From Clavaria fumosa (Eukaryota > Basidiomycota > Agaricomycetes > Agaricales > Clavariaceae), in NCBI GenBank assembly GCA_951802425.1, contig OX637795.1, positions 4,258,501 through 4,322,500 of the forward strand: DNA of 64,000 nucleotides. The letters run 5' to 3'. The notes below the pieces were generated by a model. That model worked only from the letters and a program-made list of their open reading frames with translations. It did not search any database and was not told where the DNA came from. Below are positions 1 to 64,000 of this stretch, piece by piece. Position 1 is the first letter of the stretch; each line of letters begins with the position of its first letter. A program made the position numbers and the translations under genes.

Positions 1-2598
1 TCACAGCTGCTTGCAGCTTTTTGTACAGTTTTCGGTAACTTTATACCGAAAGTCATGCAGTTCGGAATGTGCAATGCGCCTAGCCAATTCCAAGGCATGA
101 TGAATAAGGCGTTAGAAAAGGAAATCGCTACTGGACATGTGAAAGTATACGTCGACGACATACTGATTCACACTAAAAGTTCAGAAAAGGATTTCCACCA
201 TTCTCTCGTGAGGCGAGTCCTCACAGCACTGCGAGAATTTAGTTTGTGCGTGAGACCAGAGAAATGTGAATTTGAGGTTAACAGGACTACATACCTTGGA
301 TTGATTATATCCAAAGGGAAGATTGAACTGTCACCAAAAAAGTGCAGTGGGATCCAGGATTGGCCCATCCTGAAAAACCTCAAAGAACTCCAAAAATTCA
401 TAGGTCTCCTAAACTATTATAGGAGGTTCATCCCAAACTTCTCGAAGGTCACCAAACCCTTGCATGAACTTACAGGGTTGGAACCATGGGCGTGGACACC
501 CGTATGCCAGGCAGCCTTTGATGAGCTCAAAAGGCTCTTGATGAACCCCCCAGTGCTACATTCCCCACTCGAAAGAGGCCAGTTCCGAATCGAGTGTGAT
601 GCTAGTAACTATGCGACCAGTGCCATTCTTTCGCAAAAAGACGAAAGCGGAAAATGGCACCCCATAGATTACTTAAGCCAGGGAATGTCCTCCGCTGAGC
701 GGAATTATGAGATTTACGATAAAGAATTGATGTCGATCATCAGAGCTTTTCGTGAGTGGTCCAAGTGGCTTTTGTCACCGCCAGACCCTGTAGAAGTCTG
801 GACCGACCACCAGAATCTCCTATATTTTCGGAAACCTCAGAACCTCAATGGTAGACAGGCCAGATGGATGATGGAGCTCCAAAACTATAACTATACGCTC
901 CATCACATAAAAGGAAAGAACAACGGCCGTGCCAATCTTCTTTCCCGAAGGCCTGGACACGATGAGGGACACAATGACAATAAAGATGTCACCCTCATCA
1001 AACCTGAGCATCTGAGAGTCCGAAATATAGTATCAATTGGACCGGACTCCAATCTAGAAAAACAAATAAAAGCCGCAACCAAGAAATCCCCCCCTACCGA
1101 GGTAGGACGCTACTGGTTAGAGACCAGTGAGGGTTTCTGGATGCACAAAAACAGACTGTGGATTCCTCCGGACACAGCCCTCCGAGAGAGGATAATTCGG
1201 AGTCACCATGACACCCTGCTCGCAGGACATCCAGGTCCTGAAAGGACCCGTGAGCTAATTGAGCGTAATTACTGGTGGCAGGAACTCTGCCAGGATACCC
1301 TCAAGTACGCACATGCCTGCGACTGGTGTCAGAGAAACAAGGTGGACCGGACTAAGCGAGCTAATCCGCTCCACCCGCACGCCATCCCACCTGGACCGTG
1401 GGAAGAAATCACATGGGACATAATTGGACCAATTCCTAAGTCCAAGTCCTGTGATGGAATCTTAGTAATCGTAGACCGATTCACTAAGCGCCTCATACTG
1501 CAGGCAGTAAAGATGAAACTCACCACGGACGAGGCCTTAGCCATCCTCCGTGATAGAGTATTCAGGGAGCATGGACTCCCTAAAAAGATAATCAGTGACA
1601 GAGACAGGAGGTTTACCTCCGCGCTCATCACTGCCTTTTATAAAGCCATGGGGATTCAGGCAAATCCCTCCACGGCTTATCGTCCGCAGACAGACGGACA
1701 GTCCGAGCGGACCAATCAGGAAATTGAAACTTTCCTGAGGCACTACATTACACACCGCCAGGACGATTGGACAACTTGGCTGCCTACAGCCGAGTTCTCC
1801 TATAATGATAAGGTGAACTCCGCGACGGGGTATACACCTTTCTACTTAGACTTTGGGAGACACCCTTGGAAAGGAGAAATCTCAAAGAAGTCCACCGACG
1901 TACCACATGTGGATAAACTCGTCGAGGACTTATTAGAGGCTAGAGAGAAAGCTAGACTTTCTCTTGAAAAGGCAGCGGAGCAAATGAAGCTCCAATACAA
2001 CCAACATAGGAAAACAGCCCTTGAATATAAAAAAGGAGATTTGGTCTGGCTAGATGCCAAGAACCTTAAACTCCCCAAGGGACTGACCCCCAAATTGGCA
2101 GGGAAAAGAGTAGGACCCTTCCCCGTTGAATCCAAAGTGGGAGAAGGAGCGTACCGTTTAACGCTCCCACCACAATGGAAAATACACAACGTATTCTCAG
2201 AAGGGCTCCTGAAACCCTATGTACTGCCTGCATTCCCTAGCCAGGAACGCGAACCTCCTCCACCCCCTGAGATCATCGGTGATGAACCAGAATATAATGT
2301 CGAAAAGATTATCGACTCTAAACTCGAAGGACGGGTAAAGAAAATAAAGTACCTCGTACTCTGGGAAGGTTACCCCAAAGAAGAAGCCACATGGGAACCC
2401 CTGGAAAATCTTGAAAACGCAAAAGAAGCCATCCAAGATTTCCACAAAGAGCACCCAGAGGCACCAAGGAAACTTAGGGCAATAGACCATGCCCAGTTAT
2501 CCTTCCGTCCTTACGAGAATCTCACCGATTGGGAAGGGAAAGTCCAAGACTGGACTCATGGACGCGTTCATGTGGACATGAACCTGGGAGGGGGGTAA
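1..2598 (+). CDS. Pol polyprotein, 5'-partial (RT/RNaseH/integrase/chromodomain)
   Basis: The frame is open from base 1 to the TAA at 2596-2598, at least 865 codons. The first residues already read as reverse transcriptase (PKVMQFGMCNAPSQFQ), so the ATG at 55 is internal and not the start. Visible in order: the RT catalytic motif VYVDDIL (about 150-170), RNase H with ECDASNYATSAIL (about 592-630) and WTDHQNLLYF (about 799), the integrase HHCC zinc motif (HPGPERTRELI...CDWCQ, about 1225-1335), the DDE core (WDIIGPIP, ISDRDRRF, TDGQSERTNQE, about 1414-1725), and a chromodomain (YNVEKIIDSK...YLVLWEGYP...TWEPLENL, about 2290-2440). No stop or frameshift is seen, so this segment looks recently active. 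The integrase position that is a stop or Trp in the relatives at 57.4 and 41.0 kb is Arg here. Confidence 0.93.
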   Translation, partial: SQLLAAFCTVFGNFIPKVMQFGMCNAPSQFQGMMNKALEKEIATGHVKVYVDDILIHTKSSEKDFHHSLVRRVLTALREFSLCVRPEKCEFEVNRTTYLGLIISKGKIELSPKKCSGIQDWPILKNLKELQKFIGLLNYYRRFIPNFSKVTKPLHELTGLEPWAWTPVCQAAFDELKRLLMNPPVLHSPLERGQFRIECDASNYATSAILSQKDESGKWHPIDYLSQGMSSAERNYEIYDKELMSIIRAFREWSKWLLSPPDPVEVWTDHQNLLYFRKPQNLNGRQARWMMELQNYNYTLHHIKGKNNGRANLLSRRPGHDEGHNDNKDVTLIKPEHLRVRNIVSIGPDSNLEKQIKAATKKSPPTEVGRYWLETSEGFWMHKNRLWIPPDTALRERIIRSHHDTLLAGHPGPERTRELIERNYWWQELCQDTLKYAHACDWCQRNKVDRTKRANPLHPHAIPPGPWEEITWDIIGPIPKSKSCDGILVIVDRFTKRLILQAVKMKLTTDEALAILRDRVFREHGLPKKIISDRDRRFTSALITAFYKAMGIQANPSTAYRPQTDGQSERTNQEIETFLRHYITHRQDDWTTWLPTAEFSYNDKVNSATGYTPFYLDFGRHPWKGEISKKSTDVPHVDKLVEDLLEAREKARLSLEKAAEQMKLQYNQHRKTALEYKKGDLVWLDAKNLKLPKGLTPKLAGKRVGPFPVESKVGEGAYRLTLPPQWKIHNVFSEGLLKPYVLPAFPSQEREPPPPPEIIGDEPEYNVEKIIDSKLEGRVKKIKYLVLWEGYPKEEATWEPLENLENAKEAIQDFHKEHPEAPRKLRAIDHAQLSFRPYENLTDWEGKVQDWTHGRVHVDMNLGGG

Positions 2599-3436
2599 TG
2601 TAAGGATAATCGAATTTCCTTACATAATTATCACTGTGAAGCGCCTGGCATTTAGCGCCCACAACCCAAGCGCTCACTTTGAGCGCCTACTGGATTAAGC
2701 GCCCGTCCAGCGCGCATCCGCTTAGTAATAGGTCCGCGCCAATATGACTCTAAGCGCCCATATTAGCGCCGGTATTACTTAAGCATAATTGGTGCTTAGT
2801 AAAGCAAGGCTTGAGCTCAGCTCGCCCACGTGGAACATCAAGCCATGTGACTAATGGCTCGCATGGACCATAGAACACCCGTGCACCTATTGGACTTAAC
2901 TTGTCCCTAATCATGCCGAGGACCGGCTAGGTACGGCACCTAGTCCGAGAAGCCCAAGTGTTAGGCACACCCAAAAGGGCAACGACCATAAGCGCCGGAC
3001 CAGCGCTTATGCCTACACGTGACCGGACCGACTTCCATAAAGTCCGGATCACAGGCAGTGACAATAACAAGGGAACTCCCACAGAGAGCTTCTGTGACTG
3101 ATGAAAGACCACACTAGGAAGGCACCCTGGTCTGTGCGCGCTGCGGACAGTCAGCAACCACGCTTCTTAGGCACATGTTCCCGTGCCTTGTGATATAGAA
3201 GCAGTGTTGTACCGCATGGACCATGATAAGGAGATAAGGCCCATTAGTATAAGTAGTCAGTCGTTCAGACGTCTTAGTTCCCTCGTCTTTGACCTGGTCT
3301 ATACCCGACCAGCTCCTGTCTGTAGTAGAGACTCCCCGTAGTTGCCTATAGATTTCGTTACCCCCGACTTCGACTCCGGGCTCCTGAGACTGAGTCGCAC
3401 CGCAACCCCAGTTGAGCTGGTGGCCGGTCGCTGACA
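2599..3436 (+). repeat. 3' LTR of the Ty3/gypsy element at 1-3436
   Basis: Begins TGTAAGGA directly after a G-rich polypurine tract at the pol stop and is taken to end CTGACA at 3431-3436 by analogy with the other LTRs here (838 bp). The first 29 bases form a terminal palindrome: TGTAAGGA at 2599 pairs with TCCTTACA ending at 2627. The U3-like part (2640-2800) is packed with the hexamer AGCGCC. The 3' boundary is inferred because the partner LTR is outside the window. Confidence 0.7.
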
Positions 3437-3804
3437 TGGACAGTTTTATGTGGCAGTATCAAGGGTGACATCCGTGAAATACTTCCCCTCAGCCTGTGAC
3501 CAAGAACATTGTATATACTGAAGTATTGTTGGACTGATAGCCATGTATTTCTCTTTCTTTTTAAAATACTCAAGTGCACACATTGAATGCATTGTCCAAG
3601 AATGCTAAAGTACAAGTAAACATATTCAGATCTCAAGAACCAGGTGGTAATGGTGAGGGAGAGGTGTGAATGGGTGTCAGGGATGGGTTATAAAGATTAA
3701 GTGGGTTATAAGGGCTATAAGGGTGATGAGGGTATGTGGGTTATGTGGGTAATGAGCTGAGGGTGATAAGGAAGATGAGTGTGATGAGAATTATTGCAGT
3801 GAAA
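3437..3804. other. Intergenic, no gene seen; degenerate GGGTTA-like tract
   Basis: No coding signal. 3640-3800 is a purine-biased, degenerate run of units such as GGGTTATAAGGG and GGGTGATGAGGG that resembles the hexamer array at 5739-5972. A short segment (about 3580-3625) resembles 15833-15875, indicating a dispersed repeat. Confidence 0.5.
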
Positions 3805-4047
3805 TGTAAGTACTAAAATATTCATATCTTAACAACCACTGCGCCAATCTTCACCAATTTTAATAAGGGTATCTCTACACCACTCTACTAACAATTTCTC
3901 TAGCCCCTTGCAGTGTCTGCAAGGGTTTTTGCTAGTCTTATTATTAAAAGAGCTTGACTGTGGGAATTTTCGCTTATGTAAATCATTCTTGTAATAAATG
4001 ATTTTTAACACCTCAACCACTCATCTGACTGACATGCCCCCAGCATA

Positions 4048-4502
4048 TAGTGAATGGCATGGGTAACCCATGGGTAAATTTGACTGTACCCCTACCCGCA
4101 CCTGACAGTACCCTTACCCATGGGTACAGGTCCACTAAACTGCCAGGTACAGGTACGGGTTTGTACTTCTAACTATGCTATGCACAAATACAATGGTGTC
4201 CCACCCATCTGCCATCTCCTCCTCATCTCCTTCAACTTCAGCCAGTACTGTGACACCCATAACATCATTGTCCTTCACTAGACCTAACTTACTCCACATG
4301 CCAATGCAAATCAATGCCCAAGTTGACTGAGCTGACAGCCAAATCTGGACATGCGACAATAGGATCCACGCTGACTGGCTACCCGTGTACCCCTATGAAG
4401 GGTACGGGTTTTGGAAGGGTCCAGAATCCATTACCCGTACCCGCACCTACCCGTACCCATGAAGAAAACCCGTGCGGGTACCAATACCCGCGCAATTCAC
4501 TA
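4048..4502 (-). mobile_element. hAT-derived MITE (internal deletion derivative)
   Basis: A 455-bp element flanked by a perfect 8-bp TSD, CCAGCATA (4040-4047 and 4503-4510). Its ends are inverted repeats TAGTGAATGGCATGGG / ...AATTCACTA, matching the termini of the complete hAT at 26184-29957. In reverse orientation it consists of roughly the last 350 bp of that hAT (29605-29957, including the end of the transposase reading frame) joined to roughly its first 130 bp (26184-26315); the 3.3 kb between is deleted. The uninterrupted site is present in copy B of the host repeat at about 6625-6645. It has no transposase and could only be mobilised in trans. Confidence 0.93.
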
Positions 4503-5738
4503 CCAGCATATGGATTATAGACCTACTCACCCTCTCTCTACCACTCATTTTTTCATGATTTTTAGTGAAGATTTGAAGGAGGTGTGGTCCTTACAAAAAA
4601 CTTGATTATGTAAAATTATTTGTAAGCACATCCATCATCAGTTTCAGTTTGCCTTTTTGATTTTTTATCTCCACACACAGAATAGCATCCATCAGGCCAC
4701 CACTGACAAAGTTGATGGCCTCCCTGAGCACTATCTCTGGCATTTTCCCTGGACAAATTGAAGCATGTTCGACTATGTAAATGTCATATTAATGGGTCCC
4801 CAAAGGTTCCTTGCCTTCTATCTCAATACAAACTATAGAATCCATCTCAGAAATATTCCAAGGATATCATCCCTATGCCTGGAACGCTCACGAATATCTC
4901 CATGATTTTAGGAATTTGTTTGACTGAGGAATCCTGGCACTGAAAGTGTCAATGGCCAAGTACATCTTCTCTGACAGTTCTGTTTCACCTTTTTGGTTTT
5001 TATTTCTATACACAGTGCAGTATGCATCAAGCCACCACTAACAAAGTTGTTGGCCTTGTTGAAAACTATCTCTGACAATTTTCCCAGATTATCGCATGCA
5101 TATTTGACTGTAAATGCCATATTAGTGAGTCACAAATCATTGTTTACTGTATATCTCAGTTTTTACAATATAATCCATCTTTAAAATATTCAGAGGGTAT
5201 CTTTGGAACATCCATAAATATTTTCATGATTTTAGAAATTTGTTTGAAAGTGAAATGCCAGCCACTGAAAAGTTGCAGTTCGCTTTTTTGGGTCTGAGTT
5301 TGAATATGAGCTTGAAATATACCAAAAGTGGACCAATCCATGCTCTGAATTTGAATCTGAGTTTAAAATGCTCCAAAATGCAAGCCAAAGCTCTTTCTGT
5401 GCTGCTTCCTTCTCTGCACCTTCCTTTCTGCTCATTTTCTCTCTTTGTGACTGTACTGGATAGACTATTGAGTGTGAGATTACATGCTCAACCATGTCAA
5501 GTGAGAGTGAGTCAGAATGAGGGTGAGTGAGTGAGGTCACACATGAGGGAGGGTGATCTGAGGGTAGGCTATGTGAGGGGATGAGGGTGACAGTGATGGT
5601 GCTGAGCATGGGTGGTGGGTGTTTCAGGTATGTGTTTGAGTGCAATTTGAGATTGGAGGTGAGGATGAGGGTGAGGGAGGGAGATATGAGTGTGAGGGAA
5701 GGGTGAATAAGGGTAAGGCTCTGTGAGGGTGAGGGAGA

Positions 5739-5975
<237 letters not shown>

Positions 5976-8212
5976 AGGTGAGGATGTAATGGTGATGACA
6001 CTGAGCATAAGGTGTTTGAGGGTGGTGAGGATACAGTGGGTTGTGAGGGGTGTGAGTGTACAGCTATCTGAGAGTGGAGGTTCAGAAGAGTAAGGGAGAA
6101 TGAGGGAATGAAGGTGGGGGGCTGAGTATGGGGGAATGTTTGATAAGTTGAGGGTATGAGGGGCAGTTGTGAGAAAGTGAAAGTGAATGAGAGGGTGATA
6201 GTGATCATGAGGGTGTGAGGTGTCAGGGTGTCAGGGTAAGGCTGGAGGTGGGTGGGTGAGGGTACTGAGGACAAGGGGGAATGCTCAGACTACTAATTTA
6301 TTCATATCTCAGTAACCACTGGCCCAAATTTTACCAAATTTTCAGGGTGTCTCTGTATATACCCCAGAATGAATCCCATGGTACAGGTACCCTTTGCTAT
6401 GCAATAATGCTGTAAAATCAAAATAATCATTTCTCAACAACCATTGGACCAAATTTCACCAAATTTTCAGGCTATCTCACTATATACCACAGAATGAATC
6501 CTGTGGTGTCCATGGGTACCCCTTGCTAGTCTCTTTATTAAAAGAGCTCAGTCCGTGGGAGTTTTCGCTTACATAAATTTATTTCTGCATTAAACATTTT
6601 TTAACACCTCAACCACTCATCTGACTGACATGCCCCCAGCATATGAATTATAGACCCACTCACCCTCTCTCTACCACTCATTTTTTCGTGATTTTTGGTG
6701 AAGAATTGAAGAAGGTGTGGTCCTTACAAAAAACTTGATTATGTAAAATTATTTGTAAGCACATCCATCATCAGTTTCAGTTTTGCTTTTTTGGATTTTC
6801 TATCTCCACACACAGACTAGCACCCATCAAGCCACTACTGACAAAGTTGATGGCCTCTCTGAGGACTATCTCTGGCCTTTTTCCTGGACAGAATTAAGCA
6901 TGTTTGACCATGTAAATGTCATATTAATGGGTCCCCAAAGCTTCTATCTCTACACACAGTGCAGTATGCATCAGGTCACCACTAACAAAGTTGTTGGCCT
7001 TGCTGAAGGACTATCTCTGACAATTTTCACATGCATGTTTGACTGTGTAAGTGTCATATTAGTGGGTCATAAATCATTTTGCTGTATATCTCAATTTTTA
7101 CTATATAATCCATCTTCAAAATATTCAGAGGGTATCATGCTAATCTTTGAAACATCGGTAAATATTTTCATGATTTTAGAAATTTGTTTGAATGTGAAAT
7201 GCCAGCCACTGAAAGTTGCAGTTTGCTTTTTTTTTGGGTCTGAGTTTGAATATGAGCTTAAGTATACCAAAAGTGGACAAATCCATGCGATGACTTTGAA
7301 TCTGAGTTTAAAATACTCCAAAATGCAAGCCAAAGCTCTTTCTGTGCTGCTTCCTTCTCTGCACCTTCCTTTCTGCTCATTTTCTCTCTTTGTGACTGTA
7401 CTGGATAGACTATTGAGTGTGAGATTACATGCTCAACCATGTCAAGTGAGAGTGAGTCAGAATGAGGGTGAGTGAGTGAGGTCACACATGAGGGAGGGTG
7501 ATCTGAGGGTAGGCTATGTGAGGGGATGAGGGTGACAGTGATGGTGCTGAGCATGGGTGGTGGGTGTTTCAGGTATGTGTTTGAGTGCAATTTGAGATTG
7601 GAGGTGAGGATGAGGGTGAGGGAGGGAGATATGAGTGTGAGGGAAGGGTGAATAAGGGTAAGGCTCTGTGAGGGTGAGGGAGAGGGAGGTGAGGATGTAA
7701 TGGTGATGACACTGAGTATGGGGGTGTGAAGAGTGATTGAGGGTGGTGAGGATACAGTGGGTTGTGAGGGATGTGAGTGTACAGCTATCTGAGAGTGGAG
7801 GTTCAGAAGAGTGAGGGAATGAAGGTGGGAGGCTGAGTATGGGGGCATGTTTGATAAGTTGAGGGTATGAGGGGCAGTTGTGAGAAAGTGAAAGTGAATG
7901 AGAGGGTGATAGTGATCATGAGGGTGTGAGGTGTCAGGGTGTCAGGGTAAGGCTGGGGGTGGGTGGGGATGTGAGGGTACTGAGGACAAGGGGGAATGCT
8001 CAGACTACTAATTTATTCATATCTCAGTAACCACTGGCCCAAATTTCACCAAATTTTCAGGGCATCTCTGTATATACCCCAGAATGAATCCCATGGTACA
8101 GGTACCCTTTGCTATGCAATAATGCTGTAAAATCAAAACAATCATATCTCAACAACCACTGGACCAAATTTCACCAAATTTTCAGGCTATCTCACTATAT
8201 ACCACAGAATGA

Positions 8213-8862
8213 CACCCCCTTCAGCACACCCACCCCCTATCCAAAAGGCCTAGCCAATTTTGACTGATGCCCTTTTTATAGGCCCAGCCAATCGTCGGCC
8301 GAGATATAGTCGTATAGGCTCGGCCGATCAACTCGATATACCAAAGTCATGTTATACATACACAGATCTCATGGTACTAATGATGCCCTTTCAAAAGAGC
8401 TAGCCAATGAACATTTTAGGAACCAGGGAAGAGGGCCTGAAGCACCCTATTCAAAACACTTCTCTCCTTACATGACAAATAATATCAAAGAGGCTGGGGA
8501 TGAAGCATATATAGAGTTTATGAAGCAATAGATCAGATATGCTATTTGATAGGAACATAAATTACAAGGTCATCATCATCTGAGACTGCATTAGTGTTAA
8601 ATGAGACCATACACCTCAATACAGCAGGGTGAAATCAAAACCAATATGCCTTATAATAGGCTTCCAATAGGTTGGAAGCCTATTATAAGGCATATTGTTA
8701 CCATGAGATCTGTGTATGTATAACATGACTTTGGTATATCGAGTTGATCAGCCGAGCCTATACGACTATATCTCGGCTGACGATTGGCTGGGCCTATAAA
8801 AAGGGCATCAGTCAAAATTGGCTAGGCCTTTTGGATAGGGGGTGGGTGTGCTGAAGGGGGTG
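8213..8862. mobile_element. 650-bp element with 164-bp terminal inverted repeats, unclassified
   Basis: Left arm 8213-8376 and right arm 8699-8862 are near-perfect inverted copies beginning CACCCCCTTCAGCACACCCA. The element is flanked by a 7-bp direct repeat AGAATGA (8206-8212 and 8863-8869), and the uninterrupted sequence is present in copy B's start at about 6485-6500, so this is a true insertion. The 322-bp centre has no convincing gene (a 60-codon frame starting in the left arm at 8349 is weak) and contains a perfect hairpin at 8642-8697. A 7-bp TSD with CAC ends does not fit hAT (8 bp) or CACTA elements (2-3 bp). A P- or Dada-like non-autonomous element is possible but unproven. Confidence 0.85.
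8642..8697. other. Perfect 26-bp hairpin with TAGG loop
   Basis: The arm 8642-8667 is perfectly complementary to 8672-8697, with the four-base loop TAGG. It sits inside the 650-bp inverted-repeat element, just before its right terminal repeat, so the element has two nested palindromes. Confidence 0.95.
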
Positions 8863-8920
8863 AGAATGAATCCTGTGGTGTCCATGGGTACCCCTTGCTA
8901 GTCTATATATTAAATGAGCA

Positions 8921-10395
8921 TGGTCCACACTGACAAAGAATATGACAAATAATTGTATGTAAGCATTGGTCAGCAATTTACAGTGTGAAGTTTTGGCAAT
9001 TTGAAACTCAGGTAAGTGCACTTTCTCAGAACACAATGACCAATGGATGGAATTACATGAAACTTTGTGTCTACATTAGGAGACCCTCCCTAAATATTTT
9101 CAAGATTTTATGAGTAGAATTGTGGCTGTGGGAACAAATCCACATCATGGCAATTTTAAACTCCAACGTTCCAAGAAGTTGCACTGAGTGAATTTCTATG
9201 GCCATATCTTAGCAACCCCAACATGGACTTTTACCAGACTTTGAGGGTAGGTGGGTAGGTATGGGTAGTGCCTACAGTAATATTTACATGAATTTACCTT
9301 ATTTAATGGAGGTGCAATGAAGTGGAAATGTGATTGTTACACTCAAGATTTCCTTTTGTGGGAGTGGCAGTTGCAATGCTGGGCTGCTCTGCACTTCTTA
9401 TGTTATACCATCATATGGAATAGTCCCTGGAAGGATTGGCCATGTATTATTCTCACAGAAGTCTGCTCTTCAGAAACTATGTGACAAAGGTCCAGCATGG
9501 CGCAATTCCACTTTCTCTGGTTTATGGCCTTCAACAATGCAGAGAAAGCAAGTGCACAAGAGGAAAAGGCTTGAGTAAATGCATGTACAGTGGCAATTAG
9601 AATTGTATGAGTCACCAAAGCTTCTACTGCCTCCTCACCTGATATACAGTACATGTGCCTCTATCTATTGTTGTATACAGTACATACACCTCTATCTATT
9701 GTCTCCACACCTGGTATGTATTATATATGTCTCCATTGTATCTACACCAGGCATGATCTATGTATGTCTCTGTTGTTCTTAACTCCTATACAAGGTAGGT
9801 AAGGTGTCATTGAGTGCCATCTCAAGGGCAGCATGTACAAATTTTGTGAATGTGAAGTTGGGTGAGGAGTTCTATATGGAGCCATGTCAGGGATTTGTAC
9901 AACTTGAGGGTGTAGGATCACAAGTCCAGCATGAATGACTCCTTCCAAGATATTAAATGAGCATGATCCATTTTCTTATGTAAGAATTTGTCAGCATTGG
10001 TCAGCAACTTTACAGTGTGAAGTTTGCCAATTTCAAACTCAGCACCATTCACTGGCAGTGGCAATACTTGACCATGACAGAGGTATTGCTTGTCAACAAC
10101 TACTTCATAGATCTTTCTGAAAATTTGATAGGACATAGATGCCTAATACTTCAGCTTATGTTAATATTTTCATGATTTTTACTATTTTATTGAGGGTGCA
10201 GGAGCGAATCCACGTCGTGGCCCTTTCAAACTCAGATGCAGCGCAACGTCGCCATCACATGTCCCACATTGAACATGTCATGCTTTCCCACTTCCCCTCA
10301 CCCTTTCCTCTCTCCTCTCCCTCTGTCTTTCTAGCAACCATACTACTGAAGAGGTGAGTTCTCTCTGCTTGCTTTTCCCACTTCTCTTAATTGGT
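8921..10395. other. AT-rich intergenic DNA with dispersed repeats, no gene supported
   Basis: Two related blocks are visible. 8925-9180 resembles 9948-10240: both contain TTAAATGAGCATGRTCCA, then GCATTGGTCAGCAA and, later, AATCCAC followed by a diverged ATCATGG/GTCGTGG. This suggests an old duplication. Short open frames here lack similarity to any family I recognise and are not conserved between the two copies. Confidence 0.5.
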
Positions 10396-11530
10396 TTATT
10401 TCTCCTAACTCCAGTGATGACAATGGCAGCAATGGTGGCAACAATGATGGCGATGATGGAGTGATGGGCACAACAACAGTGGCGGCAGTGGCACCCTTTG
10501 TCACCCTCTCATGCTCCTCACCTTTCCATATTTTTCTGCTTTTACATTTACAGTGACAATGGCAACAGCAGTAAGGATGATGACAGCAGCGGCTCTATTT
10601 TCTTCCCTCCCCCTAGCAACAATGATGGTGGCAGCGAGGACAATGATGGTGAGGATGGCGGCAGTGGTAGCAGCGGCAATGGCTGCCAGGTATGTGCTCC
10701 CTTTCCCTCTCCCTTTTCCCTTCTTTGTCTCTTTCTCCTTTCTCTCTCTCCTTCTCCTTTCTCTCTCTCTTTCTCCCTCTCCCTGTCTACCTGCACATGT
10801 CCATGTTGAATGCATTGCGCTCTCATCTCTCTCTCTTCCTCCTCTCTCTTCTCCCACCCCCCAGTAACAACCATGGCAGCAATGGTGATGACGTGAACGA
10901 TGGCAGCGATGGCAATGATGGCGGTGACAGGCTGTCACTGACAGCAGCAGGTTTTTTTTTTCTTTCTCTTTCTTTTTTCTATCTACAGGGCGATGTGGGC
11001 GACAACAGCAACGACAGACGACAGCAATGACGATGGCGGCAGTGGCGGCAATGCTGCCACTACCCCCAGGTGTGTCCTCCCTTTCCCTCTCTCTCCTCTC
11101 CCTCCTCTCCTCCCCACCCCCAAGCAACAACAGCAACAACGAAAGCTGCGGTGGCCGCAGTGGCATTGACTGCGACACTGCTGCTGCCCCCAGGTGTGTC
11201 CTCCCTTTCCCTCTCTCTCCTCTCCCTCCTCTCCTCCCCACCCCCAAGCAACAACAGCAACAACGAAAGCTGCGGTGGCCGCAGTGGCATTGACTGCGAC
11301 ACTGCTGCTGCCCCCAGGTGTGTCCTCCCATTCCCTCTCCCTCTTCTCCCTCCTCTCCTCCCCACCCCCAAGCAACAACAGCAACAACGAAAGCTGCGGT
11401 GGCCGCAGTGGCATTGACTGCAACGCTGCTGCTGCCCCCAGGTGCATCCTCCCTTTCCTTCTCCCTCATCTCCCTCTCTCCTCTCTCTCTTCTCCTCTCT
11501 GCCCCAAGCGATGATGATGGCAGTGGCACT
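10396..11530 (+). repeat. Repeated exon/intron-like modules (Gly/Asn/Asp-Ser exons, polypyrimidine spacers)
   Basis: Short GNN-rich blocks (gatgacaatggcagc type) alternate with pyrimidine-rich blocks; the junctions read CAG|GT and CAG|. The clearest part is a 124-bp tandem repeat at 11070-11441 (three units). Each unit has a 55-nt GTGTGT...CCCAAG segment (11070-11124, 11194-11248, 11318-11372) followed by a 69-nt block (11125-11193, 11249-11317, 11373-11441). Joined, the 69-nt blocks form an open 23-residue repeat beginning NNSNNESCGG; unspliced, the 124-bp period rotates the frame. It may be part of a gene with duplicated exons or only a minisatellite. I cannot identify a start codon or a domain. 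Confidence 0.6.
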
Positions 11531-11544
11531 AGCATCAGGGAAAA

Positions 11545-12030
11545 CCTCCTTTGCTAGACATGATCTAATGAAGTCTAAATTTGATCTAATCCTTCTAATG
11601 CAGTCTAAATTTGATCTAATCCTTCTAATATAGTCTAGGATATCAAAAAGAGCTCTAGCACAACTCTATAAGTTGCAAATCTAGTTCTAAAACACTCTAA
11701 ACTTATTCTAGATGAGATTGGCAAAATCTAGCCATGATCTAATGGCTGCAAACCTAGTTCTAAATTCCTCTAAACTCATTCTAGCAAAATCTAGCCATGA
11801 TCTAATTGCTGCAAACCTAGTCTAAATTCCTCTAGGAAACTCTCATCTTATTCTAGATGAGATTGGCAAGATCTGTTATCATCTAGTGAACTCTCAGTTA
11901 CTCAAGCTAGTGCTAAGATGGTCTCACCCAACTCTAAACATTGCAAATCCTGTTCTAAATCTTCTAATGAGTGCTTACTTGCTCAAATATGACTACAGTT
12001 AGTGCTAAGGTAGTCCAATGCTGCCACTGT
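11545..12030. repeat. TCTAA/CTAG-rich degenerate repeat
   Basis: Repeats of phrases such as GATCTAATCCTTCTAA, AGTCTAAATTT and AATCTAGCCATGATCTAA recur with an irregular period (for example 11575-11635, 11715-11830). Composition is similar to 13690-14040, on the other side of the GC-rich island. No coding potential seen. Confidence 0.6.
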
Positions 12031-12147
12031 TGCTGCCACCACCACTGCCCCCACTGCTACTGATCAGGAAAACAAACCCTCAGCAGTAGTCAGCATAGAC
12101 TATGTGCTGAGTGCTGCTGCAACTAGATGCTGCCACTGCCACTGTCA

Positions 12148-12207
12148 GACTTCAAAGAAAGTCCAATGTGGGATCACATGATCCCATGTTGAACTTTTTT
12201 TGAAGTC
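12148..12207. other. 60-bp imperfect palindrome
   Basis: GACTTCAAAGAAAGT (from 12148) is mirrored by ACTTTTTTTGAAGTC (ending at 12207) around a central GATCACATGATC, with a few mismatches. It lies at the abrupt boundary between the AT-rich repeat and the GC-rich island, downstream of the minus-strand gene remnant. It could be a transcription terminator-like fold or the relic of a transposon end. Confidence 0.7.
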
Positions 12208-12217
12208 CGACACTTGC

Positions 12218-13586
12218 TCATTGCCACCTCGCCGTCTCTTCATCCTCTCTGCCCAACTTCGATGTTTGGTTGCGCTCGCTCCCCACCAAACCTGAGGAAC
12301 CACTTGAGGGCGACCGCGGCACCCGGCGGCGAGCGGCAGCAGCGACCAGCAAGGTGGCGAGAGCGCGTACGCGCTCAGCGCAGATATCGTAATTTCCTCG
12401 GGCACAGATGGCCGCTTCAGCGTGGGCCATGGTACGCTGTGCCACCCCACCTCGCCCACAGTCTCCAGGCTGGACCACATTTGCTCGTGCGCAGCGAACA
12501 GGCGGAGGATTTCTGTCTTGGTGAGCGGCCCGCCCCCTTTGGTTTCCTTCTCTGCTGCTATACGCTCCTGCTCCCGGCGAAACTTTTCTTGCTCTTCCTG
12601 TGCAAGACGCGCCTGCCGTTGGGCCCATTCCGCCTCGTCGACGCGGACGTTCGGGGTAAGGTTTGATGTCGAGGAATGCGGCATACCAGGGGATCTCGGA
12701 GTATGGGTTTTCGCGCTTGCGCTTGACGTGGTAGTTGGACGACTTGGGCTCGAGGCCTGGCTTGTAGACGTGCGACTCCATGTTGACCAACCAGGCGGGG
12801 CTTCGGTGACTTGCAGAGGACGCAGAGTCTGGACTAGACGAGGTGGGAACACTACGGTAGGTCGCAGAAGAGGAGCCGATGCTGGCACCCGCAGACGCTG
12901 CAGAAGATGCGGAAACGCCAACACCCCGTGGGATGGAAGTATTATAGGGACCGTAAGCGTGCGGTCGCTGTGCGTCTTCCGCACGGGTACCCGTCTCTGC
13001 TTCACGCTTTCTCCCTTCTTGGTGGTCTCGCGTCGCGTCTATCTTCGTCCACTGCGCGTCGGCCTCAGCCCTCCGGCGAGTCTCAACTCCTTGCTGCCGT
13101 TCCTCCTCTAGCTGTGGCTTCAACTTCTCTCTTGCGCCTCTCCTCCTCTTGGCGCTTGAGCTCTGCCTCCTTCTTCACTGCCTGTGCCTTCTCCCCCTCC
13201 TTTCTAGCTTCTTCTTCGATCCTTTGTGTCTCCAGCTGATCTTTCTTCTGTCTCTCCGCCTCAAGCCGCAACTGCCTTTCGGCCTCTTCCCGCCTCGTCT
13301 CCTCCTCCTCCTCCCTCCTCGCCTTCTCCATTTCTTCCCTCGCCAGACTCTCCGCCTCACGTCGATTCAGCTTCTCACGCCTCTTCAGGTCTTGAAGCGA
13401 CAGCAGCGGTGCTGCAACGGCGGCGGCAGCAGCAGCAACGGCAACGGCAGAGGCGGCGGCAGCAGCAGCAGCGGTGGCGGCGGCGATGGCAGCAGGAGCA
13501 ATAGCGGCAGCAGCAACGGCAGCGGCAAGAGCAACGGCGGCGACAGCAGCGACAGCGGCAAAAGCAGTGGCGGCGGTGACGAACAA
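12218..13586 (-). pseudogene. GC-rich coiled-coil gene remnant, possibly NF-kappa-B-inhibitor-like (NFKBIL1-type) family
   Basis: A GC-rich island unlike its AT-rich neighbours. Reading on the minus strand: a poly-alanine run (13400-13586), a long Glu/Arg/Lys coiled coil (about 13090-13390, RREEEEETRREEAERQLRLE), a Ser-rich linker with IPWYAAFLDIKPYP (about 12665), a second charged segment (VRVDEAEWAQRQARLAQEEQ, about 12600-12655) and then the block EILRLFAAHEQMWSSLE followed by GWHSVPWPTLKRPSVPEEIT (about 12380-12510). That last block resembles the conserved region I associate with fungal NFKBIL1-like proteins. The parts lie in three different frames (changes near 13090 and 12650), and the expected WHPDRF-like C-terminus is not visible. 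I saw no clean introns to explain the shifts, so it is probably decayed. Family call is tentative. Confidence 0.4.
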
Positions 13587-13685
13587 AAGCGGCGGCGATG
13601 GCAGTGGCGACGAGCAACAGCGGCGACGGCGACAGGAGCAAGCGGCAGCGACACAACAGCGGCAGCAGGGGAGAGCAAATTAGGT
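13395..13685. repeat. Trinucleotide-rich GCN/GGC tract
   Basis: An almost uninterrupted run of imperfect GCA/GCG/GGC triplets. It keeps several frames open on both strands as poly-Ala, poly-Arg or Gly-Ser-Asn, so open frames in this stretch are not evidence for genes. It forms the presumptive N-terminal poly-alanine of the minus-strand remnant. Confidence 0.8.
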
Positions 13686-13689
13686 CCTA

Positions 13690-14045
13690 AATGTGTAATA
13701 AGCTTGAAGAAATTTATATTATATTTGTTGTTTTAAATTTCTCTAATTGTGATAATCCTTCAACAAACTAGTCCTAAATTTCTCTAATTGTGTGATAGGC
13801 TTGAACAAATTATATCTCAATTCCTCTAATTGTGTGATAGGCTTGAACAAATTAGATCTAAATTCCTCTAGTTCAGAAAGGGGTAACGTGGGATTCTCTA
13901 GATTATACAAAATTAGAACTAATTTCTCTAGTCCTCTCTAGTCCTCTCTAGTCCTCTCTAGGTCTCACTAATTTTTGCATTTTTAGGGTCAATTAGATCT
14001 AATTAGAAGAATTTAGTATCAGCCTAGATCTCAATTAGCAAAGTA
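13690..14045. repeat. Short tandem repeats, TCTAATTGTGTGATAGGCTT and TCTAGTCCTC types
   Basis: About three units of a roughly 52-bp repeat (TTCCTCTAATTGTGTGATAG then GCTTGAACAAATTA; 13736-13870), followed by four 10-bp TCTAGTCCTC units (about 13925-13965). No gene. Same TCTAA/CTAG flavour as 11545-12030, so the two tracts flank the GC-rich island. Confidence 0.7.
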
Positions 14046-15180
14046 GGTATTTCCTGATGAGTATTGGCAGGTGTGTTTCTCCCTCTATTCTTTTTCTGCT
14101 TTTCTGTTACTGGTGGTGGCAGCAGGACTCTCCCTCTCCTCTCTCACCCTCTAGAGGGCTGCTAGGTGCATTTCTGCCCTTTTTTCTCTTCTTTTCTACA
14201 GCCCTCCCTCTCCCCTCCTCTCCCCAGTGACAACAGCAGACATCGGTGACAGCGGCAACCACAACAGCAGTGGCGGTGATGTGGTGGCAAAGCCTTGCCA
14301 GGTGCATTCTCTGCACCTTTTGCTTTTTCTTTTTTTGCTACTTTTACAATTACAGTGACAATGATGATGACAATGGTGGGCCCCTCCCTCTCCCCCCCTT
14401 TCTTTCTCTCTTTCTCTCTTTCTCTCCTCTCCTCCCTACCCCCATGCGACAATGGCGACAAAGACAGTGGTGGCAGCAGTGGCTGTGGCAGCAACATTGC
14501 TGCTGCCCCCAGGTACATCTTCCCTCTCTCCCTCCTCTCTCTCTCCCTCTCTCCCTCTCTCCCTCCTCTCTCTCTCCCTCTCTCCCTCTCTCCCTCCTCT
14601 CTCTCTCCCTCTCTCCCTCTCTCCCTCCTCTCTCTCTCCCTCTCTCCCTCTCTCCCTCCTCCCTCTCTCCCTCTCTCCCTCTCTCCCTCTCTCCCTCTCT
14701 CCCTCTCCCCCTTTCTCTTCTTTCTCCCTCTCCCTCTCTCCCTTCATCCTCTCTCTCTTCTCCCACCTCCCAGTGACAATGGCAGCCACCACAACAGCAG
14801 CGATGGTGGCAATGATCAGGATGGTGAGGACGGAGGCCATGGCCATGGCGGCAGCAGCTGTGATGGGTTAGGTGCATCCTCCTCCCACCTTTCTCCTTTT
14901 CTTTTTTCCGCTTTTACATTCACAGCGACGATGGCGAGGATGATGGCAGCAGTGGCAGTGGCAGTGGCTCTCTCTCCCTCTTCCCCCTCTCCCTCCCCCA
15001 GCAATGACAATGATGGCAGCAGTGGCAGCTCCCACTCCCTCTTCTCCCCCAGCAATGAGGGGTGACAGTGACAGCAGCGACAGTGGTGGTGGTGGCATGG
15101 TAGTACTGCACCCCCTCTCTCTGGTGCACTCTCCCCCACTCTTTTCTTTCTTTCAACACTCTGCCCCTCTGCCTCTGCCT
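14046..15180 (+). repeat. Second block of exon/intron-like modules with a CT minisatellite
   Basis: Same alternation as 10396-11530: GNN-rich blocks (for example 14220-14300, 14772-14870, 14925-14985) separated by polypyrimidine stretches with CAG junctions. 14530-14622 holds three exact 31-bp units (CCCTCCTCTCTCTCTCCCTC then TCTCCCTCTCT) plus a shortened fourth; the strand asymmetry runs from about 14519 to 14765. Open frames here are composition artefacts (Leu-Ser-Pro, Glu-Arg-Gly). Confidence 0.6.
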
Positions 15181-15483
15181 TTCCCCTTTATCTGACCCTG
15201 CCCTGCCTCTCCCCCTTTGCCTCTCCCTGTTCTGCCTCTCTGCCTCCCTCTTTCCACCTCTGCCTGCTCTCCCCTCTCTCTGCTCTGCCTCTCCACCTCT
15301 GCTGTCTCCCCTCCCTCCTATCCATGCCCTCCCTTCTCTCCAGTCTCCCTTCTCCCCATCTCCTCCCTCCCTCCCTCCTCCTGTCTCCTCTCAGTCTCCC
15401 TCTCTGTTGTTTTTATTGCATGTGTAGTCAAATATTGTCAATGAATTAATTTTGTTATACCAATCTCTTTGTGCAATTTCAAC
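15181..15483. other. Pyrimidine-rich intergenic stretch, no gene
   Basis: 15181-15410 is dominated by CTGCCTCTCC-like repeats on the plus strand. 15411-15483 is ordinary AT-rich DNA leading into a MITE. Confidence 0.6.
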
Positions 15484-15730
15484 TAGTGTTGCCACAGCTT
15501 AGGCTAGAAGCCAGCTTGAAGCTGTAGCCAAGCTGCAGCTACAGCTTGGCTACAGCTTCAGCTTGGACAAAATGGCATCAGCTTCAGCTTAAGCTGGCAG
15601 CTAGCTGCAGCTTGATCCAGCTCAAGCTGTAGCCAAGCTGCAGCTCAGGCTTGGCCACAGCTTCAGCTTGACCAAAAAGAGCATCAGCTTCTCAAGCTGG
15701 CTAACAGCTAGCCAAGCTGTGGCAACACTA
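15484..15730. mobile_element. 247-bp AGCT-rich MITE with TAGTGTTGCCACAGCT ends
   Basis: Inverted termini TAGTGTTGCCACAGCTT at 15484 and AAGCTGTGGCAACACTA ending at 15730, flanked by a perfect 8-bp TSD ATTTCAAC (15476-15483, 15731-15738). The 8-bp TSD and TAG start fit a non-autonomous hAT. The interior is built from AGCT-containing words (CAGCTT, AAGCTG), so almost any two parts can pair. No coding capacity. Related to 24943-25544. Confidence 0.93.
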
Positions 15731-15738
15731 ATTTCAAC

Positions 15739-17148
15739 TCTGAATTAGATATCTGAGGGACATGATGGTTATGAGGTTATAAGTGTTAAATATATATATT
15801 GAATAATTTTATGGTTTATGGATATCCCTTACTGCAAGTACACACATCAAATGCATAGTGAAGTACTAAAGTATTTATATCTCAGCAAACCACTGGGCCA
15901 ATCTTCATCAAATTTTCAGAGTATCTCTACACCACACAACTAACATTTCTCTTGCACCTTGCAGTGTCTGCAGGAGTTTTTGTGTCTGCAGGATTTTTTG
16001 CTAGTTATTATCTTATTCAATAAGTTTGGATATGTCATGAGCATACATACAGATGGTGTAATGAATAGATGTGTGGAGGTGGCCTCAGCCACCTCCATAT
16101 ATTAATTGTGCTATGTTCAAAAGCCATCTCAGAACCTATTGAAAATCTAGAAGACAATGAAGGTGTCATGACCCAACACACCCAGTCACAGGCTGCCTGA
16201 CATGTCCCTGCACTCAACGACTGCTCCTGACATAATTCTGCTGCCTGATGAATGTTCCGAACTGACAATTGGCAATTCTGTGCATGGGTCATAATTCTGA
16301 TGAATTCCACATGCTTCACTGTCATTTGGCCAATGTCAGGGGACCCTGGGAAATGAGTGGAGTTGGTTTAGAACCTGCAGGGTGGTCTCCAGACAAGCTA
16401 GTGAAGGTCCCTTGATGATATTAGACTTGGGGGTTTGGATATGGTGGCTGAAACATGTTTCCAGGCAATTTCTTTGTATTTGTTTTATAACTTCTTCATT
16501 GCAGACTTTCTATGCTGCCAACCCATTTTAGATACTTACTTACTATATAATCCCCAAAGCTGTAGTAGATACTACAGCATATGACATAAACACAATTACC
16601 TGCATACATGCAAGGATTACTGTCAAGAGCCACTTTGGGTACTTGACTGGCATCATGTAGCAGCCACTCATGCAGTCTCCAGGTCAAATCCCCTCCTTGT
16701 GTTGCCCCACTACCTCTCGTCCTCCCTGGTTGTGCCCACACCCTTCCTGCTGGTGCAGCCTGCATGCGGAATTCCTGCCCACTGTTGGAATTACTGCTGT
16801 GCCCCTTCCCATTGTTGTTTACACTTGTATTTAGGTGGAATTGACCTACTCTTGACAGAAGGACTTGTTCATGCCACACTTGTGACAGCCCACTCCCCCC
16901 AAGTTGTGTAGTAGGCATTGTTAGGGTTGTATATATGAGGTTTGAAGTTTGAATATACTGTCATGGTCCTATCAGGTTAGTAGTGGAGGAATTAGCAGAG
17001 CAGAGTGGAGATATTCTATTGGAGTCTGATTGGAGTCTGATATCAGAGAAATGGAGAAGTAGATAGAGACAGAGGGGTCTTATGGGACTGCGGCCTCAAC
17101 TTATGTGTTGTGCCACCACATATATATGTGTCCCAATTTATCACACAG
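15739..17148. other. Intergenic/repeat DNA with LTR-like start at 16164; no gene supported
   Basis: 15820-16010 is a dispersed relative of the motif that begins the tandem repeats at 3805 (ATATCTCAGCAAACCACTGG, then CCTTGCAGTGTCTGCA). From 16164 the sequence TGTCATGACCCAACACACCC resembles the minus-strand sequence starting near 25705 (TGTCACAACCCAACACATCC) over about 70 bp, which suggests two LTR-type ends of one family; the 3' end was not found. A short palindrome GGAGGTGGCCTCAGCCACCTCC lies near 16074-16095. TATA-like strings occur near 16935 and 17117. A minus-strand frame at 16496-16918 has no recognisable domain. Confidence 0.4.
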
Positions 17149-17179
<31 letters not shown>

Positions 17180-20100
17180 CACCACCACGAACGCAACCGC
17201 AGTACTAGTCGAGACCCTCGCTAGCCTCCCAATACCACAGAACCAACCTCGCATAGCGATAATCTACAAACCTGTACCTACCCAAACAAATAGATCCAAT
17301 CCCCAAAACACAAAACCTTCCCTTGAGTCCAAAATCACAAAAAACCATTTTCCGAACCAACTTCACGTGACCCCCCACCATGAACCCGCTCCCCCCTCCA
17401 CCTCCTGTAAGTCCGCGCAAAGCAGCCCAACAACGCCCACGCACTACAACTCAAGCGCCAACCAACACGTGCTTCTACTCCTACGGAAATGAACTCATCG
17501 TATGAGGTATCATTGACCCCCAATCACAAAAACCTCGCTCTGACCCTGCCGCATACGTCAACAAAATAATCGCTGCCATCATCGAGAACGATGCCTCAGA
17601 CCTCTTTCACCGCTGTCCAGTTACAGCTACACCCTTCAGCCAACGCAACAAAACCCCATCTGCCTACATATCCTTCACTGCCCATTTCCTCTCATCCCAA
17701 ACAACCCAAGAACCTCGCTTCGACCTCATGGAAGACTGGAAAAAAGCTCTCTCCAGATACAATGAACCATGGCAAGTCTCCTGGCCCCCCCAACAGAGAG
17801 GCAAAGACAAGCGCTGCTGGGTCCGCTTCCCAGATCTCGCCAGAAGCCGACAAGAACCCAACGCCAAAAAGGACGCCACCGAATTTGCCGCCAAAATAGC
17901 CGCCTGGTACCCCAAGAATTACAAAGGGACAATAACCAGCCACTTCGGAACAGAAGGCGGACCTATCATCGTACTTGCATCACCAGCCCAAGCGGATGCC
18001 CTAGCAGGCTGTGAATTACTCCTTAGCGGAATATGGCCCACCACCACTCGCGCAACTGGCGGCAAACAAATCGAAATAGAGTCGGCATTCGAGCTTATCA
18101 TCACTGGTATAAACGCATACAGCTGCGGCCTTGCCGAAAACCTAACCGACTGGATCTCCGAGACTTTCACTGATGAATCCGAATCTCTCTTCCATGACCA
18201 CCGCATCCCAACAGGACACCCTGATGCCTATGTCTTTTCCATGCGTGACTGGCCCTCCACACTCAAACTCCTCGAATCAACAGATCTATTCCGAGAATAC
18301 TATGCAAAATCAATGCTCAGCGACCTCTCTACCCCATCGCTACTCTTCGAACACAACTCTGCCCCCCCTTTTCGCAAAAAGAACATCATCAATGAGTTTG
18401 AATCAGGCGCAGGACAACTACTACAACAGCTCAAAGCCACAGAAGCCAACATCAACAAACGCATGGACGCACTCGAAATATCTACCCAAGACTCGCTCGC
18501 TGCAACGAATACTCAAATCCAAGCCGTCACTCAAAACCTTCTCCACATGGGACAAGGCATCCAGATGCTCACTGACCAAGTCCGAACCAACTCCGTAGGC
18601 CTCGAACAAATGAGGGTCGAGAACTACTACCGAACTCTCATCGCCAACATCGACGATGAAGTCAGATATTACCGAGACAAAGCCCACTACAGCAACAACC
18701 AACTCGAAGCGACCCAGGCAGAAAACGAACTCAACAAACTAGAAACCAAGAAGAAGCAACTTCTAGACGAACGAAGAGCCACTGCCGACTCGTTCCCCGG
18801 CACTCCCATGATCGCCCCCCCACCCCCACCTCCACCTATCCCTACATCGCCACCATCACATACACCCACACACCCGGCGGCCGTAACTCACCCCCCCCAC
18901 CCAAACATTACCACTTTCTCCCCCCAAACCATCGCTCCGCCCACAGCAACCCCAATGACCGGCATTATGACCCACCTTACTGAACCCCAACCAGAATTAC
19001 CCACAACCTGTCATCGCACCAACGTACTATCGCAGGCCTCCCTTCCCAATGCGAGCCAACCAACGTCTAAAAAACGAAAAGTCTCATCCTGTGCAACCAA
19101 CAAGGTCACACCCACAAATGCGATGGACTCGTCAGAAGAGGAACCCCTCGTAAGTACCAAACCCAGACACAATATCAAACTAACCCAAAGCCATGGTGCT
19201 CTCTTCCTTTTCCCAGTAATGTCTGCCCTCAACCTGAGGAACCCTTTTGACACTACATGCAGACGAGGAATTGGAGAGAGAACCACGGCCCCCAAACGTC
19301 CCACCCAACCAACCGCACGCAAACCCACAACTACCACGATGTCCAGCCAGACTACATCTACGAAACGCACCACGCTCATGACTCCTACAATGCCCATGCC
19401 CCTTATGACCCCCATGACCCCCATGACCCCCTCTACACCCGTTCATACTCAACGTGCCTCTTCTCTCTCTCTATACAGTCTGCCTGCGCTATCTCCTTTT
19501 CTCTGCCTCCTATCGCTCCTGATCCTTATCACAACAGTAGCTGCAGCCCCTCCCGTACATACGTCTAATGCTTTCTCGGTCTTCGCACTAAATGCAAACG
19601 GTCTCGTTCACAACATTAAGATTTCCCACGTAAACGCCGTGATTACCGCACACAGACCACATGCGTTTGTAATATCTGAGACCAAAACGAATACCTCCCT
19701 TAAGCAAAAACTCCCGTGCCAAGACTATAATATCTTTGAGGAACCAGGAGTCCGCACAGATGGCCACCACATCTACAAATGGGGCCTACTAATTGGAATC
19801 CGTAAGGACATCCAAATACACAACCGTTTAACTGACCTTCCTGCCTCCCTAACTGGCCGAGTTATCGCACTTGACATAGTACTTCCAACATCTAATGGAA
19901 CCGGCTTCATCCACAGAATACTCGGCAGTTACGCTCCGTGGAATCCTGGTGGACAGCCAATCTTCTGGAAAGACCTCAAGACACTTTGCAACAGCACCAC
20001 GCACTCATGGACCATCGTGGGTGACCTCAATGACACGACCGAAATAGCAGAAAGAGCCGTTGACTGCGCTACGTCCTGCCGTAACTACATGGACTTCCTC

Positions 20101-23100
20101 CATAGCATTCATGGAATAGACCTATGGTCCCGCAAAACCGACAGAACACGCCGACAAGATTGGACCAGTAAAGCACAAGGTGACACCAACCTAGGTGGAA
20201 ACATAATTGACAGAGTTATTGCCTCCCAAAAAGGATTCGCAGACAGTGATATCCGAGTCGCAAGCAAGTCTACAGACTACATCCCAACGACTGACCACAG
20301 ACCAATCATCTCTCGCACCATCATCCTCCCTCCAACACACTACCAAACGGCTCTACAGGACAGAATCCTAATACCGCACCAACACCTCTCCAGAATTCAC
20401 TTCCCCTCCAAGAACTCGAAACACCTCTACCATGACTTCCAAAGCAAGACAGATGAACGCATCCAACAACTCAAACTTGATCAAGAACCTGTCATAGATT
20501 CTACATCCTTTCTTAACCGCTACACAAAACTAATGGACATAATCAACAGCACAGCTCAACAAGTCTTCGGACGAACTAAGCGGAACATCAAAGACTACAC
20601 CCTCGTCACCTCTCGAACCATTCAAAACTTAACATACAGAGCTCGATGCGCCGGCAGCGCAATACAACTCACCAATAACACTAATGAGTATAACCCCCCC
20701 CCACTCGCCCTTAAACTCTACGCAGATGCCCTAACAAAGCACCCCAACGATATTATTGCCCTAACCAAACACCTCAAACAACTGAAACGACAAGCCTGGA
20801 AAGATCTCTATGCCGAGAGAGACCGCGAAACGACAGCCAGAGCACAAAAACGAGAAAAAGCAAGAATCACATCTGCACTCACAGGCGGATCCACCAAGTC
20901 CTTCGTCAGCGGAACAGAATACACTGGACTACTAATAGCAGTCCTCGACCTGACAAACAACGAGTCCATGCTGACCGAACCGGAACAAGTCAAACATGCA
21001 ACCCAAAGGTATTTCCAAACTCTCTACACTCACGACGAAAACCCCAGCATTCCCAAGCCTTGGATGACCACAAAATCGGTACTAGAGGCCAAAGAAAGAG
21101 TAGCCAATGCCCCCTTCGAATGGCCCACCAAAGCGTCACTCAATGACTTCCGAGCAATGATACGAAGAGGAAACCCCAAGCCATCTCCTGGCCCAGATGG
21201 ATGGGAGAAATGGTGCGTCAAAAACCTCTCAGACAAAGCACTAACACTTGTCCTGGACCTGCACAACTACATTGTCACAACCAACACCTTCCCAGCTGGC
21301 ATCAAGGACATGTGGCTGACAACCATTCACAAACGCGGCGCTAGAACCGACCTACTCAACTACCGCGGCATCCTCCTCTCGAACTTCATCGCCAACTCCC
21401 CTATGACCTGGCTCAATCACAAACTCCTCTCATATGCCACAAAAGTCCAACTAATTCCAGACACACAGGTCGCAACACAACCAGGCGTACAATCGAGAGA
21501 CATTATGAGCCTCCTAGCTGACATCAAATGCTGGGCCACACGCAACAAACAAACCCTGTTCGCCATCAAAAGAGACCAAACCAAAGGCTTCGATCGCCTA
21601 TCTCCACAAGGTTTCTACGATGCCATCATCACCTACGGACTCCCAACCTCCATCATCGATCTTGACCGCGCAGCCCAACACCAAACGCTCTGCACGATCC
21701 GAACGGCCCATGGCCCTTCAAACCCAATCACCATCAACGGAGTAACAAAACAAGGGGGACCGCTATCAACGCTCAAATCAGTACTCACGACCAGCCTAGG
21801 ACACAGGTACCTCAACGACACTGCGCTGACCAACCCCGATGCCCTCACCATAAGCGCCCGCCCCAGAGTTCAAGATGACCCACACCACGAAAACGACACG
21901 CTCAAACTACGCATAAACATGGTCGAAGCGACCGATGACTCCTTTATATTCGCTAAGTCCATCCCCACACTCATCAACTTCTGCTACCTCATGGAGTGCT
22001 TCCAGCTCGCCTACGGATGGACAACACAATGGTCTAAGACTCAAGCATATGTACTCGAACCCCCTACCAACTGTCCCTCTAACATATCCTTCCTCACTGT
22101 CACACCATCAAACAAACACAACCCACTACACCAATCCACAATCACAATACCCCTCATCCCGAATAGAATGGAGTTTCTACGCACCATGGTCAACGAGCCA
22201 GACACAAGATTCGCAGAACTCAAATCATATATTGAAGCTTTCCAATTCCCCAAGCTATCTATGAGAACGCCACTAACACTCCTTAGAAAAATCACCATGC
22301 AACACATAATGGCCCGATGCAGAGCACTCATCTCGCTGCAACCGCTCAAGCCCCAAGACGCACTCACCCTCGACAATCTCATCAAACTCAAAGTACACGA
22401 CATGACGGGTTTCCCCTACCACCCCAACACCGAAATCCTAACGCTCCCACTAGAATACCATGGTGCTGATTTCCCCTCCATCTACCGCACTAACGCAGGC
22501 ATCGCAGTTGATGGACTCCTGCGCGACCTCAATCATCACATCAAAGCCTACAAAACGATTGCCACCATCACACATGCCGACTGGACATGCCGCATCAGCG
22601 ACTGCGTAGACCCCCTCAACGGACGAGGCCTGTCAAGAACTTTCACACACCATGCCAAAAAAGTACCGAGCGCCTGGATCACGGCTCAGACTCACCTCTC
22701 CCAAACCAAACCGCAAACCTCCATCCGCCTAACATATGCCAGCTTCCTTTGGAACGGTGATATTTCAATATCCCACATCATTGCGAACACCCTAAAAAAC
22801 ACGACAACAGATACTAAACCAAATACCCATGGCGCCGCCCTCTATGCGCTCCGAAGAAAAGGAATCAAACTCATTAAACACATCGGACGATGGATGCGAG
22901 ATGCCAATGCCCACTGGAACTCCTCCAAACACGAAAACCTCTCGACAATGACCTGGTCCCAAGCATCAAAACATGCAATCACCGAAATACTACAAACACT
23001 AAACGCGATAAGCCCAACCTCCCTCATTCCCGGTGACCCAGAAATACTAATTCCCAGAAAAACGAGAAGACTACAAGCGGAACTCCTCATTCAACACCTA

Positions 23101-24451
23101 GCCTCAACCCAAAAACTCCCCCCCTCCCGCACCAAACTCTCCAACAGATGGGCCTCTGACGGAAGCATGATACTCGCATCAAAAACACCTAACGCACAAA
23201 CAAGAGTCACCGCCGCCGTAACAGGACCTCGCACTCTAATCCTAAAATTACCTGACCAGTCCAACTCCATTCTCCACGGAGAAGTTATGGCACTAACGGC
23301 AGCTTTCATATTAGCAAACAACTCCGAAGGCAATCACATAATCTACACAGACCACCTCAACACCGTCCGACTAGCCGAGGACCACAAATCTGGCATCTCC
23401 CAGGAACTGCGAATCCGAAAACGCAACGCCCGCTCGTATCACCGATGGCTACTCGACCTAACCAAAAATGCAAAATGCAAAATGAAATACACAAAAGCAC
23501 ATACCGGCGGTGGAACCACAGAAAGTGACCTAAACGAAGAAGCAGACCACTACGCAACCCAAGCCCAACAACACTACTCCATCATCCCAAGGGCCCCATC
23601 CTCATCGTTCATGATGGATCCCTACACCCTATATCAAGAAAATATAGGATGGATTGAGTCGAATGCACGTGCACACATTGAAAAATCACTAACGCTTACA
23701 TCTCAACAGAAACTTGCCTATGGACATAGCCACCGCATGGCAACATGGCTCTACGACGACACTACCCCACCCGAATACCCTTACCAAAGAGCATACTCAG
23801 CGTACTCCGCACTAGTACAGCTCTATGCACGATCGGGCCAACTCACAACAGCCAATACGATCGCGAAACGACAACCCCAATCAAATCAAACAGACCAATG
23901 CCGACTTGGTTGCTTTGCAGTCGAAAACCCTCACCACATCTTCATCGAATGTTCGGCACAAGAAACAGTCAGGGCAGAAGTGGTGGAGAGGATAGTAGCA
24001 AGAACGATAGACATTTTAGCCCAAAACGAGGGACACGTCACACACACCCAAAAACAGTCATTACTACACGCCGCACACCACCTTTTCGACGACTCCCCGG
24101 ACATCTGGCCACTCCAAAGATCCCAGTACTACCTTGGTCAAGTCCCGTCACTTCGACAAATAACGCACACCCAAAAAGACCACCCCTCACTAAACCTCAC
24201 ACGACTACTAGCCCAAATCTCACGAGAATGGCACATGGCGTCCATATACCTCGCGGGGAGAATCTATGGAGTACTACAAACAAGAGCAGCAAAATTGAAT
24301 GTCTCACAACATAGAGAAAGAGAGAGAACATAGAACTGCATCATACCATACTACACCTACCATACTACCCCATGTTTTAGGTCCGCCGAGGCACCAGCCT
24401 GAGTCTCTCAAGACGGAGGCGGATACCAAATTGTAAACAATTGTAAACAAT
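17149..24451 (+). mobile_element. Non-LTR (LINE-type) retrotransposon with EN, RT and RNase H
   Basis: No LTRs. A single very long protein carries the LINE set: a coiled-coil, proline-rich N-terminal part, an apurinic-type endonuclease, a reverse transcriptase, RNase H and a C-terminal Cys/His motif. The plus strand is strikingly A/C-rich from an (AAC)n start (17151-17178) to about 24450, which sets it off from its flanks. The 3' end is not a poly-A but a short direct repeat TTGTAAACAATTGTAAACAA (24433-24452). RNase H plus EN suggests a Tad1-like clade, but the clade call is uncertain. The 5' boundary is approximate and no TSD was found. Confidence 0.85.
17380..24333 (+). CDS. LINE polyprotein: ORF1-like, endonuclease, RT, RNase H, Cys/His (one in-frame TGA)
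   Basis: The start is placed at ATG 17380 (MNPLPPPPPVSPRK) because the frame upstream of the ATG at 17728 is coherent back to there, broken only by TGA at 17503-17505 (context GNELIV*GIIDPQ). From 17728 it is open for 2201 codons. Visible: a coiled coil (18380-18800), a Pro/Thr-rich linker, a hydrophobic run ALSPFLCLLSLLILITT near 19490-19540, endonuclease motifs (FALNANG about 19580, ISETKT about 19675, GDLNDT about 20025, TDHRPI about 20290), RT (PSPGPDGWEKW about 21182; QGGPLST about 21752; the catalytic box is MVEATDDSFIF about 21919, with Thr where Ala is usual), RNase H (SDGSMI about 23158; HGEVMAL about 23276; YTDHLNTV about 23343; KAHTGGG about 23500) and CRLGCFAVENPHHIFIEC near 23903. 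Fusion of the ORF1 and ORF2 regions is unusual but no frameshift separates them. Confidence 0.85.
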
Positions 24452-24942
24452 ACCCAGAAGAGAATCAGAGTAGTAGTCAAACTCTGAAGTTCATCAGAGT
24501 CTGCCAGAGTTGGTCAGAGTTGGTCAGATGATGTGGAGAATGTCGAGAATGATGAGGACAAAAGCTCAGAGATGTTTAGGATCAAGAGACATTAATATTT
24601 GAACTGCAGAACAGGGAAATACATGTGGGATCTTATACTGCAAGGACAGGAGTATAGGAGTACTTTCAAACATAGTATATATCAAATTACTAGGAGAGTT
24701 TCACCACAAGTGCCTGTGCAATTTTCATGGAACAAAGAAATAACAACAAAAAATGACTCCCATGGGTTGAGGGCATCCTCCCAATGGTAAACAGAATGAG
24801 GGGATGGAGGGAGAAGGTTCTAGAATGAAGTCCAAAAGGTCTGAAGTACAGTGATGCAGAGTCCGAGGAAAGTGTGGAGCAGAGGATGTGGAGTTATGGA
24901 GGAGCAGATCAGAGATGGCCAGAGTTGGTGTGGAGTCTGGAG
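24452..24942. other. Intergenic, no gene seen
   Basis: AGAGTTGGTCAGAGTTGGTCAG and GAGTCTGGAG-like short repeats; no coding signal. A diverged GAGTCTGATTGGAGTCTGA string also occurs near 17018-17040. Confidence 0.4.
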
Positions 24943-25544
24943 TAGTGTTGCCACAGCTAGACTAGTCACGAGCCAGCTAGACCAGCTGCAGCTAGTGACT
25001 ACTCTAGCTGGTCTCAATTTGTCTTAGCTGTAGTCATAGCTGCAGCTAGTGAGTTTAGCTGACTATAGTCATGGCTTAGCTGCCAACTCTTATATTATAT
25101 TTATGTGTTCATTCTCACTGCTGTAATGCCCTGGTGGCCATGACACTGCAGTACTGCTACTTTGACTAATAGTGCAATGCCACTACTATCATCAGTTACA
25201 ACCCCTGTCACTGTCAGTTCATAAGCTGGTTCATATGCAACAAGTCTAAGAATGATAAAGTCAGCACAGCAGGGATAAAAAGGTGAGTTACAGCATGGCT
25301 AACAAGATAATAGAGCATTTAATGGTGAAATATTTGAAAGATAAAGTGCTATTCTCAACTTATTTCACTTGAAACTTTACATCAAACCTAGCCATAGCTT
25401 AGCTGCAGCTATCAGCTATGGAAATATCAATAGCCATAGTCATAGCTGCTTTGTAGCCATAGCTGATTGCCAGCTAGGCTACAGCTACAATCAGCTACGG
25501 CTATGGCTATTAGTCAGCTACTAGTCATAGCTGTGGCAACACTA
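24943..25544. mobile_element. 602-bp AGCT-rich MITE, related to 15484-15730
   Basis: Termini TAGTGTTGCCACAGCTA at 24943 and TAGCTGTGGCAACACTA ending at 25544; perfect 8-bp TSD GTCTGGAG (24935-24942 and 25545-25552). About 100 bp at each end is AGCT/CTAG-word-rich and self-complementary. The centre (about 25085-25385) is ordinary AT-rich DNA without a gene. The shared 16-bp terminus with the 247-bp element defines one MITE family. Confidence 0.93.
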
Positions 25545-25552
25545 GTCTGGAG

Positions 25553-26175
25553 TCTGGAGTGGGGATCATGCTTATGTGATTGGATGGGGTCATAACAGGA
25601 GGAAACTGCTATACCATCAATTTTGTTGACAATGCGACATGATGGACAGAGCTCTATTGAGTGCGTGGATATGTTGGGTGGCCTGTAACTGGATGTGTTG
25701 GGTTGTGACAGTTGGCCTCCTTGCTTAGCCATTGACAGATACTACTTTGGTGATTTCTCATTGCCCCCACAAGAGCATCAAACTCTTCATCCTGGCAGGA
25801 GAGCTCTGCCTGCATATCCAAGAGTCTCTCAGCTACAGCATTAGCTCACACTATCACTGTGGGTTCATCTCCCCATTTGATGGGGCCTGCAAGCTTGAAC
25901 CCTTTCAGCAAAGGATTTCTGCCTTCTTCTATACTGCAATGGCATATTTGGCTGCCTCTGCATCTCTCTTATGGTATATTTACAGCAAGTGTTTGCTTCC
26001 ATTTCTTCCTAAGATAGGCCTTGTTCATACATGACTACTTGCATGTGATCAATTTTGTCATGCTCCTGTCATTTTGGCAGGTGGAAATTATTAGACTTGT
26101 ATCTCCTCCCACAAAACCATATTTTTAGCCAATCCAGCTCCTGAGAAGTCTGCTGCTACAGATTAAGAAAGGTTC
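25553..26175. other. Intergenic; possible LTR-like end near 25705 (minus), no gene
   Basis: On the minus strand, TGTCACAACCCAACACATCC starts near 25705 and resembles the sequence at 16164; otherwise unremarkable. A 100-codon plus-strand frame at 25732-26034 shows no family resemblance. Confidence 0.35.
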
Positions 26176-26183
26176 CCAGGAGC

Positions 26184-29100
26184 TAGTGAATTGCATGGGT
26201 ATTGGTACCCGCACAGGTTTGCTTCATGGGTATGGCTGGGTGCAGGTACAGGTAATGGATTCCTGACCCTTCCAATACCCATACCCTTCATAGGGGTACA
26301 CGGGTAGCCTACAAATACAATATGAACAACATAAGTAAACAAAGTACTCAAGTGGCTGACTCTTCGATACATATGCACAACACAAGTAAACAAAGTACTC
26401 CTGTGGCCGTGTACATACCATGACTCTGCAAAAGAAAAAAAAAAGTTCAACCGCCAAAAAAACAGCTTCAAAGAAGACTCCGCATGCTCAAGCTCCCTTA
26501 GCAGCTGCCCGGCACATAGCTAGGACAGCATCTGTGAAGACAACGGCATCTCTGCCTCCGTCAACAGTGCAGTCACGGGAAGTTAGTGTGAGTGATAATG
26601 TAGACGATGCTATATCACATGTTGGGAGCATTCTTGAGAGGAATAGGGACTGGGTCATGGAGAAAAATATGGCAGGGAATGATGTACCTGTTCCCAGGGT
26701 GACTGATGTTGACACGGAAGATGAGCAAGCTTCAGAGACCGAAGATGAGCAAGCTTCGGAGACCGAAGAGGCCGAAATCAGTAGGCAACATGCATCTCAT
26801 AAGATTATTTACTAATCTTTACTAATAGAGAGACTTACAAAGGACTGGACAGCACCGATCTATGCCTTCTTTGTCGCAACACCTGTTGTTGCATATGTTG
26901 ATGGCCGCCGCTCCCATGTCTTCAAGTGCCTTGCAAAGAGCTGTAAAGGACAGACGAGGCTTGTAAGAAGGTTCCTAGATAAAGGAGATGCAAAGTCCAC
27001 CAGTAATATGCGCAAGCACGCGAAGAAGTGTTGGGGTGCCGACGTTATAGCCGATGCGGATAGCGCAAACAATGCGAAGGACGTGCGACGAACCACTGTT
27101 AAAGGTTTATTGCAGCCTGAGTCAATTACTGCTGCATTTTCGAGAAAGGGGAAGGGAAACATCACATACATGCACCGCCAGCATACAAGAACTGAGTCCA
27201 GGTACGGTTACTGATTTTTTATCTTATTTGCGTTAGCCTGATCCAAATGTCAACATTCATAGGGCAGAGATTGTGCGTTGGGTGTCAGAAAGCATGTGGC
27301 CCTTCAATGTTGTGATGGATCGTGGATTTCAGTGCCTCATGAAAACGGGCAGACCAGGATACTACTTACCTTCACCCTCCACCGTTTCACGAGATGTAAA
27401 ATTGGTCTTTGTGAAGACTCGGGAGCGGATTGCCAAGCTCCTGCAGGCATGTTTTATTGTCGTTATCCCAATGACTCAATCTGACACGAAGCTCACCTCC
27501 AGGAGCACGATGGCATGCTCAGCTTTGGGACGGATGCTTGGACATCGCCTAACCATAGGGCATTCATTGCTATTACGGTGCATCTTGAGATTGATGGGAT
27601 CCCGCTCTGCATGATCCTTGACATGCTTGAAGTGGCAGAATCGCATTCCGGCATCAATCTAGCTCACGCATTCTCGAAGATCCTTGAAGATTTTGGGATT
27701 GCAGACAAGGTAAACGATAATATGATAGAGTTATTCCATAGTACTCACAGATCTAAACAGATACTTAGCGTTGTCTGTGATAACGCCTCTTCAAACGACA
27801 CAATGACTGAGGAACTCAGTAATCTTCTTGAAAGCTTCCCAGGTGCCGCGAACCGAACACGTTGCTTCCTCCATATCCTCAACCTGGTCGCGAAGAGTGT
27901 GATTCGTCAGTTTGATGTCCCAAAGGCTCAAGCAGATGAAGCATGGAGCGAGGCACAAGCAGAACTGACCCGGCTTTCAGATGGGACGGATATTGATGAG
28001 TTGGTAACGCAGGTGGAACGAGATGGTGCAGATGATGAAGATGATGGGGATGGGGATGAAGGGTGGATCGATGAGCGCGAAAGCCTATCCCCGGAGGATC
28101 GGCAGGCGTTAGACAACCGTACACGACCAGTGAAGTTAGTCCTTGTCAAGGTGAGTTATCAGGAAATGACTTTCTACTCACTTTGTTGAATATCCTGCAG
28201 TTGCGCAAGACATCATTTGCGATTGTGCACTCCACGACGATCCTCCTTCCGATGTGGTTCGAAATTCTTGACAGGCTGAAGCTGGCAAAGAGAAAAATGC
28301 CACGTGATGTGGCCACCAGGTGGAACTCGACGTCTTGGCTCTGTTTTCAGGCCAAGGTAGGAGGAAGCTTAGGTAATAGGATTTGGGAAGAGACTTAGGT
28401 GGTGATGAGATGTAGGCGATGTGATGGTAAACTAGAGGCTAGTTATGGGTGAGCTGGGGACGGAATGGGCGAGAGCAACTCTTAAATAGGTACAGAGGGA
28501 GGATATGATGTCATCTGGGTGTGCTGAGAGGCGTCGAGATGCGATGGATTGTATGGCAGCGAACATGGTTGCACGTGACTGATGAGGCCTTCGTTGGCCA
28601 AGACAACGTCTTCTTGTCACAATTCTTGTGACCGAACCCTCCCGTTTGATATGATTGAGTTTGCACTTGTTTATCGGCGAGCAATTGATGATATGGCTGG
28701 GGACAAGGCAAGCGGCCTGCGCCAGTATGAACTGAATGATGAGGAGTGGGGAATTGCAAGCGAGCTGCACGATGTCCTGAAGGTCTGTCTCCATTTATTT
28801 GGCTTATCTGACCCTCTCACCCTCTTTTCAGATTTTCAAAGATGCTACATTGTTTTTCTCTCGAGTAACACCCACCCTCGCCACTGTCATCCCGGCTATG
28901 GACCACATTGATGAAGTTCTCACCACCAAATCTCTCAATCACAAGTTCAAGGCATCAATTTGTGCTGCTCTAGCAATCGGGAAGAAGACTCTCAACCGGT
29001 ACTATAACTTGACAGACAGCTCTGAGGTCTACAGAATTGCGATGAGTGAGCTCAAAATACTTTATTATTGATTCATGGATAATGACTATGTCTATATTTT

Positions 29101-29957
29101 GTCAGTCTTACATCCTCGGCACAAACTCCAATACTTTAAACAGGCAAATTGGAAACCAGAGTGGATTCAAATGGCAGGACATTGTCCGTGATGAGTTCCT
29201 GTGGTCCTATGCAAGTGAGACTGCTGTTGTTGATGAGGTAACTGAGGCATCATTTCAAAAGGTAGTACTCATCATATGAGTCATTTCTGTCCTTATTACT
29301 TCATGCTGAATCATTGCTGATCCAATTCTGAGATAGAAGGCCATGAATATTTTCGACAATCTACCTGCTCTCACAGCTCCAAAAGCATCTGAGCTTCGAG
29401 ATGAACTTGCTGTGTACCTCAGCAGTGACCCAGAGTATGTTGAAAATGTATTGATTTGGTGGTTTAAAAGGAGTCATTTGTACCCCTGCCTTTCGCGCAT
29501 GGCTCATGATTACCTTAGTATCCCAGGTGTGTTTGTTCCTCTGAAGTATTGAATTCTACTTGACATATTCTCTTTACCTTTTAGCAACATCAGTTGATGT
29601 CGAGCGTGTTTTCAGTCAAGGGCGGATCTTATTGTCTCATGTCCAGAATCGGCTGTCAGCTCAGTCAACTCGGGCATTGATTTGTGTTGGTATGTGGAGT
29701 AAGTTAGGTCTAGTGAAGGACAATGATGTTATGGGTGTCACAGTACTGGCTGAAGTTGAAGGAGATGAGGAGGAGATGGCAGATGGGTGGGACACCATTG
29801 TAGTCTAGTATTTGTGCATAGCATAGTTAGGGGTACAAACCTGTACCCGTACCTATACCCGGCAGTTTAGTGGACCTGCACCCATGGGTAAGGGTACTGT
29901 CAGGTGCAGGTAAGGGTACAGCCAAATTTACCTGTGGGTTACCCATGCCATTCACTA
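26184..29957 (+). mobile_element. Complete hAT DNA transposon
   Basis: 3774 bp, flanked by a perfect 8-bp TSD CCAGGAGC (26176-26183 and 29958-29965), the size expected for hAT. Terminal inverted repeats TAGTGAATTGCATGGGTA / TACCCATGCCATTCACTA. Subterminal regions (26184-26330 and 29835-29945) are dense in GGGTAC/GTACCC words in both orientations, plausible transposase binding repeats. Encodes a multi-exon transposase on the plus strand. The MITE at 4048-4502 shares both ends. Confidence 0.95.
26420..29808 (+). CDS. hAT-family transposase (multi-exon)
   Basis: Exon model by eye, phases agreeing where stated: 26420-26780; intron 26781-26828; 26829-27201; intron 27202-27262; 27263-27446; intron 27447-27502, which is GC-AG (CAG|GCATGT...TCCAG|GAG); 27503-28150; intron 28151-28200; 28201-28356; then smaller exons to the TAG at 29806-29808. 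Features: a basic, Ser/Thr-rich N-terminus; a BED-type zinc finger (CLAKSCKG...MRKHAKKCWG, 26925-27035); the catalytic-core block LSFGTDAWTSPNHRAF (about 27518); VVCDNASSND (about 27770); RCFLHILNLVAK (about 27860); an acidic insert (about 28000-28080); DVATRWNSTSWL (about 28306); and the C-terminal dimerisation block ATSVDVERVFSQGR (about 29585). No premature stop is forced by the model. Exons between 28357 and 29560 are less certain. Confidence 0.85.
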
Positions 29958-30065
29958 CCAGGAGCCAGTTTTTTGATTTGAGATTGCAATGGGATGGAGA
30001 TGAGGTTGTAGTAAAGTGTTGAAGGAAATTTGCTGACCAATTTATTTTCTGTTTAATTCTCCCCA

Positions 30066-30553
30066 ATGCCAAAACAGCCCCGCTCAGTCAGAACAAGTAT
30101 TGGAAACCTTAGAGAATATATTACACCAAAGAAAAGATTGACAAAGCTGCAAGATGAGGACAAAGAGAATGTAAGTTTGATACAAATGTAACTGTGCAGC
30201 GGAACGCTCACCTTTCAACCGGCAGCAATGCCCCGTCGCTTCTGCAGTTTCTGGAAGCATGAAGTCCACTGCAGCAGATGCCCAAGCTCGACTGGCAAGA
30301 ACCTTTGCTGAGATCTCACAGCCTGTTTGGTCCTCAAGCAAGCCGACGGTATGAGCTTTCTTTGACTCCATGCAAGTTTTTCATACTCTTTCATTACAGA
30401 TTTGCAACGCGTGCTCAACGCTTCATGGACGCATATCGAAAGGGTCTCAATGGCAAGCAGGTGGCATGGGCTGGCAAAAAATATCGCGGACACTGTGTTC
30501 TTCCTGATACCTTGTTGGATGACCTCTCCAAGGCTCAATTAAACACCAGTTAA
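30066..30553 (+). CDS. Hypothetical small multi-exon gene
   Basis: Begins MPKQPRSVRTSIGN at 30066, 100 bp downstream of the hAT element. Plausible exons: 30066-30170, 30226-30348 and from 30400, with introns 30171-30225 (55 nt, GTAAGT) and 30349-30399 (51 nt, GTATGA...TTACAG). The last exon contains RAQRFMDAYRKGLNGKQVAW then KKYRGH...LPDTLLDDL ending at TAA 30551-30553, which looks like real protein sequence. However the frame of exon 2 does not join that of exon 3 (off by one), so either an exon boundary is wrong or the gene is broken. No family recognised. Confidence 0.4.
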
Positions 30554-30559
30554 CCCTTT

Positions 30560-31289
30560 TAATTAATCCTGTAATCTAGTTCATCTTCTATTATACTTGC
30601 ACTTGTGTTCAGGACTCATGTGAGTGAGCACGTGATCTGTCACAAGTGTCACAAGTAGTCGTGTATGAATGAGGCCTATCTTAGCACATTTTTAAAACAT
30701 TTTTAAAACATTTTTACATTTTTGCATTTTTGCATTTTCCAGCACATTTCTGCATCAACCCACACTTTTTTACATTTTTGCATTTTCTAGCACATTTCTG
30801 CATCAACTCTCATCTTTTTACATTTTTGTATTCTCCAGCATGTTCCTGCATCAACTCACTTTTTTTACATTTTTGCATTTTCTAGCACTTTTTTGCATCA
30901 ACTCACATTATGTTGCACACATTTTTTACATCTTCTTACATTTTTTTACATTTTCTAATACATTTTCTAGCACATTTTTGCATCAATTCACATGATGTTA
31001 CACACATTTTTTCACATCTTTTCACATTTTCTGGCACATTTCAGCATTTTTTTGCATACAAATGCATGCATGGGCATGCATGGGCATTCACAAATTTTAT
31101 GAAACATTTGATTTTTGTCCAGAACAGTCCTTCATACATCTCCGTTCATCCCAGGCTCCTACTGGTTGAAAGAGAGGGGGTGAAAGGAAAGAAGTATTCA
31201 AGATATTAAAACTACAGTGCAATGATGGATATTATCTAATCTGTCACCCTAACTTTCAGGTGCCCCATTCCCCCCACGTAAAACACAGT
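30560..31289. repeat. AT-rich tandem repeat (TTTTTACATTTTTGCATTTT...GCACATTTCTGCATCAACTC)
   Basis: Between about 30690 and 31060, imperfect units of roughly 65-70 bp recur: TTTTACATTTTTGCATTTTC, then CAGCACATTTCTGCATCAAC. No gene; 31061-31289 has no discernible feature. Confidence 0.7.
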
Positions 31290-31565
31290 GTAGATGATTA
31301 TAGAGAGGAACACTGGCTGGCGTAGAGGATATACTCCTGGAGCACTTTGTGGTCGAAGAGCACGTCTGGTGAAGTGTGGGATTTGTGGCACTGGGATGAG
31401 AGGAGGTGCATGTGGAGTTACTCACCATCTACGTCGTCTCACGTCCCTATCATCCTCAACAACCTCCCGTTGCTCTTCCACACCAGCAGCACCATAATCT
31501 TGTTGCGACTACCACCACCGGCACTGCCATCGCAAGACTTGCTACTGTTGCCCCCGGCCTCGCCG

Positions 31566-32140
31566 TCATCGTCGACCGCGCCAGTGCGGCGATTGTTCCC
31601 GCTGATGCATAATCAGACACGATGGGTGGAGGTGCACCTGCTCCCCCAGAAAAAAGCGATCATGATTGAGTATATTTTTATCTCGACGCAAGTACGTGCA
31701 CTGGAAAGCGCACCTTAGAGCACTCTCGCATGCTGTCTGACGTGGCCACTCAGCCAATACAGTGCGCCCAGCATGATCGGCAGCTCTGGCGGCGAGCGCA
31801 GCAGTTGCGAGGGCAGCTGCGACGGCGGCGAGTGCAGCAGTTGCGAGGGCAGCTGCGACGAAGGCGTCGAATGCATCAGTCCTTGGCTCACCACGCCCAG
31901 CAACGCGCCGCACGGTTGCGGCGTCAGCGGGCCCTCCTGCAGGATCAGTGTGAAGAAACTTGGCGACGCCGTTGTATCTGCGTGTCCGTTCGCCAGGCTT
32001 GCACCGCCGTCGCCATCGCCATCGCCGCCGCCGAGGCCCACGTCCGTATCCTCGTACTCCTTCCCCTTCTCGACAGGCGCGCTCTTGCGCAGGCGGCGGC
32101 GCGTGCGATAAAGCAGCGGTGATGATGCCAAGCACGGCAA
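31566..32140 (-). other. GC-rich island with weak minus-strand coding signal
   Basis: Much more GC-rich than its surroundings. A minus-strand frame (32140-31715) reads MPCLASSPLLYRTRRRLRKS and then SFFTLILQEGPLTPQPCGAL, but overlapping frames on both strands are also open. A direct repeat of about 34 bp occurs twice (31795-31860: GCAGCAGTTGCGAGGGCAGC...). No domain recognised. It may be a fragment of a host gene. Confidence 0.25.
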
Positions 32141-32159
32141 GCCATTAGTGGTACAACAA

Positions 32160-32945
32160 GATGATTATTCAGCCACCATTTGGCATGGCTCTGCTGGACA
32201 TTGCCAGAATATTTGTTAGCCATTACGACTAGCTCCACCGGACTACTGTAGTATTTCGACCTTAGGTTCACGCCACAGTTACATAAGCATCACGTGACCT
32301 TTTTTTTGTGGTTCAGGTTTCAGTGGTGGGGCATGACTGAACGGTTCCTTAGTTCATGCATGAAATTTATTGCTTGCATATGAGGGCCATGTAGAGCTTG
32401 CAGAAGACTCAACACAGCAAAAAGACTTACCAGAAATGACAATTGACAAGATTTTGGAACAGGTTGAGGAATGTGGCAGAGGAAGGAGGCAACAGCACAA
32501 ATCTCACCGTATGAGGAAGATTGGGAAGAGCATTAGTCATCAGCCACAATAGGAAATTCTTATATAAATTTTTTTATCAAGTTCATTGTTGCTCAAACAG
32601 CGTGACAGTCACGCTGTTTGAGTTCAGTTCAGCCCCCCTGCGTGACGCGTGACTGAACCTAAGGTTGAAATACTACAGTATGCTAGAATATTCAGCCACC
32701 ATTTGGCATAGCCCCACCGGACTATGCTAGAATATTCAGCCACCATTTGGCATGGCTCTGCCAGACATTGCCAGAATATTTATTGCGACTAGCTCCGCTG
32801 GACTATACCAGAATATTTGTTAGCCATCTCGCCCAGTTAGCCATCTCGCCCAGCTCCGCCAGACAATGGCAGAATATTCATCAGTCATTAGGCATGGCTC
32901 CAGAACTTTCATGAGCCATTAAGCATGCCAGACAATGCCAGAATA
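32160..32945. repeat. Inverted and direct repeats with a 31-bp perfect palindrome
   Basis: ATTCAGCCACCATTTGGCAT (then GGCTCTG...GGACATTGCCAGAAT) occurs at about 32170, 32690 and 32735. TACTGTAGTATTTC...CCTTAGGTTCA (32250-32271) is inverted at 32648-32673, enclosing about 375 bp. Near the middle, 32592-32606 (CTCAAACAGCGTGAC) is the exact inverse complement of 32608-32622 around a single A. The arrangement resembles the ends of a non-autonomous DNA transposon, but I could not define a TSD. Confidence 0.65.
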
Positions 32946-32976
32946 ATCCTGAGCAAATTCATTCACCCTTGATCTG

Positions 32977-35270
32977 CTAGACTGAACAGGTATGAGAAAA
33001 TCTAAATAAATCCTCTGCTTCTTGCTCAAATTGCTCCCATACATTTGCCTGCCTGAATGCATAGCATGTCAAACCACTCTTTGCCTCTTCCATCTCTCCC
33101 AGTCTCATCCACTCCTCTTTCCTATGCCTGAAGAAGGCTACTGTCCATTGCATCTCATGTTTTAGCAAGTTGACTTCCTCATCCCATCTCTGAAATCGTG
33201 CACTTGCTCTCAACCAGTTGACTCTGTAGACTAATCAAAGTTGCCAGACATTTCATGCATATTAATGATTTGTCACTTACATTCCTTCATTTGCTCACTC
33301 CGCTCTCCTTCCACATTGACATCCAATCTCCAAAACCATGGTAGTTTGTCTGATCGCTGTCCAAACCTATTTTCTTCTATGATATCACCTGGCATCTTCA
33401 AGTCTTCCTTGGTGATGTCATTGAATGTTGGCTCTGTAACACCCAATCTGCATAAAGCAGACTTAGCCTGCTTGTAATCTTGTACTGCCTGCTGGACTCT
33501 TGACTCCATCTGCTTCACCTGGCTCCATGCTCATGTCGAAGTTTTCTGGCTGCGAGCATTTCGGACCTAATGGCAGTTAGATCGTCAATGACAGTGGAGC
33601 TAAAACTTACATTTGCCCTATATATCATAGACTTCTCACCCAAAGCAATCCTGAGCCGCCATAAAGCATCATTCATCTGCCCTATGCGAAGCTTTGCCTC
33701 CCAGTTCCCCATCTCATCCAAGTTATGTAATTGCCGAACTTCTTTGGACAAATTAGAAGGCAGAAATAGTGTCACAGCCTTGGGCTGTACTACTACATCT
33801 TCCTCATCATCAGAAGCAGCAACATCAACACTGACTTCTTCATCAAGCTGAGATGAATGGTTTGCCTGCAGTTCAATGGCTTCTTCAAAGAGAGATAAAG
33901 TGGCCCATTTCTTCTCATATTTGCTGATCTCAATCTGGAGGCACCTTTGCTTTTCCTCCAACTCCTTTTTATCAGAGAGTGAGGGTTGCCTCAAAGACTG
34001 TGTATAGGCAACCAAAGAGGCCCTATTTTGTTGTGAATGACAGGCAACAGAACTTTGCAATACAACTCACTGAGTGGCTTCTATGCTCAATCCCAGAGCC
34101 AAGAGATTAGATATGCCAGATAGATTTCCAGCAGCACAATATTTCTGAGAAAGCTCCAGTAGAACCTCAGCACAACCTGGTTCTGTGTAAAAGTGTATGC
34201 CATTAGCCAGGCAATATAGCAACTATAGGTATGTTTTCCAAGTACTGGCCTTTCACATTTGTGACATCGTACACCGAAAGAGCATCTCCCCATTGAGTCA
34301 TTGCCTTCTCCTCTAGGTCCTTCCATTCTAATACCCATGTTGGTTCAAGCCGTTTCATCAACTCATCCAGGGCTAACTTCTTGTCCTCTCTTTCAGTCAT
34401 TGCTTTTTTTAACTTGGTGACAATAGATTGTGCTGTGCCAAGTCATCAGCAAAGACACATGTGAGAATATGGGGATTTGCTTACATGCTCTAGACATTTC
34501 TTCCAATTGGAATCCTGCATGTAGCTGTCCAGTATCTCCTGCTGATGTGGTTGAGACATGCCCCTTGTATGGCTTGCTGCCTTATTAAGTGATGACCAAA
34601 GGCTTTCCAATACTTCCCCATCCAACTGCCCCACACCTTGCACAAAGTTCAAAGAGAACCGTGCAAAACATTTTTGGATGTGAGCACCTAAGTGGAATTT
34701 TCCAACTGCAGTTATCACTTCAAGATCCTCCTGCACATACAAGTGCCCACTGGCATCAACTCACTGCTGAAAATTGATGTGCCACTCACATCCAACATCA
34801 TATACAAAAATGACTCTCTTGGCAAGTAAGACTTGCTTAAGAGCCTGACAGAAAGAATAGTCAATGTTCATCTGTCTTTGGCAATGTCAATTGGGAGAAC
34901 AGAATTCAATGGCATTCCCCACACACCTCTCTCCTTTTTGGAGATCCACCACACTATGAGGATAGAAACAGCCATGGCATCCACATGCAGATGCAGCCAC
35001 TCCAGTAGCATGTAAATGGTTTCTTTGTAATCCACTGTGTCCATTTGCTTGGGATATTGCATGGTGGTTGTGACATTTAGACTTCTGAAAGTGAATTGTC
35101 AATAACCATAGAGGAAATAATGCAGGAAATTTGGACCTGTTTTATCTCAATAGACGCCTTAATATGTTCCTGATATACTGCATCTTCAACCATATAACCT
35201 CGTCCATCACTGGGAGGACATAGATGAATAGTGCAGTGTTTTCCCATTATTGTGCCATTATCTTTACTTC
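32977..35270 (-). pseudogene. KDZ (Kyakuja-Dileera-Zisupton) transposase, 5'-truncated and frameshifted
   Basis: Read from right to left: KDNGTIMGKHCTIHL (about 35270), HATGVAASACGCHGCFYPHS then VVDLQKGER (about 34930-35010), NIDYSFCQALKQ and VIFVYDVGCEWHINF (about 34780-34880; the Asp of the YD-C block is a catalytic position), KFHLGAHIQKCFARFSLNFV then GVGQLDGEVLESLWSSLN (about 34600-34700; the Glu is catalytic), and a long coiled-coil tail ending WLRASARFQRWDEEVNLLKH...GLTCYAFRQANVWEQF at the stop 32977-32979. These blocks are typical of the basidiomycete KDZ family. The N-terminal cysteine region and first catalytic Asp are missing. Between 33518 and 33545 the frame shifts by one (RHEHGA / QVKQMESRV). 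Several fungal-type introns remain (e.g. starting GTAAGTGAC near 33285). No terminal repeats identified. Confidence 0.75.
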
Positions 35271-35537
35271 AAACAAGCAGTGTAGAGTCTCTTGAGTATC
35301 TGCAGTGTATATAGTTTCTATATAACCAAGAAAACAGTGTTGTTGCCAGGTCTGAAGCCTGTAATTGAGGTGGGTCAGCCTTTGTCACGCTTTCTGTCAC
35401 AGGCTGTTACGTCACGCTGCCGCGTCACAGAGTTGCCCAACCCACTTATATAAGCGTCATGCGTGTTTGGTGGGGATTGCCCTCACGGAGCTGCGGCAAT
35501 TGCAACTTCGCTGACCTACGAACGTTCTCACATACAC
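35271..35537. other. Spacer and probable promoter region of the downstream locus
   Basis: Contains clustered GTCACGCTGCCGCGTCACAG-like repeats (35385-35430), which recall the GTCACGCTG palindrome at 32592-32622, and CTTATATAAGCG (about 35445-35456), a TATA-like sequence about 90 bp before the ATG at 35538. Confidence 0.4.
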
Positions 35538-35918
35538 ATGAACCAGCCTTCTGGCAGTCGCAAGAGATCCAGTTCTCAGACCGACCCTCCAATGGATGAG
35601 TCCATTGCCAAACATACAATTCTCGAAGAGGCGTCTAATGACCTCGATGATGCCGCCCACACCCGCCAAGACAGGTTAGTGCTTGATTGGTTCGAACAGG
35701 AACAGGAACAGGATTTCTCTTCTCGTGAAATTCTCGGGGCGATTGTAACATTCTCCGAAGGGAAGCTCAACCCAAAGTTTGAGAAAATCACCGAACTACA
35801 CTTGCTGCTCCGAGATCATCCAGAGTTGGTGGAAAAGCTGAAAGAGGCGTGGGCCGCTAGATCATTCAAGGAGATCCGGAATTTGAGTGCGATATCCTAT
35901 TTTAAGGACCAACTTTGA
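35538..35918 (+). CDS. Hypothetical protein or 5' exon of the adjoining P-loop NTPase gene
   Basis: 127 codons, starting MNQPSGSRKRSSSQTDPPMD and ending at TGA 35916-35918. The body (about 35680-35900) is charged and helical: DWFEQEQEQDFSSREILGAI and HLLLRDHPELVEKLKEAW. A TATA-like box lies 90 bp upstream. A GTATAC donor follows the TGA by two bases and TGTGCAG occurs at about 35948, so the TGA may be a nonsense change in what was a longer first exon of the NTPase gene. I cannot distinguish a short separate gene from a broken exon. Confidence 0.5.
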   Translation: MNQPSGSRKRSSSQTDPPMDESIAKHTILEEASNDLDDAAHTRQDRLVLDWFEQEQEQDFSSREILGAIVTFSEGKLNPKFEKITELHLLLRDHPELVEKLKEAWAARSFKEIRNLSAISYFKDQL

Positions 35919-36055
35919 GGTATACTCATCATTGCCCATGTCTGTGCAGAAATTTTGCGCCTACCAACGTCTGCAAGCGTGGGATCTCGGCTGCGCCGTT
36001 CACCCCCCCTGGAGAGGGAAGCAGAAAGATGTGAATCATTCCTTACCTTGATAAA

Positions 36056-38640
36056 GTGTTATCACTGCAGCCTGACCTTCACCCCCCATGTAGTGAAAGG
36101 TCCTGTCCTTTTCATTGTCATCCACTACGATTTGTTCCAATGGTCACCATAGCTGCTCACAAAGCGTTCTCGGATAAGTGGTTGGGCAATAGCCATCTCC
36201 TTCTCGCAGATTTGATGAATAGATTGCGCAAGCCTCCCGATGACCCCCTGAAATCTCCATACAATCATTCTATTAGCATCATTCAATCTTCAGGTATGGG
36301 CAAATCACGCCTCGTAGATGCCGTCGCCGAAGAAAAGTTCTGTTTTCCCTTCAACGTACGCGAGCCTGCCTCGCGAAGTCTGATCGGTAGCGTCCTGCGA
36401 TTGTTACACGCTTTTCTTAACCTAACCTTGATCACTTAGCGTACCCTCCTGCCGATGATTGCGTCCGGGACTTCTTCCACGAACCTAAATATCGAGAGCC
36501 AAATGACGACGGCCTGATTGAGAGAAGATATAAGACCTTTTTTGCAGCGCTCTTCCTATGTGCTGCCAGCGAGCTTCGGGTCACGCTCAACCAAACACAA
36601 CACTCGGAAGGCTCGATTGCTAAGCGTTGGCACAACTACCTAGCTTCGGGCGCCACCGAATGGAGAGTAGGTGCAGCGCGAAGCAAATTCTATCAGAAGG
36701 TCGTAGATGTTGCGGAGAAGGTGTGGGCCAGTTGCTAGAATGTTGCATTTATCTAATACATCAATAGTTTTTTCAGGGGGGCACAGCTTCAGAGGACGTC
36801 GGTGTGCATGTTTTGTTTCACGCATTCTGCTGTATACTGAACGCTCGATGCAGACTCGGTGCTGGCAGATAATGCTGGATCGTTCATGACGTCCTTGCGC
36901 AAAGCTTTGGCGTCATCCAAGCATTCCTTCGATTCTGAACGTTTGAAGGAACCTGTTTTGTTTTTCATGTACTTTGATGAAGCACACGTGTTGACAAAGT
37001 CAGAAGCAAAACCAGGTCAACCTCCACCGCGGAGTAGGTACCATTTGCTTGGACGTGTCTTGGCAAAGATGAACGATTTGCCATTCTTTACTGTCTTCCT
37101 TTCAACGAACTCCTGGCTTGGCGCATTCGCTCCTTCCAAATCCAACCATCAAACCCTCCGTGATTGGGATAGAGTTATATTGCATGCCCCATTTACGGAG
37201 CTACCGTTCGACACATTTGCATCCAACTCCTTCACCACGTTGCTTGAAGCATGTCCATCTGGGGTAACACTTCACAAAGTCTGCACGCTTGAATATATTG
37301 TGAAATTTGGCCGTCCTCTGTGAGCTCCGTCTTTGTCCATCATGTCTCCATCCCTGATTAGCGTCAGTTGGGCGTCTCTCTATACTTGCGGCGCCGGTGA
37401 GGTTAAATCAGAAATGATTGATCTCGCGAAGGTGAAGCTTTCCTGCGGTGACGTTGCGGCGGAGAACGCGCGAATTGCTGCTCTCAGCGTCCGAATCATG
37501 CTTGACTTCGACATTGCCCGCGAAACGTCAAGAATTTTCGAAGAGAAACTTGTCGAAAGCCACTTGCGAATCGCATTTGCCGTTCCGGATCATCGGGAGT
37601 TTTTGCGTGGTGGTACACCGTCTGAGCCCCTCGTAGCCGAAGCAGCTGCCCAAATTCTCAACACCGACCCCCACATCCAAATTGTTGCCCCTACCATATT
37701 GACTAAATTGTTTGAGGGTGGCCTGCTGGCACGAGGCGAGCGAGGAGAGATGATTGGCCGCCTTCTCTGGATGATTGGTCATGATCTCGTCATTCAGAAT
37801 GACACAGCGGATACGATCAATAATCCGAGCAATCCAAGGTACCATCGGCCGGTACTCCTTCTTGATTGGTTGAGGGCACTGATCAATCCACGCTGGCACC
37901 ACACTATCCTTAATGCTAAGCCTGTCGCCAACACGGATGGCCCGACCTTGGAGTGTGCATTCCGGGGTGTTTATCTCAATTTCTCTCAATTCGTGAGAGC
38001 TGGTGACTACGGAGTCATCCGTCCAAACCTTCAGTGGATTCCTTTGGTTCGAGGAGTGGCCTATCAATGTGCCGACAATCAGAAGTCAACAGACCTATTT
38101 GCAACAATGCATTTTGGGGGCCTTGATGCTCCGATATGTCCAGCCAATAGTGGTCCACTTTTTGGCCAGATTAAGAATCGCGCAACGTTCTCGGATGTTC
38201 TCCTCAACCCTCATGTTGGGGGCACACCGGTCAACCAACATCCGATCCTGTCACTTGTGCATGACATCGGACTCGAGACACCAAAAGTCTACCCTCATGC
38301 CCCGTACCCTGCGAAGAAGTTGAGGGGTGGTGACACTCGGACAGAGAATATCCATCTACGACATTACCAAATCCACATTGAGGGCTGCACACACGAGACA
38401 TATGCGGTTGTCCCTCGAGAGATGGACAGCGTCTACAGGTCAATCATCTGTGCGTCAGCAATCATGGATGACTTTCCGAGGAATGGATTGGAAGCTCACC
38501 GGAAAGCTATGTTGCGCCTGAAACCGGCCTTCTTCTCCACTGAGCCGGGTCCGTCACTGGACTGGATCAGTGAAGCCCCACTGAATGAATTAGCAGATGC
38601 TCAGGCCGGTTCTGCTAAAGGGAAAGAAAGGGAAACTTAA
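36056..38640 (+). CDS. P-loop NTPase-like protein, multi-exon, function unknown
   Basis: Exons in consistent phase: HKAFSDKWLGNSHLLL and the nucleotide-binding loop IIQSSGMGKSRLVDAVAEE (36272-36330) up to 36386; intron 36387-36439 (53 nt); AYPPADDCVRDFFHEP... to about 36720; one or two introns to about 36853; DSVLADNAGSFMTSLRKAL... with a Walker-B-like LFFMYFDEAHVLT (about 36958-36995) and FLSTNSWLGAF (sensor-like, about 37100); intron 37320-37366 (47 nt); GRPLWASLYTCGAG... through to TAA at 38638-38640. The Walker A lacks the usual first glycine (QSSGMGKS). Overall it resembles a large Agaricomycete family of NTPase-like proteins of unknown role that I can recognise by pattern only. Start codon uncertain. 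No transposon ends surround it, so it is the best host-gene candidate here. Confidence 0.65.
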
Positions 38641-39087
38641 GTCTCCGGTGATTACTAGGGACACTGCCTCTTCCCAATACTTAGAAGCACCTGCATGTAT
38701 GGAATGACCCCTTTCATTGTTAAGATTGTTTCATGATCTCAATCTGAAATGTAAGGAAGGTAGATGTATGACCAAGAAGGGAAGCAGAAAATAGTAAAGG
38801 GAGGATGATGACAGTTATACTCTGATTCTATGTCCTTTCTTTAAATTTACCACTGTGTTGTCAATTTGCCAATTTTCCAAATGACTAGAACAAAGTCAAC
38901 CATTTTGTAGATACTAATATATCTGCTTCCCAGATTTTCCTGTAGCTTGAAAATGGTTTGGTTGACCCTGAACAATTACTAGATATGGACCCATGGTATT
39001 GCCACTGAATAAAGGAGGCAGCACCTTTGGCTCTGGTATTATGTCTGTAATAAGTAAGGAACAACAAAAACCCTTGCAGATGCTGCA
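38641..39087. other. Intergenic, ends in a fragment of the CCTTGCAG repeat
   Basis: No gene. AACCCTTGCAGATGCTGCAAGG (about 39066-39087), an inverted relative of the repeats near 3902 and 15958, directly abuts the truncated gypsy copy, so the truncation breakpoint falls at a repeat. Confidence 0.5.
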
Positions 39088-41828
39088 AGGCACTAACATG
39101 GGCAGAGATGGTTGAGATGAACCGATGGGTGGATGAGCAATTAGCATCTGGATGTATCTGACCCTCTAAATCCCCATATGCAAGCCCCTTCTTCTTCAAA
39201 CATGAGAAGGACAAGCTGCAGCCGATTATTGACTACTCGAGGCTAAACAAGCATCTGATCAAGGACAAGTACACATCAGAGACACAGTGGATGTGCGTAA
39301 GGGAGCGTCCATCTACTCCAAGATAGATGCAAAAGGTGGCTTCCCCTCGATGCAGGTTTGGCCAGAACACCAGCACTGCTGCACTTTCCTGACACCTCGC
39401 AGACTCTTCGAACCAGCTGTCATGTGGTTTGGGCTGCAGAATGCGCCTGCAACCTTTCAGCGCTTCATGAACCATGTGCTGAGAGAGGAGATTGCAGGAG
39501 GACATGTCTGGGCCTATGTTGATGATGTCATAGTGTTCGCAGAAGACTTGGCTACCCACCAGTACTGGATGAATTGAGTTTTGGAGAAGTTTGGAAAGAA
39601 TGGGTTGTGCCTCAGACTCAGTAAATGTGAGTTTGAAAAAAGTGAGATCATCTTCCTTGGGATGAAGATCTCTCACAACCGCTTGGAACATGATCTGGTG
39701 AAGGGTGAAGCAGTGTGGAACTGGCCACGACCTAGGAATGTGAAGGAGGTGCAAAGGTTTAATGGGATGTTAAACTACCTCTGTCACCACATCCCGAACC
39801 TCTCAGCCCATGCCAAACCATTGTTCCGGTTGACAGGGAAAGTTCCATGGAAGTGGGAAGCAGAGGAAGAATCAGCCTTCCAGGATCTCCAGCTAGCACT
39901 CGTATCAGCACCTGTCTTGGCTCTACCACAAGACAAAGGGAGATGGAAGGTAGAGACAGACACGAGTAACCTAGTGACTGGAGGAGTGCTCTTGCAGCAG
40001 CAGATGGATGGGACCTGGAAAGTGGTGGACTCCATCTCCCAAGCCCTCTCTGCAGCCGAGAAGAATTATGACATGTATGACAAAGAGTTCTTGGCAGTAA
40101 TCCAGGCACTTCGCGAGTGGTGGGCATACCTCATCGGAGTGGAAGAGACGATTGAGATCTGGACAGACCATGCAAACCTTCAGTACTTCCAAAAACCCCA
40201 GAAGCTGAAGCCAAGGCAGGTCCATTGGGTTGGCAAGCTCCAGTGCTTTGACTTTGAGATCAAGTACCACACTGGAAAATCAAACACAAAGGCAGATGCA
40301 CTCTCGTGGAGGCCAGACTATGGAGAAATGGTGGAGGAAGATGCGCCGGTGCAAGTCTTCCCAGAATGGAAACCTGCATGTCATTCACATTGGAAATGGA
40401 GACGCTACTCCAGAAAAATAGCGTGGTACATGTGCAGAAGCCAGAAGAGCTGGATGATGAGTGGACGAGAGATTGAATGGGACTCTGGCGGAAGGCCAAA
40501 ATCACCTGGGTGCCCCCAGAGGCACGTGAGGCAGTGCTCATCTTCGAGCATGACCTTCCCATCGCTGGTCACCCAGGCCCCCGGAAACTGAGGGCAGTGT
40601 TGCTGAGGTCCTACTGGTGGGTGGGGATGGTGAAGGACTCGGATCGATATGCAGGAGGGTGTCAGATGTGCCAGAAAGTGAAGCCTGACTGCACTAGGCA
40701 TGCCGCTCCACTCCACCCTCACCCAGTGCCTGAAGGGCCTTGGGCAGTGATCTCTTGGGACATTGTGGGCCCTTTCCCCCTCTCCTGTGGGCACAATGCC
40801 ATCCTGGTCATTGTAGACAAGTTCACAAAGCGGACCCTCATTGAGGCTATCGGCCTTGACCTCACTGGACTTGGTGCTGCTCACATCCTCTGAGACTGGG
40901 TCTTCCGTGACCATGGAGTTCCACAGAAAGTTGTGAGTGACCGGGGCACCCAGTTTGTGTCTAAGTTTATGAAGGAGTTTTATGGGATGATTGGGGTTAA
41001 GGCAAACCCAAGTACGGCTTTCCACCCCCAGACAGATGGACAGACAGAATGGGTCAACCAGGAGGTTGAGGTGTATCTCCGGGCCTATGTGGACCACCTA
41101 CAGGACGATTGGGCAGAATGGCTGTCTACTGCTGAGTTTGCACTCAATAACCGCGAGCATTCAGCCACTGGATTCACACCCTTCTACCTAGAATATGGCT
41201 GGCACCCATGGAATGGTGGAATTCGGCCACCCTCAGAGGTGAACCCTGTGGCAGATGAGTGGATGGCTAAGCTCACGGAGTCTCGGAGAGAAGCCAGGGA
41301 AGCGATGGGGAAAGCGGCAGATGCGATGAAGGCCAGTTATGATAAAGGAAAGCGGCTGAGTTGGGAATACTTGAAGGGAGACTTAGTCTGGTTGGACACA
41401 CAGAACCTAAAAATGGATCGACCCTCCAAGAAGCTTGACAACAAGCGGGCTGGACCCTTCATGGTTGAGGAAAAGGTTGGACCAGCAGTGTACCAGCTCA
41501 AGCTCCCCCGAGCATGGCGCATTCATCGGGTCTTCAATGAGCTGCTACTCACCCCGTATATTGCACCCTCTTTCCCTTCTCAGAGTCTACCTCCACCCCC
41601 CCTCCCATGATTGACAATGACCACTTGGAGTATGATGTTGAGGCCATCCTTGATGTCAAGAAGGTGGGACGTGGGGTGAAGTACTTGGTAAAATGTTTGG
41701 GGTACCCTGTGGAGGAGAACACTTGGGAACCTCGTCGCAACCTCACTAATGTCACACTGTTGCTCCGAGACTTCTTCCAGCAACACCCCAACAAGGCAAA
41801 GTTAGCAGGTCGGGACGCCCAGCCTTAA
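39088..41828 (+). pseudogene. Degenerate gypsy pol (RT/RNaseH/IN/chromodomain)
   Basis: Reads AEMVEMNRWVDEQLASG at about 39105, a stretch around 39250-39290 that is shorter than the relative, RT (FGLQNAPATFQRFMNHVL; YVDDVIVF about 39520), RNase H (VETDTSNLVTGGVLLQQQ about 39950; WTDHANLQYFQ about 40162), integrase zinc motif and DDE core (40550-41050) and chromodomain (41630-41790). Lesions: TGA at 39578-39580; a frame change between about 40330 and 40480; TGA at 40891-40893 where the 56-62 kb relative has CGA (Arg); and a frame change in the C-run near 41590-41607. One CpG transition explains the 40891 stop. Not functional. Confidence 0.88.
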
Positions 41829-41839
41829 GAGGGGGGTGA

Positions 41840-42144
41840 TGTCAGGATCGCTTACATAAGCACATGAGAAAGGTCAGGTTGGGATTGCAAAAGGGAAGCG
41901 GGAAGGTCGTGGGAAAGTCACGTGACCCAGATGGGTGATGGATTACATAATGCGGAAGTCATGTGACCCGGGCCTGGACGCATCACGTGACTCACAGGGT
42001 CCGAGCGTGGGAACGCCGGCAACTCCCGGGGTTCCCGCTATATATACTACGTCTTTTTCCTACTTGTACCCTTTTCCCCTTATGTTAGTATTGTCATCAT
42101 CGACCTTATGTTAAGTTGTGTGAACCATGAGACTAAGTCTGACA
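41840..42144 (+). repeat. 3' LTR of the truncated gypsy copy
   Basis: 305 bp from TGTCAGGATCGCTTACATAA to GTCTGACA. A purine-rich tract AAGAGGGGGGTGA (41827-41839) sits immediately upstream (PPT). It contains TATATATA at 42039-42046, a likely core promoter. The first 21 and last about 60 bases match the LTRs of the 56-62 kb element, while the U3 middle differs: same family, different subfamily. Confidence 0.85.
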
Positions 42145-42349
42145 GGTCCTCATGATGGCGCTCAGGATTGTGAGCATGACCCCGGTCCTGAAGACATATC
42201 ATGCGATGTTCTGGTTGATGCTCAGGATGATGCTCCAGATGCCATGGATGGCACTCATGTCAACGTCCGGGCAACCTGGGATCTCGGTGCTTCAGGCTGC
42301 GATGATATAAGGGCGCTGCTATCCTGGCCTATTCAATACGTATCAGGCA

Positions 42350-43596
42350 TCACAGAATACAGGGAATCCAACAACATACTCAACGTTGACGCCGTGGGTA
42401 ATCCCTGATTTTGGGTCACCATTGTTGCATGGGTCTGAAGTTGCTGGGGCATTGGCAGCTTCGGTGCATTTGCCTGTGAGCGATGCTCATGAATGATGTC
42501 GTGGTCTGTTCCATCCAACTGAAGGGGATAAGAAAAAGGTGTCTGAGATTTAAGGGAACGTACAAGCAGATGCAAGATAGTGCCCCTGGAGCCCATATTC
42601 GCTATAGAGTCAGTGTGATGGACAAACAACGCCGTTGGACCAGTTGCGACACTGAAACAGAAGAATAAGGCATTATACACAGAGAAAAGGGAATTGGATC
42701 GTACAAGGGCAGTCGTTGCGAATTAATAATCAGCCTGCAGTCTACATTCGTACTGTTTGAAGTGGGCTTGTCTCTGAAGTCATGGAGCTGCCCTGCATTC
42801 GCAGAGCCATCGATATCTGGGCCAAAGGCTGGGGAGACATTGTCGAGTTGATACGAAAATTCTGTACAAGCAATAATTAATATCAGCCGAGAAGGAATAG
42901 GATAGCATACGTCCAGGTAAACAGGCATCCTCTAGCAAAGTGAGCAGCGATCCTATTGTTCCACCCATTTGAACTGTTGTGTTTGATGTGGGCTTGGGAG
43001 AAAAAGCGCACCTTCTGTAAAATCGTCGCCATCAGCACATCATTCTTTATGACAAAGATAAACACCCACGATTGTCTGGTTCATTCCAACCTGGCTTGAA
43101 GTGTTCGTCTTGGTTGTGGAATGAATGTTAGAGCCTGGTAACAGAGAGGCTGGACGCTTACAATGTGTACATTGTCCTGATGAGACATTTTGCAGACTGA
43201 GGAGATCAGAAGCCATCACTGTCCTATCACCATCCTCAAGCTCATCTGGTCCTGCATGCTGTCTGGGTGGTACTGCTGGATCCGGATTATGGAGTGACTT
43301 TGAGATGAAGCACTCATCGTCAGGTCTAAATGGCCTAGGTTCGAAGGGTTGGGAAGTAGGCGACACGACTTGGACATCCTGAGTCTGTCGAGCATTCTAT
43401 TCGATGATGTGAGACTCAATGGCTTAGTTAAAACCTTCTGCCGCTGTCTTCGAATCGCCTGAGCTCGGGGCTCTTTCATGTTGGTGGGGAGAGTCACTCT
43501 CTTGTGTGAGAAAGTGGGTGCCACAGCGACCTCACCAGCCACAGCCAGACGGTCTTGAGGGTTGGGTCCACGATTTCGCTGAGGACGCTGCGACAT
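42350..43596 (-). CDS. Hypothetical multi-exon gene, weak
   Basis: A minus-strand start MSQRPQRNRGPNPQDRLAVA at 43596 is followed by overlapping open segments: 43366-43040 contains GDRTVMASDLLSLQNVSSGQ and CTHCKRPASLLPGS, 42928-42602 contains EFSYQLDNVSPAFGPDIDGS, 42680-42333 contains LPTASTLSMLLDSLYSVMPD. Composition suggests real coding exons separated by short introns, but I could not join them into one phase-consistent model and recognise no domain. It lies just downstream (in its own direction) of the Plavaka-type transposase end and could belong to the same element. Confidence 0.3.
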
Positions 43597-43800
43597 TCAA
43601 GTCGGCTCGCTGCAGGGGGGAAAAAAGGAAGAAAAGAAGCAATGCAGGCAAGCTCGCTGCTCTTTAAGTTATTCACCACCTCAGGGTCATGGGGAGGGAT
43701 GTTGGTACGACATCACTTCAGGAACAGGTAAAAACCACTCCTTTACTGCTCATAGACCAACACATGCGATGTACAAGCAAATCTCCTAGCTACTGATAAC

Positions 43801-44546
43801 TGTTACGTCTATGCCGCGGGGGTCGGGCGGAGTAACATCCGGGCGGAAATAACAAAGTCCGGTGGGGAACAATAAAGTCCGGGTGAGAGTAACAAGGTCC
43901 GGGTGCGACGGAGCAAACCGGAGTTTGGATGGGGTTGGACTTAGGTTCGGACGAGACTTGGCGAACGTATTGAAACGACGCCCTCTGCGGATCAGTGTCT
44001 CGGATTTCGGGAGAAGTCGGGAGACGGGTTTCAGGCAATGCGGAGTAGAGTGCGAGTAGGCGGGGTTGATAATCAGACTGGCTAGACAAAGCCATAATCT
44101 ACGAGTACTTATACAAAAGTCCGGGGCGATGCTAGCAACGGAGATAACTCCGGTACAACTACGGAATCAGTTCGTAGCTACGGAGTAATGTCTGGGAGTC
44201 AGGAAATAAACTAAACTACGGGACTACAAGACGGAGACGGAATCTGATTGGGACAAAGGTTAAACTACTAACTATGATGTACAGGCATTTCCGGGAGTCC
44301 ATCAAATTGTCCGGGCGACAGGTCTGGGGCAGGACCAGTTCCTGGTTGCCCGAGGCAACAGCAACTAGTGCGGACATCAGTTGGTGGCCCTTCAGGCACA
44401 CTTCCTGATCCTGCGCTACGTCGCGCAAGTGAAGTCCGGCGCTCTGGACATAGGTCCGAGAGCCCGGAGTTGCGATCGGGGGTCCGGAGACCGCCGGAGA
44501 AGGCCGGAGAAGGCCGGAGAATAGTCCGGTTGGCACGGGCATGACA
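43801..44546 (-). repeat. 3' LTR (left) of the 7.9-kb gypsy element
   Basis: 746 bp. The TSD ATAAC precedes it and the PPT follows it on the plus strand. Repeated GTCCGGGTG/GTCCGGAG words and AACAAAGTCCGG occur throughout. Compared with the right LTR, 21 substitutions and no length change. Confidence 0.95.
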
Positions 44547-44691
44547 GTATCTCCCTCTCAGGGCCGAGCCCTCGAGGCCCTAGATCCGTTACCACCCCTG
44601 GACCGGATTGGGGCGTTCGGATCAAGGCGATCGCGATCCGAGGACGGAAATGGGATCGGAGATTCGTCGGAGTTCGAAATCCGTGGCCGGG

Positions 44692-44698
44692 TATATAA
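44692..44698 (+). promoter_or_regulatory. TATA box for the antisense gene
   Basis: TATATAA in the context GGCCGGGTATATAATCCGGG, 58 bp upstream of the ATG at 44756 and outside the LTR. Position and match are typical of a fungal core promoter directing plus-strand transcription, opposite to gag-pol. Confidence 0.65.
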
Positions 44699-44755
44699 TC
44701 CGGGGCATCAATCCACCACCGGTCCCCTCTCCTTAGACCTGAACCACCACCAGGC

Positions 44756-45955
44756 ATGGCTGAAGAAGACAATGAATACGAAGTCCAACTCCGGAAACTC
44801 CAGGTGGAGATGGAGATGTTGCAGGCGAACAAGGCGCGGAGGGAGAAGGAGGTGGCGGAGCGGAGGAGACGAGAGGAGGAGGAGGCGGAGATGAAACGGA
44901 GGGAGGAGGAAGCGGAGCGGAAACGGAGGGAGGAGGAAGCGGAGCGGAAACGGAAGGAGGAGGAGGCGGAGACGAGAAGGAAGGAGGAAGAGGCGGGGAA
45001 AAGAGCGCGGGAACGGAGGAAGGAGTTGGAGGCGGTGCGGGCCACAACGAAGCTGGTGGCCAGCGTGGAGGAGTCAGTCAACCTCCAGGAGGCGGCGGAG
45101 AAAGCGGTGCGGGAGCAGAAGGAGGAGGAGGCGTGGAGGAAGCGCGCAGCGGAGATCACGGAGGCCCAGGGGACCTCGGCCAGAGTAACGTGTGAGCGTT
45201 GCTCCCAGAAAAAACTGGTAGGTTCTCCTGTCTCCGCCGGAGTTCGCGCTAAAGTCTGGGCCAGGAATGGACGGGGCCGGCGAGAACTCGGAGTTGTGAC
45301 GAGTGCCGGGAGAAGTGGGTCGGGTGCATGTGGCCGGGGAAGGCGAAGGGCAAGGGAAAAGGAAAAGACAAGGGAAAGCGGGTCACGCGCCGGGGGACGA
45401 AGTCCGACGCCATGGTAGAGTCGGACTTGGATCGGAGGTCGGAGACGGAGGTGGAGGGCGAGCCGGAGGTGGAGGCAAGGCCGGTGAAGAAGCTCCGGGC
45501 CGAGGATTTCGAGCCGGAGCTGGACCTCCAGTCGACGAACTGGTTCCTCCGGGCCAACGCGGAGAAGAGCCATGAAGTCCGGATGCACTGGAACTCGATG
45601 GTGAAGGGGCTGGAGAAGATGACGAGGAGGTTGGAGGCAGCGATCGGGCAGGTGAGTCATTTCTGGGGCACCTGCAGAGTTCGGAACTGAACTCCAACAG
45701 CTCGTCCTGGACTTCGTCAAGCACCTCAACATGAACAAGATGATCACGGAGAGGGATCAGCTTGCGCAGGATAACTGGATCCTGCGGAGGGTGCTGGAGC
45801 GACAAGATCCGGAGATGGCCCGGGCGGTGGAGCAGGAGATCACGCGCTCCCGTCGTTCTTCGTTGATGGATGTCCGGCCGGAGGTGGGAGAAGGAGCGGA
45901 GCAGGAGATGGAGACGGAGGATGCAGAGGGGGAACCGGACTTAGGTCCGGTGTAA
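44756..45955 (+). CDS. Antisense accessory gene in gypsy element: coiled-coil, Cys-motif protein
   Basis: Three exons, all phase 0: 44756-45217, 45265-45651, 45701-45955 (stop TAA), giving 367 residues without a stop. Intron 1 is 45218-45264 (47 nt, GTAGGT...GGCCAG, branch-like GCTAAAG); intron 2 is 45652-45700 (49 nt, GTGAGT...CAACAG, branch-like ACTGAAC). The protein starts MAEEDNEYEVQLRKLQVEM, has an uninterrupted Glu/Arg/Lys coiled coil to about residue 125, then a cysteine cluster created across intron 1: CERCSQKKL|EWTG...CDECREKWVGC (C-x2-C ... C-x2-C-x5-C), a Lys/Gly-rich basic stretch, and a second helical region with DFVKHLNMNKMITERDQLAQ and an acidic tail. It ends 87 bp from the convergent pol stop. 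Function unknown; nucleic-acid or zinc binding is an inference from the cysteines and basic run. Confidence 0.8.
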
Positions 45956-46041
45956 ATTATTTCGTATATATATTTTTTTTGTGTTTTTGCGAATCGGATT
46001 TCCGTTGATTGGACTTCGTGTGAACTAAGTCCGAGTGAAGC

Positions 46042-49000
46042 CTAAACTCCGAGGGGTCCGGGTTTGTCGGGGTACGCGGAATGGAAGTCTGCGACGAGGT
46101 CTGGTGCGTGCTCAAGCTCCGTAGTGAGCAGCCAGGAAGTTTCTTCGTCGGTTCCTTCGTAACCTGTCCACCGGACCAAGTAGAGTAGCTTACAAGTCTT
46201 CCTCCGGTTGTCGTACTTAGAATCCAAAATCTCCGTGATCTCGAATTCCAGTTCTCCGTCGACAACTACTGGTTCCGGAGGGGGCTGGATCCGGTTCGGA
46301 ATTGTGTTGGCTGTTGCCAATTCCAGCATTGAAACATGGAATACTGGATGTACGGAGCGGAGGGTTTCCGGGAGTCGGAGAGTAAAGGAGCTTCGTCCGG
46401 CTTGAGCGATGATCTCATAAGGTCCGAGCATTTTCTCGCTTAGCTTTTTGGATGGTCGGGTGGTCCGGAAGAATTCCGCCTTGACAAAAACTTTGTTTCT
46501 GACGCGGAAATCCGGGGCCGGAATGCGATGCCGGTCAGCGGACTTTTGGTACCGCTGCTGCGCGGCAAGGATTTGTTGCCGGAGTACCTGGTGGAGTGTT
46601 TCCAGATCAGCAACATAAGTCCAGGCATGGGAGGAAGTCATGTCCTGGTCAACTCGGACGGAGATGTTCGGATGGTAACCTTTGTTAGCGAAGAACGGTG
46701 AAATTCCGGTCGTCTCGCTCGGAGCGTTGTTATATGCAAATTCTGCGAGCGGGAGGAGCTCGGACCAATCATCTTGCTGATAATTGCAGTAAGACCGGAG
46801 ATACTGCTCCAGTGTCTGATTCAACCGTTCAGTTTGACCATCTGCTTCCGGGTGATGTCCGGACGTGAAATGGAGAGTCATGTCGAGGGCTTTTCCGAGG
46901 GAGCGGAAAAAGTGAGAAACAAATTCCGGTCCGCGATCGGAGGTTACGTGTGAGGGAACTCCGTGCTTGGAGAAAACATGCTGGACGAAAAGTCCGGCAA
47001 GGTCCGTCGATGTAACCGTGTCGTAGGTCGGAGTAAAGATTCCTTGCTTGGAAAAGCGGTCAACGACGACAAGAATGGAATTAAATCTGTCGGATTGCAG
47101 GAGGTGTTCGATAAAGTCCATGGAAATTGAATTCCATGGTAATTCCGGGACCGGGAGTTGGTGGAGGAGACTGTAAGGCCGGTGCCTTCGGGTCTTCGAT
47201 CTGCTGCAGTTAGTACAGGAGTTGCAATACTCCGAAACAAAACTGTGAAGTCCGGGCCACATATACTCCCTTCGGATCAAATCCAGAGTCTTGTTTTGTC
47301 CGAAGTGTCCAGAAATCGGGTGGTCGTGCCTATACAGTAGGACACGGAGTCGGAGGTCGTTGGAGTCCAGAACGTATATCCGGTCATCCAGTCGCAGGAA
47401 GCCGGACGCATCTACAGTCCACCGGGGATTATCTCCGGTGCCAGAGAGGACTTTGTCCAGGCGTGTGCTTGCGACCGGATCATCGCGGAGCGAGTTCCGG
47501 ATGTCGGTTCGGAGTTTTTCCTCGTCCATGACAAGGACAGATCGGAGTACGAGTCCTTCGAGGGAAGTTGCTTGGAGGGAGGTGGCCAGCTGTTCGGAGT
47601 TGAAAATCGGTCGGAGGTTTTGCGGATTTACGCTGGTGTAGCCACTATCTCCCTCTTTGGGGTAAACGTCCCATCGTCGGGTGAGGGTGTTGGGTTTTGT
47701 TCCTAGTTTTCCGGGGCGGAATCGGATAACCATATTGAAACCGGAGAGGAATTCCGACCACCGGGCCTGTCTCCGAGACAAAGTCCGGGTAGTTCCGAAG
47801 TATTCCAGGTTTTTATGGTCTGTAATAACGTGGACCGGAATAGCGGAACCTTCGAGGTAGTGACGCCACTCACCGAATGCCTCGAATATGGCCAGGAGTT
47901 CCTTGTCGTGGGTGTTGTAGTTCAACTCCGCGTCGTGGAGCGTCCGGGAGTGAAAAGCGACTGGATGAATTTCTCCAGGTGGCGATTCCACAGAGAGTAT
48001 CACGGCGACTGCGTAGTCCGAAGCATCTGTTTCCACAATTATAGGGACATTGGGGACGAAGTTCGCCAGTATCGGGGCTGAGGTAAAAGCTGTCTTCAGG
48101 GTGTCGAAGGCTTCCCGGCAGTTGGGATTGAAGTTCCAGATGGAGGACTTCCGCATGAGTCGAGTAAGAGGGACGACGATGTCGGAGTACCGGAAGACGA
48201 ATCTCCGGTAGAAGTTGGCGAATCCGAGGAAGGACTGGACATCCTTCACTTTCCGGGGCTCCGGCCATTCCGTAATGGCTTTCACCTTCGCCGGGTCCAT
48301 CGCGAGTCCTTCTGGAGAGAGCAGGAAACCTAGGTACTCAACTCGTTCAGTATGGAAGAAGCATTTTCCTGCGTGAGCGAAAAGTACGTTGGCGCGTAGG
48401 CGCCGGAATACTTCTCGGACATGCTGTACGTGCGACTCCAGGTTGTCGGAGTATACCAGGATGTCGTCCAGGTAGACGATCATAAATTTATCCAGGAGGT
48501 CGGAAAACACATCGTTTACGAAGTGTTGAAATGCCGCAGGGGCGTTAGTAAGTCCGAAGGGCATAACGCACCATTTGAACGAACCATACCGGGTCCGGAA
48601 GGCGGTTTTCCATTCATCACCTTCTGCGATCCGGACCAGATGGTAGGCATGCCGGAGATCGATCTTGGTGTAAACCTTCGCAGTTCCGGCTACGTCCAGC
48701 AGATCACGGGTCAGGGGGATCGGGTATCGGTTTTTCCAGGTGATCTGGTTAAGGGCTCGGAAGTCCATGCATAGCCGGAGACTTCCATCCTTTTTCCAGA
48801 TGAATAAAACAGGAGCTCCATGGGAAGAGCTAGTTGGGCGGATAAATCCAATGCGGAGATGTTCATCGAGGAAATCCCACAGTGTACGGAGCTCCATCTG
48901 GGAGAGGGAATATATCAGCCCATGGGGCGGAGTTTTACCTTCTTCCAGATTAATCCGGAGGTCGTACGGTCGATGCGGAGCTAGGGTGTCCGCTTTCGTC

Positions 49001-49740
49001 TTGCTGAACACATCAGCGAAGTCGTGATATTCCTCCGGGACGGAGGACAGGTCCACCGGTTCGGTTGCGACGGAGCGGACGGATGTTTCGTCACCAAAGT
49101 GGTGCAGCATGAAAGTCCGAGATCCCGTTGACTCGGAGATCTTGGAAAATTTAGCTGCGTTGACAAAACGAATCTCCAGGTGCCGTGGTGGTGATTTTGG
49201 AGGGGGAGTGAGGACGGTAGTTCCCACTTTTGGAGTCGGGGTTTGGGTGTTGGAGGTCGGATTTGATGTTCGGGAATACTTCGGTGTCCGGAATTCGATA
49301 CTGCCTCTTACCCAGTCAACCAACGGGTTGTAGCAGGTGAGCCAGTTATATCCGAGGACAGCGGAGTTGGCGGGATCCATTCAGGCTACCAAGAATTCGA
49401 TATCGAAAAGTTCTCCAGTAGGGAATTGGACGGAGAGAGTGAGTGTGGATTTGACAATGTCCGTAGAGGAGCCATCAAAGAGGCGGAGTGACATGGGGGA
49501 AATCGGAGTTGTCCGGAGTTTGTGTTTCTTGACGAACTCGGGACTTATGAAACAATGCGACGACCCGGAATCAACCAGGGTCCGGAAATACGGAGAACAA
49601 TCTATATTCGGAGCAGACAGAGTTATGTACAAGGAGTCAGACGAAGGGGAAATGGCAGATGTGCCGAGGCAGAACTCGTAACGTGCACTGGCTGGGGCGG
49701 CGTGGTCCTCCGGTAGTGCGGACTTCGAAGGGCTGCTCAC
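46042..49740 (-). CDS. Pol: protease, RT, RNase H, integrase, chromodomain (one in-frame TGA)
   Basis: Lies in the -1 frame relative to gag, overlapping its stop. Protease region with TLVDSGSSHCFISPEF (about 49545-49590) is followed in the same frame by TGA at 49381-49383, then 1112 open codons: LGYNWLTCYNPLVDW, RT (LCMDFRALNQITWKNRYPIP about 48740; WCVMPFGLTNAPAAFQHFV about 48540; MIVYLDDILVYS about 48455-48490), RNase H (VETDASDYAVAVILS about 48010; ITDHKNLEYF about 47815), integrase (HDHPISGHFGQNKTLDLIRR...CNSCTNCSRSK about 47200-47330; DFIEHL, TSDRGPEFV, ADGQTERLNQTLEQY) and chromodomain (FEITEILDSKYDNRR...YLVRWTGYEG about 46140-46250). The TGA sits between LVA and MDP where related proteins are continuous; it is probably a nonsense mutation (CGA to TGA is possible), though readthrough cannot be excluded. 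Confidence 0.93.
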
Positions 49741-50891
49741 GAGTTTTTTGCCCGAGCAGCCGCAGCCTTAACCTCCGGAACTGTGTCGGAGGTCGTGACG
49801 GTCCGGGCTTTCTTGCCCTGCGTGTTCCGGGACTTCGGGCAGTCCTTCGCAACATGTCCGGTTCCTCCGCAAACGAGGCAGAGGTTGTTGTCAAAGCGGT
49901 GTTTCCATTCCTCCGGAGTTAGCTTTCCATCTTTGCCGATCTTATTATCCTTCGGGGGATTGGTCTTTCGTGCGGATCTGGAGGCGTTCGATGCTGCTCC
50001 GGAGTTGTTGGCAGGTTTGTTTCCTCCGGACGATTGTCCGGGGTTATTTGCTTGGCGGGGCTTGTTGTCGGATTTGGCGGGTGCGTTGCGGGAACGTTCG
50101 CCTTGACGTTCCCAGTATCGCGCATCGATGTCCTGGCAGGGTTTGCACAGGACGGGGAGGGAAGTCGGTTTCCCGACTTGGGAAATCTCGTCCTTGAGGC
50201 GGTTCAGGAGTCCGCGGTAATAGTTGTGCCGGAGCGCGGCTTCGTCCCATCGGAGCCGCACAGCTATCCGGTTAAACTCGACGTTGTACATCGTGATCCG
50301 TTGGGAGTCCTTCATGTGGAGGCGGTCGAGTTCGGCCTCCGCATCTCCGACGGGATCGTGCGGTCCGAAGTTATCCTGGAGTTCCTGGACAAATAGATTC
50401 CAGTTGGAAATCCAGTCGGCGTCCGGGGCTTCGCCTAGGAGAGCGGGTTCGAACCATTCGAGAGCGGTTCCCTGCAGGAAGGAGATGGCAAAGTTTATCT
50501 TCACCGAGTCCTCGCTGAAAGTCTTCAGGCGGTCTCGGAAGTTCAATTCGCATTGAACCAAGAAACTACGGAGTTTCTTGGAGTTGGAACCGTTGAACGG
50601 TTCCGGTTCCTTGACGCAGGAAGACGGGGAACCTCGTTCCTTGGTGGATGCGGCCAAGGCACGGATCGCGTCCGCGAGGTTCGGGGCTTCGGGGTCGGGT
50701 TCGGATAACGGGGAGTCGGGCTGTTCAGCCGGAGGAGATCGGGATCGGGTTTCGCATGGGGCGGGTACGGTTGGTTCGTCCCCCTCGCCAGGAGGGGTCG
50801 GGTTGATTAGTTCTCCGAGGTCGGACCCACCAGGGGTCGTCGGCTTGGCGCTTGGGCGCAAACGGGCACTGCATCGGGGAGGTTCGGACAT
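49737..50891 (-). CDS. Gag (capsid/nucleocapsid)
   Basis: 384 codons, MSEPPRCSARLRPSAKPTTP at the start, an acidic Pro/Ser-rich head, then a capsid-like domain (FNGSNSKKLRSFLVQCELNF, WEDxx-type helix region FLQGTALEWFEPALLG, RLHMKDSQRITMYNVEFNRI), a Lys/Asn-rich linker and one zinc knuckle CLVCGGTGHVAKDC (CX2CX4HX4C, about 49850-49890). Stop TGA at 49737-49739. Intact. It begins 31 bp from the 5' LTR, so the leader is very short. Confidence 0.93.
   Translation of the reverse strand: MSEPPRCSARLRPSAKPTTPGGSDLGELINPTPPGEGDEPTVPAPCETRSRSPPAEQPDSPLSEPDPEAPNLADAIRALAASTKERGSPSSCVKEPEPFNGSNSKKLRSFLVQCELNFRDRLKTFSEDSVKINFAISFLQGTALEWFEPALLGEAPDADWISNWNLFVQELQDNFGPHDPVGDAEAELDRLHMKDSQRITMYNVEFNRIAVRLRWDEAALRHNYYRGLLNRLKDEISQVGKPTSLPVLCKPCQDIDARYWERQGERSRNAPAKSDNKPRQANNPGQSSGGNKPANNSGAASNASRSARKTNPPKDNKIGKDGKLTPEEWKHRFDNNLCLVCGGTGHVAKDCPKSRNTQGKKARTVTTSDTVPEVKAAAARAKNS
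49743..49749 (-). promoter_or_regulatory. -1 frameshift slippery heptamer A_AAA_AAC at gag/pol junction
   Basis: In gag frame the minus strand reads GCA AAA AAC TCG TGA: heptamer A AAA AAC, one codon before the gag stop. A -1 slip enters the protease/pol frame (AAA AAA CTC GTG AGC), which is open from there. A_AAA_AAC is an established, efficient -1 site in retroviruses. A small stem TCCG/CGGA lies about 20 nt downstream; no convincing pseudoknot was identified by eye. Confidence 0.8.
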
Positions 50892-50922
50892 TATGATCGC
50901 AGAGTGGTCAGTCTGATTATAC

Positions 50923-51668
50923 TGTTACGTCTATGCCGCGGGGGTCGGGCGGAGTAAAGTCCGGGCGGAAATAACAAAGTCCGGTGGGGAACAATAAAGT
51001 CCGCGTGAGAGTAACAAGGTCCGGGTGCGACAGAGCAAACCGGAGTTTGGACGGAGTTGGACTTAGGTTTGGACGAGACTTGGCGAACGTATTGAAATGA
51101 TGCCCTCTGCGGATCAGTGTCTCGGATTTCAGGAGAAGTCAGGAGACGGGTTTCAGGCAATGCGGAGTAGAGTGTGAGTAGGCGGGGTTGATAATCAGAC
51201 TGGCTAGACAAAGCCGTAATCTACGAGTACTTATACAAAAGTCCGGGGCGATGCTAGCAACGGAGATAACTCCGGTACAACTACGGAATCAGTTCGTAGC
51301 TACAGAGTAATGTCTGGGAGTCAGGAAATAAACTAAACTACGGGACTACAAGACGGAGACGGAATCTGATTGGGACAAAGGGTAAACTACTAACTATGAT
51401 GTACAGGCGTTTCCGGGAGTCCATCAAATTGTCCGGGCGACAGGTCCGGGGCAGGACCAGTTCCTGGTTGCCCGAGGCAACAGCAACTAGTGCAGACATC
51501 AGTTGGTGGCCCTTCAGGCACACTTCCTGATCCTGCGCTATGTCGCGCAAGTGAAGTCCGGCGCTCTGGACATAGGTCCGAGAGCCCGGAGTTGCGATTG
51601 GGGGTCCGGAGACCGCCGGAGAAGGCCGGAGAAGGCCGGAGAATAGTCCGGTTGGCACGGGCGTGACA
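50923..51668 (-). repeat. 5' LTR (right) of the 7.9-kb gypsy element
   Basis: 746 bp, ends followed by TSD ATAAC (51669-51673). On the minus strand it ends ...TAACA, followed by the presumed primer-binding region GTATAATCAGACTGACC, which I could not assign to a tRNA. Confidence 0.95.
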
Positions 51669-52900
51669 ATAACTGAGTATCGCATGGAACATCTCCTTGT
51701 CCACAAAATTATTAATATCGAAGTCTTTTCCCAAGTCCATACTATTGTCCTTCGTCAGCGCAGGATCTGCATACCGTCCGAACTTAGGTACAAGCTGGAC
51801 AACTTGTTGGATATTGTGCAGGAGGAGAATGTCCCCCAACGGGGCATGATTGAAGCGGAACTGACGGGTAACAACAAACATGTCAATACCTGGCTCAGGA
51901 ACATGGATCCGCTCGCCGTCTGGACTGTGCGCAACATGATGATGGGAATACCGAAAATATTGGCCATAAAAGAGGAGAGGAGCATTTGCATTTGAGTGAG
52001 GCATGACTGGTTGGAAAATCATACAGACTTGCACAGCGGTGTGAGCTGCACCTGTGGTGCGAAGTATCAACATAAGAGACTTCAGATATTAGGAGGATTG
52101 ACGCACCGGCGTATGAGGTAGAATTAATTATGTCAGATATATCCCGATCCACAGAAATGATAACAGTATTGCAGCGGCCGTGAGGCAGCTTATCATCAGG
52201 GGGTAGAGCCTGCACAGTTGAAGAGGGGCATACGATTTCTGGGTCTTGGACCGATCTGTGCTGGATCTTGAGGTTGAACCAGATATTCAGTTTCTGGAAT
52301 GGAAGAGTGCAGTTGACACCGCAAAGGCACTGACCACGCCTATCAGAGTACGATCGTCCAGAGTAGAAGTCACCAAGAGCACCTCGGAAATCAGGGATGC
52401 GAAAGTGACAAGCAGCATCTTCGATGGTAATTGCTGACAGATGTGGAGAGTGATTGAGATAAAGAGCAATAGAACCATTGTCGCTAAGAATGCTGCGGTT
52501 ATTTGTGAAGAAATTCCGTGGGAGTCTTGGACCTCTAACTAGTTTATCATCAGGGCGGATGTGAGCGATCCAGGCAGCTTCAGGATAGGATGATGCCATG
52601 AAGCCTTCCTCTCTCCGCATCTCATTCAATAGATTGACACCACTATCCTTCAGGAGGATGAATAAACGAAAGAAACGCCGCTTCTCATCACGATCAAGAT
52701 ATCAACAACACTGCTTGTGAAAATCAACATGGTTTGAGTGGTGGTAGGGATTTTTCGCATGTGTGATATGGCACCGTTCGGTGACATCGCTTGTCCATTG
52801 GTATACGGCGCCCATGGCGCGTATACTCCGTATTACTTGCTGCATTGTCTCAAGTTTTGGTATGTTGAAATGCGGGATGGGTCCCCTTTTTCCACGCCGA
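51669..52900 (-). pseudogene. Plavaka-type transposase, C-terminal part, interrupted
   Basis: Minus strand, starting at 52900 in mid-protein: RRGKRGPIPHFNIPKLETMQ, VIRSIRAMGAVYQWTSDVTE, TGA at 52702-52704 (context QCC*YLDRDEK, Arg expected), PFQKLNIWFNLKIQHRS, VSTVQALPP-like region, then an intron 52052-52106 (55 nt, GTGCGT...CCACAG) joining YAG to AAHTAVQVCMIF in frame, PLGDILLLHNIQQVVQLVPK, FGRYADPALTKDNSMD and FVDKEMFHAILSY. Across the gypsy insertion the frame continues at 43800 as Q-stop (TAG 43790-43792). These blocks are characteristic of the Plavaka transposase family of basidiomycetes. The N-terminal half is missing: the frame stops at 52900/52901 where an LTR-like sequence begins. 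Doubly disrupted plus a nonsense codon, so inactive. Confidence 0.75.
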
Positions 52901-54386
52901 TGTCAGGACCCATTCAATTTTCCTTTACCCAAGCCGACTCCACCAACATCTACGGCCCTCCTGACGACCCTCTACCACCTCGCGTACCCCTCTACCCACT
53001 TCCGAAACCCGCTATCTCCTTCTGGAAACCTCTCCAACCTCCCCCACGCTCACACAACACTCGCGACCACCATGCTGTACTCGCGACGCTTCCTACTACT
53101 TCACCCTATGTGCATACTTCGCCCAGATCCACCAATCCTACGTGCGACACACTGATTCGCGTTTACTTCCACCAGCACGTGACTTGCCGAGCGGCACCCC
53201 CAGCGCTACCACTACCAGTGCCAATACATTACCAGCGTTATGACCGTTACTTGCGTTACCAGCGTTACCCATGTGACTAACTGCCTGTAGGTCACCTGCG
53301 TCACTAGCGTCACCCACATGATCGCTCTTATGATCTTGTGACCTTAACACTCAAACGCGCCACCAACAGTCAGCTGTATGTACACTTCAAATATGCGTCC
53401 CTTCTTCTCCTCAGTCGTCTATAATTACGTTACTTATGATCTGAGAATCCCTCCGTAGTTATAGCGACGTATATACTTATTTAACTAGGTTGCGACTTGT
53501 GACAAGTCATCTTCGCAACCTTACCTATGCATACCTGACCCCTTGCGACCTTAGTAGAACATGCGCCTAGTCACTTTACGACTAAACATAACCCATACTA
53601 CTATAGTCTTGTCGCCTGGCGACCTCTGTACTTTCCCTTTTTTGTTATACTCTCTGTACGCACGTATATAAGTCTCGCATGTACTTCTCGTACTGTAGAC
53701 TTGATATTGACGCACATTGGTTTAAGCTTGAGGCTAGTACACCCTTTGAGCTTGGAACCACCATGATTGATTGGTCTTGTCTCTCTTGGTGACCACAAGA
53801 TCGCCAAGACACACACTACTCTGTTCTAACTCACCCTCTGCATTCCAACAACTTGCGCGATCTAAGTATTCTCTGTTATTCGTCTTGGTACTGATCTTGG
53901 AACCCTACAGGTTCACTCGTTGGTTGGCAAAGTCATCGCCTTCACCGACACATTTCTCAACACTGTCGCAACCACCGCGATCCTTCCAACATTCTCTATT
54001 TCTTTCACCTTGTCTTTTTCCTTCTCTACGCTTTGTCGGTCGACCTCGCGACCTTCTCAGCATTATCACTTTCCCCCACCTCGTCTATTCCTTTCTTCAC
54101 GCTTCATTGGTTGACTTCGCGACCCTCTCAGCATCACCCATTTCCCCCCTCCTTGTCAATTTCCTCCTTTACGCTTCGTCTACTGACTTCGCAACCTTCC
54201 CAACGACGTCTTCCTCCTCTATACTTATCTTTCTTCGCTCTTACATCTTCTCAGACGTCTTCACGACCTTCCAGGACTGAGCATTCTCGACTGTGCTCAA
54301 CAGTTGATTGGTCTTAGTGAGTTTCCAGCATAGGTCACCAACAAGTCGATCTCCGGCACTACTATCGAGACAGGACAGGCCCTAAC
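52901..54386 (+). repeat. Probable 5' LTR of a decayed gypsy element
   Basis: Starts TGTCAGGACCCATTC exactly where the Plavaka-type frame is cut and is taken to end GGCCCTAACA at 54386 (1486 bp). It contains TATATAA at 53665-53671, a plausible promoter, and a cluster of GTTACC/GTCACC words at 53220-53320. A gag-like pseudogene follows about 430 bp downstream. No second copy is in the window, so the boundaries are inferred from TG...CA, the interruption point and the downstream gag. Confidence 0.5.
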
Positions 54387-54819
54387 ATAATATCAAGTCT
54401 ACCCCTCACCCCACCACTCAACACCTGGATAACACAAACCATTATGTCTTCCAGTCACACTCCTCCCCAACCAACCACTCATCACTTTCAGACATGCACA
54501 GGTAGCCGCGCAATTACTCCAATGATCTTGGAGACTACTTGCGAGCCGCCTACCACCATTCAAGAGTGACCTGCGTCCGTCGTTCAATCACAGCCCGAAG
54601 ACCCCGCCCAAATCGCACCTAGCCACGCCTTGTCCCCATGCGAAGAAGCCAAGACCCTCGTGGAGCAGTTCGGCTACCCGCGCTTCAACCGCCCTTGCCA
54701 CCGTACTTACCAAATTCTCAACAATACTCGCTGCCAATACAAAACCAGAACTCTTGATGAAGAATTAGCATATCTCATTGAGACGACGAATCTCTACGAG
54801 GCATTGGTACGATTAACAG

Positions 54820-55640
54820 ATGGATTCTGAGCTAACCCGCAGAACCGACTCTACGAGAGTCAATGCCAGTATCCATGCACTACCGACCGAGGAGCCCTGT
54901 CTCCCCCCGACCTGGATACCCCCTCGCAACCTCCGAGAGTCACCCAGCCTACAAGAGGACCCCGAGACATGGCCCCACTTTTCCAAGTCACAGCACAATC
55001 CCTGCAGAACTTTGCCAACCCTGCTGCGCCCAACGAGCGACCCGCCATTGTCTCCAGGATCCCTAGGTACACCGCCCCTCGCAGCAGCTGGCCTACGTGG
55101 ACGCAGCCAGCCACTACTCCGAGTAGGGCACTCCCTTGCGACCCTATAGGGACTGAGGCAATGCTTCAACCTGCCCCTTGCCTCGAGATTCCGGTCGAGC
55201 CCTTCCGTATTCCACAACCAGAAGCGCGACCAGTACCCCAGATGGAGATGCGACCAGCATCTCGCCCTCCGTCACAGGCTGAAGCCCCACAGGTCCCTCT
55301 GGTCCCCCCTATGCCTCCACACCCCGCCGCCGCGCTTTGAGATGAGGCCCCTGGTACCCACCACCACCATTACTATTACCAGGCCCCTCCCTCTGAAGGA
55401 CCATCGGCCCAAGACGCCTTCACTTGAGAATCCAAGCTCGACCCCAGATGTCCCGAACTGTTCAATGGTCGTGACTGACGCAAGTGGAAACCTTTCATCA
55501 CGGAATGCCTAATGACTTTCTTTGCCAAGCCCATAACCTTCCAAGGAGATCACAAGAGGGTTACTTTCACCACCTCTTACCTCACGGACACCGCGCAGAG
55601 CCACTACACCTCCCTCCTTCAATTCAATGCCAAACACCTG
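54820..55640 (+). pseudogene. Decayed gypsy gag fragment
   Basis: From about 54970 one frame carries a Pro-rich region and then, after 55338, DEAPGTHHHHYYYQAPPSEG, SKLDPRCPELFNGRD*RKWK and FITECLMTFFAKPITFQGD, TSYLTDTAQSHYTSLLQFN (to about 55627), a gag/capsid block common in basidiomycete gypsy elements. It is broken by TGA at 55338-55340, 55425-55427 and 55476-55478; the last replaces an expected Trp (GRDWRKW). The homology stops abruptly at about 55640. Confidence 0.7.
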
Positions 55641-56331
55641 GCTAGCTGTAAAACAAATGGCCAATGCAAGTTTGGCCACATAATAAAAAACTGCAAAATG
55701 TGTTATAGGAACCTTGTAGACATGTTCTATAGGTAAAACAATACAACTTTTGTATGGATCATGTCTCACCCCACTTGCTACTTCAAAAGATCCCCTGGTT
55801 TTCATTTTGGCCTCTTCCTAGTGTATCATTACAAAGAATAGCATATTGTACAATACGTAGGCATGGGAGGCCTATGAAACTTTGAGGAGACATTCTCTAT
55901 AGTATATCAATGGTTTATGGCCACTTACCTGATCCCCTAAGCTTCTACTTTCAAAGATCCCCTGATTACATATTCTGTACTCATGAAGCAATTCTTGCCC
56001 TCACTGCACCCAAAAAATTTTTGATTTTTTTTTTTCAAAAATGTTCACCAACCCAATGTTCACCAACCCAATGTGCAATTGTATGGTCTTTTTGGTGGCA
56101 CTGTGGGTCATATTTTTCACAACTCAGTTGTTCTCTTGGCTACAAATATTATAATGTTAGTGGGCTGTGCCATGTAATATGGCCTTATGCCTTATTCCAT
56201 AATGAGTGTCCAGTTGAGTGTGCAAATGTCAGCCTGTGAATGCAAGAAGCGAGGTGCTTCTCACCAGTACGTATTGGAAGGCCCTGTGACAGGGGGAAGA
56301 GGATCCAGCATGAGGACAAAAGGACAAGATA
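55641..56331. other. Intergenic, no gene seen
   Basis: AT-rich, with a tandem ATGTTCACCAACCCA duplication (about 56040-56070). No coding signal or transposon end recognised. Confidence 0.4.
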
Positions 56332-56336
56332 CGATC

Positions 56337-56644
56337 TATCAGACTGGGTCTCACACAACTTAAGGGTAAGGTCATGATGACAATACTAAGATAAGGGGAA
56401 AAAGGTACAAATAGTGGAAAGTGAAATTATATATAGCAAACTTGCCAAAACTTTCCCATGCATGGACCTTGGGTCACGTGATTTTCCCACGCCCTCCTCT
56501 TCTTGCTGTTTGTACACGTTTGTAGTCACCGTCTGACGGTGACCTTCCGCATCCGGCTGTGAGGTCACGTGACTTTTCCCATGCTCTCCTCCTCTGTTTT
56601 TCCACAACTGCTCTTTTAGGATGCTTATGTAAGCGATCCTAACA
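56337..56644 (-). repeat. 3' LTR of the 5.9-kb gypsy element
   Basis: 308 bp; minus strand starts TGTTAGGATCGCTTACATAA and ends GTCTGATA (TA instead of the usual CA, in both LTRs). Contains a TATA-like ATTATATATAG near 56426-56436. Confidence 0.95.
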
Positions 56645-56655
56645 TCACCCCCCTC

Positions 56656-59600
56656 TTAAGGCTGGGCGTCTCGACCAGGCAATTTTGCTTTGTCAGGGTG
56701 TTGCTGGAAGAAGTCCTGGAGCAACAGAGTCACATTGGTGAGGTTCCGGCGAGGTTCCCAGGTGTTCTCCTCCACAGGGTACCCCAGCCATTTCACCAAG
56801 TACTTCACCCCACGCCCAACCTTTTTGACATCAAGGATGGCTTCAACATCATACTCCAAGTGGTCATCGTCAATCGTGGGAGGGGGGGGTGGAGGTGGAC
56901 TCTGAGAAGGGAAAGAGGGTGCAATATATGGAGTGAGTAGCAGCTCATTGAAGACCCGATGAATGCGCCATGCTTGGGGGAGCTTGAGCCGGTATGCTGC
57001 TGGTCCAACTTTTTCCTCAACCATGAAGGGTCCAGCCCGCTTGTTGTCAAGCTTCTTGGAGGGTCGATCCATTTTCAGGTTCCGTGTGTCCAACCAGACT
57101 AAGTCTCCCTTTGAGTATTCCCGACTTGGCTGCTTTCCTTTATTGTAACTGGCCTTCATCGCATCTGCTGCTTTCCCCATTGCTTCTCTGGCTGCTCTCT
57201 GAGACTCTGTGAGCTTGGCCATCCACTCATCTGCCGCAGGATTCACCTCTGAGGGTGGCCGGATTCCACCATTCCATGGGTGCCAGCCATATTCTAGGTA
57301 GAAGGGCGTGAATCCAGTGGCTGAATGCTCGTGGTTATTGAGTGCAAACTCAGCAGTAGACAGCCATTCTGCCCAATCGTCCTGTAGGTGGTCCACATAG
57401 GCCCGGAGATACACCTCAACCTCCTGGTTGACTCATTCTGTCTGTCCATCTGTCTGGGGGTGGAAGGCTGTACTCGGGTTTGCCTTAACCCCAATCATCC
57501 CATAAAACTCCTTCATAAACTTAGACACAAACTGGGTGCCCCAGTCACTCACAACTTTCTGCGGAACTCCATGGTCACGGAAGACCCAGTCTCGAAGGAT
57601 ACGAGCAGCACCAAGTCCAGTGAGGTCAAGCCCAATAGCCTCAATGAGGGTCCGCTTTGTGAACTTGTCCACAATGACCAGGATTGCGTTGTGCCCACAG
57701 GAGAGGGGGAAAGGGCCCACAATGTCCCAAGAGATGACTGCCCAAGGCCCTTCTGGCACAGGGTGAGGGTGGAGTGGAGCAGCACGCCTAGTGCGGTCAG
57801 GCTTCACCTTCTGGCACATCTGACACCCTCCCGCATACCAATTCGAGTCTTTCACCATCCCCACCCACCAATAGGACCTCAGCAGTGCTGCTCTCAGCTT
57901 CCAGGGGCCAGGGTGACCAGCGATGGGAAGGTCATGCTCAAAAGTGAGCACTGCCTCACGTGTTTCTGGAGGCACCCAGGTGATTCCAGCCTTCCGCCAA
58001 AGTCCCATTCGATCTCTTGTCCACTCATCATCCAGCTCCTCTGGCTTCAGTACATGTACTGCGCTATTTTTCTGGAGTAGCGTCTCCATCTCTGATGTGA
58101 ATGATACACGGGTCTCCACTTCTGGGAAGACTTGTATTGGCACATCCTCCTCCACTGTCTCCCCATAGTCTGGCCTCCGCGAGAGTGCATCTGCCTTCGT
58201 GTTTGATTTTCCAGTGCGGTACTTTATCTCAAAGTCAAAGCACTGGAGCTCCCCCACCCACCAGACCTGCCTTGATTTCAACTTCTGGGGCTTCTGGAAG
58301 TACTGGAGGTTAGCATGGTCTGTCCAGATTTCAATGATCTCTTCCACTCCGATCAGGTAAGCACGCCACTCACGTAGTGCCCGGATTACAGCCAGGAACT
58401 CTTTGTTGTACATGTCATAATTCTTGTCAGCTGCAGAGAGGGCCTTGGAGATATAGTCTACAACTCTCCAAGTCCCATCTGTCTGCTGCTGCGAGAGAAC
58501 TCCTCCAGTTGCCAAGTTGCTTGCATCTGTTTCTACCTTCCATCTCCCTTTGTCCTGTGGTAGGGCCAAGACAGGGGCCGATACGAGTGCTAGACGAAGA
58601 TCCTGGAAGGCCGCTTCTTCCTCTGCCTCCCATTTCCAGGGGACCTTCCCAGTCAGCCGGAATAATGGTTTAGCTCGGGCAGAGAGGTTTGGGATGTGCC
58701 AGCAGAGGTAGTTTAACATCCCATTAAACTTCTGCACGTCTTTGACATTCCTGGGCCTAGGCCAGTTCCGCACTGCTTCACCTTTGGCTGGGTCATGCTC
58801 CAAGTGATTGTGAGAGATCTTCATTCCAAGGAAGATGATCTCACTTTTCTCAAACTCGCATTTACTGAGCCTGAGGCACAACCCATTCCTCCCAAACTTC
58901 TGTAGCACCCGATCCATCCAATAGCGGTGGGTGGCCAGATCTTTCGCAAACACGATGACATCATCCACATATGCCCGGACATGTCCTCCTGCAATCTCCT
59001 CCCTTAGAACGTGGTTCATGAAGCGCTGGAAAGTGGCAGGTGCATTCTGTAGTCCAAACCACATAACAGCTGGTTCGAAGAGTCCACGAGGTGTGAGGAA
59101 GGCACAACGGTGCTGGTGCTCCGGCCAGACCTTCATAGACAGAAAACCTCCCTTCGCATCGATCTTAGAGTAGATTTTTGCCCCTTTGAGCACATCCACC
59201 GTGTCACGGATACGGGGAAGGGGGTACTTGTCCTTGATCAAATATGAGTTCAGCTTCGAGTAGTCAATAATTGGGTGCAGCTTGTCCTTCTCATGTTTGA
59301 AGAAGAAGGGGCTTGCATATGGGGATTTCGAGGGTCGGATACGTCCAGATGCTAACTGCTCATCTACCCATCGGTTCATCTCCACCATCTCTGCCCGTGT
59401 CAGTGAGTACAGCTTAGTGGAGAGGTGCCCAGGATCAGTTTTGAACTCAATTTTAATGTCAAAGTCAGGGCGGGAACGGGGGAGCTCATCCCACTTTGCT
59501 TCACTGAAGACTGTGGGGTGGAGGCTGGGCCAATCAGGAGTGGGGCCATCATTGGGAAAACAGGTGTCCGGAATACTGGCAGAAGCCAGGGTACTTGTTT

Positions 59601-60279
59601 TCGGGGGTGCAGGGACTCGTTTAGGAGTTGGGCGGCTGTGCGGGGAAGAGGCACAGGCATAGGGGCAGCGAGTGAGCCTTACTTCGGCTTTCACCCAGTC
59701 GATCTCTGGGTTATGATGTTTTAACCAATCATGCCCAAGGATTGCCATGTGGGACTGGGTCTTCCCTAGCAGGAAGTGGATCCGTTCCCGGTGATCACCA
59801 ACTGTCACAAGCAACTCTATCCCATACCGGATCTTGCCATCCCTGTTCTGTGTCCCATCCACATTGTACATGGTGATCAGGTTCAGCAGGGGGGATGGCT
59901 CTAATCCCACTTTTTTACCCCACTCCAAGTCCATAAAGCAGTTGGTGCAGCCTGAGTCGACAAGGGCTTTTGTGGTTGCCCCCCTGCCAGTGCTGAGAGC
60001 TTCCAAGTGCACCTGGATGGAGAGCTCTCAGGGCATATGCAACAGTGTGTCCTTCAGCACCTCTGCCAGGTGCTTGGTCGGTTCCACTTTTCTGCTAGTG
60101 CCCATTTCCTTTCTCGGTATTTCACTCTTAGCGGTTTCCGTTTCCGCTTTGTCCTTTGCCTCAGCCCCAATCCGGGTATGTCTCTGCTGCAATATAGTGT
60201 ATTTGGGGATACTAGCTGTGGGTACAGGGACGGGAGGGGGGCTGGGGTATCTACTCTTGAGGCACCAGTTTGGACTCAC
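56656..60279 (-). pseudogene. Pol (protease, RT, RNase H, integrase, chromodomain) with two in-frame stops
   Basis: The frame enters from the gag overlap at 60279 (SPNWCLKSRYPSPPPVPVPT). TGA at 60028-60030 precedes ELSIQVHLEAL; then protease ALVDSGCTNCFMD (about 59930-59970), RT (AEMVEMNRWVDEQLASGRI about 59340-59400; WFGLQNAPATFQRF about 59030; AYVDDVIVFAKD about 58930-58970), RNase H (VETDASNLATGGVLSQQ about 58490-58540; WTDHANLQYFQ about 58300), integrase zinc motif (HDLPIAGHPGPWKLR...CQMCQKVKP about 57800-57940) and core (WDIVGPFPLS, TDGQTE), then TGA at 57430-57432 right after GQTE where the related copy at 41.0 kb has TGG and the element at 1-3436 has an Arg codon. The last 252 codons finish integrase and the chromodomain (YDVEAILDVKK...YLVKWLGYPVEENTWEP) to TAA 56656-56658. 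Confidence 0.92.
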
Positions 60280-61277
60280 TGGACCTCGTCTCCAAAATCC
60301 AGCTCCTCAACAGGAGCCCTCTTCTCTCTCTCTAGCAACTCTATACGGTCTCGGAGCAATGCAATTTCATTTTCATAGCCCTCAGCATCTCGTGCCTGGC
60401 TTTCCACGGCACGGACCTGCGGCCTCGGGATCTGTGGGCGTGAGTCCGGGAGGGGGCAGTCTCTCACCATGTGGCCAGCTTGGCCACATCGGAAACAGGT
60501 GCGTCCTACTCCAGGGGCATGTACACGATCAACCATCATGGCATCGCCAGCACTGGCAGGATGTGGCATGATGGGAGGGGCAGGGGTGCGGGCCTGTGGC
60601 TGGGCCAGGAAGGGGCGGGGAGCTGGGGCGGAGCGGGTTGGCTGGGGCAGACGATTTGCTGTGGGTAGAGCAGGGCGAGCAGAGTTCTGCTGTGTCACGA
60701 CGCCATCGAAGCGCCGCTGCTGGGCATCCAGTCTCTCTGTAAGTGCCTTCCATTCTCCATAGTTTCTTGGCATTGGGGAGACATTATAAACCTTTGCCAC
60801 CAATCTCCTGTTGAGGTTCTGCTCCAGCCAGTGGACCAGGATGTCCGAATTGGCCACTTCTGTCATTCCTGCTCTTCGGAACATTGTTTCAAACTTCGCA
60901 AAAAACTCAGGTGCTGTCATGACACCCTGTTTCAACCCAGCAATATCTGCAAGGGCAGTCGTGCGGTCATTCGGATCATCGAATGCTCGCCTCATATCCT
61001 CCACAAATTCTGTCCAGGTTCCAACTTCGTTGTTACCCAGGATTTCCTCTCCCTTCATATTTGCCCATTCTGCGGCAAACCCATCTCCAGCAATTTTGCT
61101 GAGGGTGTAGAGGACCTTTGCCAGGTCCATGGCATAGACTGTCGGATTCGCCATAAGCTGGAGGCAGAGCGACCGGAGGAATGTACGGAAATTTCTTTTT
61201 TGCCCATCAAATGGGGCAACAGCTAAATCCAGCCTTGTGGCATGGACTTCAGGCGGGGTGACATGGTCAGCCATCAC
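60276..61277 (-). CDS. Gag (capsid/nucleocapsid)
   Basis: 333 codons, MMADHVTPPEVHATRLDLAV at the start, a Ty3-type capsid region (APFDGQKRNFRTFLRSLCLQ, WTEFVEDMRRAFDDPNDRTT, FAKFETMFRRAGM), a Pro/Ala-rich linker and one zinc knuckle CFRCGQAGHMVRDC (about 60460-60505), then a short coiled coil (LLRDRIELLEREKRAP). Stop TGA 60276-60278. No lesion seen, in contrast to pol. Confidence 0.92.
   Translation of the reverse strand: MMADHVTPPEVHATRLDLAVAPFDGQKRNFRTFLRSLCLQLMANPTVYAMDLAKVLYTLSKIAGDGFAAEWANMKGEEILGNNEVGTWTEFVEDMRRAFDDPNDRTTALADIAGLKQGVMTAPEFFAKFETMFRRAGMTEVANSDILVHWLEQNLNRRLVAKVYNVSPMPRNYGEWKALTERLDAQQRRFDGVVTQQNSARPALPTANRLPQPTRSAPAPRPFLAQPQARTPAPPIMPHPASAGDAMMVDRVHAPGVGRTCFRCGQAGHMVRDCPLPDSRPQIPRPQVRAVESQARDAEGYENEIALLRDRIELLEREKRAPVEELDFGDEVQ
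60294..60300 (-). promoter_or_regulatory. Candidate -1 frameshift heptamer G_GAT_TTT at gag/pol overlap
   Basis: Minus strand G GAT TTT GGA GAC GAG GTC CAG TGA in gag frame; a -1 shift gives GGA TTT TGG AGA CGA GGT CCA GTG AGT, continuing into the pol frame. It resembles the G_GAT_TTA site used at a retroviral pro/pol junction (mouse mammary tumour virus). Less certain than the A_AAA_AAC site of the other element. Confidence 0.45.
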
Positions 61278-61929
61278 AGACCCTGGTGGTGGTGATGGGG
61301 TTTCAGGGACGTCGGTAACGGGGGAATCGGGGGGGAGCTGGGCTCGACCCGGTCTTGGACGTAGATGCTGTAAATAAGATTCCAGGCCTTGGGCACTCAG
61401 GATTTCTTCGATCTCTTAGCAGTCCTGTCCTCTCAGGCTGCTCTCTATGTACTTAGGTACTTATAGAACTCTTATTCTATAAAACCTGTTGCTAACATGG
61501 GGCCTGAACAGTGTCCCAGGTGGTCACTCCACAACCCCTAGTGAGTTGCCTGTGTGCCCTTCTGACAATGGTCACAGAGCAAAGTACCCTGTCCACTGGA
61601 CCAGGAAACTACAGAAAGACTATGTAGAGGGCTTTTCCATGCCCTGTACACTACACAATTTACAGGTACATAGCTGCAAAACAAAGTTCCGGGCCTTTGG
61701 CACTCGGTATCGCTTGAGGAGGGTCACAGTAGACTTCCTCTGGGTCTGGTCACGTGTATCTACACACAGTAAAAATTTCGTGCGGTTCTGTTACACACCG
61801 CAGGCAGGGTAAAGGAGAAGAGGATGATGGGGGCTGAGCTGTGGCAACATGTCACAGTTTGAAATTAGGGGTCCAGGCTAGCCAGGTTAGGACATGGGGC
61901 TAGGGCAGACAGGGTGGATCTTAGTATTA
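61278..61929 (-). other. 5' leader between LTR and gag
   Basis: 652 bp, no gene. The start (minus TAATACTAAGATCCACC) is the presumed primer-binding region, not assignable by eye to a tRNA. Confidence 0.5.
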
Positions 61930-62238
61930 TATCAGACTGGGTCTCACACAACTTAAGGGTAAGGTCATGATGACAATACTAAGATAAGGGGAAAAAGGTA
62001 CAAATAGTGGAAAGTGAAATTATATATAGCAAACTTGCCAAAACTTTCCCATGCACGGACCTTGGGTCACGTGATTTTTCCCATGCCCTCCTCTTCTTGC
62101 TGTTTGTACACGTTTGTAGTCACCGTCTGACGGTGACCTTCCGCATCCGGCCGTGAGGTCATGTGACTTTTCCCACGCTCTCCTCCTCTGTTTTTCCACA
62201 ACTGCTCTTTTAGGATTCTTATGTAAGCGATCCTAACA
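61930..62238 (-). repeat. 5' LTR of the 5.9-kb gypsy element
   Basis: 309 bp, partner of 56337-56644; one extra T in a T-run, five CpG-site transitions and one G/T difference. Confidence 0.95.
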
Positions 62239-62243
62239 TGATC

Positions 62244-63033
62244 AGACAAAATATACACACTGAACTTCCAGGCTGTGACATCCACAGCATGTGGCTGCTT
62301 CATAGAAGTCATTGCAGTTGGCATCAGGTGAGATGCATCGCATGGCCGAGAGCTTGTCATCCAATCATTTTTTCTCACATGTCCATAGCTACTACATCGC
62401 CGAATCTGGGAACGTCATAGTGTGTTCACTTATGTAACCCAGTTGATACAAACAGAGCAAGGTGGGACAGGTCAGTGGACATGACATCTCGCAAATGGAC
62501 ATCTACTAGCAGTTTACGGTGTGAGATTCATATCAACGTGAGTAACCTCCTGCCTGAGCCTTTGGGTCTTAGATAGGCTGCTTTATCCAGATGCATCACA
62601 CTTTCCTAGATTCCAATTTCCAACATGCCCTCTTTCAGTCCCTTTCCTCCTGACGACAGTAAGCGCCCTCACCGTCAGGTGGCTGCTGATTGGATTTCTC
62701 CCACCCTGATCTGTTCGTCTCCGCCAGGTTCTATGAGCCGCGTCCGGAGCTGCAAGTGCGGTTGCAGGAGCTGGCGAACAAGCTCACGTTCAGCGTACCA
62801 GTGCTTGGATACGCGGTGCGGTGGCGGGGGTGCTGGGCGCGTTTTCGGGTCGGGGGCATGCACACACCGCTGCGTGGGGGCTGCGTGTCTTCACCGCGCC
62901 CACACTGTCGCCGTCCGCCCCCTGGGGCTGGGGCGCAGCTGCGCTCGCTGTTAGTGGCACCCTCCTCGCGAGCACTGCCGTTGGGGTGGCCTACCAGAAA
63001 TGCACGGACCTCACGTCGGGATATGGCTGGATC
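62244..63033 (+). other. Possible host gene fragment in a GC-rich patch
   Basis: 62244-62620 has no gene. From about 62620 the DNA becomes GC-rich with overlapping plus-strand frames: 62625-62954 starts MPSFSPFPPDDSKRPHRQVA, 62690-63079 contains FYEPRPELQVRLQELANKLT, and 62821-63042 ends with a hydrophobic WGAAALAVSGTLLASTAVGV. A splice junction near 62728 (CTCCGCCAG|GTTC) is possible. I could not build a single model. The Ty1/copia element begins at the end of this patch and may have disrupted the gene. Confidence 0.3.
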
Positions 63034-63261
63034 TGTTGGTAATCACCCGGACAGATTACGTAATGATGCGCCTATTTAGGAGCGACCGGAACTCTGCCAC
63101 AGCTCAGTCTTACATTTGACTGGGCTGTGAGTAATTTCCTTTTTAACTTCGCACTAGTACTTTTCTGATGCCCTAGGGTAGAACGGACTATCCCTAGGTA
63201 CTACTGCAATACGACAGTCTTACATTTGACTGGGCTAACGGACTATCCCTAGTTTTTTTCA
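63034..63261 (+). repeat. Probable 5' LTR of a Ty1/copia element
   Basis: TGTTGGTAATCACCCGG at 63034 to TTTTTTTCA at 63261 (228 bp), directly before a copia-type gag. It holds two direct duplications: CAGTCTTACATTTGACTGGG (63103, 63212) and CGGACTATCCCTAG (about 63183, 63239). The partner LTR is outside the window, so the limits are inferred. Confidence 0.45.
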
Positions 63262-63295
63262 ATAGATTATGAGATTCGTTGCACAAACCGACAAC

Positions 63296-64000
63296 ATGAC
63301 TGCCAACACCTCCACCAACGCCATGGCCGTGCCCCGACTCCGCGATGACGGAGCAAACTGGGCCGATTACGAGTCAAAAGCTCGAACCGCTATGGGGGCT
63401 AGAGGACTGATCAGGCATCGTGACGGCACTGCGCGAAAACCGGTTGCTTACCCTGAACTTGAAGGAATCCTGATGAAGGCTCCGGGAGTTAAAGCAACTG
63501 ATGAAGATCTGGAAGAAAAAGAACGTAAATTTGACGAATACGAGCAAAAGGAATACAGTGTGCAACATATTTTGCTCACCACAGTGTCCCCGCGTCTCTC
63601 TACGATCATCAAGTCCATGTCAGCAGCACAGATGTGGACTGCTATCCGCCTGGACACTACGAAGAAAAGCCAACTTCACAAAGTTGACACGCGTCGCAGG
63701 CTGCAGTCCATGCTCTGCAACGAGGACAGCGACATTAAAGCTCACCTCAATGCAATGTTAAAGATCCGAGAGGAGCTGGACGGTATAGGCGCGTCAGTCG
63801 CCGACAAGGACTTCGCAAATATGATTCTTACGTCCTTGCCGCCGAGCTACCGCTCTCTTCTTCACTCAATAACACATGCCGCCAGCTTGTCTGGTGCGGA
63901 CATATCTCCGAACGACCTTATGCGCATTGTCCTCGAAGAGGCAAGACAACGCGAGCTGGCAAATCAGGCTTCCAAGTCCGGCGACGCAGCCCTTCTCGTC
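63296..64000 (+). CDS. Ty1/copia-type Gag, 3'-partial (runs off the window)
   Basis: ATG at 63296, open to the window end (235 codons). Starts MTANTSTNAMAVPRLRDDGA, with NWADYESKARTAMGARGLIR, YSVQHILLTTVSPRLSTIIK, AAQMWTAIRLD, LNAMLKIREELDGIGASVAD and FANMILTSLPPSYRSLLHSI. This is the UBN2-type copia capsid pattern (W..Y...; MW..L; L..LP..Y). No lesion. The zinc knuckle, protease, integrase and RT should lie to the right, with integrase before RT if the assignment is right. Confidence 0.85.
   Translation, partial: MTANTSTNAMAVPRLRDDGANWADYESKARTAMGARGLIRHRDGTARKPVAYPELEGILMKAPGVKATDEDLEEKERKFDEYEQKEYSVQHILLTTVSPRLSTIIKSMSAAQMWTAIRLDTTKKSQLHKVDTRRRLQSMLCNEDSDIKAHLNAMLKIREELDGIGASVADKDFANMILTSLPPSYRSLLHSITHAASLSGADISPNDLMRIVLEEARQRELANQASKSGDAALLV

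What the first reader, a model, noticed from the sequence alone, without database searches (positions are those of the whole stretch)
44692..45955. Intact, intron-containing antisense gene carried inside a Ty3/gypsy retrotransposon
Seen: on the strand opposite gag-pol, between the pol stop and the 3' LTR, a TATATAA box is followed 58 bp later by a gene of three phase-0 exons whose two introns (47 and 49 nt) have good fungal splice and branch signals. Splicing yields 367 residues with no stop, and a cysteine cluster (CxxC ... CxxC-x5-C) is formed only when intron 1 is removed. Known: some plant gypsy elements carry antisense extra ORFs in this location. Inference: an intron can persist through retrotransposition only if it is antisense to the genomic RNA, so this is a coherent design rather than chance. 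The protein (coiled coil, basic stretch, Cys motif) may act on the element's own silencing or mobility. This is the best candidate for an undescribed system here.
Basis: partly seen in the sequence, partly recalled or inferred. Interest (0 to 1): 0.9.

Follow-up and report, generated by a model that had tools for sequence, protein, structure and literature searches.

The report
Antisense zinc-cluster gene in fungal retrotransposon
A jumping gene of a fungus carries on its opposite strand an intron-containing, selected gene for a probable DNA-binding protein, and the jumping gene itself is densely packed with a short DNA word of the type such proteins read, which suggests that it makes a regulator addressed to itself.

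Summary
Opposite gag-pol, between pol and the 3' LTR, lies a three-exon gene (44756-45955, introns 47 and 49 nt). All 30 copies examined keep both introns; 13 of 30 have an intact spliced frame. dN/dS is about 0.24; pN/pS is 0.29 in the true frame, 0.40-1.43 in the other five. Intron 1 splits it, and this copy has lost the third cysteine. Antisense genes with such clusters occur in at least three other Gypsy lineages here. The element is packed with TCCG/CGGA: 30-43 per kb in all seven segments, LTRs included, against 3.7-6.3 elsewhere in the window, beyond synonymous-codon shuffles. Two elements without a detected gene lack the enrichment; one with a divergent gene lacks it too. Best reading: a self-addressed DNA-binding regulator, comparable in action to plant VANC. 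No data on expression, binding or effect. Precedents: antisense genes of plant Gypsy elements and Botrytis Boty (brtn).

The parts
43801..44546 (-). 3' LTR (746 bp), containing phased CCGG-type arrays: 10-bp period at 44484-44521 and four sites 20 bp apart at 43842-43902
44692..44698 (+). TATATAA box of the antisense gene, 64 bp before its ATG; kept in 19 of 21 copies checked; flanked by CCGG and TCCGG
44756..45217 (+). exon 1: Met to coiled-coil and first half of the cysteine cluster (CERC..KKL)
45218..45264 (+). intron 1, 47 nt, phase 0, splits the cysteine cluster; GT-AG in 30 of 30 copies
45265..45651 (+). exon 2: rest of the cluster (third Cys missing here), Gly-Lys basic stretch, acidic stretch, helical part
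45652..45700 (+). intron 2, 49 nt (48 in one copy), phase 0; GT-AG in 30 of 30 copies
45701..45955 (+). exon 3: C-terminal helical part, acidic tail and stop
46042..49380 (-). pol ORF (RT, RNase H, integrase, chromodomain), 1112 aa; the relatives with an open pol have one frame of 1241 aa, so pol of this copy is split by an in-frame stop
49737..50924 (-). gag ORF with CCHC knuckle
50923..51668 (-). 5' LTR (746 bp)
43801..51668 (.). whole element: TCCG/CGGA at 30-43 per kb in all seven segments counted, on both strands

Best explanation
Shown: the antisense gene is a real, selected protein-coding gene of a Ty3/Gypsy element and has been kept with its introns through transposition. Inferred: its own promoter between LTR and gene makes a spliced antisense mRNA; the protein dimerises through its coiled coil and binds DNA through a Zn2Cys6-type cluster; it reads a CGG-type word (TCCG/TCCGG, often AASTCCGG) that has accumulated along the whole element and in phased arrays in the LTRs; by coating its own family it keeps the copies transcribable or counters silencing. 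It acts in trans, so that copies with a damaged cluster, such as the window's, can still be served by others.
For: Gene and introns: GT-AG in 30 of 30 copies, 13 of 30 intact; median dN/dS 0.24 in 62 of 78 pairs with dS above 0.05 and 0.243 in 41 of 45 pairs after collapsing segmental duplicates; pN/pS 0.29 in the true frame against 0.40-1.43 in five others. The four youngest insertion events by LTR identity all have an intact gene, 3 of 9 older ones do (Fisher P 0.049). Cluster: C-x2-C-x6-C-x10-C-x2-C-x6-C; Pfam Zn_clus above cut-off in fragments of related antisense genes (24.9, 21.7, 22.1 bits; cut-off 21). Word: 30-43 TCCG/CGGA per kb in all seven segments against 3.7-6.3 elsewhere in the window; beyond synonymous-codon shuffles in pol (z 8.3), antisense gene (4.3), gag (2.5); CGGAG likewise in L047, L048, L025 (z 7.1, 6.8, 8.1). 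Genome-wide, paired-word matches 630 against 132 for the reversed pattern; 80 of the first 100 listed lie within 8 kb of an antisense-gene hit, 3.0% of that contig. Phased LTR arrays.
Against: No expression, splicing, binding or phenotype data. Zn_clus is below cut-off for this family (13.4-14.8 bits) and absent for the window copy and L053. Six of 13 intact copies, 3 of 10 after collapsing duplicates, lack one cysteine. Word sites in LTRs are not more conserved than other CpG sites (0.912 against 0.897). The L049 lineage has a divergent antisense Cys6 gene but no TCCG enrichment. L043-L045 are enriched though their gene lacks its donor site. A control word was also high in the antisense gene (TGGCC z 3.1). 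Only two elements without a detected gene were compared.
Confidence: 0.5

Rival explanations
1. The protein is a regulator of retrotransposition that works at another step: it carries or tethers the preintegration complex to CGG-rich DNA, chiefly older copies of its own kin (integration targeting or nuclear delivery).
For: Flanks of 17 copies hold 12.5 TCCG/CGGA per kb, above the window background (duplicated insertions not removed); pol has a chromodomain.
Against: Several insertions lie in flanks with few or no sites. Does not by itself explain why the element's own genes are filled with the word.
Confidence: 0.15
2. The protein is a repressor or copy-number limiter of its own family rather than an activator.
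For: Same binding evidence; antisense retroviral proteins such as HBZ are regulators (named in PMC11963269, passages).
Against: Selection on the element to keep a self-repressor is harder to explain than selection to keep an activator; not tested.
Confidence: 0.12
3. The word enrichment has nothing to do with the protein: it is a mutational or composition habit of these Gypsy lineages, and the antisense protein does something else.
For: Uniform density also in coding regions, unlike VANC sites in non-coding DNA (PMC5735166, passages); sites are not more conserved than other CpG sites; L049 has a gene without it.
Against: Other Gypsy elements of the same genome do not show it; present in LTRs and on both strands; exceeds synonymous shuffles; occurs in lineages whose pol proteins are only about 30-60% identical.
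Confidence: 0.2
4. The product that matters is the antisense RNA (for example as a source of double-stranded RNA), the protein being incidental.
For: Antisense transcripts are proposed as self-regulators in plants (PMC7264820, passages).
Against: Amino-acid-level purifying selection, gaps in multiples of three, introns more divergent (0.148, 0.092) than exons (0.059-0.077).
Confidence: 0.02
5. A chance ORF or passenger host gene without function.
For: 17 of 30 copies are broken.
Against: dN/dS, intron retention, homologous genes in the same place in other lineages.
Confidence: 0.01

Closest known systems
brtn of Boty-like Ty3/Gypsy elements of Botrytis cinerea (Zhao et al. 2011, not held; seen only as citations and passages in PMC7264820, PMC8365987, PMC4227169, PMC5987419)
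   Same: Extra antisense gene in a fungal gag-pol element with chromodomain.
   Different: I could not compare sequences or learn whether brtn has introns, a cysteine cluster or an element-wide word; host is an ascomycete.
Antisense additional ORFs of plant Gypsy elements (Grande gene23, RIRE2, Retand TRP28; PMC11963269 and PMC7264820, passages)
   Same: Antisense, between pol and 3' LTR, conserved in most copies; Grande protein nuclear, TRP28 predicted to bind DNA, own promoter in Grande.
   Different: No introns mentioned in the main text of either paper (term count 0); unrelated domain (TRP28); no element-wide word mentioned in the passages seen.
VANC anti-silencing proteins of Arabidopsis VANDAL DNA transposons (PMC5735166, passages; PMC10398659, abstract)
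   Same: Element-encoded protein reads a short word accumulated at high density in its own family, partly as tandem arrays; words differ between families.
   Different: VANDALs are not LTR elements; VANC words lie mainly in non-coding DNA, here the density is uniform and includes gag, pol and LTRs; no relationship tested; anti-silencing here is only inferred.
Fungal Zn2Cys6 transcription factors (Pfam PF00172; GAL4, LAC9, PPR1)
   Same: Six-cysteine spacing; CGG-type word (CGG preference of the family is recalled).
   Different: Cluster lies after the coiled coil, not at the N-terminus; weak Pfam scores; encoded by a retrotransposon.

Membership tests
Ty3/Gypsy LTR retrotransposon with chromodomain | LTRs with TG..CA ends and target-site duplication | tested here: met
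   17 of 17 other copies with both LTRs have identical 5-bp flanks
Ty3/Gypsy LTR retrotransposon with chromodomain | gag; pol order RT-RNase H-integrase-chromodomain | tested here: met
[quoted passage not shown]
Antisense additional ORF between pol and 3' LTR (aORF-3R) | transcribed from its own promoter | not testable with these tools
   only a conserved TATA box seen; no RNA data
Fungal Zn2Cys6 binuclear cluster (PF00172) | six cysteines with family spacing | tested here: inconclusive
   complete in 7 of 13 intact copies and 16 of 30 overall, incomplete in the window copy; canonical spacing recalled
Fungal Zn2Cys6 binuclear cluster (PF00172) | profile score above the curated cut-off | tested here: not met
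   this family 13.4-14.8 bits, window copy none, cut-off 21; met by 2 fragments of family 2 and 1 of family 3; PDB profile search weak, E 0.096 for LAC9, below two integrin hits
Fungal Zn2Cys6 binuclear cluster (PF00172) | binds zinc and CGG-type DNA | not testable with these tools
   needs protein chemistry
VANC-like self-addressed anti-silencing system | short word at high density in own family, rare elsewhere | tested here: met
   genome-wide list seen only for its first 100 places
VANC-like self-addressed anti-silencing system | word concentrated in non-coding regions | tested here: not met
   uniform density across LTRs, spacer, gag, pol and antisense gene
VANC-like self-addressed anti-silencing system | protein binds the word and removes silent marks | not testable with these tools
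   no data
brtn of Boty | sequence homology to BRTN | not tested
   sequence and paper not held

The most novel reading that the evidence does not exclude
A lineage of fungal Gypsy elements carries a co-evolving lock and key: a spliced antisense zinc-cluster protein and a lineage-specific DNA word written throughout the element, LTRs, gag and pol included, which lets the element recognise and activate (or unsilence) only its own kin. Lineages diverge by changing both: TCCGG/AASTCCGG in this family and family 2, CGGAG without CCGGA in L047/L048, and perhaps CGCGA in L049 (18 against 8.2 expected, z 4.0). It would be a VANC-like system invented independently in retrotransposons.
Probability: 0.33. 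Interest if true: 0.92.

Novelty: new variant of a known kind. Interest (0 to 1): 0.78.

Why it matters
What antisense genes do for LTR retrotransposons is stated as unknown in the plant papers seen (PMC11963269, PMC7264820). Here a likely DNA-binding protein and its likely target word lie in the same element, in several lineages, so the question becomes directly testable. If true, it shows that retrotransposons too can evolve sequence-addressed self-activation, and it gives a neat case of introns that survive retrotransposition because the gene runs antisense.

Tried and rejected
Chance ORF: rejected by selection and intron retention. Antisense RNA alone: disfavoured by amino-acid-level constraint. 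Homologues of the window gene in the large protein collection: none at E 1e-3 in two searches (1446 and 125 candidates); with the L052 gene ten were found (capped at 7996 candidates). Viral contigs: 32 pattern matches, no relative. L047/L048 were chosen as elements without the gene, but proved to carry a diverged one, so they changed from controls to cases after I had seen their enrichment; L049 likewise proved to carry a cluster gene but without TCCG enrichment. Site conservation in LTRs gave no support. Preferred spacing between sites has no null model, and its peaks at 10-40 bp come largely from the LTR arrays, counted twice. L043-L045 looked like a dead-pol family with a living antisense gene, but their gene lacks the intron-1 donor. 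The structure model of a family-3 homologue is poor at the cluster (mean pLDDT 67, pTM 0.24; long helices 37-102 and 191-291), so no fold search was run. Paper searches that found no report of a zinc-cluster antisense gene in a fungal retrotransposon: (open-licence papers only, listings seen); one search was for VANC.

Full report
The element. The window lies in an unnamed 48.8-Mb assembly of 17 contigs; that it is a fungus, probably a basidiomycete, is my inference from gene and element style, not a tool result. A Ty3/Gypsy element occupies 43801-51668 with gag-pol on the minus strand. Its LTRs match at 96.95% over 754 bases and it is flanked by ATAAC duplications. Its pol is one 1112-aa ORF preceded by a separate 128-aa piece, where relatives with an open pol have a single 1241-aa frame: the window copy has an in-frame stop.

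The gene. On the plus strand, three exons (44756-45217, 45265-45651, 45701-45955) give 367 residues. Its TATA box is outside the LTR, flanked by CCGG and TCCGG, and is present in 19 of 21 copies checked. One search found 44 matches of the gene in the genome, the window included (40 of 73 candidates scored). I fetched 29 of the other 43; the 14 others, mostly fragments, were not examined. In all 30 sequences (window plus 29) both introns have GT-AG ends; 13 of 30 have an intact spliced frame.

Selection. Among the 13 intact copies median dN/dS is 0.24 (62 of 78 pairs with dS above 0.05, range 0.20-0.41). In the true frame pN/pS is 0.29, in the other five frames 0.40-1.43; pol of 8 copies with an open pol (window and 7 of 20) gives 0.15. 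Introns diverge more (0.148, 0.092) than exons (0.059-0.077). Flank comparison showed that L022, L023, L026 and L027 are segmental duplicates of one insertion, as are L011, L012 and L014; with one representative of the first group the median is 0.243 in 41 of 45 pairs (flanks of L033, L034 and L036 were not compared). The four youngest insertion events (best LTR identity 98.7-99.7%) all have an intact gene; of nine older events three do, counting the L011/L012/L014 group as intact because L012 is (Fisher P 0.049). One member of the youngest duplicate group, L022, has only 96.4% LTR identity.

The cluster. In 16 of 30 copies the spliced translation holds C-x2-C-x6-C-x10-C-x2-C-x6-C. The cluster straddles intron 1. 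The window copy lacks the third cysteine. Of 13 intact copies 7 have all six cysteines; five lack the first (R in the L022/L023/L026/L027 group, W in L028) and the window the third. So the cluster is usually but not always kept, which fits a protein acting in trans, or a weaker need for it than I assume. Zn_clus (PF00172) scores are below cut-off for this family (13.4-14.8 bits), above for two fragments of family 2 (24.9, 21.7) and one of family 3 (22.1; two others 19.4 and 18.6), none for L053 and the window copy. A profile of nine hand-chosen fragments with complete clusters (window copy not among them) finds LAC9, PPR1 and GAL4 only weakly (E 0.096, 0.83, 5.9), behind two integrin hits; in it the six cysteines are the only invariant columns, partly by my choice of fragments.

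Relatives in the genome. A protein search gave 143 matches, including diverged ones at 36-50%. I fetched nine of these (L038-L046). In family 2 (MADNGDNYEIKIEKL...) the gene also lies antisense and downstream of pol, with intron 1 at the same place (about 73 nt in L038 by my count) and the third cysteine just after it. Pol identities to the window are 23-54% in short pieces, 32% over the long L040 stretch, and 60.6% for the C-terminus in L046. No pol was found beside the gene in L042. L040 lacks the second half of the cluster, and L043-L045, 98-99% identical to each other, have a degenerate pol and a gene lacking its donor site. In L047/L048 (pol 60% identical) a 401-aa single-exon antisense ORF carries CARCHRLGVACVWPSGGRGTACNACAGAKQKC (L051, L052); in L049 (53%) an antisense exon carries CDNCVAKGRQCERSTAGKCRQCAEDHGKC followed by coiled-coil exons (L053). 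Beside L050 (39%) and the other Gypsy fragment of the window (34%) none was seen in about 2 kb.

Relatives elsewhere. The L052 protein has ten homologues of 58-77% identity in the large collection (context and orientation unknown); five cysteines are invariant in all 11 and the sixth is missing in one.

The word. TCCG/CGGA occurs at 41.6, 43.1, 36.7, 35.6, 36.5, 30.3 and 38.9 per kb in 3' LTR, spacer, gene, pol, gag-pol junction, gag and 5' LTR, against 3.7, 6.3 and 4.2 in window 1-38000, 52500-64000 and the other Gypsy fragment. Against dinucleotide expectation TCCG is 2.6-fold, TCCGG 3.9-fold and AASTCCG 13.5-fold over-represented in the element; TCCG is 1.8-2.9-fold in L038-L046, 2.3-2.4-fold in L047/L048, 0.7 in L049, 1.2 in L050, 1.1 in the window's other Gypsy. 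With protein and codon usage held fixed, TCCG/CGGA still exceeds expectation in pol (119 against 72.0, z 8.3), the antisense gene (z 4.3) and gag (z 2.5), not in the control pol pieces (-0.9, -0.6); one unrelated control word was also high in the antisense gene (z 3.1). CGGAG gives z 5.7, 7.1, 6.8 and 8.1 in window, L047, L048 and L025 pol, and -1.0, 1.3 and -0.7 in L049, L050 and the control. The genome holds 630 matches of AASTCCGGN{3,30}TCCGG against 132 of the reversed pattern; of the first 100 listed, all on one contig, 80 lie within 8 kb of an antisense-gene hit, a zone of 3.0% of that contig. Sites on both strands and in LTRs point to recognition of DNA, not RNA or protein coding. LTRs hold a 10-bp-period array and four sites 20 bp apart.

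Against. Word CpGs in 39 LTRs are no better conserved than other CpGs (0.912 and 0.897). L049 has the gene without TCCG enrichment. The number of families compared is small, and L047/L048 became cases only after inspection. Nothing shows expression, binding or effect.

Conclusion. The gene is real and selected (about 0.97). That it is a Zn2Cys6-type DNA-binding protein is likely (about 0.75, my estimate). That it reads the element's own word and controls the family is the best single mechanism (0.5 overall), activation or anti-silencing more likely than repression or integration targeting. Antisense genes in Gypsy elements are known in plants and in Botrytis, so the kind is known; the introns, the zinc-type cluster and the matching word are the new parts as far as my open-library searches (listings only) show.

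Noticed in passing
window 39233-41828 (+): Second, diverged Gypsy pol (34% identical) in several frames, no antisense cluster gene in the next 2 kb, no TCCG enrichment.
   Followed up: partly
window 46042-49767 (-): Pol of this copy is split by an in-frame stop compared with 1241-aa open frames in relatives.
   Followed up: partly
L022, L023, L026, L027; L011, L012, L014: Copies with near-identical flanks and the same target duplication: segmental duplicates (the first group partly near contig ends) of single insertions.
   Followed up: yes
L043, L044, L045: Three copies 98-99% identical with degenerate pol: a recently amplified or duplicated family that probably depends on others.
   Followed up: partly
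L028 and the L022/L023/L026/L027 group: First cysteine of the cluster replaced by W or R in otherwise intact, mostly young copies.
   Followed up: partly
L049, L053: Another antisense cluster gene with C-x2-C-x6-C-x7-C-x2-C-x6-C; its pol is enriched for CGCGA (18 against 8.2), a possible different word.
   Followed up: partly
window 10001-24000: Strong negative GC skew; words CCCTC and CTCTC are over-represented in the window outside the element.
   Followed up: no
G000 C3:4648343-4649008 (-): An RT-domain match within a 4352-aa open frame.
   Followed up: no
L020 LTR: Old copy with many lost TCCG sites (12 against 28-34 in most others), suggesting CpG decay and perhaps DNA methylation of copies.
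   Followed up: no
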